Positions 1-34,585 of a stretch of DNA of 34,585 bases are shown one piece after another. The notes beneath the pieces are model-generated. The model was not told the origin of the DNA. It was given only the letters and a program-made list of their open reading frames with translations, and did not search any database. Each line of letters starts with the position of its first letter. The first letter of the stretch is position 1. A program made the translations under genes and the position numbers. Source of the stretch: Robertkochia solimangrovi (GTDB lineage Bacteria > Bacteroidota > Bacteroidia > Flavobacteriales > Flavobacteriaceae); assembly GCF_007279655.1 (NCBI RefSeq), contig NZ_QKWN01000018.1, positions 1-34,585 of the forward strand, read 5' to 3'.

Positions 1-155
1 CGCATTGCCCTATCATGGATTCAGATTGTTTTGCTGGCGCAAGACTCCCTTGAGTGACTTTACGGCTCGCTGGCGCATTGCCATATCATGGATACAGATT
101 GTTTTGCTGGCGCAAAACTCCCTTGAGTGACTTTACGGCTCGCTGACGCATTGCC
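1..155. repeat. 73-bp tandem repeat, two full units plus start of a third
   Basis: Units lie at 1-73 and 74-146 and differ at only four positions (unit positions 10, 21, 43 and 73), about 95% identity. The first 9 bases of the unit (CGCATTGCC) recur at 147-155. The 9-mer GCTGGCGCA occurs inside the unit and again across the unit junction; it is also found near 5400, so the family may be dispersed. The array touches the window edge and may continue upstream. No open reading frame or RNA fold was recognised in it. Confidence 0.9.
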
Positions 156-369
156 TTTTTTTCCTTGACGGAGGAAGATCCTCATCATTTATGCTTCGCA
201 AAAGTGCAGACGGATAATGAAAATATGCTAAATGAACCTATGTCCAAATAATGCTATTCCCACATTTAAATCGCCTGTTGTATTAAAATTTTTATTTTCG
301 ATGCCTTCGTGTTTTTGAAATGGGAAGTATATTGCATGCAGTAATATCTAACCCGTATTTTTTACGCAT
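156..369. other. gene-free leader upstream of the GH43 gene
   Basis: This AT-rich stretch lies between the tandem repeat and the GH43 start. I see no coding region, no clear TAnnTTTG element and no strong hairpin. It presumably holds the promoter of the GH43 gene. Confidence 0.4.
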
Positions 370-1437
370 ATGAGAGTTTATAACAAAGGCATTTTTAAAA
401 TATTTTTTACTGCGGCCATGCTAACCGCTTTTTTCACCGGTTGTAATGAGGCCCCAAAAACAGAGCAGAATTCGGAAGTGCAGGAGGAAGCAAAGTTCTT
501 AGAAAAGGAGAATTTCAATAATCCCCTTGTGCTGCAACGAGCCGATCCTTTCGTTACCAAAGCCGGGGATGGGATGTACTATTTCATCGCTACGGCTCCT
601 GAATATGACCGAATTGAAATTCGTAAATCTTCGACGATTAATGGAATAAGTGATGCTACGGCTAAAGTGATCTGGAATAAACATGAATCCGGTGCTATGG
701 GAAGTCATATCTGGGCACCGGAACTACATAAGATAGATGGTGTGTGGTATGTATATTTTGCTGCAGCACCGGCTGAAGATGTATGGAAGATAAGAATATG
801 GGTACTTTCGAATGCCTCAGCAGATCCTACAACCGGAGAATGGAAGGAAGAAGGACAAATCGAAACTAATCGAGATGAATTTGCACTAGATGCCACTACG
901 TTTGTTCATAACAAACAACGATACCTGATATGGGCAGAAAAAGGGGGCAATTCCAACCTCTATATCGCTAAAATGATCGATCCTACGCACATTGATACAA
1001 CACAGACACTAATCGCAGAACCTACGCTGGATTGGGAACGAATAGGACATAACGTAAATGAAGGGCCTTCCGTATTGATCAGAAATGGCAAGATCTTCGT
1101 GACCTTCTCTGCCAGTGCTACCGATGCCAATTATGCCATGGGATTGCTTTATGCGGATCAGGACGCCGATCTGCTGGATGCTGCTTCCTGGACAAAGCTA
1201 CCTGAACCTGTCTTCGCAACCAACGACAGCTTGAAAAGGTTCGGACCGGGACATAACAGTTTTACAGTTTCCGAAGACGGAAAGCGCGATATCATGATCT
1301 ATCATGCCAGAGACTATAAGGATATTGACGGTGAACCACTACATGATCCTAATCGGAATACCCGTGCCAGGGCCATAGAATGGGATGAAAATGGATTCCC
1401 TGTTTTTGGACAGGATAAGGACGATAACGATATGTAA
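370..1437 (+). CDS. glycoside hydrolase family 43 lipoprotein
   Basis: Predicted five-bladed beta-propeller glycosidase of the GH43 clan, probably acting on arabinan- or xylan-type side chains outside the cytoplasm. The 355-residue protein starts with a lipoprotein signal peptide whose lipobox ends in FFTGC (Cys25). Visible family hallmarks are the catalytic base Asp59 in RADP, the IWAPE motif at 114-118, the pKa-modulating Asp174 in FALDATTF, the general acid Glu231 in NEGPS, and GPGHN at 292-296, a common GH43 propeller element. Length fits a single-domain GH43 enzyme without a carbohydrate-binding module. It is monocistronic, with a strong hairpin about 130 bases after the stop codon. There is no SusC/SusD pair beside it, so it is not part of a complete polysaccharide utilisation locus within this window. 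Exact substrate cannot be read from the sequence. Confidence 0.88.
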   Translation: MRVYNKGIFKIFFTAAMLTAFFTGCNEAPKTEQNSEVQEEAKFLEKENFNNPLVLQRADPFVTKAGDGMYYFIATAPEYDRIEIRKSSTINGISDATAKVIWNKHESGAMGSHIWAPELHKIDGVWYVYFAAAPAEDVWKIRIWVLSNASADPTTGEWKEEGQIETNRDEFALDATTFVHNKQRYLIWAEKGGNSNLYIAKMIDPTHIDTTQTLIAEPTLDWERIGHNVNEGPSVLIRNGKIFVTFSASATDANYAMGLLYADQDADLLDAASWTKLPEPVFATNDSLKRFGPGHNSFTVSEDGKRDIMIYHARDYKDIDGEPLHDPNRNTRARAIEWDENGFPVFGQDKDDNDM

Positions 1438-1563
1438 GAGCCTCCGATTTGGGAAGGCTTCGCAGGCTCGGCTAAAATCATTTCGTTTATATCATATCGT
1501 TAATACAATAGTGTTTATATACCTATAATCGTGAGCAGAAAATAGTAAAAGAAATAATAGCAC

Positions 1564-1601
1564 TAACTAAAAGCGTGATCATTAGATCACGCTTTTAGTT
1601 A
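1564..1601. terminator. 17-bp perfect hairpin, bidirectional terminator
   Basis: Perfect inverted repeat 1564-1580 / 1585-1601 with a 4-base loop (ATTA). The stem contains an A-run on one arm and a T-run on the other, so it can serve convergent transcription from the GH43 gene (+) and the XRE-hydrolase gene (-). Confidence 0.85.
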
Positions 1602-1705
1602 AGATAAATGAAGCAGGTCAACCTTTTGATTGCTGTGATGAATACAAGATGTCACTCAGGAATCATCGTGCGACTGCTTACCAGAATAGGGTAACACCTC
1701 TCAAG

Positions 1706-3457
1706 CTATTTATAGGGAATATAGTTGAGCCATTCCCAGGGCATGTATTTATCGGCAATAGTTATTTCAAGCAAGTTTTTATAGATACTCTCTGCATTCT
1801 CAGAATTACTCATCACTAAAACCCCTTTGCCGGATTCGGGAAATACGATGGAGTAATGCTGAAATCCACTACCATGTCCACCTTTGAAATCGCCTTTTCC
1901 ATAGGGAGTTTCCATATACCCCCAGCCGAGTCCGTAGCTCAGCTTGATATCCTCATATTTGTCGGTGGTTTTTGAAGCTCCTTCGTTGAATTGGGTTAGT
2001 GAATGTATTTTGATCTGCGGGGTGAACATTTCATTATAGGAACTTTTACTGATGATCTTTTGATTCAATACCGCGGTCATGAACAGTATATAATCATGAA
2101 AGGTGGTTTCAAGCGTACTGGCAGCTCTGGGCTCATTATCCTTATCCTTGATCATGGTATCCCCGTTCTTTTTATGACCATAGGCAAAGTCATTATCGAA
2201 TTCAGGTTGCCATTCGAAGGAGGAATGCTTCATTCCTAAAGGTTTAAACAGGTATTCCTGAGCTAATTCTTCGAGTCCTTTTCCTGTGATTTTTTCCAAA
2301 ACAACCTGCAAATAGACGAATCCTTCACCGCTGTAGCTGTATTTTTCTCCGGGAACCCCTTTGACCTTTAGTTTTTTAGAGGGGTCTATAAATCTCCAGT
2401 TAGCAAATCCAGTTGTATGATCAAGACACATCCGTGCGGTAATTCCGTGATAGAGGCTATCCGACTTCAGATCGGAATAATCATCATGCCATCGAGTCTC
2501 AGGTTCATATTCATAGATCTTTTTTGGAAGGTAGGATTCCAGTGGTGTATCCAGGTCGATCACATTTTCCTCTACCAATTTCATCACCAGTACTCCAAAG
2601 ACCGCCTTGCTCAGTGAAGCCCCATATATATTCGTGGAGTCGGTAAGGGGTAATCTGTTTGGATAATCTTTATATCCGCTGATATAGGTATAAACAGGTT
2701 CCCGATCATTAAAGATGGCTACAGCAAGTCCATGAACCTTTGCTTCCCTGACCAAAGCATCGATCTGTTCTGTCAGTGAATCATTCTGTACACTACTTCC
2801 GTCGATTCTGGTAACCGACTGACCCTTTACAGTTGTACATTGCGTGCAAAGAAGTATAGCCATCAATACCAGTAACACAGGAGTTGAAGTACCCTGCTTG
2901 GGTCTAATGAAAGGTATAGATAGGGGGTAATAGCATTTTTCCTTTTTTAAGACATAGATTATGTTGAAAATAACGATGCCAACACAGAGCGGTACGGTAG
3001 CGATAAAGATGATAAAACCCCATTTTTCAATGGTCAGTAGACATATAAAGGAGAGTACAGCCAGTAATAAAGCAGTGATCTGGAAATTGATCACTTTTGC
3101 TCCGTGTCGATCATATATGGGGTTGTCTTCTCTTTTATGAATCCAAAGAAATAGGGGAATGAGTACATTGCATAAGGGAATGAAGAGTCCGAGTAGCGGA
3201 GTGGCATGCATCAATAACAGCCATTTTTTCTTGATGGTTTCTTCTTTAGGATTTTCAAGGGGTAGCAATTCGTTCACTTCTATATCGAGAGCCGCAGCCA
3301 ATAGTTTTATAGTATTCAGATGCGGATTGACTTCGGCATTCTCTATTCGTTGAATAGTTCGTACGGTAACGTTTGTTTTATGTGAGAGTTCTTCCTGGGA
3401 ATACCCTTTGATCTTACGTTGATATTTTAGTCTTTCTGCGATGGATTGATTTTTCAT
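1706..3457 (-). CDS. XRE helix-turn-helix / DUF4870-like membrane / serine beta-lactamase-family fusion protein
   Basis: Single 583-residue frame with three parts. Residues 8-65 form an XRE/Cro-type helix-turn-helix (SQEELSHKTNVTVRTIQRIE). Residues about 77-172 are a hydrophobic block resembling DUF4870, with a charged HKRED loop and a RHGAKVINFQ segment. Residues 193-210 are a fifth hydrophobic helix that looks like a former lipoprotein signal peptide (LMAILLCTQC). Residues about 225-575 are a serine hydrolase of the class C beta-lactamase/penicillin-binding-protein-like family, with SxxK at Ser281-Lys284, a Tyr375-Ser-Gly in place of YxN, and an HGSG (528-531) near the position of KTG/HxG. 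Positive-inside reasoning puts the HTH in the cytoplasm and the hydrolase in the periplasm if the first block is a hairpin. Possible roles are a membrane-tethered sensor of cell-wall or peptide ligands, or simply a gene fusion. Antibiotic resistance should not be assumed. Confidence 0.85.
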   Translation of the reverse strand: MKNQSIAERLKYQRKIKGYSQEELSHKTNVTVRTIQRIENAEVNPHLNTIKLLAAALDIEVNELLPLENPKEETIKKKWLLLMHATPLLGLFIPLCNVLIPLFLWIHKREDNPIYDRHGAKVINFQITALLLAVLSFICLLTIEKWGFIIFIATVPLCVGIVIFNIIYVLKKEKCYYPLSIPFIRPKQGTSTPVLLVLMAILLCTQCTTVKGQSVTRIDGSSVQNDSLTEQIDALVREAKVHGLAVAIFNDREPVYTYISGYKDYPNRLPLTDSTNIYGASLSKAVFGVLVMKLVEENVIDLDTPLESYLPKKIYEYEPETRWHDDYSDLKSDSLYHGITARMCLDHTTGFANWRFIDPSKKLKVKGVPGEKYSYSGEGFVYLQVVLEKITGKGLEELAQEYLFKPLGMKHSSFEWQPEFDNDFAYGHKKNGDTMIKDKDNEPRAASTLETTFHDYILFMTAVLNQKIISKSSYNEMFTPQIKIHSLTQFNEGASKTTDKYEDIKLSYGLGWGYMETPYGKGDFKGGHGSGFQHYSIVFPESGKGVLVMSNSENAESIYKNLLEITIADKYMPWEWLNYIPYK

Positions 3458-3480
3458 GACATTTGATTTTAATGTTGAAA

Positions 3481-3488
3481 CAAAGGTA
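3481..3488 (-). promoter_or_regulatory. -7 element of the XRE-hydrolase promoter
   Basis: On the minus strand this reads TACCTTTG, an exact match to the Bacteroidota TAnnTTTG element, 24 bases upstream of the start codon. No TTG was found at the usual -33 distance. Confidence 0.5.
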
Positions 3489-3590
3489 TACCTAAGTCCC
3501 TGCCTTTACCCCGACATATAGATGTCATGTTTATGTCATTGCCTTGTTTTACAGGGTTTTTGGGAGGTTTTTTGCCGTGTCTGTTTCTTT

Positions 3591-4055
3591 TTAATTCAAA
3601 TTTTTAATCATTTTGAAATTCGTTAGTAGTACATCATCCCGAATGATGACTTGCTCCTTCAAAACGGAAAATCCCATTTTTTCAAAGAAGGGTCTTGCGG
3701 TTTTACTGACATCGGAGGTTATTTCGGATTGATATTTTTCGCGGGCAACTTTTTCGATCGCATTGTACAAGGTTTGAGCGATACCCCGGCGTTGAAATTC
3801 TTTATGGACATAGAAAAAGTCGATATAATTTCCCTTATCGAGCGTACAAAAACCTGTGATAGTATTTTCGGATTGTGCGACCAATACATATTGATCGGTT
3901 AACATAGCGTTCCAGCGTTTCAGGTTCTTTATCCCTGAAACCCAGACCTCGATCTGTTTCGGGGAATAGTCATTTTTACAAATCTCCCGTATCGAATTGA
4001 TATACAGATGCTGTAATTCCTTCAGATCTTCAGGTGTGCCTTTTCGAATGATCAT
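3591..4055 (-). CDS. GNAT-family N-acetyltransferase
   Basis: A 154-residue protein of normal length for the Gcn5-related acetyltransferase fold. It opens with the typical first strand and helix (MIIRKGTPEDLKELQHLY). The acetyl-CoA pyrophosphate-binding loop is visible as FQRRGIAQTL (residues about 87-96), an R/Q-x-x-G-x-A pattern, after the strand DFFYV. The C-terminal ARPFFEKMGF matches the family's usual ...FYEKxGF segment. The substrate cannot be predicted. It lies 133 bases upstream of the XRE-hydrolase gene on the same strand, but that gene has its own -7 element, so co-transcription is uncertain. It is divergent from the phosphatase-superfamily gene. Confidence 0.85.
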   Translation of the reverse strand: MIIRKGTPEDLKELQHLYINSIREICKNDYSPKQIEVWVSGIKNLKRWNAMLTDQYVLVAQSENTITGFCTLDKGNYIDFFYVHKEFQRRGIAQTLYNAIEKVAREKYQSEITSDVSKTARPFFEKMGFSVLKEQVIIRDDVLLTNFKMIKNLN

Positions 4056-4360
4056 AGAACAATAGTTGTTTTGAGTGGCTTTCGAAGCTATTTAGTACAA
4101 CGCAGCAAGGAACCAAAGAATCAAAAAATGTTTTTGTCTCTGACAATGATGATTAATGATTTTATTTAATACTGATACGATATTGGATTATAATTTAAGG
4201 GAATATATTCAGTCGAAGACCATCATATCCTGAATTTTTTTAAGAAGTCTTAAATCTGATCAGATCAATGTAAACATTACGTTATTTATTATTACCTCAG
4301 TAAGCCGATGCGTCATCTGATCCGGTGGAAATTCATATCTTCATCCTATAATTATATTCC
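4056..4360. promoter_or_regulatory. divergent intergenic region with a 12-bp palindrome
   Basis: This 305-base gap separates two genes that point away from each other, so it must hold both promoters. The only structured element seen is a perfect palindrome, ATCTGATCAGAT at 4254-4265, about 95 bases upstream of the phosphatase start. CATCTGATCCGG, at about 4312-4323, resembles one half. No exact TAnnTTTG element was found. Confidence 0.4.
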
Positions 4361-5389
4361 ATGAAACGTCTGTTTTTTTTCTCAGTAATATTTATCAGTT
4401 ATTTCCTGGCAAATGCACAGCACCAGGAAACCAAAGTCATTCTAATAACTCTGGATGGTTTACGCTGGCAGGAATTGTTCACAGGTGCCGATCCTGAATT
4501 GATCGGAAATAAGGAGTACGTGGATGATCCCGAAAGATTAAAAACTGCGTTTTGGCAGGAGAGTCCGGAGGCGAGAAGAGCAACACTTTTCCCATTCATT
4601 TGGAGTTTTGTAAAAGAGAACGGAGAGATTCATGGCAACCGCCTGAAAGGGAGTACTGTGGATCTTACCAATAAAATGTGGTTCTCTTATCCGGGATATA
4701 ACGAGATCCTTACCGGAAAAGCAGATGACCAAAACATTCACAGTAATGATAAAATCTATAATCCTAATGTAACCGTTCTCGAAAAGGTCAACAATAAAGA
4801 CGCATATAAAGGTAAGGTTGCAGCATTTGGAAGCTGGGATGTCTTTCCTTATATCATCAATGATGTACGAAGTGGTATTCCGGTAAATGCCGGATTTAGA
4901 AAGGCCGAGGGGACTGATCTCACCGCAAGAGAAGAACTTTTGAATACCCTGGAGGAGGAGATTCCTGGGCCATGGGGCGGGGTACGGTTAGATGCTTTTA
5001 CCCATTATTTCGCCTTGGAATACATGAAAAAACACCATCCGTTACTGACCTATATTTCTTATGGTGAGACCGATGATTTTGCACACGACGGAGAATACGA
5101 TTCTTACCTTAAATCAGCACAACTTACCGATGGTTTTATCAAAGCCTTATGGGAATACACACAAAATGATCCTTTTTATCGCGATAATACAGTCTTTATC
5201 ATTACGACCGACCATGGTCGGGGAACACAACCCTTAAAGGATTGGCGCGGTCATGGGAGCGATGTTAAAGGTGCAGGACAAACCTGGTTGATAAGATTTG
5301 GAAAAGGTGTGAAAGCAACCGGGGAAGGGGAGAATGAGCAATTGTATCCAACGATGATCGCACCTCAGGTTTTGGGGTATTTTGAATAG
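4361..5389 (+). CDS. secreted alkaline-phosphatase-superfamily phosphodiesterase/phosphatase
   Basis: Predicted periplasmic metal-dependent phospho- or sulfo-ester hydrolase. The 342-residue protein begins with a Sec signal peptide ending near ANAQ (residue 20). Superfamily metal ligands are visible in order: Asp32 in TLDGLRW, Asp238 and His242 in ETDDFAH, Asp284-His285 in TTDHGRG and His298 in RGHGSD. The nucleophile is probably Ser109 in FSYPGYNE, which is typical of this superfamily branch. The pattern suits a nucleotide-pyrophosphatase/phosphodiesterase-like enzyme more than a sulfatase, because there is no CxPxR formylglycine motif. The gene stands alone. Its 3' flank enters a repeat-rich spacer. 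Substrate is unknown. Confidence 0.85.
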   Translation: MKRLFFFSVIFISYFLANAQHQETKVILITLDGLRWQELFTGADPELIGNKEYVDDPERLKTAFWQESPEARRATLFPFIWSFVKENGEIHGNRLKGSTVDLTNKMWFSYPGYNEILTGKADDQNIHSNDKIYNPNVTVLEKVNNKDAYKGKVAAFGSWDVFPYIINDVRSGIPVNAGFRKAEGTDLTAREELLNTLEEEIPGPWGGVRLDAFTHYFALEYMKKHHPLLTYISYGETDDFAHDGEYDSYLKSAQLTDGFIKALWEYTQNDPFYRDNTVFIITTDHGRGTQPLKDWRGHGSDVKGAGQTWLIRFGKGVKATGEGENEQLYPTMIAPQVLGYFE

Positions 5390-5398
5390 GGTTTTCGT

Positions 5399-5610
5399 CT
5401 GCTGGCGCACTGGAAGTGACGATCCCGCCTTTGGCCTGCGGCGAAGGGGGAGTGTCTCCCGATAGCAATCGGGACTCCTGCCTTCGGCGGCGTCGAGTGT
5501 CGTCGCTATTTGTGGCCTTTAGCCACAAATGCTATAGTGACCTGTGGTGGAAGTGTTCTTCGCGGGCTCAGGTTTTTTTGGGGGGCTCCGTTTTCTCTTC
5601 GCGGGTTCAT
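5399..5610. repeat. spacer packed with hairpins and short repeats
   Basis: Elements seen: TCCCGAT/ATCGGGA hairpin (5457-5463 / 5468-5474, 4-base loop); ATTTGTGGC/GCCACAAAT hairpin (5508-5516 / 5522-5530, 5-base loop); direct repeats TCTTCGCGGGCTCA at 5557-5570 and TCTTCGCGGGTTCA at 5596-5609; and GCTGGCGCA at its left end, shared with the 73-bp repeat at the window start. It is more GC-rich than neighbouring spacers. It lies between convergent genes and may include their terminators. I read it as a composite intergenic repeat, not as coding sequence. Confidence 0.7.
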
Positions 5611-5631
5611 TTTTTCTATTCGGGCTTACCT

Positions 5632-6093
5632 TTAAAATCGCTCTCCGATCAAAGGGAAATTTTCATAGAGTTCCCGGTCGATTTGTGTCTGGATGAGTCT
5701 TTCGAATTGAATGAACTGGGCAGCTATTTTCGTTCCGTGGCTCTTTTTAAATTTTTTGTAATAGGAAGATTGCAGACTTTCCCGTTTCTTTCTGATGGCA
5801 AAGGTTTCTTTGATATAGGCATCAATTTGAGTATCGGTCATAGAATCATATGATTCTAAATAGTTCTTTAGCAGTTTGATCCGGCGATCTCCTAATTCGG
5901 AAAGTGACATTTGGTATTCGTTATAAGTTTTCCAAAAAGAAGCGGAAGAAACTTCATCCAGCATAATAAAGTCAGTGAGCAAAGCCTTTTTTTCCACCTG
6001 GTAGGCAGATTTAAAGAGTTCCAACTCATCAGATTGTGAATACATGATTTGTGTGGAGCAAACGACAAGAAATACAATTAAAATTTTTTTCAT
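5632..6093 (-). CDS. small secreted helical protein, function unknown
   Basis: A 153-residue protein with a clear Sec signal peptide (MKKILIVFLVVCSTQIMYSQ, cleavage near residue 19-20). The rest is highly charged and predicted mainly alpha-helical, with repeated Lys/Glu/Arg-rich stretches such as IRKKRESLQSSYYKKFKKSH. It has no cysteine after the signal peptide, no metal site and no recognisable catalytic motif. The overall plan recalls small periplasmic Spy/CpxP-like or sigma-factor-sensor-like proteins common in Flavobacteriia, but I do not see the LTxxQ signature, so this is only a resemblance. It lies downstream of the first universal stress protein on the same strand, 225 bases away, and is probably a separate transcript. 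Confidence 0.7.
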   Translation of the reverse strand: MKKILIVFLVVCSTQIMYSQSDELELFKSAYQVEKKALLTDFIMLDEVSSASFWKTYNEYQMSLSELGDRRIKLLKNYLESYDSMTDTQIDAYIKETFAIRKKRESLQSSYYKKFKKSHGTKIAAQFIQFERLIQTQIDRELYENFPLIGERF

Positions 6094-6318
6094 GATCGGA
6101 AGTATTTGATGCTATTAATTAAAAATTATTTTCATTGTAAATAGTTTTATTTCAGTAAGTTACGTTATTATGTTTTAATTTGGCAATACTTTTGTATTTG
6201 CATGGATTATCCGTTGTAATTTAACATGCGGATATGGATCTGTATATGTCGTTAGGGCTATCTTTTACCTGTTTCGCGAATGGGTTCATATATTTTGCAT
6301 TACAATTTCAAGTCGGTA

Positions 6319-7152
6319 CTATTGATGATGCATGACCAATAAGGGAATGGTGATCTCATAATTGATATCCTTCAGAATGTTTCGGTTCATCAGTTTATAG
6401 AAGATATTATGTTTCCTGCTGATCAGCGCGATAAGATCTATATTGCGACTCTGCGAAAAACACTTGATCCCCATCGCAGGGTCTATACCGGTGAGTGTAT
6501 GAAAGGTGTATTCCAAACCTGTCAGGTCCTCTTCAAGTTTTTTACGGTGGTCTTCCTGTTGCAGGGTTAAGTTATCTTCTTCTCTGATATTAAGAATGCG
6601 TACCGTGGAGGTGAAATCCTTGATGAAACTTATAAACGGACTTATCTCATTCGATTTATAAGCAATATCGAAGGAGGTAGGAAAGAGTATTTCTTTAAAG
6701 CCATGGAATTCACAATTTTCAGGTACTGCAAGTATCGGGCAATCCGTAATTTTTTCCATGATGGTATACGTGTTACTGCCAATACCGAATTTACTGGAGC
6801 TCTTGATACCTCGGGTGCCCATGACAATCATATCGATACCTTTTTCTTCGGTAAGGTGATGAATCTCCTCATACAGAAAATTAATCTTTGAAATACCTTC
6901 AAAAGTATGTCTGGGATTCCTGAGCTCCGGGCGGTTGACCAGGGTCTGAATTTCAATCTGACTTTTTTCGTAAGAGATGTCATAGGCTGTGATACCGGGT
7001 TCCGGTACCATGAGATTTGCCGAGGCATAACTCACGCTGAATACATTCAGAATGAAAAATGTACATTCTTCATGTTCAAATACCTGTGTCGCATATTGCA
7101 GGGCATTCCAAGCATTCTGCGAAAAATCGGTGGGTACTAATATCCGTTTCAT
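6319..7152 (-). CDS. universal stress protein, tandem Usp domains
   Basis: Two-domain cytoplasmic Usp of 277 residues, counted from MKRILVPTDFSQNAW. An upstream ATG at 7176 would add eight residues that do not look like Usp, so I prefer 7152. The first domain has the ATP-binding pattern G-2x-G-9x-G-S (GTRGIKSSSKFGIGS) and ends in CPILAVPE. The second domain begins with EILFPTSFD and ends in IPLLVMHH but lacks the ATP motif, so it is degenerate. Near its end is a GIKCFSQS segment that is conserved in the second Usp of this window. The gene is divergent from the baeRF gene and shares a 448-base intergenic region with it. Usp proteins are induced in growth arrest, anoxia and energy limitation in many bacteria; a role here is inferred from family and context. 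Confidence 0.92.
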   Translation of the reverse strand: MKRILVPTDFSQNAWNALQYATQVFEHEECTFFILNVFSVSYASANLMVPEPGITAYDISYEKSQIEIQTLVNRPELRNPRHTFEGISKINFLYEEIHHLTEEKGIDMIVMGTRGIKSSSKFGIGSNTYTIMEKITDCPILAVPENCEFHGFKEILFPTSFDIAYKSNEISPFISFIKDFTSTVRILNIREEDNLTLQQEDHRKKLEEDLTGLEYTFHTLTGIDPAMGIKCFSQSRNIDLIALISRKHNIFYKLMNRNILKDINYEITIPLLVMHHQ

Positions 7153-7600
7153 GACTAATTCAATTTTATTCAACATTCCAATTTCTTAAAGTTACTCCCG
7201 ACAAATTTGGAATAAAATGATTTTGCTCAATAGTACAGACCAAATGACTCCGATTGGGGTAAGCATGAATAATAGATTATAAATGATTGAAAAATTTGAA
7301 TTCAGTCGGTCCTGTAAAATGTCATAAGTACCTTATAATTTGAATGCAGTAGTATTGGAGCAAACTTGAATGCGATCATTTTCAAAAATGCAGAATCAAA
7401 TAAGTTACGATCCTCTTGCAGATCCATCAATGATATTGCTCAATTCTTAGGGTTTCAAAATTTGAATTCAAGGTTAAATGTTTTATCGCAACAGATATAT
7501 ATCATTTCGCTATGGTTTACATTCTTCTATTTTTATAGGTGAACGTTCTTTAAACTGTCAGGCCAAATCCTCCTGTCGATCCGGAAATAACAGTACATAG
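7153..7600. promoter_or_regulatory. divergent regulatory region between usp and baeRF with recurring TTTGAAT motif
   Basis: A 448-base AT-rich region between two divergent stress genes. AAAATTTGAATTCA occurs exactly twice (7291-7304 and 7457-7470). Shorter relatives lie at 7339-7345 (TTTGAAT) and 7365-7371 (CTTGAAT). Spacings of about 44, 26 and 96 bases are not helically regular. No full TAnnTTTG promoter was found. The repeats could be a regulator's binding sites or chance in AT-rich DNA. No short gene was recognised. Confidence 0.4.
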
Positions 7601-8809
7601 ATGGCTAAAAGATTTGGCAGGATTACGATGTTGGATAATTTTTTAAATACGATTTTCATGGAAGCAATGAATAGAAATGAATTGATGAAATTGACAGAGG
7701 TACATGGATCGTCTTGTATAACGGTATATCTGCCTACTCAGGTTTCACGTACAGAACTTCTGGAACAAAAGAATAGTATTCTTTTAAAGAATCAGATAAA
7801 GGAGCTTTCCGAAGAACTATCAAAAAGGGCCCTGAAAGATACCGAGATCAAAGAACGGCTGCAACCATTTAATGACCTTATGAAGGATCAGGAATTTTGG
7901 AGAGATCCATCGGAAGGGATCGTGATTTTTGGGTGTGATGACTTTTTTAGGGCTTACCGACTCTCTTATATGCCGGAGATCTTTTCTTATGTAAGCAACA
8001 CATTCTTTCTGAAACCACTGATCGGTCGGTTGACGGAGAATAAGGAATATTTCATAGTAACACTGGAACTGGATGATGTTCACTTGTATGAAATAAAGGA
8101 ATCTGACATCATTGAAATTGCGATCGAAGACCTTATTCCTGAGCATATTGAGGATGTTACAGGAGCTGATTATAAGGAGAAACACCTGGAGTTCAAAAGT
8201 ATACAAGGAAATTATGAAAGAGGTATTTCTCATGGATATGGAGAAGGCAGGGAAGATAGAAAGATTGAAATTGAAAAATTTTTCAAAGCAATTGATAAGG
8301 GTATTGCAGCGTTGCTTTATGAAAGTGGTCATCCCCTGATCATTGCCGGATTGGATCATCTTCTTCCTATTTATCGAAAGGTGAACACCTATCCTAATCT
8401 TTCTGAGATCAAGCTTACTATTCATCCTTCTTCTTCCAGGATTTCCGATTTGAAGGAACAAATTGACGAGAGGATGGAGGTCACTAAAAAGCAAATTTCT
8501 GAGAAAACAGCAAGATTTCGTGACCTTGTGAATACGGATAAGACTACTGTTGAAGTAGATTCGATTCTGGAAGCCATTTTTGAAGGAAAAGTAGAGACCT
8601 TGTTTATCGAGGAAGGTATCGAATGCTGGGGGATTTACGATCCTCAGAATGGCAGATTGAGAAAGCTCGCTCATTTTGATCGGGGTAGTGCAGACCTGAC
8701 CAATATGGCGGCTATTGAGGTTTTCAAACAAGGAGGAGAAGTCTATGTGTTGAAAAAAGAGGATATGCCAGCCAACTATGCAAGCTGGAATGCAATATTA
8801 CGATACTAA
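7601..8809 (+). CDS. bacterial archaeo-eukaryotic release-factor-like (baeRF) protein
   Basis: A 402-residue protein (383 if the start is ATG 7658, 380 if ATG 7667; MNRNELMKLTEV looks like the natural beginning). It matches the baeRF group, bacterial homologues of eRF1/Pelota. The N-terminal part has SSCITVYLPT, the central part has FFKAIDKGIAALL then HPLIIAGLDHLLPIYRK and NTYPNL, and the C-terminal part has an L7Ae-like segment, ILEAIFEGKVETLFIEEG followed by CWGIYD. The GGQ peptidyl-hydrolysis motif of true release factors is absent, so peptide release is unlikely. Recently described relatives (Balon) bind ribosomes during hibernation, so ribosome protection or rescue during stress is the best inference. 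It begins a same-strand run with the PepSY-like, pfkA and esterase genes (gaps 11, 48 and 29 bases). Confidence 0.85.
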   Translation: MAKRFGRITMLDNFLNTIFMEAMNRNELMKLTEVHGSSCITVYLPTQVSRTELLEQKNSILLKNQIKELSEELSKRALKDTEIKERLQPFNDLMKDQEFWRDPSEGIVIFGCDDFFRAYRLSYMPEIFSYVSNTFFLKPLIGRLTENKEYFIVTLELDDVHLYEIKESDIIEIAIEDLIPEHIEDVTGADYKEKHLEFKSIQGNYERGISHGYGEGREDRKIEIEKFFKAIDKGIAALLYESGHPLIIAGLDHLLPIYRKVNTYPNLSEIKLTIHPSSSRISDLKEQIDERMEVTKKQISEKTARFRDLVNTDKTTVEVDSILEAIFEGKVETLFIEEGIECWGIYDPQNGRLRKLAHFDRGSADLTNMAAIEVFKQGGEVYVLKKEDMPANYASWNAILRY

Positions 8810-8820
8810 ATAGGAACATT

Positions 8821-9075
8821 ATGAAACGGTTACCGGAAAAGGCCCGCGATTATATCCGGACCCATTACAGAGAAGCATATTTGCAGAATTTACAGATTCC
8901 TTCCGCAAAAGTAAGAGGAGGTGAGGTATTCAAGGTTAAACTTTTTAAGGATAATTCCATACATAGTTTGGAGTTCAATAGTAGGGGAGAATTGTTAAAT
9001 CATACCATTGAACCAATTTATGAAGATGATTATTTTGAAAGTGACTTTTTTGATCAGGATAAATATGATTCATGA
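8821..9075 (+). CDS. small PepSY-like cytosolic protein
   Basis: An 84-residue protein that I assign tentatively to the PepSY-like/DUF2874 fold. The pattern LPEKARDYIRTHY, then a beta-hairpin with FKVKLFKDNSIHSLEFNSRG, resembles the single-repeat unit (LP..i..fi...Y.....v...gyevel.nG..l.fd..G) of that family. Unlike most members it has no signal peptide. The tail is very acidic (EDDYFESDFFDQDKYD). It sits 11 bases after the baeRF stop and 48 bases before pfkA, so it is almost certainly co-transcribed. Its function is unknown; the tight linkage suggests it may act with the baeRF protein. Confidence 0.7.
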   Translation: MKRLPEKARDYIRTHYREAYLQNLQIPSAKVRGGEVFKVKLFKDNSIHSLEFNSRGELLNHTIEPIYEDDYFESDFFDQDKYDS

Positions 9076-9123
9076 TTTTGAAGGGGGAAACATTTTCAGA
9101 TCGGTTTCAGAAAATTAATAATA

Positions 9124-10101
9124 ATGGAAAACCTGGCCATAATAACTTCCGGCGGTGATGCTCCCGGACTTAATGCATGTATCCATGCCGTGGTTAAATC
9201 TTCAGTTTTTTACGGTCTCAAGGTATTTGGGGTCAGGGACGGATTTAACGGATTGATCTCAGGAGAGATATATCCACTGCGTTTGAAAGATGTACATGGA
9301 ATCATTCCCATGGGAGGGACGATTCTGCGGACTTCCCGCAGTGAACATTTTCAAACCCGACAAGGTCGTTTTGAAGCCTATGAGCAATTGAAAAAACTGG
9401 ATATACATCAACTTATAATTATCGGTGGTGACGGAACTATGGAAGGTGCTAAAGTTCTTGCTGAAGAATACAAGAGTTTAAAAGTAATAGGGATTCCTAA
9501 AACGATCGATAATGATCTTGAAGGAACCGAATATTCCATAGGATTTGATACTGCACTGAATACAGCAGTAGATGCAATCGACAGGATCAGAGATACCGCT
9601 GAGTCTCATAATCGTATATTTTTAGTGGAAGTCATGGGAAGGGATGCCGGCTATATCGCTTATGGTAGTGGCTTGGCAACAGGTGCAGAAGGTATTTTAA
9701 TTCCCGAAACTTCCATGGATATGGAATGCCTCCAACAAAGTTTATCGGAACATTATAATACAGACCGTGCCCTTATTATCGTTGTTGCCGAAGGTGATGA
9801 AGGTGGAGGTGCGATGCGATTGAAGGAAGACTTGAGTCAATTATTGCCTGATCGTAATATTCGGGTTACAATTCTAGGACATATTCAAAGAGGAGGGAAA
9901 CCTACTGCGTTTGATAGAATACTGGCCACAAGGTTTGGAATTTTTGCAGTAGAGACACTTTTGAAAACACAAGGGAATGCCATGGTGGGGATGTATGAAG
10001 GAAGTCCTCGTTTAATCCCTTTTTCACAAATTCATAAAAGAAATATGAAACTTGATGATAATGATGTTAAGGCTATTGAAATATTGACATTTCAGGTTTG
10101 A
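9124..10101 (+). CDS. pfkA: 6-phosphofructokinase, mixed ATP/PPi signature
   Basis: A 325-residue phosphofructokinase of family A length, cytosolic, phosphorylating fructose 6-phosphate. Motifs: ITSGGDAPGLNA at 7-18, GGDGT at 101-105, PKTIDND at 125-131 with catalytic Asp129, MGRDAGYIA, and LGHIQRGGKPTAFDR. Position 104 (E. coli numbering) is Gly, which favours ATP as donor. The residue equivalent to E. coli Gly124 is Lys126, a feature of pyrophosphate-dependent and group III enzymes. ATP use is the better guess, because Asp at 104 is what usually blocks ATP. Its place in a stress gene run rather than with glycolysis genes suggests a second, condition-specific PFK, as with PfkB in the mycobacterial dormancy regulon. 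Whether another pfkA exists in the genome cannot be seen here. Confidence 0.92.
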   Translation: MENLAIITSGGDAPGLNACIHAVVKSSVFYGLKVFGVRDGFNGLISGEIYPLRLKDVHGIIPMGGTILRTSRSEHFQTRQGRFEAYEQLKKLDIHQLIIIGGDGTMEGAKVLAEEYKSLKVIGIPKTIDNDLEGTEYSIGFDTALNTAVDAIDRIRDTAESHNRIFLVEVMGRDAGYIAYGSGLATGAEGILIPETSMDMECLQQSLSEHYNTDRALIIVVAEGDEGGGAMRLKEDLSQLLPDRNIRVTILGHIQRGGKPTAFDRILATRFGIFAVETLLKTQGNAMVGMYEGSPRLIPFSQIHKRNMKLDDNDVKAIEILTFQV

Positions 10102-10130
10102 ATCATCTTTCGAACTCAAAAATATAGTGT

Positions 10131-11468
10131 ATGCTCACCGATGTTGGAAAATATAAAAGATTGTGGCAAAGTCAGGTCATTGCCAAAGTAAAGGAACAGG
10201 CTGTAGAACTTAAGAGTATGTCTGATCTGGATGGAATTATGAACCGTATAGGGAATGCCCGATATGTTCTGCTGGGAGAGGCTACTCATGGAACCCATGA
10301 ATTTTATGTGTGGAGAGCGTTGCTTTCCCAACGTTTGATCAGGGAAAAAGGATTTTCTTTTATCGGTGTTGAAGGCGATTGGCCGGATTGTTATCGTATC
10401 AACAGATTTGTTAAGAATTATTCAGATACCGGTGAGAATGCCTATGATGTTATACATGATTTCAGAAGATGGCCAACCTGGATGTGGGCGAATTGGGAAA
10501 TCATTGGGTTGATGAATTGGTTAAGAGTCTATAATGAAAGAAATTCACAATCGTTGAAAGTTGGTTTCTATGGTCTGGATGTATATAGTCTGGGAGAATC
10601 ACTGGAAGCTATTCTGAACTATTTGGAAAAATATGATATCACCGCTTTTGATAAGGCAAAAGAGGCCATTTCATGTTTTGAGCCTTTTGGTTTTGAGGGT
10701 TCTGATTATGCAAGGGCTACCCGAAGACTCGTACCTAAAACCTGTCAACGCGAAGTTATCGATCTCTTGACTGAGATCCGTCGTAAGATCACCACCTTTA
10801 ATACTGATCCTGAATCAGTTTTCAATGCCGAGCAAAATGCGCTTGTGGCAGTTAATGCCGAAAATTACTATCGGACAATGATCGGTGGAGGGCCGGAGTC
10901 ATGGAATATCCGCGACCGGCATATGGTTACTACATTGGAACGGTTGATGAATTTTCACGGAAATAAAGCTAAAGCGATTATTTGGGAACACAATACCCAT
11001 ATCGGCGATGCCAGAGCAACAGAGATGAGTGCACATGGAATGGTAAATGTAGGGGAACTTCTTTCAGGATCTCACGCTCGGGACGATGTCGTTAAGATTG
11101 GATTTGGTACTTATGAAGGCACTGTGGTTGCCGGACATCACTGGGGAGATGTAATGAGAATTATGAAGGTTCCTAAAGCCAGAGATGCGAGTTGGGAAGA
11201 TATACTACATGCTGCGGGTGATGGCAAAAACGTTGCTTTTGCCACCGATCGATGGAAAGATGATCCATTGTTTGAACATCCCATAGATCACCGTGCTATT
11301 GGGGTAGTCTATAATAATGACAGAGAGCATTATGGTAATTATGTGCCTAGTATAATTCCTTATCGGTATGATGCTTTTATTCATATTGATAGTACCGAAG
11401 CCTTACATCCCGTCCATATAAAACCTGATGGTCATCAGATGCCGGAAACATTTCCCTGGGGATTTTGA
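10131..11468 (+). CDS. erythromycin esterase family protein
   Basis: A 445-residue protein of the EreA/EreB/ChaN-like family. Catalytic motifs are LGEATHGTHEF (Glu50, His53), VEGDWPD (Glu81) and WEHNTHIGDAR (Glu286, His287, His290), matching the Glu/His set known for EreB. No signal peptide is present, so it is cytosolic. Chromosomal members like this are usually not macrolide resistance genes. A related domain is joined to a phosphoribosyltransferase in mycobacterial Rv2030c of the DosR regulon, and here a phosphoribosyltransferase gene is the next gene, convergent, 134 bases away. The gene closes the baeRF-PepSY-pfkA run (29-base gap). The natural substrate is unknown. Confidence 0.9.
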   Translation: MLTDVGKYKRLWQSQVIAKVKEQAVELKSMSDLDGIMNRIGNARYVLLGEATHGTHEFYVWRALLSQRLIREKGFSFIGVEGDWPDCYRINRFVKNYSDTGENAYDVIHDFRRWPTWMWANWEIIGLMNWLRVYNERNSQSLKVGFYGLDVYSLGESLEAILNYLEKYDITAFDKAKEAISCFEPFGFEGSDYARATRRLVPKTCQREVIDLLTEIRRKITTFNTDPESVFNAEQNALVAVNAENYYRTMIGGGPESWNIRDRHMVTTLERLMNFHGNKAKAIIWEHNTHIGDARATEMSAHGMVNVGELLSGSHARDDVVKIGFGTYEGTVVAGHHWGDVMRIMKVPKARDASWEDILHAAGDGKNVAFATDRWKDDPLFEHPIDHRAIGVVYNNDREHYGNYVPSIIPYRYDAFIHIDSTEALHPVHIKPDGHQMPETFPWGF

Positions 11469-11602
11469 TTTACCCTCGTTGTGCAGTTTTGGTTCCACCT
11501 TTCGAAATCATGAGGTATGAATGTCGGTGAATTTATAGTTTGGAAAAAGATACACCGGAATTCAGGAGTTCGATATATCTTATAGTTCAGTGTGACCCTG
11601 GT

Positions 11603-12271
11603 TCAGGGTATAGCACGGTCGGTTTTGGTGGTGTTATTCTTGTTAGGATTGCTGAATGTTTGTAATAGTCTGATCGCTTCTGAATCTGAAACGGGTAAAA
11701 AATTGTGATAATAGGAGCCAACTGCGTTAAAGTTGTAGGGAGTGATTAAGGAGATCATCTGGTCTACATAAGGCGATTGGCTAATTTTTTTTTGAGCAGA
11801 AACGGATGAGACTGGTACAGCTATAATAATTTTATCGGGATCTTCCCGGGCAAGCAATGCTACAGTCGCCAGGATCGTATTGCCTGTAGCAATACCGTCG
11901 TCGGTTACTATCAGCGTTTTACCTTTCAGATTTACAGGAGTATTTCCCTGATAGTACATTTCCATTTTTTTCTGCAGATCCCTATGGATTTTACGGGTCT
12001 CTTCATCGATATAGGAGGAAGGTATTTGTCCTGCTTCCGCTCCCAAAACAGTGCTGTTGAGACTAACTGCTCCGATGGCAAATTCCTTATTTAAAGGATG
12101 TCCGATCTTTTTTGATAATACCACATCCAAAGGCAGATGGAGTAGTTCAGCAATTGCAGCTCCTATCGGAAGACCACCCCTTGGTATTGCGAGTATTACA
12201 GCATCCGAACCTTTATAATATTTAAGTTTCCGCGCCAATTTTTTTCCGGCATCTTTTCTGTCAGTGAACAT
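11603..12271 (-). CDS. phosphoribosyltransferase family protein
   Basis: A type I phosphoribosyltransferase-fold protein of 222 residues when started at ATG 12271 (MFTDRKDAGKKLARKL). A longer frame starting at 12319 would overlap the preceding gene and adds residues unlike the family. The PRPP-binding loop is IVTDDGIATG at 121-130. AIPRGGLPIG at 28-37 and KKIGHP at 54-59 are typical of the stress-associated PRTase subfamily often joined to dienelactone hydrolase or erythromycin esterase domains. Its start is 11 bases after the hydrolase gene's stop, so the two are co-transcribed. Whether it is a real transferase or a PRPP/nucleotide-sensing protein is unknown. Confidence 0.88.
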   Translation of the reverse strand: MFTDRKDAGKKLARKLKYYKGSDAVILAIPRGGLPIGAAIAELLHLPLDVVLSKKIGHPLNKEFAIGAVSLNSTVLGAEAGQIPSSYIDEETRKIHRDLQKKMEMYYQGNTPVNLKGKTLIVTDDGIATGNTILATVALLAREDPDKIIIAVPVSSVSAQKKISQSPYVDQMISLITPYNFNAVGSYYHNFLPVSDSEAIRLLQTFSNPNKNNTTKTDRAIP

Positions 12272-12282
12272 AATTATAAATT

Positions 12283-12930
12283 TTAGATTATCAGATATTT
12301 TTGAAACCATGCAATACATAGTTGTGTAACGATCTCCAGTTTTCCCGATTCCTGAAAAAGGTGTGACGCTTCCGGCACAATTTCTAATTTTGAATACCCG
12401 CCAAACTTAGGCAGTACCGATCGATTTAAGGCGATCACTTCCTGATCCCATCCCCCTACGATCAATAATACCGGAGCCGGTACCGAGGCTAATTTTAGAT
12501 CATCTGCAAGGTCAGGCCTGCCCCCTCTGGAAACGATTGCCTTTAATTTCAGGTCGCTGTTAGCGGCCGCATTAAGGGCGGAAGCCGCTCCGGTACTTGC
12601 TCCGAAATATCCTATCGGTAATCTCGCGATATCTTTTTGTGATCGTATCCATCGGGTAGTATCCTTCAGGCGTTTAGAAAGTAAAGGAATATCGAATCGG
12701 TTGCTGTAAAATTTGTCTTCTTCCTCTGTCAACAGGTCAAAAAGTAAGGTAGCGAAACCCTGATCGTTCAACGATCTTGCCACATAATTGTTTCGTGGGC
12801 TTAAACGACTACTTCCACTACCATGAGAAAAAATTACCAGTCCGACCGGATTATCAGGAATCGCCAAAACCCCTTTAAGGATTACATCATCAACCGGAAT
12901 ATTTAAATCGGTGACTGTTTGTGTTTTCAT
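12283..12930 (-). CDS. dienelactone-hydrolase-like alpha/beta hydrolase
   Basis: A 215-residue alpha/beta hydrolase with a complete catalytic triad: nucleophile Ser112 in GASTG, Asp161 in GGWDQEV and His189 in EASHLF. The oxyanion-region motif FSHGSGSS at 34-41 fits the DLH-like group. No signal peptide. In other bacteria this hydrolase and the phosphoribosyltransferase that follows here are frequently one polypeptide; here they are two genes with an 11-base gap. It lies 34 bases downstream of the second universal stress protein, giving an operon usp-hydrolase-PRTase on the minus strand. The true substrate is unknown. Confidence 0.88.
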   Translation of the reverse strand: MKTQTVTDLNIPVDDVILKGVLAIPDNPVGLVIFSHGSGSSRLSPRNNYVARSLNDQGFATLLFDLLTEEEDKFYSNRFDIPLLSKRLKDTTRWIRSQKDIARLPIGYFGASTGAASALNAAANSDLKLKAIVSRGGRPDLADDLKLASVPAPVLLIVGGWDQEVIALNRSVLPKFGGYSKLEIVPEASHLFQESGKLEIVTQLCIAWFQKYLII

Positions 12931-12964
12931 CTGTGTTTATTATTAAGGTTATTGGATGTTCTTT

Positions 12965-13864
12965 TCAGGACACACGCTCTCTGGTGACAGCATCCTTTTT
13001 AGGTTTCAGAACTTTCGTATTTTGGTGCAAGACCATGATCGGAATAGCTGTGCGATAACTAACCCCTTTAAGGGTTGATTTATGAGCAATGGATTCAATA
13101 AATGAATGCTTTTTATACACAAAAACGATCAGGTCTGCATTATGGCTTTGGGCAAAACATCCAATTCCATTCGCTTCGTCAAAATTTACCAGAGTATGAA
13201 ATTGATGTGGAATCCCATTAAGAGCTGAAGAAATACGTCTTCTACAGTATAACTGGTCTTCATTAAGTTCCTTTTTTTGGTCTTGAACATGTAATAGCCT
13301 TACATGACAATGGAAATCTTTTAACAATTCCAATAGGGGATAAATGTTTTCTTCCCGGACAGGATCACAAAAATCTGTTGGCATTACTACTTCCCGGATG
13401 CCCTTATATTCCCAATGCTCAGGAATGGCAAGTACCGGACATGTAAATGTTGAATCCAAAATTTTTAAAGCGGTACTTCCAAAATAGATATTTAGTATCC
13501 TTTTAGCACCTTTGGTACCAAGGATGATCATATCGATATGATTAGTTTTTACCGCTTCTTTAATGACATCAATTATAAATCCGGTACGTAAAAGTGGTTC
13601 AAATTCATGTTTGGGATTTTTGTACTGGTTCAACCTGTGAATGAGCTTCATGAGCTCCACCTTTGCCTTTTTTTCCTTGTCAGGATCTGGTATGTAGGAA
13701 TCGATTTTAAGTCCGATCATTGGGACAGATTCATATTCAAGAGGTTTTAACACATGCAGTAGATAAAATTCAGTTTCCTCAAAGGCAAAAGCTTCAGAGG
13801 CATAACAACTTGCATCCCATGCATTCTTTGAAAAATCTGTCAATATCAATATTCTTTTCATCAT
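12965..13864 (-). CDS. universal stress protein, tandem Usp domains (second copy)
   Basis: A 299-residue two-domain Usp. The first domain has RILILTDFSKNAWDA at its start and the ATP motif G-2x-G-9x-G-S in GTKGAKRILNIYFGS, ending CPVLAIPE. The second domain starts REVVMPTDF and ends IPIMVLHQ without the motif. It carries GIGCFAQSHNADLI (Cys236), closely matching the segment of the first Usp, so the two are paralogues. It has a basic 20-residue C-terminal tail that the first lacks. It is the first gene of the usp-hydrolase-PRTase operon. A 12-bp inverted repeat lies upstream at 13909-13952. Confidence 0.92.
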   Translation of the reverse strand: MMKRILILTDFSKNAWDASCYASEAFAFEETEFYLLHVLKPLEYESVPMIGLKIDSYIPDPDKEKKAKVELMKLIHRLNQYKNPKHEFEPLLRTGFIIDVIKEAVKTNHIDMIILGTKGAKRILNIYFGSTALKILDSTFTCPVLAIPEHWEYKGIREVVMPTDFCDPVREENIYPLLELLKDFHCHVRLLHVQDQKKELNEDQLYCRRRISSALNGIPHQFHTLVNFDEANGIGCFAQSHNADLIVFVYKKHSFIESIAHKSTLKGVSYRTAIPIMVLHQNTKVLKPKKDAVTRERVS

Positions 13865-13908
13865 TCGTTGTTTTTAGGTTATCATGGTATTTTAATAAAA
13901 TAGCCGGA

Positions 13909-13952
13909 AGTGATCGGACTCTTGGAAATAGGATTAAAAAAGTCCGATCACT
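13909..13952. repeat. 12-bp perfect inverted repeat with 20-base loop
   Basis: AGTGATCGGACT at 13909-13920 and its exact reverse complement at 13941-13952. It lies between the secreted PepSY-like gene and the second usp gene, both on the minus strand, 45 bases upstream of the usp start. There is no T-run after the stem on either strand, so it is not a standard terminator. It could be an operator or an RNA structure in the usp leader. Confidence 0.6.
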
Positions 13953-13978
13953 GTAAGTGTTCTCGTTTTAGCACATCG

Positions 13979-14476
13979 TTACAGAAAGTTCCCTTCATCA
14001 TCGATTTTTATCCGGATCAGTTGATCGCCGTTCTCCAGTTTTACTTTATAAAACTTTGTGCTTCTGTTTTTGGCATCGTTATACGTAACCTTATAAACAT
14101 CTTTTTTGACCTCCCATCCGGGAAAACGTTGATCGATAGCATTTTTTACAGTGGTTGGAATTGCAATGTTCTCGAACCTTTCTATAGTTCTTAAAACATT
14201 TCCTTCGTTATCGTAAAGCGCAACGATCTTGCCTTCAGGGATATAGAAGGAGATGGTGTAGGTGTCATATTCATCACTGTATAGTTCAGAATTCTTCAGA
14301 TCAAAAGTGGCTACCTTTTCTTCGAGAAGTTGAACAGGCACGGCAGCTTCATAACCTACACTCTGCATGTATTTATAATTGGCTGCACTAACAACAACCT
14401 CAGACAGTTTAACAACCTGTGCGCTGAGGGGGATGGTTAATCCCAGAATCATCAAACCTAACAATATTTTTTTCAT
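13979..14476 (-). CDS. secreted PepSY-like protein
   Basis: A 165-residue protein with a Sec signal peptide (MKKILLGLMILGLTIPLSAQ, cleavage near residue 20). The second half resembles a PepSY-like unit: IPTTVKNAIDQRFPGWEVKK, then a hairpin with FYKVKLENGDQLIRIKIDDEG. The first half has a degenerate related pattern (YTISFYIPEGKIVALYDNEGNVLR). Such proteins are abundant and uncharacterised in Flavobacteriia. It is divergent from the class II ribonucleotide reductase gene and upstream of the stress operon, from which the 13909-13952 inverted repeat separates it. No function is assigned. Confidence 0.75.
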   Translation of the reverse strand: MKKILLGLMILGLTIPLSAQVVKLSEVVVSAANYKYMQSVGYEAAVPVQLLEEKVATFDLKNSELYSDEYDTYTISFYIPEGKIVALYDNEGNVLRTIERFENIAIPTTVKNAIDQRFPGWEVKKDVYKVTYNDAKNRSTKFYKVKLENGDQLIRIKIDDEGNFL

Positions 14477-14730
14477 GACATTGAAAATTAAAAGGTTATT
14501 ACTTTATCGATTGAATTTCGATAATTACGGTTAATACTGAAATGATTTTAATCAATTACTATTACCCTGGATACCTTTACGATTGAATTTTTAAAACGCA
14601 TCCATCTTTGTGATAGAGAGACTTTTATTAAAAAATATTATGGCGTAATTTTAAAAGACGCTGAGTTCACCGAAGTAGTTTATTGAACATAAGGGTACAT
14701 CGTTATCCGGTTTAGAAATATTAGGGTATC

Positions 14731-16449
14731 ATGGGAAAATTCACCGATAATGCAATGGAAATATTGCGGGAGCGCTATTTATTGAAGAATGAATCGGGAT
14801 CGGTCACAGAATCCCCCACGCAGTTATTCAAAAGAGTTGCCCGATGTATTGCTTCTGCGGAATCTGAGAACCGATTGCATTGGGAGGAGAAGTTTTATAA
14901 TCTGATGAGCGCTCGGTATTTTCTTCCTAATTCACCTACCTTGATGAATTCCGGACTGGAAAAAGGTCAGTTGAGTGCCTGTTTTGTCCTACCTGTAAAC
15001 GATAGTCTTGAAAGTATCTTTACAACTTTAAAAAACACGGCATTGATACATCAAAGCGGAGGAGGTACGGGATTTAATTTCTCAGACCTGAGGCCCGCCA
15101 ATGATTTGGTCTCTAATAGATCGGGTACATCCTCCGGCCCTTTAGCATTCATGAAATTATTTGATGCTGCGACTGAATACGTCAAACAAGGCGGAAGACG
15201 CAGAGGAGCCAATATGGGGATACTTAATGTGAATCATCCGGATATAAGGGAGTTCATCACTTTGAAGTCAGAAGCGGGAGTACTTCAGAACTTTAATCTT
15301 TCGGTGGGTATGACCGATGACTTCATGAAGGCTTTGAAAGGAAACGGGATCTGGAATCTGATAAACCCAAGAAATGGTGAAATCATGAGCGAGGAAAGCG
15401 CCCATAAGATTTGGGATCTTATCATTGATCAGGCATGGCAGACAGGTGATCCTGGTATGGTGTTCTTAGATTCGATCAATGCCGATAATCCTATTCCTGC
15501 TCAGGGTAGAATTCTTAGTACCAATCCATGTGGTGAGGTTCCGTTATTAAATTATGAAAGCTGTAATCTCGGATCGGTGAACTTATCGCTGATCACTCGA
15601 AGTAAAGGGGATGTAGTTCATATCGATTGGCAAAGGCTGGAAGAGATCATTACTTTGGCTGTTCGGTTTTTGGATAATGTAATCACGGTCAACCATTATG
15701 TCATTCCGGAAATTAAAGACATTACCCGTAGGAACAGGAAGATCGGACTGGGTGTTATGGGGTGGGCTGAATTACTAATCCAACTGGAAATACCTTATGC
15801 CTCCATACAGGCGGTTTCTCTTGCTGAAGACCTTATGCGATTCATTCAGGAAAGGAGTTTAAACGCCTCCCGTGAACTGGCGGTTGAAAGGGGAGTGTTT
15901 CCAGGCTGGAAAGACAGTACCTATGCCGGAAAAATGCCTTTGAGGAACGCGACTGTTAATAGTATTGCACCTACGGGATCTATTTCAGTGCTAGCAAATA
16001 CCTCTTACTCCATAGAGCCTTTGTATGCCGTTGCCTTTAATAGAAGCGGAATTCTGGGAGATAGAACACAAACGGAAATAAACCATCTTTTTATAAAAAA
16101 GATGAATAAGGTGGGAAGGTGGAACAGCAGGATTTATGAAGAACTCTTATCCGGTAAATCCATTAAGGATATTCCTGATATACCCGATTCTTTTATAAAA
16201 GTATTTCAAACCGCACAGGAGATTCCATGGGAGTTTCATTTAAAACATCAGCAAGCATTCCAGCGTTATACGGATAATGCAGTATCAAAGACTATCAATC
16301 TACCCACCAATTCTTCCCCAGCCGATATTTCAAATATTTACCTGACTGCATGGGAATATGGTTTGAAAGGAATCACTATTTATCGTGAGGGTAGTAAGTC
16401 AGGACAAGTGTTACGAAAGTGTAGTTTAGGACTAAATCAGACTTGCTGA
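14731..16449 (+). CDS. nrdJ: adenosylcobalamin-dependent (class II) ribonucleotide reductase
   Basis: A 572-residue single-subunit reductase of the NrdJ/NrdZ type, making deoxyribonucleotides without oxygen and needing coenzyme B12. Seen: the substrate-site motif FLPNSPTLMNSG at 64-75, Cys84 and Cys278 (NYESCNLGS) as the redox pair, thiyl Cys267 in NPCGE, GLGVMGWAEL, and PTGSIS with the following S/NTSYSIEP segment. The C-terminus ends with two cysteines (Cys564 and Cys572), a likely shuttle to thioredoxin. There is no N-terminal ATP-cone, so activity-level allostery is probably missing, and no NrdB-like gene adjoins it, consistent with class II. The 254-base upstream gap holds two copies of CGATTGAATTT (14508-14518 and 14580-14590); no B12 riboswitch was recognised. 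In the dormancy comparison it corresponds to NrdZ. Confidence 0.88.
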   Translation: MGKFTDNAMEILRERYLLKNESGSVTESPTQLFKRVARCIASAESENRLHWEEKFYNLMSARYFLPNSPTLMNSGLEKGQLSACFVLPVNDSLESIFTTLKNTALIHQSGGGTGFNFSDLRPANDLVSNRSGTSSGPLAFMKLFDAATEYVKQGGRRRGANMGILNVNHPDIREFITLKSEAGVLQNFNLSVGMTDDFMKALKGNGIWNLINPRNGEIMSEESAHKIWDLIIDQAWQTGDPGMVFLDSINADNPIPAQGRILSTNPCGEVPLLNYESCNLGSVNLSLITRSKGDVVHIDWQRLEEIITLAVRFLDNVITVNHYVIPEIKDITRRNRKIGLGVMGWAELLIQLEIPYASIQAVSLAEDLMRFIQERSLNASRELAVERGVFPGWKDSTYAGKMPLRNATVNSIAPTGSISVLANTSYSIEPLYAVAFNRSGILGDRTQTEINHLFIKKMNKVGRWNSRIYEELLSGKSIKDIPDIPDSFIKVFQTAQEIPWEFHLKHQQAFQRYTDNAVSKTINLPTNSSPADISNIYLTAWEYGLKGITIYREGSKSGQVLRKCSLGLNQTC

Positions 16450-16518
16450 AGGAAATAAGAACAGCCTGGTTCACTACCTGATAGTACTTACACTATATGC
16501 ATGAGTTGAAGTGTAAAA

Positions 16519-16530
16519 TGATAATTATCA
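16519..16530. promoter_or_regulatory. 12-bp palindrome upstream of the Mla-type operon
   Basis: TGATAATTATCA is a perfect palindrome 74 bases before the MlaE start. The identical 16-mer AAAATGATAATTATCA also precedes the ABC export operon (palindrome 23803-23814). It resembles a compact Fur-superfamily box, but the regulator is not known. Confidence 0.5.
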
Positions 16531-16604
16531 ATGCTTTAAATAGTTTAAATTATTAATTTTAATACACTTTAAGAAGGAGTTTTTTGATATAGAGATGCAT
16601 TTTA

Positions 16605-17387
16605 ATGATTAGTATATCGACATCAGATAACCGAATAAAGCAGTTTTTCATCCAGATCGGTGAAATCTCCTTTTTCGCAGGTAGATTTTTTAAAGAATCT
16701 GTCAGACCTCCCTATGAAATTAATGAATTTTTAAGGCAATGCTATAATGTAGGGAATCGGTCAGTTCCATTGGTTAGTATCACTGGTTTTATAATCGGAC
16801 TCGTACTTACGTTACAAACAAGACCAACGCTGGAAGAGTTTGGTGCAGTTTCCTGGATGCCGGCGATGGTAGGGATCTCTATAGTTCGGGAGATTGGTCC
16901 TGTGGTGATCGCTCTTATTTGTGCCGGACGTATCGCTTCAGGCATGGGGGCTGAACTGGGATCAATGAGGGTGACCGAGCAGATCGATGCTATGGAGGTA
17001 TCCGGAACAAATCCATTTAAATACCTGGTGGTGACTCGTATTCTGGCCACTACATTTATGGTGCCGATATTGGTTATATATGGAGACGCATTGGCGTTGT
17101 ATGGCTCATTTTTAATTGAAAATATCAAAGGAAATGTGTCTTTTACCCTATACTTTAATCAGGTTTTTAATTCTTTGGAATTCGGAGACCTGATTCCGGC
17201 GACGATCAAGACTTTCTTTTTTGGATTTGCGATCGGACTCGTTGGGTGTTTTAAGGGATATAATACCAGAAAAGGAACGGCAGGAGTCGGATTGGCAGCG
17301 AATAGTGCCGTGGTAATGGCTTCGATGCTCATATTTTTACTGGATTTTGTAGCGGTTGTTATTTCCGATATTTTCTATGACCTCTAA
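16605..17387 (+). CDS. mlaE: MlaE-type ABC transporter permease
   Basis: A 260-residue inner-membrane permease of the MlaE family, which moves phospholipids between inner and outer membranes. Typical features are the internal signature GISIVREIGPVVIALICAGRIASGMGAELGSMRVTEQ (given here only as spanning residues about 89-123, with the key REIGPV and AELGSM pieces), EQIDAMEV, and about five hydrophobic segments. It is the first gene of a three-gene operon with 14 bases to the ATPase. An AAGGAG stretch lies at 16574-16579, too far from the ATG (about 25 bases) to be a usual ribosome-binding site. No MlaB/MlaC partner is present, as is usual outside Proteobacteria. Confidence 0.9.
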   Translation: MISISTSDNRIKQFFIQIGEISFFAGRFFKESVRPPYEINEFLRQCYNVGNRSVPLVSITGFIIGLVLTLQTRPTLEEFGAVSWMPAMVGISIVREIGPVVIALICAGRIASGMGAELGSMRVTEQIDAMEVSGTNPFKYLVVTRILATTFMVPILVIYGDALALYGSFLIENIKGNVSFTLYFNQVFNSLEFGDLIPATIKTFFFGFAIGLVGCFKGYNTRKGTAGVGLAANSAVVMASMLIFLLDFVAVVISDIFYDL

Positions 17388-17401
17388 GGTACTTTATAAG
17401 G

Positions 17402-18157
17402 ATGAATGCCTCTGAAACACATAGCGAAACTGAGATCATCAAAATCAGAGAACTGAAAAAGCGATTCGGCCAGAATCGGGTGCTTAATGGTTTTAATATG
17501 ATCCTTTATAAAGGAGAGAACCTTGTAATAATGGGAAAATCAGGGTCCGGGAAATCTGTACTGATAAAATGTATGGTCGGACTTGAAAAAGCGGATAGTG
17601 GTTCAATTGAAATGATGGGTAAAGATATTACGTCACTGGATAAGGAAGCGTTCAACGAACTCAGAGCGGATATCGGATTTTTGTTTCAGGGCAGTGCCTT
17701 ATATGATTCTATGAGTGTGCGGGAAAACCTGGAATTTCCGTTACGAAGGCATAAACATCGATTCGGTAAAGAGGTGAAAACGGATAGTTTAGTGCATGAG
17801 GCGCTGGAGAATGTTGGACTTTCTCATGCTATAGATCTGATGCCTGATGAATTGTCAGGAGGGATGAAAAGAAGAATTGCACTGGCGCGAACTTTAATCA
17901 TGAGACCTAAGATCATTTTTTATGATGAACCTACCAGTGGTCTGGATCCTATTACCTCTAAAGAGATTATTGAACTGATCATGAACATTCAGGATAAATT
18001 TGAGACTTCCTCCCTGATCATAACGCATGATATTGATTGTGCCCGCGTTATTTCAGACAGGATGATCTTATTAGTGGAGGGTATAAATTATGCCGAAGGA
18101 ACTTTTAATGAATTAACGAAAATGACCGATCCTAAGGTTAGGGCATTTTTTAAATAG
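17402..18157 (+). CDS. mlaF: MlaF-type ABC transporter ATP-binding protein
   Basis: A 251-residue cytoplasmic ATPase powering the MlaE permease. Walker A is GKSGSGKS at 45-52. The ABC signature is LSGGMKRR, whose Met-Lys replaces the usual Gln and is characteristic of MlaF-type ATPases. Walker B is IIFYDEPTSGLD and the switch histidine is in IITHD. It follows the permease by 14 bases and precedes the MCE protein by 6 bases, so all three are co-transcribed. Confidence 0.92.
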   Translation: MNASETHSETEIIKIRELKKRFGQNRVLNGFNMILYKGENLVIMGKSGSGKSVLIKCMVGLEKADSGSIEMMGKDITSLDKEAFNELRADIGFLFQGSALYDSMSVRENLEFPLRRHKHRFGKEVKTDSLVHEALENVGLSHAIDLMPDELSGGMKRRIALARTLIMRPKIIFYDEPTSGLDPITSKEIIELIMNIQDKFETSSLIITHDIDCARVISDRMILLVEGINYAEGTFNELTKMTDPKVRAFFK

Positions 18158-18163
18158 TGAGTC

Positions 18164-19156
18164 ATGGCAAAATCAATTTCTGAGAAGATATGGCTTGGCG
18201 TACTGGTAGTTTTGGGAACAATATTTCTGGTTGTTGCGGCTTACCTAATTGGAAGTCAGCAGAATCTTTTTAGCAAATCCTTTAGTATCAGTGCCAGATT
18301 TAATAACGTAAATGGATTGCAACCCGGGAACAATGTGCGATTCTCCGGAATCGATGTAGGTACGGTTAAATCATTGATCATAGAGAACGACTCAACCATT
18401 GCCGTGGTCATGATGATTAATCTGGATGTCAAAGAGCATATAAAAAGAGATGCTATCGCTACCATAGGATCTGATGGCCTTGTCGGAAATATGGTGGTGA
18501 ATATTTTACCGGGTAAAGATTCTTTAGTTCCGGTAAGCGATGGAGATTTCATACAGTCCTATAGCCGAATCGGGACAGACGATATGTTGAATACCCTGAA
18601 TATGACCAATGAAAATGCGGCTTTGCTGACCTCAAACCTATTGAAGGTTTCTCAATCATTGGTCCAGGGTAAAGGTACGTTGGGACGTCTTCTCAATGAT
18701 ACCTTACTGGCTAATGATCTTCAGAAAACCATAGCCAATTTAAAGATCGCAACTGCAAACCTCAATATCTCAATAGCCAAGTTCAACCAAATCATCGATA
18801 CCATTTCTATCGAGAATAGTGTCGCAGGTGTATTATTAACGGATACTCTGGCAGCAAATAAGATGAAACGAGTGATTGATAATTTGGAATCTTCTTCGGG
18901 TGTTTTAGATTCTACTTTGACCTCTATCGATATGCTGGTTAGAAATATAGAGCAGGGGGAAGGAGCCGTAAATTACCTGACTACCGATACGCTTCTGGTA
19001 AAACAACTCGAGGCCACCATTGATCATATAGAGGAAGGCACCGATCGTTTCAACCAGAATATGGAGGCATTAAAACATAATTTTCTCTTTAGAAAGTACT
19101 TTAAAAAGCTGGAAAAGGAAGAAGAAAAGCGGAAAGCCCTGGAGGAGAATAATTGA
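18164..19156 (+). CDS. mlaD: MCE-domain (MlaD-like) lipid transport protein
   Basis: A 330-residue periplasmic protein anchored by one N-terminal helix (residues about 10-27). The MCE domain spans about 36-117, including FNNVNGLQPGNNVRFSGIDVGTV and IGSDGLVGNM, split here for length. After it come three imperfect repeats of the type G-LL-DT-LA--L---I-NL: around GRLLNDTLLANDLQKTI, GVLLTDTLAANKMKRVI and NYLTTDTLLVKQLEATI. They probably form helical or coiled-coil segments of the hexameric channel. The tail is highly charged (LEKEEEKRKALEEN). It closes the operon, and its stop is 32 bases from the end of the convergent L,D-transpeptidase gene. Confidence 0.9.
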   Translation: MAKSISEKIWLGVLVVLGTIFLVVAAYLIGSQQNLFSKSFSISARFNNVNGLQPGNNVRFSGIDVGTVKSLIIENDSTIAVVMMINLDVKEHIKRDAIATIGSDGLVGNMVVNILPGKDSLVPVSDGDFIQSYSRIGTDDMLNTLNMTNENAALLTSNLLKVSQSLVQGKGTLGRLLNDTLLANDLQKTIANLKIATANLNISIAKFNQIIDTISIENSVAGVLLTDTLAANKMKRVIDNLESSSGVLDSTLTSIDMLVRNIEQGEGAVNYLTTDTLLVKQLEATIDHIEEGTDRFNQNMEALKHNFLFRKYFKKLEKEEEKRKALEENN

Positions 19157-19188
19157 GAGGATAGAAATTGTATAGAGAAATCAGTTCT

Positions 19189-20088
19189 TCATTTCTTGTT
19201 GGTCTCCAACGCGCGCAGGTAAATATCCTTTAGTAATATTGGAACACCGAGGGTATCAACCACATTCAGATCGTATCGGATACGAACCTTTGTACCGATG
19301 GGTGCATAGTAGTAGATATGCCACATATCAGATTCATTGGTTCCGATGCAGCCGTTCGAGTAAGCCAATCCCAATGTTACAGGATTGGTGGTAGGATGGA
19401 TCATTTGCCCATTGTGAATACCATTGATTTTAGTTTCTATCCAGGGAATCCGGGGCATTAGGGTGGTTCGGTTATCATCTCTTTTGGTGAGGTAAAAACG
19501 TTTACCATCTACAGGATTAATAAAGACCGGATCTTTTTCATAACGTACTATATATCCATCTCCTGTAATGGTTTGAAGGTTGGTCACGCGGTTATTTACA
19601 GCGAGAAACTTCTTTTCATTTCTGCCAACCCTTATGGGATACGTATGGATGAGTACTGAGTCCTCATAGATACGCAACTTAAATTCAGGAATATTTATAT
19701 CGATAAGCGTAATCTGAAAGGTTTGCGATAATGTTTTTATATTACCGGGATCAGGTAGCCGTAATGAATCCCCTTTATGCAACACAACGGATGCTTTTTG
19801 ATCGAATACAAATCGATCTTTCGCGATCTGAAGATAATAATCGGTATTGGCCAGCGAATCAATTATTCGTGGATTTGCACGTATCAACAGATGTTCCGTA
19901 AGGAGCATATCCGGTGATTGCAGATCGATTACAGAATCTAAATATTCGAAGTATTCCGCAATGGTTATATCCCTATTTATGCTGATCCATTTTTGTGTGG
20001 ATTTTTCTGTGGTATCTGTTTCGGTATTTTGTGCACTTGCGCAGAGCGTTGAAATAAGAACTATAAAAGCCAGAACAATATTTTTCAT
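19189..20088 (-). CDS. L,D-transpeptidase (YkuD-type) family protein, altered active-site motif
   Basis: A 299-residue secreted protein with a signal peptide (cleavage after about residue 19, CASAQ). The C-terminal half is a YkuD/ErfK-type domain: strand FKLRIYEDSVLIHTYPIRVG, then the catalytic region with His225 (GIHNGQMIH), a second His231, and SNGCIG with Cys247. The usual motif is SHGCIR; here Asn replaces His and Gly replaces the following Arg. Such changes occur in divergent members and may alter substrate. The enzyme probably cross-links peptidoglycan or attaches proteins to it. It is convergent with the Mla operon and followed upstream by an unknown His-rich gene on the same strand. 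Confidence 0.8.
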   Translation of the reverse strand: MKNIVLAFIVLISTLCASAQNTETDTTEKSTQKWISINRDITIAEYFEYLDSVIDLQSPDMLLTEHLLIRANPRIIDSLANTDYYLQIAKDRFVFDQKASVVLHKGDSLRLPDPGNIKTLSQTFQITLIDINIPEFKLRIYEDSVLIHTYPIRVGRNEKKFLAVNNRVTNLQTITGDGYIVRYEKDPVFINPVDGKRFYLTKRDDNRTTLMPRIPWIETKINGIHNGQMIHPTTNPVTLGLAYSNGCIGTNESDMWHIYYYAPIGTKVRIRYDLNVVDTLGVPILLKDIYLRALETNKK

Positions 20089-20153
20089 CTTGATCTTTCA
20101 ATGAATTAAAATTCCCTGTTAAAAGGAATGATTGGTTCTTTCTGGTAATCGGG

Positions 20154-20537
20154 TTACAGGTATTTGCTTAAAAAGTCAAAAAATCGTCTTTTATGATCGT
20201 TATAAATGTTTCGCTGCGTTGCCATTTTATCCCGCATTTCCTGATGATATTTCAAAGCGACTCTGTCAATAGAATCTTCATGAGCCAAATACTGTCCTGC
20301 AATCCGCTGTTCATGAGCTTCAATCGCTGCTTGTAATTCTTCGATTTTACCCTTTTGCAAAATAAAATGCTGTTCGAATTGTCCCATTTCTACCAAAACC
20401 TCAGGGTTGGTCCATCTATTTTGGATTTCATCCAACCTGTTCAAAAAAGAATGAATCTCGTCTAACCAAAATAGAATTTCATTTTCCCATAGATGGTGCT
20501 CGAAATGTAAGTCTGAATTATAGATGATCTTTTCCAT
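20154..20537 (-). CDS. His-rich all-helical protein, function unknown
   Basis: A 127-residue protein without signal peptide. It contains nine histidines (residues 11, 14, 15, 29, 57, 75, 86, 98, 115) spread along a predicted all-helical, highly charged chain, including an HxxxE pattern at 14-18. The spacing recalls a four-helix metal-binding bundle such as hemerythrin, but I cannot align it convincingly to that family. A 14-bp palindrome (20544-20557) lies just upstream of the start. It lies 65 bases upstream of the L,D-transpeptidase start on the same strand, so co-transcription with it is possible. Confidence 0.6.
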   Translation of the reverse strand: MEKIIYNSDLHFEHHLWENEILFWLDEIHSFLNRLDEIQNRWTNPEVLVEMGQFEQHFILQKGKIEELQAAIEAHEQRIAGQYLAHEDSIDRVALKYHQEMRDKMATQRNIYNDHKRRFFDFLSKYL

Positions 20538-20543
20538 GATTAT

Positions 20544-20557
20544 GAGTTTTAAAACTC
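20544..20557. promoter_or_regulatory. 14-bp perfect palindrome before the His-rich gene
   Basis: GAGTTTTAAAACTC ends six bases before the start codon at 20537 (minus strand). It could be an operator overlapping the leader or a short hairpin near the ribosome-binding region. Confidence 0.45.
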
Positions 20558-20643
20558 TAATTTATTTGTAATCAAAGCTTTTTAAAATGATATAAATCAA
20601 TTCAACCTTCATGGATATTCATAATGTGGTAAGGGGAAGTAGT

Positions 20644-20670
20644 GAACAAAAAATTAAGGATTTTTTGTTC
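20644..20670. terminator. 11-bp hairpin, terminator of the ABC export operon
   Basis: Perfect stem GAACAAAAAAT / ATTTTTTGTTC with a 5-base loop. It lies 68 bases past the stop of the ATPase gene on the minus strand and upstream of the His-rich gene, with T-rich arms. Confidence 0.6.
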
Positions 20671-20737
20671 GAAGTTTATGATGAACTTATTATTTGATAC
20701 GGGTACTAATAATTTAGCAGAAAGTTTCCTGAAACAA

Positions 20738-21406
20738 TTATTTTAAGATCCGTCCATCCTCCATTTCGATGATACGATCCGTGCGTTTGGCGAAATCCAT
20801 ATCATGGGTAACGATCAAAAGACTAAGACCCTGTTCCTCTTTTAATCGTTTAAAGATCTGCAAAACATTTTCTGAATTATAGCTATCGAGATTACCCGTG
20901 GGCTCATCTCCCATAAGGATCGTCGGATTATTGATCAGGGCTCGTGCAATCGCTACCCGTTGTTTTTCTCCACCGGATATTCTGCTCGCCTTTTTATCGG
21001 CAAGATGCTCTATATGCAACATCGATAATTTTTCAAGGGCGTCGTTTTGTATCTCCGTATTTGATTTCTTGCCAAGCTTTTTGGCTGGTAACATCACATT
21101 TTCCAGTACACTGAATTCTGAAAGCAGATAATGAAACTGAAACACAAATCCGATATGTTCGTTCCTAATGCGGGATAATTCCGTGGTTTTCTTGCCGGTG
21201 ATCAGCTCCTCATTCAGATAGAGTTGTCCGTCATATTCGGTATCCATTGTCGACAATATATACAGCAAGGTAGATTTCCCGGAACCCGATTTACCGATGA
21301 TGGAAACGAATTCGCCAGAACGGATATCAAAGGAGATATCATGAAGAACGTGGTATTTGACAGGCTTCATGAAGTATTTATTGATATTTTTTGTACTTAA
21401 AACCAT
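20738..21406 (-). CDS. ABC transporter ATP-binding protein (LolD/MacB type)
   Basis: A 222-residue ATPase of the MacB/LolD branch. Walker A is GKSGSGKST, the signature is ISGGEKQRVAIARA, Walker B is LMGDEPTGNLD, and the H-switch is in VTHDMD. It is the last gene of a three-gene minus-strand operon, 10 bases after the permease stop. It powers the neighbouring FtsX-like permease in a mechanotransmission-type exporter. A hairpin follows 68 bases downstream. Confidence 0.9.
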   Translation of the reverse strand: MVLSTKNINKYFMKPVKYHVLHDISFDIRSGEFVSIIGKSGSGKSTLLYILSTMDTEYDGQLYLNEELITGKKTTELSRIRNEHIGFVFQFHYLLSEFSVLENVMLPAKKLGKKSNTEIQNDALEKLSMLHIEHLADKKASRISGGEKQRVAIARALINNPTILMGDEPTGNLDSYNSENVLQIFKRLKEEQGLSLLIVTHDMDFAKRTDRIIEMEDGRILK

Positions 21407-21416
21407 TGCTTCTGAA

Positions 21417-22682
21417 TTAGCTCCCTCTTATGATCCGAACCGGATCGATTCTTTTAGCACGCTGAGAGGGAAAATAGCCTGCGATAAAGGTGGATACCAA
21501 AGCAAAAGAGATTCCGATCACATAGTACCACGGATTATAATTGATCGGATAGGTGGTTATAGTGGGTAAGGCTTCAGTTTCAAACGCAGCCTGATCGATC
21601 AACCTTGACAGCAGGTAACCGATCATGAGTCCGATCACTCCGCCTATTACCCCGATGATCATAGCCTGACTCATAAAGATCAGTTGCACATCGGTTCCGG
21701 AAAATCCGGTAGCCTTAAGAATTGCGATATCCTTCATCTTTTCATAAATAAGCATATTCAGGATATTGTAGATTCCGAACCCGGCAACGATTAAAAGCGT
21801 TACCGAAACAGCATAGGTGATCAGATTCCGGATGGAAGATCCGGTCTCGAACTGTGCATTCGCTTCATTCAGGTCAGTGGCTTTTACGTTGAATTGCTTT
21901 TCCAGCTTTTGTGCCATTTCGGGAGCCAGGGTAAGATCGTTCAATTTGATGTTGATATCGGTAATATAGTTTTGAGCCTCCCCCAGGATGCGCTGTACAG
22001 TCTTTATATTCGCAAAGCTTTGAATATTGTCGATATCGGAAATACCACTTTGATACAGGCCGACGATTTTTAATGGAAAAATATTTCCATCAACTGTTGA
22101 GATCTGTACACGGTCACCCGGTTTTAAAGACATCTTCTTCGCTAACCCAGCTCCCAGTAAAATACCATTGTCGTTATTCATCAGGTCGGTGTAGGTGCCT
22201 TCTACGATATAATCGGCCATATTGGAAAGTCGTACTTCTTCTTCAATATTCACTCCGGTTAAATTCCCACCAAGTTCGATGGATCCGGAGAGATAGAAGA
22301 TCTGTGTTCTTACCTGAGCGGTGGCTCCTTTTACCTTGTTATCCTTATTCAGGTAGGTTAAAACAGGGAGCGCATTATGTATCTTTTTCTGGCTTTGTTT
22401 CGGTTTTATGGAATGTACGATATTCCATGCCTCTGAGAATTCGTCATATATGGAAACTGGTTGGGAGGCGGAAGGCTCGATCTCGTTATAAATATGAATA
22501 TGTGGGGTCTGGTTTAGAATGAGATCATCCAGCATTTGATTCAATCCGGTCATAAAACTGACCAGTGTAATATAGGCTCCAATTCCGAAGGTCACTCCCA
22601 AAGCAGCTGTAACAGTAGATTTCATCTTTGTAAGAAGATGTGTTTTTGCAATGCCGAGTAAGACCTTCCAGTTGATCATCAT
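21417..22682 (-). CDS. FtsX/MacB-like ABC transporter permease
   Basis: A 421-residue inner-membrane permease. It has one N-terminal membrane helix, a large periplasmic domain (about residues 45-275) and three C-terminal helices (about 290-310, 338-365 and 385-405), the plan of MacB/LolC-type proteins. The phrase ILKATGFSGTDVQLIFM near the second helix is a family signature (coupling helix with the ATPase). The start overlaps the adaptor gene's stop by four bases (ATGA), which shows translational coupling. Substrate may be a peptide, lipopeptide or drug. Confidence 0.88.
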   Translation of the reverse strand: MMINWKVLLGIAKTHLLTKMKSTVTAALGVTFGIGAYITLVSFMTGLNQMLDDLILNQTPHIHIYNEIEPSASQPVSIYDEFSEAWNIVHSIKPKQSQKKIHNALPVLTYLNKDNKVKGATAQVRTQIFYLSGSIELGGNLTGVNIEEEVRLSNMADYIVEGTYTDLMNNDNGILLGAGLAKKMSLKPGDRVQISTVDGNIFPLKIVGLYQSGISDIDNIQSFANIKTVQRILGEAQNYITDINIKLNDLTLAPEMAQKLEKQFNVKATDLNEANAQFETGSSIRNLITYAVSVTLLIVAGFGIYNILNMLIYEKMKDIAILKATGFSGTDVQLIFMSQAMIIGVIGGVIGLMIGYLLSRLIDQAAFETEALPTITTYPINYNPWYYVIGISFALVSTFIAGYFPSQRAKRIDPVRIIRGS

Positions 22683-23755
22683 TCCGGTTTTAACAGAGGA
22701 GTCGATCGGTCAATGCCTTCTAGAATCTCGACATATTCCAGATCCTGAAGACCGGTTTTAACCTCGATGAATCCATTTTTCGTGTTAACCCGATCACCAC
22801 TGAGGAGATAGTTCTTAGGAATCGTCAGAACATCTTGCTTAACAGCGATCAGTATGTTGGCTTCTCCCGATAATCCGGGATACAGTACTTCAGGTGGATC
22901 GGCAAATCGCGCTTCCACCGTAAAAGTCTGAGAACGTTCGTCTTTCTGTGGATATATTTTTGTAACATTTGCTTCAAAGACCTTGTTCTTATATGCATCA
23001 AGATCGACAAGTACTCTTTGTCCAATTGTGATACTTACAATATCAACTTCATCTATGAGCATTTCAATGATAAAGGTATCAGCATTACCAACAGTTCCCA
23101 GCGGTTCCTGAACACTAACCTTTTCACCAGAATTTTTGAATAAAGCGTAAACCTTACCATTGATCTTACTGGTCACGGTAAAGTCTTTATTTGCTATGCG
23201 TGCGGTTTTGAGATTGTTTTCAGCTTGTTTCAGATTGGTTTCCAATTCCAGTTTGATCCGTTCATATTTGCCATACAGTAATTCCAGAGAATTTGAAGAC
23301 AGGTCATAAGCGAGTTTTCTCGTATCCAGTTCGATCTTCGAACCGATCTGCCTGCTCCAAAGATTCTTCTGCCGGAAGTAGTTGATAGAGTCGTTGAGAT
23401 ACTTCAATCGTGCAGCGCGTATCTCATCCTGTAATTCATCGAGTACTGCAGCTCTTCCTTCGTAATTCTCTCTGGCGAGTTTCAACGCCAGCGTGGCATT
23501 TTCGGCATTGAGCTTTGGTGTATTGTTGATGATCTGTATCAGAGAATCTCCCTTTTGAACGAGATCACCTTCTTCTACATAATTATGATCGAGGATACCG
23601 CCAACAGCAGCAAATAACTGATACAGGCTATCCGGTTGGATGGTCACCGAGGAGTACACCGATTCCGTGATGGTTCTGACTTCAGGGTATACAGCATCAT
23701 TGTCTCGGTTACACGAAATAAAGACCAATAAAAGGATTACATACCTCATAATCAC
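22679..23755 (-). CDS. periplasmic adaptor (HlyD/MacA-like) lipoprotein
   Basis: A 358-residue adaptor. The N-terminus MRYVILLLVFISCNRD is a lipoprotein signal with Cys15 or Cys17, depending on whether the start is ATG 23755 or 23749. The lipoyl-like half motif is seen in GGILDHNYVEEGDLVQKGDSLIQI (positions about 49-72), followed by a long alpha-hairpin coiled coil and the beta-barrel part (VSVQEPLGTVGNADTFIIEMLIDE region). It is the first gene of the adaptor-permease-ATPase operon. No TolC gene is adjacent, so an outer-membrane partner would be encoded elsewhere. Confidence 0.87.
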   Translation of the reverse strand: MIMRYVILLLVFISCNRDNDAVYPEVRTITESVYSSVTIQPDSLYQLFAAVGGILDHNYVEEGDLVQKGDSLIQIINNTPKLNAENATLALKLARENYEGRAAVLDELQDEIRAARLKYLNDSINYFRQKNLWSRQIGSKIELDTRKLAYDLSSNSLELLYGKYERIKLELETNLKQAENNLKTARIANKDFTVTSKINGKVYALFKNSGEKVSVQEPLGTVGNADTFIIEMLIDEVDIVSITIGQRVLVDLDAYKNKVFEANVTKIYPQKDERSQTFTVEARFADPPEVLYPGLSGEANILIAVKQDVLTIPKNYLLSGDRVNTKNGFIEVKTGLQDLEYVEILEGIDRSTPLLKPE

Positions 23756-23802
23756 GTAATTATTGACAAGTTAAATTTCCGGTTTAACCTTCATTTTAAA
23801 AA

Positions 23803-23814
23803 TGATAATTATCA
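23803..23814. promoter_or_regulatory. 12-bp palindrome upstream of the ABC export operon
   Basis: TGATAATTATCA, 47 bases upstream of the adaptor start on the minus strand. It is the same palindrome as at 16519-16530, and the shared 16-mer AAAATGATAATTATCA is in the same plus-strand orientation in both places. Confidence 0.5.
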
Positions 23815-23906
23815 CTGTCTGCAGCTGATAATAATAGGTTTTCAGGAATAATTCAGCTTGTTACGCACCCGGTAAGGTATTGGGTCCCTTTTAAATTATT
23901 GCTGGG

Positions 23907-24485
23907 TTATTTTTTCTTTACGAATTTGGTGAGGATCACGATATATTGACCTTCAACCCTTCCTTCGATATGCTCGGCATTATCATGAACCAGTGATATT
24001 CTGTGTACTGCCGTACCGCGTTTGGCGGTAAAATTGGCACCTTTTACATCGAGATCCTTGATCAGTACTACCGTGTCTCCATTTTCCAGAAGATTACCAT
24101 TACTGTCTTTATGAATGACTGCTTCACTATCGCCGGAAGTTTCCGTTGCTTTTGCCCATTTCATCGCGTCTTCATCGAGATACATCATATCCAGCAGATC
24201 CTGTGGCCATCCTTCTGATCTCAACTGATTCAACATCCTCCAGGATACGATCTGAACCGGTAAATACTCATTCCACATACTTTCATTTAGACAGCGCCAG
24301 TGATTACTATCACGTTTTTCGGGGTCTTCTATCTGCTCTTTACAGGTCTTACAAATAAGTATGGAGGAATCTTCATCAAATTCTTCGTGAGGAGGTACAC
24401 TATATACCTGCAGCGCTTCCTCTGCATTACATAGTTCACATTTGTTGTTTGCTCGTGCTCTTAATTTATTTTCAACAAGGGTCAT
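23907..24485 (-). CDS. phnA: PhnA/YjdM-like zinc-ribbon protein
   Basis: A 192-residue protein. The N-terminal treble-clef-like zinc ribbon uses Cys16, Cys19, Cys45 and Cys48 (CELC and CKTC). The C-terminal PhnA domain is recognisable from DSNGNLLENGDTVVLIKDL through GRVEGQYIVILTKFVKK. Historic names link it to alkylphosphonate use, but no phn genes are nearby and most such proteins have no proven biochemical role. It follows oxyR on the same strand with a 71-base gap, so oxyR-phnA may be co-transcribed. Confidence 0.88.
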   Translation of the reverse strand: MTLVENKLRARANNKCELCNAEEALQVYSVPPHEEFDEDSSILICKTCKEQIEDPEKRDSNHWRCLNESMWNEYLPVQIVSWRMLNQLRSEGWPQDLLDMMYLDEDAMKWAKATETSGDSEAVIHKDSNGNLLENGDTVVLIKDLDVKGANFTAKRGTAVHRISLVHDNAEHIEGRVEGQYIVILTKFVKKK

Positions 24486-24556
24486 GGAATGATTTTAGAT
24501 CGTAAAAATACGATTTTTAAAATTTTTAAAGCGCCTGAAAGTAATGGATGTCACTG

Positions 24557-25495
24557 CTATTTTAAAGGATTTACCACATCTATGGATCCTTCGTCCGGGA
24601 TCAGACCATTTACCGATTCCCTGATCACCTTGTTTAGTTCCTGCAACAATTGTTTTCGCACAAAATCTTTGTGAGTAAGAAGTCCGATCGACCGGACAGG
24701 GACGGGGGATTCAAAGGCTACCAGATCAGATCGGTCTGTTTCGGGCAGATCCAGTGCCGCCAAATAGGGTAGAATGGTGATTCCTTTATTTCCTTTAGTA
24801 AAGCGGAGGAGACTATCCATAGATCCGGATTCAAATTCAAAGTTCAGATCATTTTTGGGAGAAAGATTTGATCTTTCACAAATATGATAGACTTGTGTGC
24901 GAAGGCAATGACCTTCCTGAAGCAGCCATAATTTCGAGTAATCGAGTTCGGTGACTGCTATTTTTCGCTTTGCATTACCCTCTTTACAATCATATATCAG
25001 GAAAGGCTCCGTATAGAGTTCCTGCTCCACCAGTTCATGATCTCCGATGGGGATCGCGAGAATGCCTACATCCAGATTACGGTCTTTAAGATCTTTTTGT
25101 ATCTGAGCGGTTGGAATCTCTTTAACGATGGTCTTTACTTTTGGAAATCTTTTAGCAAATTCCGGAAGGAATCGTGGTAACAGATAGGGAGCTATAGTCG
25201 AAATGATGCCGATCCTTAGTTCACCTACCATTTCGTCTTTTAATTCCTGAACCATATTTCCAAGCTGCTCGATCTCGTTCTGAATGATACGTAATCGGCT
25301 AATGATATGTTGACCTTCCGGTGTTATGGAAACCGGTTTCGTTCTTCTGTTGAAAATTTTTATGCCGATCTCACTCTCGAATCGTCCGATCATCGTACTC
25401 AGGGTGGACTGCGTTACAAAACACCTATCTGCCGCATTCTCAAAATTTTTCGAGTCCACCACGGCAAGGACATATTGAAATTGCTGAATGTTCAT
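24557..25495 (-). CDS. oxyR: hydrogen-peroxide-sensing LysR-type regulator OxyR
   Basis: A 312-residue LysR-type regulator. The winged HTH occupies residues 1-60 (SKNFENAADRCFVTQSTLST). The regulatory domain contains the OxyR-specific redox pair Cys197 and Cys206 (GHCLRTQVYHIC), spaced C-x8-C exactly as Cys199/Cys208 in E. coli OxyR. This supports a disulfide switch that senses H2O2. The gene is divergent from katG across a 191-base region with an inverted repeat and a well-formed promoter for oxyR. Autoregulation and control of katG are expected. Confidence 0.95.
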   Translation of the reverse strand: MNIQQFQYVLAVVDSKNFENAADRCFVTQSTLSTMIGRFESEIGIKIFNRRTKPVSITPEGQHIISRLRIIQNEIEQLGNMVQELKDEMVGELRIGIISTIAPYLLPRFLPEFAKRFPKVKTIVKEIPTAQIQKDLKDRNLDVGILAIPIGDHELVEQELYTEPFLIYDCKEGNAKRKIAVTELDYSKLWLLQEGHCLRTQVYHICERSNLSPKNDLNFEFESGSMDSLLRFTKGNKGITILPYLAALDLPETDRSDLVAFESPVPVRSIGLLTHKDFVRKQLLQELNKVIRESVNGLIPDEGSIDVVNPLK

Positions 25496-25500
25496 AACGG

Positions 25501-25529
25501 CAAAAGTAATTAATTATTCACAATGTCAA
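25501..25529 (-). promoter_or_regulatory. oxyR promoter, TTG-N18-TAnnTTTG
   Basis: On the minus strand the -33 TTG is at 25529-25527 and the -7 element TACTTTTG at 25508-25501, with an 18-base spacer. This is a close match to the Flavobacterium consensus. The -7 element is only 5 bases from the ATG, so the transcript may be nearly leaderless. Confidence 0.6.
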
Positions 25530-25531
25530 TG

Positions 25532-25544
25532 TTATCATAGATAA
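25532..25544. promoter_or_regulatory. candidate OxyR operator
   Basis: Inverted repeat TTATC-ATA-GATAA in the oxyR-katG divergent region. It abuts the -33 of oxyR and lies about 43-56 bases before the likely katG transcription start, a normal site for an activating LysR-type protein. Binding is inferred. Confidence 0.4.
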
Positions 25545-25573
25545 TATCGTTTTTATAAATAAAATCAAGGTTC

Positions 25574-25581
25574 TATGTTTG
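25574..25581 (+). promoter_or_regulatory. katG -7 promoter element
   Basis: TATGTTTG matches TAnnTTTG exactly, 105 bases before the katG start codon. No TTG sits at the expected -33 distance, which is consistent with a promoter that needs an activator. Confidence 0.5.
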
Positions 25582-25665
25582 CGCCCGAATTAAAAAAACA
25601 CTTATGGATCTGCAGGTATCATCTTTCTAAAATCGGGGAGTGTACAAGGTTTATAGGGCTTTTAA

Positions 25666-27966
<2,301 letters not shown>

Positions 27967-27969
27967 TAT

Positions 27970-28052
27970 GGAAAAACAGGGTTTTCCCTGATTATTGATG
28001 CAATTCATTTCAGATGGCGGTTTGATGGAACTATTCCTTCAGATCGCCATTT
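27970..28052. terminator. paired hairpins after katG
   Basis: GGAAAA/TTTTCC with a 6-base loop lies at 27970-27987. A longer, imperfect hairpin lies at 28012-28052, with ATGGCG/CGCCAT at its base and GGAA/TTCC at the tip, followed by TTTGTTAT. The region lies between convergent katG and the AraC-type regulator gene and can end both transcripts. Confidence 0.6.
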
Positions 28053-28087
28053 TGTTATAAGTTCAACGTCAAATACAGCGTTCGTCT

Positions 28088-29761
28088 TTACGCTGTTGTG
28101 GTATGCGGAAAAAGTTTTTTTCTATATTCAGAGGGTGTCAGTCCGGTATGACCTTTAAATACGCGATTGAAGGAAGTCTTGCTGCTAAAACCTGCTTCGT
28201 ATGCTATCGCCAGAATCTTATAGTCATGGTATTCCGGTTCTTGCATAATCCTTTGAGCTTCGTTAACCCTGTAAAGATTGACCAGCTGATAGAAATTCTG
28301 ATCGAAACATAGCCTTAATACTTCGGAGAGATGCTGTTTGCTGATCGCAAGTGTCAAGGCAAGTTCAGATTGATTAAATTCAAATTGAAGATAAGGTTTC
28401 TCCTTCTCAAGGTGATCAAGAATCATCTGCATATATTTTTTTCGGTCTTCTTCAGTTAGTGATGAGTTCTTATAAGGAGCACTTTTTGTGGTGTCAGTAC
28501 TTTTTTTGGCGGCAAGTTCGGTTAGTCTGGTCTTCAGTGCTTTATTTTGATCATTTAGCAGAGCATAGGATTCTTGGAATTTTTCGCGATCTGCCTCCAG
28601 ATTTTTTTTCTTTCGGATAAAAAAGAACAACATGCCACCCAATATAAGAATGGATATGCTTCCACCAGCAAGGATTTTACTCTTACGGTCGTCAAGTAAC
28701 GATAGATGGTCAAGTGCAGCTTCGATCTGTTTTTTATCAACAGCTGCGTCATGTTCTTTATCCAGTAAAGCCGCTCTGGATTCTTCCTTAAGCAGTTCTT
28801 TCATCAGGTCGGCATAATATTCCTGCTCCCTGTGAGCCTGCTCAAAATCGCCTAATTGTTCATAAGCTTTCGCCAGATGTCGGTGACCTTCTTTCTCCAG
28901 TTTGACATCGTGCCGTTCCCGGGATAAGTTCAATACCTCTTTTAAATAAGGAATGGCTTTTTCAGGTATATTCTTTTTAACATAAGACATACCCAAATTT
29001 AAAAGGGTCACAGGTCTTGGACTCAGATCATGAAGGCTTGAATACTGTAGAGATTCTTCTCCAACACTGATAACTTCATCCCATTTTTCCTGTTGAAAAA
29101 AAGAATAGCCGATATTATCAAGGGCAGTGCTTACGCCTTGCGTACTTTGCAGGTCAACGGCCAGATCTTTCATCTGATACAGGTATTTGAGAGCCGTATC
29201 ATATTCTTCTTTTTTGGTATAGCTATTACCCAGGCCGTTGAGGGCCGCCAGTTCAATGAGTCCCGATACTTCATTTGCTTTGGCTAATGCCAGTACCTCG
29301 GTCATACAGCTAATTACTTTATCTGTATTATCGATCTGACTGTAAACACCTGCCAGGTTTACCAGGATATTGATCCTTGTTTTTTCCGGGTTCCTGCTTC
29401 GCTCATTGAGTTTTAAAGCCTTTTGATAAGCTATGAGAGATTTCTCGTATGCATCGGTGATATTAAAATAAATTCCCTGATTGATCGTCGCCTTGATCTC
29501 ATATTCCAACAGATTGAAATCCTTAGCTATAACCAGAACTGTATCATTATATTTTTTAAAATTCTCGAAATCTGAGCGGTTATAGGAGGCTTTGGAACTA
29601 TCGAGTAAGACGATACATTGCTGTTCGCTCAAATCTACATAAACGGTTTGCTTGTAATCTGATAGTTGCTGTTCCTGACCAAACGAAAGTCTGCATATGA
29701 GAACAGAAAAGATGAGAAAATGCTTGAAAAATGCATTTGCAATGCAGGTTAGGGATAACAT
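28088..29761 (-). CDS. membrane-tethered TPR / AraC-family regulator
   Basis: A 557-residue protein if started at ATG 29761 (29788 is the alternative). A frame from 29842 exists, but it would begin upstream of the -7 element at 29806-29813. Order of parts: signal-anchor or signal peptide (FFKHFLIFSVLICRLSFGQ), periplasmic TPR repeats over about 330 residues (for example ALNGLGNSYTKKEEYDTALKYL and ALDNIGYSFFQQEKWDEVI), one membrane helix (ILAGGSISILILGGMLFFF), a Lys/Glu-rich coiled coil, and a C-terminal AraC double HTH ending in SFNRVFKGHTGLTPSEYRKK. This is a Bacteroidota-type one-component transmembrane regulator, with the TPR region as probable sensor. It is divergent from the T9SS cargo gene, a plausible target. 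Confidence 0.85.
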   Translation of the reverse strand: MLSLTCIANAFFKHFLIFSVLICRLSFGQEQQLSDYKQTVYVDLSEQQCIVLLDSSKASYNRSDFENFKKYNDTVLVIAKDFNLLEYEIKATINQGIYFNITDAYEKSLIAYQKALKLNERSRNPEKTRINILVNLAGVYSQIDNTDKVISCMTEVLALAKANEVSGLIELAALNGLGNSYTKKEEYDTALKYLYQMKDLAVDLQSTQGVSTALDNIGYSFFQQEKWDEVISVGEESLQYSSLHDLSPRPVTLLNLGMSYVKKNIPEKAIPYLKEVLNLSRERHDVKLEKEGHRHLAKAYEQLGDFEQAHREQEYYADLMKELLKEESRAALLDKEHDAAVDKKQIEAALDHLSLLDDRKSKILAGGSISILILGGMLFFFIRKKKNLEADREKFQESYALLNDQNKALKTRLTELAAKKSTDTTKSAPYKNSSLTEEDRKKYMQMILDHLEKEKPYLQFEFNQSELALTLAISKQHLSEVLRLCFDQNFYQLVNLYRVNEAQRIMQEPEYHDYKILAIAYEAGFSSKTSFNRVFKGHTGLTPSEYRKKLFPHTTTA

Positions 29762-29805
29762 TTTAAATACTGTTTCTTTACTTGACATTGGTTTGGGGTA
29801 TAATT

Positions 29806-29813
29806 CAAAGTTA
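29806..29813 (-). promoter_or_regulatory. -7 element of the TPR-AraC gene
   Basis: On the minus strand this reads TAACTTTG, an exact TAnnTTTG match, 18 bases upstream of ATG 29788 and 45 upstream of ATG 29761. It argues against a start at 29842. A -33 TTG at standard spacing was not found. Confidence 0.5.
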
Positions 29814-30002
29814 CAGAATACCGATGCAATATTCACAGACAAATGTAAGGTCTTTACGACAAATCATAACAATATTCAACAGGTCTGTCTCTGGTTTTAT
29901 CGGATAAAAAAGGTGCCACTCACTCAGATGGTACTTTTAAAATATTGGTGGTACCTATTATTGTACCCAAAATGCACCAAAGCATCCCGAATCTTTAAAA
30001 CC

Positions 30003-33000
30003 ATGAGAACCATCTTTGTCTGGCTAATTGTGCTATTGCCCGTTTATTTTACTACTGTTTCTGCACAGACTACAGCAATTCCGGATAGTAACTTTGAACA
30101 ATTTCTGATCGCGGAAGGTTACGATACCAATGGGGCGAACGGGAATATACTCAACAGTGATGCAAGCGCCGTGACTGAACTGAACTTTACCCGGAATGAT
30201 ATTACCGATCTTACGGGTTTGGGTGCCTTTGTAAACTTGGTGAGTCTCAATCTTGCGGATAACCAGTTTACAACTGTTGATCTGAGCATTCTGACCAAAC
30301 TGGAAAGGTTCTATTGTCGGGATAATCAGATTCTGACAACCCTCGATCTTTCAAAGAACCTCGCTTTGAGAATTCTTTCCATCAGTCGTAACGCCTTTAA
30401 TAATACCAGTTACAGCAGACCAATTACCGAACTTGATCTGTCTGCAAATATTAACTTGGTGGATCTTTTAGTGGAAAAATCGGAAAATCTCACCAAGGTT
30501 ACCTTTCCGGTAACGAGTACGCTGAAATATATCGATTTTTATAACCTCGCGTTACAGACCATCGATCTGAGTCAGCTTGACGGGTTAGAAGATTTTTCGA
30601 TCGATACGAATACGGGTTCTTCCAACCTGATCATGCCCATCGTTAAGAACGTCCTGAAAAAGGTAAGTATTCAGTCGATCAATGTTAACAGTTTTGATAT
30701 TATCGCTGAATATACAGCTCTTGAATCACTACGTCTCGTGTATACCTGGATCGGGAGTCTTAAATTACCAGCTACTGACACATTCAAAACTCTTGTAGTC
30801 GTACGTCATAGTTTTACGACTCCATTATCCTTCGATCTGGTTCCGAATCTTGAGCATTTGGAGATCAGAGATACCAAGGAAGTTCCCCTGGAGATCGATA
30901 TTACTTCTAATCTGAAGCTGCGATCATTGATTTTATGGAACAATAAAATGAATGCTATTGATGTCACTCAGAATAAAGCACTAAGTTATTTGACATTGAC
31001 CAATAATAACCTTACTGAACTCGATGTGACTCAAAACAGTATGTTAACCTGGCTGAATGCAAACAGTAATAAACTTACGGACCTTGATATAACAAATTGT
31101 GTTTTATTGGAAAAGCTGGAAGTTAGAAGCAATCAATTAACAGGAAATGAACTTATTCAACAATACTATAACATACGTAAGAATGATAACGGACTTGGAC
31201 GAAGTTACTGGCTGAATCTCGATAATAATTATATGTCTGGCCTTGTTCCTGATTTTTCAACCTTGGTAGTTCCCGGTGAAACCAGTGGATTTGTACTGAC
31301 TTTTGCATATAATAAATTTGAATTCGGCGATATTGAAGATACTCATTTACAGCATTTGGGAATGCGCCAGAATGGGGAGATCAGTTCGTATTCGTATGAT
31401 TATGCATCGCAGCGAAAGGTAGATGAGGAGGAAGATCTGGTAATGAATACAGGAGAATCAGTGATTTTATCAACTACCGTGAGTGGGAAACAAAACCATT
31501 ATAAATGGTTTAAGGATGGGGTTGTTATTCCTGATGTACCAGATTCACCCGATCTGGAACTTACCGGACTGACAACCTGTAATGAAGGTGTATACCATTG
31601 CGAAATAACAAGTGATCTGATGCCATTTGAAAATGCAGAAAGAGCAGGGTATAATGGGCAAAATCTCTTGTTGGTCAGGAATGACATCACTTTAAAAATT
31701 AATGCAGCTGCGCTGGAATGTGTTTCATTGACTTATCCGTTAAATGGAGCAACAGCTATTCCGACCGATACCGATTTGTCCTGGGAAAACAATACCGGAG
31801 CTTGTGGTTTCAGGATCAGTGTAGGTACAACTCCCGGCGGAAATGATCTTATCGACAATGAAGATGTCGGTATGGTGACCACGTATAGTCCTGCTACTTT
31901 GTTTGCAGAGAATACCACGATATACGTTCGGATCACTCCTTATGATGCTTCAGGAGATCTTACAGGTTGTTCTGAAGATAGTTTTACAACGGTATCAGGT
32001 TTAACCCTCCCGGAATGTACCTCGTTAGCCATACCCACCAGTGCATCAGATGTCTCAGTCAGCACCGGATTGCAGTGGAATAACAGTACTACCGCGGAGG
32101 GGTATTACCTGAGTGTGGGGACTACATCCGGTGGGACTGACCTTGTAAATCATCAGGATGTTGGCGCTGTAACCGCTTATAGTTTTGATGCCGATCTTCC
32201 GGAGAATACGATGATCTATGTTCGCATCATCCCATATAATGCCGCGGGTGAAGCTACGGGTTGTATCGAAGAAAGCTTTACCACAGAAACCTTACTGACG
32301 ATACCGGATTGTGTATCGCTTGTACAACCGCTGAGCGGAGGGATGAATGTTGCCGTCAACACCGGATTGCAGTGGAATAACAGTACTACCGCAGAGGGGT
32401 ATTACCTGAGTGTGGGGACTACATCCGGTGGGACTGACCTTGTAAATCATCAGGATGTTGGTGCAGTAACCGCTTATAGTTTTAATGCCGATCTTCCGGA
32501 GAATACGATGATCTATGTTCGCATCATCCCATATAATGCCGCGGGTGAAGCGACGGGTTGTATCGAAGAAAGCTTTACCACAGAAACCTTACTGACGATA
32601 CCGGATTGTGTATCGCTTGTACAACCGCTGAGCGGAGCTACGGATATTTCTGTAAACACCTTGTTTCAATGGACCGGGGCCAGAAATGCGGAGGGGTATC
32701 GAATACGTATTGGAACCTTTTCCGGAGGAGCGGATATTCTTAATGATACAGATGTAGGAGACCATGCATATTATCAACCAAGCGTCTCCCTTCCGGAAAG
32801 CACTACGATCTATGTGAAGATCATCCCCTATAATTTAGCAGGTGCCGCAGAAGACTGTATGGAAGTCAGCTTTACAACAGAATCTTTGCTTTCAATACCA
32901 CATTGCGTTACGCTTGTATCGCCGTTAAATGGAGCCAATGAAGTACATCCTAATGTGAGACTTCGGTGGAGTAGTAGTATGCATGCTACAGGATATCGAT

Positions 33001-33488
33001 TAAGCGCAGGGACCAGCTCCGGTGGAACAGATATCGTTACTAATGAAGACGTAGGTAATGTGACCGAATTTACATTTATCTCCCAATTGCCGGAAGACCG
33101 CAGAATCTATATCAATATCACACCTTACAATGCTGCCGGTGAAGCTGTTAATTGCGATGAATCTTATTTCAATACCGGGAAAGTTTACCCTGATGAATCC
33201 ACGAAATACGGTATTTCGGCAAATGGGGACGGCATAAATGATTACTGGAAGATCGTTGGTCTGGAAATGTATCCTCATAATATGGTTTCGATTTATAATC
33301 GATGGGGGGAGCTTGTTTTTGAAATCAAGGGCTATGACAATGATTCCAAAGTATTCAATGGGGAAGCAAATCGGTTAACCGGACTAGGAGGCGGCAAATT
33401 ACCGGAAGGAACCTATTTCTATAATATTACGATAGATGAACCTCATAATATTACGGATCTCAAGGGATTTATTGTATTAAAACGTTAG
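30003..33488 (+). CDS. T9SS type-B cargo: LRR / Ig-like / five FN3-like modules / CHU_C sorting domain
   Basis: A 1161-residue cell-surface or secreted protein. ATG 30003 is chosen because MRTIFVWLIVLLPVYFTTVSAQ is a clear signal peptide; a longer frame from 29697 would add residues antisense to the regulator. Residues about 25-460 hold irregular leucine-rich repeats of internalin/BspA-like type (LTELDVTQNSMLTWLNANSN). About 473-565 is an Ig-like domain with a Cys pair and YKWFKDG. From about 572 to 1060 come five roughly 99-residue beta-sandwich modules with ISVGTTxGGxDL and YVRIIPYNAAGE landmarks. The last 100 residues form the gliding-motility-type (type B) C-terminal sorting domain, ISANGDGIND, VSIYNRWGELVFE and GTYFYNI. 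It probably mediates adhesion or ligand binding. The adjacent porP/sprF gene is likely its export partner. Confidence 0.9.
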   Translation: MRTIFVWLIVLLPVYFTTVSAQTTAIPDSNFEQFLIAEGYDTNGANGNILNSDASAVTELNFTRNDITDLTGLGAFVNLVSLNLADNQFTTVDLSILTKLERFYCRDNQILTTLDLSKNLALRILSISRNAFNNTSYSRPITELDLSANINLVDLLVEKSENLTKVTFPVTSTLKYIDFYNLALQTIDLSQLDGLEDFSIDTNTGSSNLIMPIVKNVLKKVSIQSINVNSFDIIAEYTALESLRLVYTWIGSLKLPATDTFKTLVVVRHSFTTPLSFDLVPNLEHLEIRDTKEVPLEIDITSNLKLRSLILWNNKMNAIDVTQNKALSYLTLTNNNLTELDVTQNSMLTWLNANSNKLTDLDITNCVLLEKLEVRSNQLTGNELIQQYYNIRKNDNGLGRSYWLNLDNNYMSGLVPDFSTLVVPGETSGFVLTFAYNKFEFGDIEDTHLQHLGMRQNGEISSYSYDYASQRKVDEEEDLVMNTGESVILSTTVSGKQNHYKWFKDGVVIPDVPDSPDLELTGLTTCNEGVYHCEITSDLMPFENAERAGYNGQNLLLVRNDITLKINAAALECVSLTYPLNGATAIPTDTDLSWENNTGACGFRISVGTTPGGNDLIDNEDVGMVTTYSPATLFAENTTIYVRITPYDASGDLTGCSEDSFTTVSGLTLPECTSLAIPTSASDVSVSTGLQWNNSTTAEGYYLSVGTTSGGTDLVNHQDVGAVTAYSFDADLPENTMIYVRIIPYNAAGEATGCIEESFTTETLLTIPDCVSLVQPLSGGMNVAVNTGLQWNNSTTAEGYYLSVGTTSGGTDLVNHQDVGAVTAYSFNADLPENTMIYVRIIPYNAAGEATGCIEESFTTETLLTIPDCVSLVQPLSGATDISVNTLFQWTGARNAEGYRIRIGTFSGGADILNDTDVGDHAYYQPSVSLPESTTIYVKIIPYNLAGAAEDCMEVSFTTESLLSIPHCVTLVSPLNGANEVHPNVRLRWSSSMHATGYRLSAGTSSGGTDIVTNEDVGNVTEFTFISQLPEDRRIYINITPYNAAGEAVNCDESYFNTGKVYPDESTKYGISANGDGINDYWKIVGLEMYPHNMVSIYNRWGELVFEIKGYDNDSKVFNGEANRLTGLGGGKLPEGTYFYNITIDEPHNITDLKGFIVLKR
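32063..32637 (+). repeat. near-identical tandem duplication inside the cargo gene
   Basis: Two copies of about 278 bases begin at 32063 and 32360, period 297 bases (99 codons), and differ at only about five positions. They encode FN3-like modules 2 and 3. The other three modules are much more diverged, so this pair is a recent duplication or has been homogenised. Confidence 0.92.
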
Positions 33489-33489
33489 T

Positions 33490-34467
33490 ATGAAAGACTT
33501 GAAAACAATACTTCAACAAGTAGAAAAAAAAACATCAAAGTATCAAAGCCCGATATCGGTAATTGCTTTACTCTTGATTTTACTTGTAACAGTGCGTGTC
33601 ACGGCTCAGCAAACACCGGTCTTTTCAGAATACACCTATAATGCCATGATCCTGAATCCTGCACATGCCGGGTTGTATTCGGAAGCGGAATTGGTTTTGT
33701 CTGGCTCAGGGTTCGGTACCTCCATAGAAGGGAGTCCGCAAACCCAGACGGTAACCTATAACACATCCCTGAATCGTGGTAAGATGGGACTGGGGGGTGG
33801 TTTTATGGCAGACAGGATCGGCGTCTCAAGTGCATCAAAATTCTTTGCCTCCTATTCCTATAAATTACGCTTTGGTCATGACTATGATCAACCCCGGTGG
33901 TTTGGGCTTAATCCGCAGGTCTTATCTTTTGGGATCACGGCAGGAGTACTTTCTTATAGTGAAGATCTGATGGAACTGGGAATGCAGAATGATATTGAGT
34001 TTGCTGAGAATTTACAGACTACCGTTCCTGTGATCGGTATAGGATTTCTCTTTAATAGGCGAAATCTCTATGCGGGTATCTCAGTGCCTAATATATTAGG
34101 AAATTCATGGTCGGGAGAGAAAGGAATAAACCTGAGTACGCCGTACTATGCATACTTTGGATTACGGATTTTTACAGATTCGATGGAGGAGTTCATGATC
34201 AAACCCAATACACTCATCAAATATGAAGAGGGAAGTCCTTTTCAGGTAGATATTAACGTACTGTTGAGTTATAGACAGCGAATTGAAGCGGGTATTGGCT
34301 ACCGGAGCTCTTCCATGTTTAATTTTTTGGCAGGATTTTATGCTTTTGATAATTTGAGATTCAGCTATTCTTATAACTACCGGACTAATAATTCACCGAT
34401 AACCAATGTGCACGGACTCTCCCTGAGTTTTCGCTTCGGCAGGGGATATTCCGGGCAAACACTATAA
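33490..34467 (+). CDS. PorP/SprF family type IX secretion membrane protein
   Basis: A 325-residue outer-membrane beta-barrel-like protein of the PorP/SprF family. It has an N-terminal signal peptide (helix SPISVIALLLILLVTVRVTA, cleavage near AQQ). The diagnostic start of the mature part is PVFSEYTYNAMILNPAHAG, then many short beta strands ending in LSLSFRFGRG. It begins one base after the stop codon of the T9SS cargo gene, so the two are translated together. Members encoded beside large type-B cargo proteins are needed for secretion or surface attachment of that partner, as SprF is for SprB. Confidence 0.92.
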   Translation: MKDLKTILQQVEKKTSKYQSPISVIALLLILLVTVRVTAQQTPVFSEYTYNAMILNPAHAGLYSEAELVLSGSGFGTSIEGSPQTQTVTYNTSLNRGKMGLGGGFMADRIGVSSASKFFASYSYKLRFGHDYDQPRWFGLNPQVLSFGITAGVLSYSEDLMELGMQNDIEFAENLQTTVPVIGIGFLFNRRNLYAGISVPNILGNSWSGEKGINLSTPYYAYFGLRIFTDSMEEFMIKPNTLIKYEEGSPFQVDINVLLSYRQRIEAGIGYRSSSMFNFLAGFYAFDNLRFSYSYNYRTNNSPITNVHGLSLSFRFGRGYSGQTL

Positions 34468-34585
34468 TAGCTTGAAGCAGAAATCAAAACTCACCACTCA
34501 ATTCTCAATTCTATTCCCTCCCAATTCTCTGACCCCGGCCCTAAAGGGTGGAACTGGAAGGGAAAACCAATCTAAAGTCTTCCCT
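34468..34585. other. 3' spacer at window end
   Basis: No gene seen. It contains short direct repeats (CTCAATTCTCAATTCT) and a CCCTAAAGGGTGG segment like short dispersed spacer sequences in this group. No clear terminator hairpin was found. Confidence 0.4.

Follow-up and report, generated by a model that had tools for sequence, protein, structure and literature searches.

A candidate low-oxygen survival regulon in Robertkochia solimangrovi, read as convergent with the mycobacterial DosR regulon

Ten neighbouring genes of the flavobacterium Robertkochia solimangrovi, at positions 6319-16449 of a 34,585-nucleotide stretch of contig NZ_QKWN01000018.1 (analysed at its full length and called the window), recall by their parts list the DosR dormancy regulon of Mycobacterium tuberculosis. 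Do they form a survival module, as a sequence-only reading had proposed, and what would switch it? In our reading the locus belongs to a regulon for survival at low oxygen that is convergent with DosR and reaches out to ~24 kb. The window would hold one island (~6.3-23.8 kb) of this low-oxygen/energy-stress survival regulon, and a two-component pair encoded elsewhere in the genome, on contig 4, would be its likely switch.

Pfam and NCBIfam profiles confirmed all ten genes and, for the most part, the proposed parts list, except that the two Usp genes, described as tandem, lie 5.8 kb apart. The genes of the island are the following.

6319..7176, minus strand: usp1, double-length universal stress protein (PF00582, 66.3 bits, cut-off 24; Usp domain in the N half)
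7177..7600: divergent promoter region of usp1 and baeRF-84aa-pfkA-ereA, 424 bp, with weak operator-like sites
7601..8809, plus strand: baeRF family protein, Balon/Rv2629-like (PF18849, 108 bits, cut-off 27; PF18845; PF18848)
8821..9075, plus strand: orphan protein of 84 aa (a paralogue in the contig-4 island shares 38% identity)
9124..10101, plus strand: ATP-dependent 6-phosphofructokinase, PfkA type (PF00365, 353 bits; NF002872, 383 bits)
10131..11468, plus strand: ereA, erythromycin-esterase-family protein of the EreA/Rv2030c C-terminal-domain type (PF05139, 376 bits)
11603..12319, minus strand: phosphoribosyltransferase, PRTase (PF00156, 66.5 bits)
12283..12930, minus strand: dienelactone-hydrolase-like alpha/beta hydrolase, DLH (PF01738, 23.9 bits, cut-off 21; weak)
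12965..13864, minus strand: usp2 (PF00582, 72.2 bits, cut-off 24)
13979..14476, minus strand: PepSY-like secreted protein (PF11396, 23.7 bits, under the cut-off of 28.3)
14731..16449, plus strand: nrdJ, adenosylcobalamin-dependent class II ribonucleotide reductase, RNR (TIGR02504, 669 bits, cut-off 400)
16605..19156, plus strand: mlaE, ABC ATPase and mlaD, lipid transport (PF02405, PF00005, PF02470)
20154..20537, minus strand: helical protein of 127 aa (a paralogue in the contig-4 island shares 45% identity)
20738..23755, minus strand: hlyD-ftsX-ABC exporter operon (PF16576/PF13437, PF02687/PF12704, PF00005)

The DLH and PRTase genes overlap by 37 bases, and pepSY is possibly the first gene of a pepSY-usp2-dlh-prt run; a strong hairpin is located between pepSY and usp2. 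NrdJ passes the NrdJ/NrdZ equivalog cut-off, its best solved relative being the B12-dependent RNR 1xjk. The 84-aa ORF at 8821-9075 matched no Pfam or NCBIfam profile. The window EreA was rejected as a macrolide-resistance enzyme, as it scores far under the NCBIfam EreB and EreD cut-offs.

The baeRF domain of the 7601-8809 product is above the curated Pfam cut-off, and its translation contains neither GGQ, as the sequence-only reading had said, nor NIKS. With phmmer the protein matches 8rd8 over residues 29-392 (E=4.9e-7); against the Balon (AOC03_06830) equivalog NF052287 of NCBIfam it scores 104.6 bits, below the cut-off of 330. An AlphaFold model built on five sequences (mean pLDDT 56, pTM 0.39) was too poor for use. 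We consider the protein a putative ribosome hibernation factor. A baeRF scan of the genome contigs returned 54 pattern stretches, none of them confirmed.

A regulator had been expected to be new; this can be sharpened to a candidate pair in the same genome. Contig 4 carries a second island with Usp, Hsp20 and KatG, with paralogues of two window genes (the 84-aa and 127-aa proteins), and with a two-component pair composed of a FixL-like PAS kinase and a receiver-CRP fusion (REC-cNMP-HTH_Crp; the regulator below). In rhizobia, FixJ turns on a separate fixK. FixL is the best solved relative of the kinase PAS domain (E=7.6e-13); among 52 partner kinases, 50 have a His aligned with the proximal His of FixL, and 39, own kinase included, have both this His and Arg220. 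The aligned proximal His and distal Arg of this kinase, as residue conservation alone, suggest haem and oxygen sensing. Other genomes carry the regulator at 60 places, all of which were included; Usp or Hsp20 occurs within 20 kb of the regulator at 33 of these loci, with Usp at 1 of 19 EreA background loci, and cbb3-oxidase or HemN at 25 of the 60 versus none of the 19. Hsp20, BON and beta-CASP proteins are recurrent neighbours of the Bacteroidota regulator gene, which is also adjoined by homologues of mlaEFD (L109, L129, L134, L147) and of hlyD-ftsX-ABC (L100 and L105, 51-76% identity). The contig-4 pair is the probable switch of both islands.

The search for one shared upstream motif, proposed from the sequence, yielded the class TGAT-N4-ATCA, which is strongly enriched in intergenic DNA around the regulator in other Bacteroidota. 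Near the regulator we counted 35 occurrences against 1.3 expected (14 other-genome loci plus three own sequences) and, at 46 further loci, 48 against 1.8; the motif is not among the best 18 motifs listed for 13 EreA background loci. A site matrix trained solely on other genomes (55 sites from 14 loci) places its four best window sites all in intergenic DNA, which makes up 10.8% of the window.

14543..14554: operator TGATTTTAATCA between pepSY (minus) and nrdJ (plus), 177 bp before nrdJ (score 15.0, strict match)
16519..16530: operator TGATAATTATCA, 75 bp before mlaE (score 16.9, strict match)
20588..20599: operator TGATATAAATCA, 51 bp before the minus-strand gene 20154-20537 (score 17.1, strict match)
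23803..23814: operator TGATAATTATCA, 48 bp upstream of the hlyD operon (score 17.1)

The natural unit extends past 16449, since operators of this class also stand before 16605-19156, 20154-20537 and 20738-23755. At the usp1/baeRF-pfkA-ereA promoter the operator evidence is weak, consisting of sub-consensus sites (7493, AGATATATATCA, score 10.9; 7431, TGATATTGCTCA, 8.8; 7367, 7.6; 7218, 6.5). Of 22 window sites scoring at least 6.5, 3 are in this region, and the 7431 core is found again before hsp20 in the contig-4 island (L060:10289). No site lies directly upstream of usp2, which, like the pepSY-usp2 hairpin, speaks against the proposed regulon. The plain pattern TGATNNNNATCA occurs 7 times in the window versus 2.0 expected (P 0.005); the strict pattern WTGATWWWWATCAW, picked after the sites had already been seen, occurs at 10 places in 4.4 Mb, 3 of them in the window and 2 in the contig-4 island. 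In a census of 30 genomes the strict pattern gave 153 matches versus 39 for the control where the regulator is present and 235 versus 140 where it is absent, a weak contrast (one-sided P 0.038) with many matches in genomes without the regulator too. The window KatG was tried as a regulon member and rejected: its upstream gap holds no site of at least 6.5, and a LysR gene lies divergent beside katG. A sigma-70 consensus promoter scan found 48 matches versus 58.6 expected, this consensus not being the Bacteroidota promoter type.

Sites recur before the same operons elsewhere: mlaE in L109, hlyD in L105 and nrdJ in L178 and L180. L126 has two strong sites ahead of baeRF, and sites precede ereA in L033 and L048/L150. 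Speaking against the reading, no strong site was found near baeRF in two genomes that carry the regulator (G011, G017), nor at the C19 Usp cluster, and no site of at least 11 precedes ereA at six loci of regulator-bearing genomes (L034, L037-L040, L043).

NrdJ orthologues are present in 9 of 249 family genomes, and all 8 other NrdJ places were sampled. The regulator occurs in 8/8 other NrdJ genomes versus 4/20 without NrdJ (Fisher 1.6e-4, a value that overstates certainty, as related genomes are not independent). In 7 of the 8 it lies 2.9-17.1 kb from nrdJ, and in all 8 an intergenic site precedes nrdJ or its co-directional run. The survival-module idea gains support here, as nrdJ clusters with Usp and/or PRTase and DLH within 10 kb in 3 of the 8 other family genomes with NrdJ. 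One fixed ten-gene module does not emerge: of the 28 EreA places in other genomes of the phylum, 20 were covered (several as short stretches of 3.6-5.6 kb), and their neighbourhoods include PRTase or DLH in 3/20 and baeRF in 1/20, and the full set as one block was not found in the neighbourhoods surveyed. The plasmid matches examined were 6 among 40 listed, of 178 records.

We infer the following course of events, including phosphorylation, operator binding, oxygen control and the survival role of each protein. At oxygen shortage, when the island genes would be switched on together, the FixL-type PAS histidine kinase would phosphorylate the receiver-cNMP-fold/CRP response regulator, which in its activated form would bind TGAT-N4-ATCA palindromes that lie ~50-75 bp upstream of start codons, or 177 bp in the case of nrdJ. 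It would turn on nrdJ, for an O2-independent dNTP supply, as well as pepSY(-usp2-dlh-prt), mlaEFD, the small helical protein and the hlyD-ftsX-ABC exporter; usp1 and baeRF-84aa-pfkA-ereA are probably also turned on through the weaker sites. The Balon-like baeRF protein may put ribosomes at rest, and the regulon products may sustain glycolysis and DNA repair without oxygen and maintain the envelope.

The main alternative is a real regulon under a different switch: either the FNR-type regulator beside cbb3 on contig 11 or some other paralogue of the CRP/FNR kind, with the receiver-CRP protein acting on other targets. An FNR-type protein with paired N-terminal cysteines (L189:6879-7616) indeed adjoins the cbb3 and HemN genes, sites of the same shape lie there (TGACATTTGTCA, TGACAATTATCA, TGACATTTATCA, TGACAATTGTCA), and two FNR-type paralogues in the genome have the ESxIR recognition-helix residues in common with the receiver-CRP protein. 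However, 37 of 65 sites before island genes have TGAT/ATCA half-sites and none of 8 before cbb3/HemN genes (Fisher 0.002, likewise overstating certainty), and it is the receiver-CRP gene, not just an FNR gene, that is physically linked to nrdJ in 7/8 genomes; we find this explanation unlikely. That unrelated stress genes have met by chance on one contig would agree with the exact ten-gene set not having been found in the other neighbourhoods surveyed, but 5 of the 10 strict genome matches fall in the two islands and the linkage of nrdJ to the regulator, Usp, PRTase and DLH is conserved, which leaves chance very unlikely.

DosR itself is a NarL-type regulator served by the GAF-domain kinases DosS/DosT, and a Dos-box palindrome with the core GGGACTNNNGTCCC precedes its member genes. 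Genuine homology to the mycobacterial regulon, with genes and regulation inherited or transferred together, would account for the common parts, namely Usp, PRTase, EreA, PFK (PfkB in a sibling island), NrdJ and baeRF, the DosR contents being those given in passages of PMC4410610, PMC4428469 and PMC10901736. We regard it as exceedingly improbable: the PFK families differ, the fusions are absent, gene order is unconserved, and the operator and the family of the candidate regulator are others. Membership in the DosR system is not supported: the window shows no Dos-box excess (33 matches with at most 3 mismatches to the core versus 47.2 expected, each match having at least 2), and the candidate regulator is a receiver-CRP fusion with a PAS kinase instead of a NarL-type protein with GAF kinases. 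Among the window proteins scanned there is neither a NarL-type DosR regulator nor a GAF kinase.

Returning to the contig-4 pair as switch, we tentatively suggest, at a little less than even confidence, that a largely common oxygen-loss kit has been joined in different phyla to whichever sensor was at hand, in Bacteroidota to a FixL-type kinase and a receiver-CRP regulator on TGAT-N4-ATCA, apart from the FNR-cbb3 circuit on TGAC-N4-GTCA. The kit members are Usp, Hsp20, Balon-type ribosome rest, PFK, PRTase/EreA/DLH and class II RNR. The exchange of PfkA and PfkB (the latter in sibling island L184) in the same slot suggests selection on function, not common descent. If true, Bacteroidota would have a predicted parallel to the mycobacterial dormancy regulon, one whose kinase, regulator, operator and genes are named and accessible to study in harmless aquatic strains. 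What the enigmatic EreA/PRTase/DLH trio and Balon-like proteins do would likewise become testable outside pathogens.

By the regulon contents given in parts of PMC4410610, PMC4428469, PMC10901736 and PMC5069765, the window has in common with DosR (DevR) Usp, a phosphofructokinase (of another family), PRTase/EreA, class II RNR and a Balon homologue. Among further DosR-like parts outside the window, Hsp20 and nitroreductase are found in sibling islands (Hsp20 in the contig-4 island; nitroreductase in neither of the two islands of this genome). The candidate two-component control, with oxygen as the inferred signal, parallels the two-component hypoxia control of DosR, from which it is set apart by the family of its regulator, by its operator and by the sensor domain of its kinase. 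The window PRTase and EreA are unfused, PfkA takes the place of PfkB, and the Bacteroidota island includes the MlaEFD and HlyD-FtsX-ABC operons. With Balon and Rv2629, as treated in the relevant part of PMC10901736, the window baeRF protein shares the fold family, the lack of GGQ/NIKS and a stress-gene neighbourhood; it differs in scoring under the NCBIfam equivalog cut-off, and no RaiA gene was recognised in the island.

The low-oxygen-activated (lxa) locus of Burkholderia cenocepacia is likewise a large island, with six Usps, a phosphofructokinase and a heat-shock protein, and also with BON and metallo-beta-lactamase-fold proteins, comparable to the BON and beta-CASP proteins beside the Bacteroidota regulator; it belongs to another phylum, and the passages of PMC6127331 on it name no RNR, PRTase or esterase. 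The NmpRSTU oxygen-utilisation regulon of Myxococcus xanthus similarly places Usp, cbb3 oxidase and HemN under two-component control; its regulator is of the NtrC type, and RNR and esterase go unmentioned in the corresponding part of PMC11841059. The closing parallel is rhizobial FixL-FixJ/FixK microaerobic control, with a FixL-type PAS kinase and a CRP/FNR-type output near cbb3/hemN genes. According to the portion of PMC9104804 concerned, FixJ turns on a separate fixK in the rhizobial scheme, whereas here the receiver and the CRP module are joined in one protein.

The ten genes to which the sequence-only reading had assigned families were confirmed in the window by profile and coordinate checks. 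Gap sizes suggest two gene runs, baeRF-84aa-pfkA-ereA (gaps of 11, 48, and 29 bp) and prt-dlh-usp2 (a 37-bp overlap, then a 34-bp gap), and usp2 is separated from the upstream pepSY by 114 bp. The window spans all of contig 7 in a 23-contig genome of 4.4 Mb, which contains two more ribonucleotide reductase (RNR) large-subunit genes besides nrdJ, making NrdJ an additional RNR. Other features of the window are as follows:

1706-3457, minus strand: unusual fusion of XRE-type helix-turn-helix, DUF4870, and beta-lactamase/serine-hydrolase domains
13913-13953: strong hairpin between pepSY and usp2, AGTGATCGGACT...AGTCCGATCACT (-21.9 kcal/mol, z -5.5), possibly a processing or attenuation element
24557-27966: LysR-type regulator divergent from the catalase-peroxidase KatG
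29697-34467: PorP/SprF protein adjoining a large LRR/Ig protein that carries a type IX secretion signal

The sequence-only reading saw no sensor kinase or DosR homologue in the window and missed a candidate regulator encoded in a second island, on contig 4 (L060, G000:C4:1-16000), which was reached via a genome-wide Usp search. Here, the neighbours of a Usp are a histidine kinase with a PAS domain and a response regulator that joins a receiver to a cNMP-binding fold and a CRP helix-turn-helix; genes for Hsp20, a LOG-like protein, a larger DLH protein, and an old-yellow-enzyme family protein come next. The island also encodes paralogues of the 84-aa (38%), 127-aa (45%), and KatG (67%) proteins of the window. 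Further observations in the same genome are:

L060:10330-10560 and L060:12060-12560: degenerate intergenic repeats of the TTACTGCATTACTG / GTAACCTGTAACAG type, spotted by eye beside the island
L060:9277-9717: unnamed 146-aa helical family with no Pfam match, recurring beside Hsp20 (6/60 regulator loci; also the nrdJ loci L178, L179, L180, and L184)
L059 (G000:C19:207500-227400): four double Usps clustered with thioredoxin, DnaJ, and MerR_2 genes, with no strong operator site in a matrix scan

The regulator was detected in 56 of 395 phylum genomes (E<=1e-45), and the neighbourhoods of all 60 occurrences in other genomes were retrieved; an adjacent co-directional kinase is present in 52 of the 59 loci with a recognised regulator ORF. 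Among neighbouring families verified by Pfam, Usp was found in 28/60 regulator loci versus 1/19 EreA background loci, whereas cbb3-oxidase genes (20/60), HemN (14/60), Hsp20 (13/60), and a beta-CASP protein (10/60) were found in none of the 19. PRTase (2/60), EreA, DLH, and baeRF (1/60 each) are, by these counts, occasional neighbours of the regulator rather than its core. Within about 9 kb of it lie EreA, PRTase, and DLH in one genome (G235, locus L150) and baeRF, Hsp20, and MlaE in another (G145, locus L126). The regulator is commoner in EreA genomes (11/27 versus 45/368 others), a difference that still includes lineage effects. Near the regulator, a protein with ATP-cone and Mrr-type nuclease domains adjoins a beta-CASP RNase-like protein in L099 (6221-7066, by Pfam) and in L102, L105, L178, and L179 (by blastp or eye).

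The sequence-only reading had suggested scanning for one shared upstream motif, and TGAT-N4-ATCA emerged from a dyad count. In this unsupervised count of dyads in intergenic DNA near the regulator, its total was 35 (1.3 expected) in 14 other-genome loci plus three own sequences, and 48 (1.8 expected) in 46 further loci, where TGAC-N4-GTCA was the second dyad (23 against 0.4); neither is among the best 18 dyads listed for 13 EreA background loci. A 22-bp matrix trained on 55 sites from the 14 other-genome loci only gave 63 sites scoring at least 15 in the 46 non-training regulator loci (905 kb), 57 of them intergenic, and none in 19 EreA loci (328 kb). The four best sites of the window (20588, 23803, 16519, and 14543) are all intergenic, and the fifth (11426) is within ereA.

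Of the 10 genome-wide matches to the strict form WTGATWWWWATCAW, the window accounts for three and the contig-4 island for two; four fall within ORFs, and one stands upstream of an ORF judged flavodoxin-like by eye. The presence of five of the ten in the 50.6 kb of the window and the contig-4 stretch has a binomial probability of 5e-8, but for a pattern shaped after the sites were seen; for the unshaped form, 2.0 matches are expected in the window and seven occur. Only weak sites (7493, 7431, 7367, and 7218) stand in the usp1/baeRF gap, and the core of the 7431 site, TGATATTGCTCA, is repeated upstream of hsp20 on contig 4 (L060:10289). No island-type operator scoring at least 6.5 was detected in the KatG/LysR gap of the window, in contrast to the region of the contig-4 KatG paralogue. 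Sites upstream of the same genes in other genomes, namely mlaE (L109), hlyD (L105), nrdJ (L178, L180), baeRF (L126), and ereA (L033, L048/L150), add weight to the predicted operator.

NrdJ (E<=1e-100) is rare, being found in 9 of 249 family genomes. The regulator is present in all eight other NrdJ genomes versus 4/20 controls and lies 2.9-17.1 kb from nrdJ in seven of the eight; an intergenic matrix site stands at the head of nrdJ or its co-directional run in all eight. The baeRF gene was found in 2/39 relatives (G011 and G017), both with the regulator and neither with a strong matrix site near baeRF.

Island genes labelled at nrdJ loci
L178: Usp, Hsp20, regulator
L179: Hsp20
L180: regulator, Usp, PRTase, DLH, Hsp20
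L181, L182: Hsp20 and kinase
L183, L185: no labelled island gene
L184: DLH, PRTase, PfkB

At L184:7249-8202, the PfkB-family kinase, whose window counterpart is PfkA, adjoins DLH, PRTase, SDR, and NrdJ.

An FNR-type regulator of the same genome adjoins the cbb3 operon and HemN, and the sites nearby are of the TGAC class. Among sites scoring at least 12 in 70 sequences, the TGAT/ATCA class accounts for 37/65 before island genes versus 0/8 before cbb3/HemN genes (Fisher 0.002). This difference in half-site class suggests that the island and cbb3/HemN may form two overlapping circuits. Since ESxIR in the recognition helix is common to all three CRP/FNR paralogues, the receiver-CRP protein stays a candidate binder only.

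The best solved-structure match of the kinase PAS domain is FixL (E=7.6e-13), followed by other haem-PAS sensors such as DosP; a multi-sensor kinase, 10jx, matches about as strongly. The proximal histidine of FixL, His200, has an aligned counterpart in 50 of 52 partner kinases, and 39 of the 52, including the kinase of this genome, have both it and Arg220. The FixL match and the aligned residues make oxygen sensing by the kinase plausible.

We regard as likely a low-oxygen survival regulon of Bacteroidota, convergent with that of DosR, with TGAT-N4-ATCA as its predicted operator and a proposed regulator. Less firmly, the receiver-CRP protein is put forward as the candidate binder and oxygen as the signal. 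By titles and abstract openings, with subscription papers and preprints outside the scope, no account of such a regulon in Bacteroidota was recognised in the literature.

The window island, likened to the DosR regulon in the sequence-only reading, is most probably not a member of the DosR system. According to the cited papers, the DosR core comprises Usp, alpha-crystallin chaperones, nitroreductases, and hibernation factors, NrdZ being peripheral to it (PMC4428469); the Rv2028c-Rv2031c operon encodes Usp, a PfkB-type kinase, a PRTase-EreA fusion, and HspX (PMC4410610); and Rv2629 is a hypoxia-induced Balon homologue (PMC10901736). Further comparable cases are the lxa locus (PMC6127331), NmpRSTU (PMC11841059), OsdR (PMC5069765), and the response of Sphingopyxis granuli to anoxia, where nrdZ is up to 365-fold upregulated (PMC6472365). 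The window island would resemble these cases in its working.
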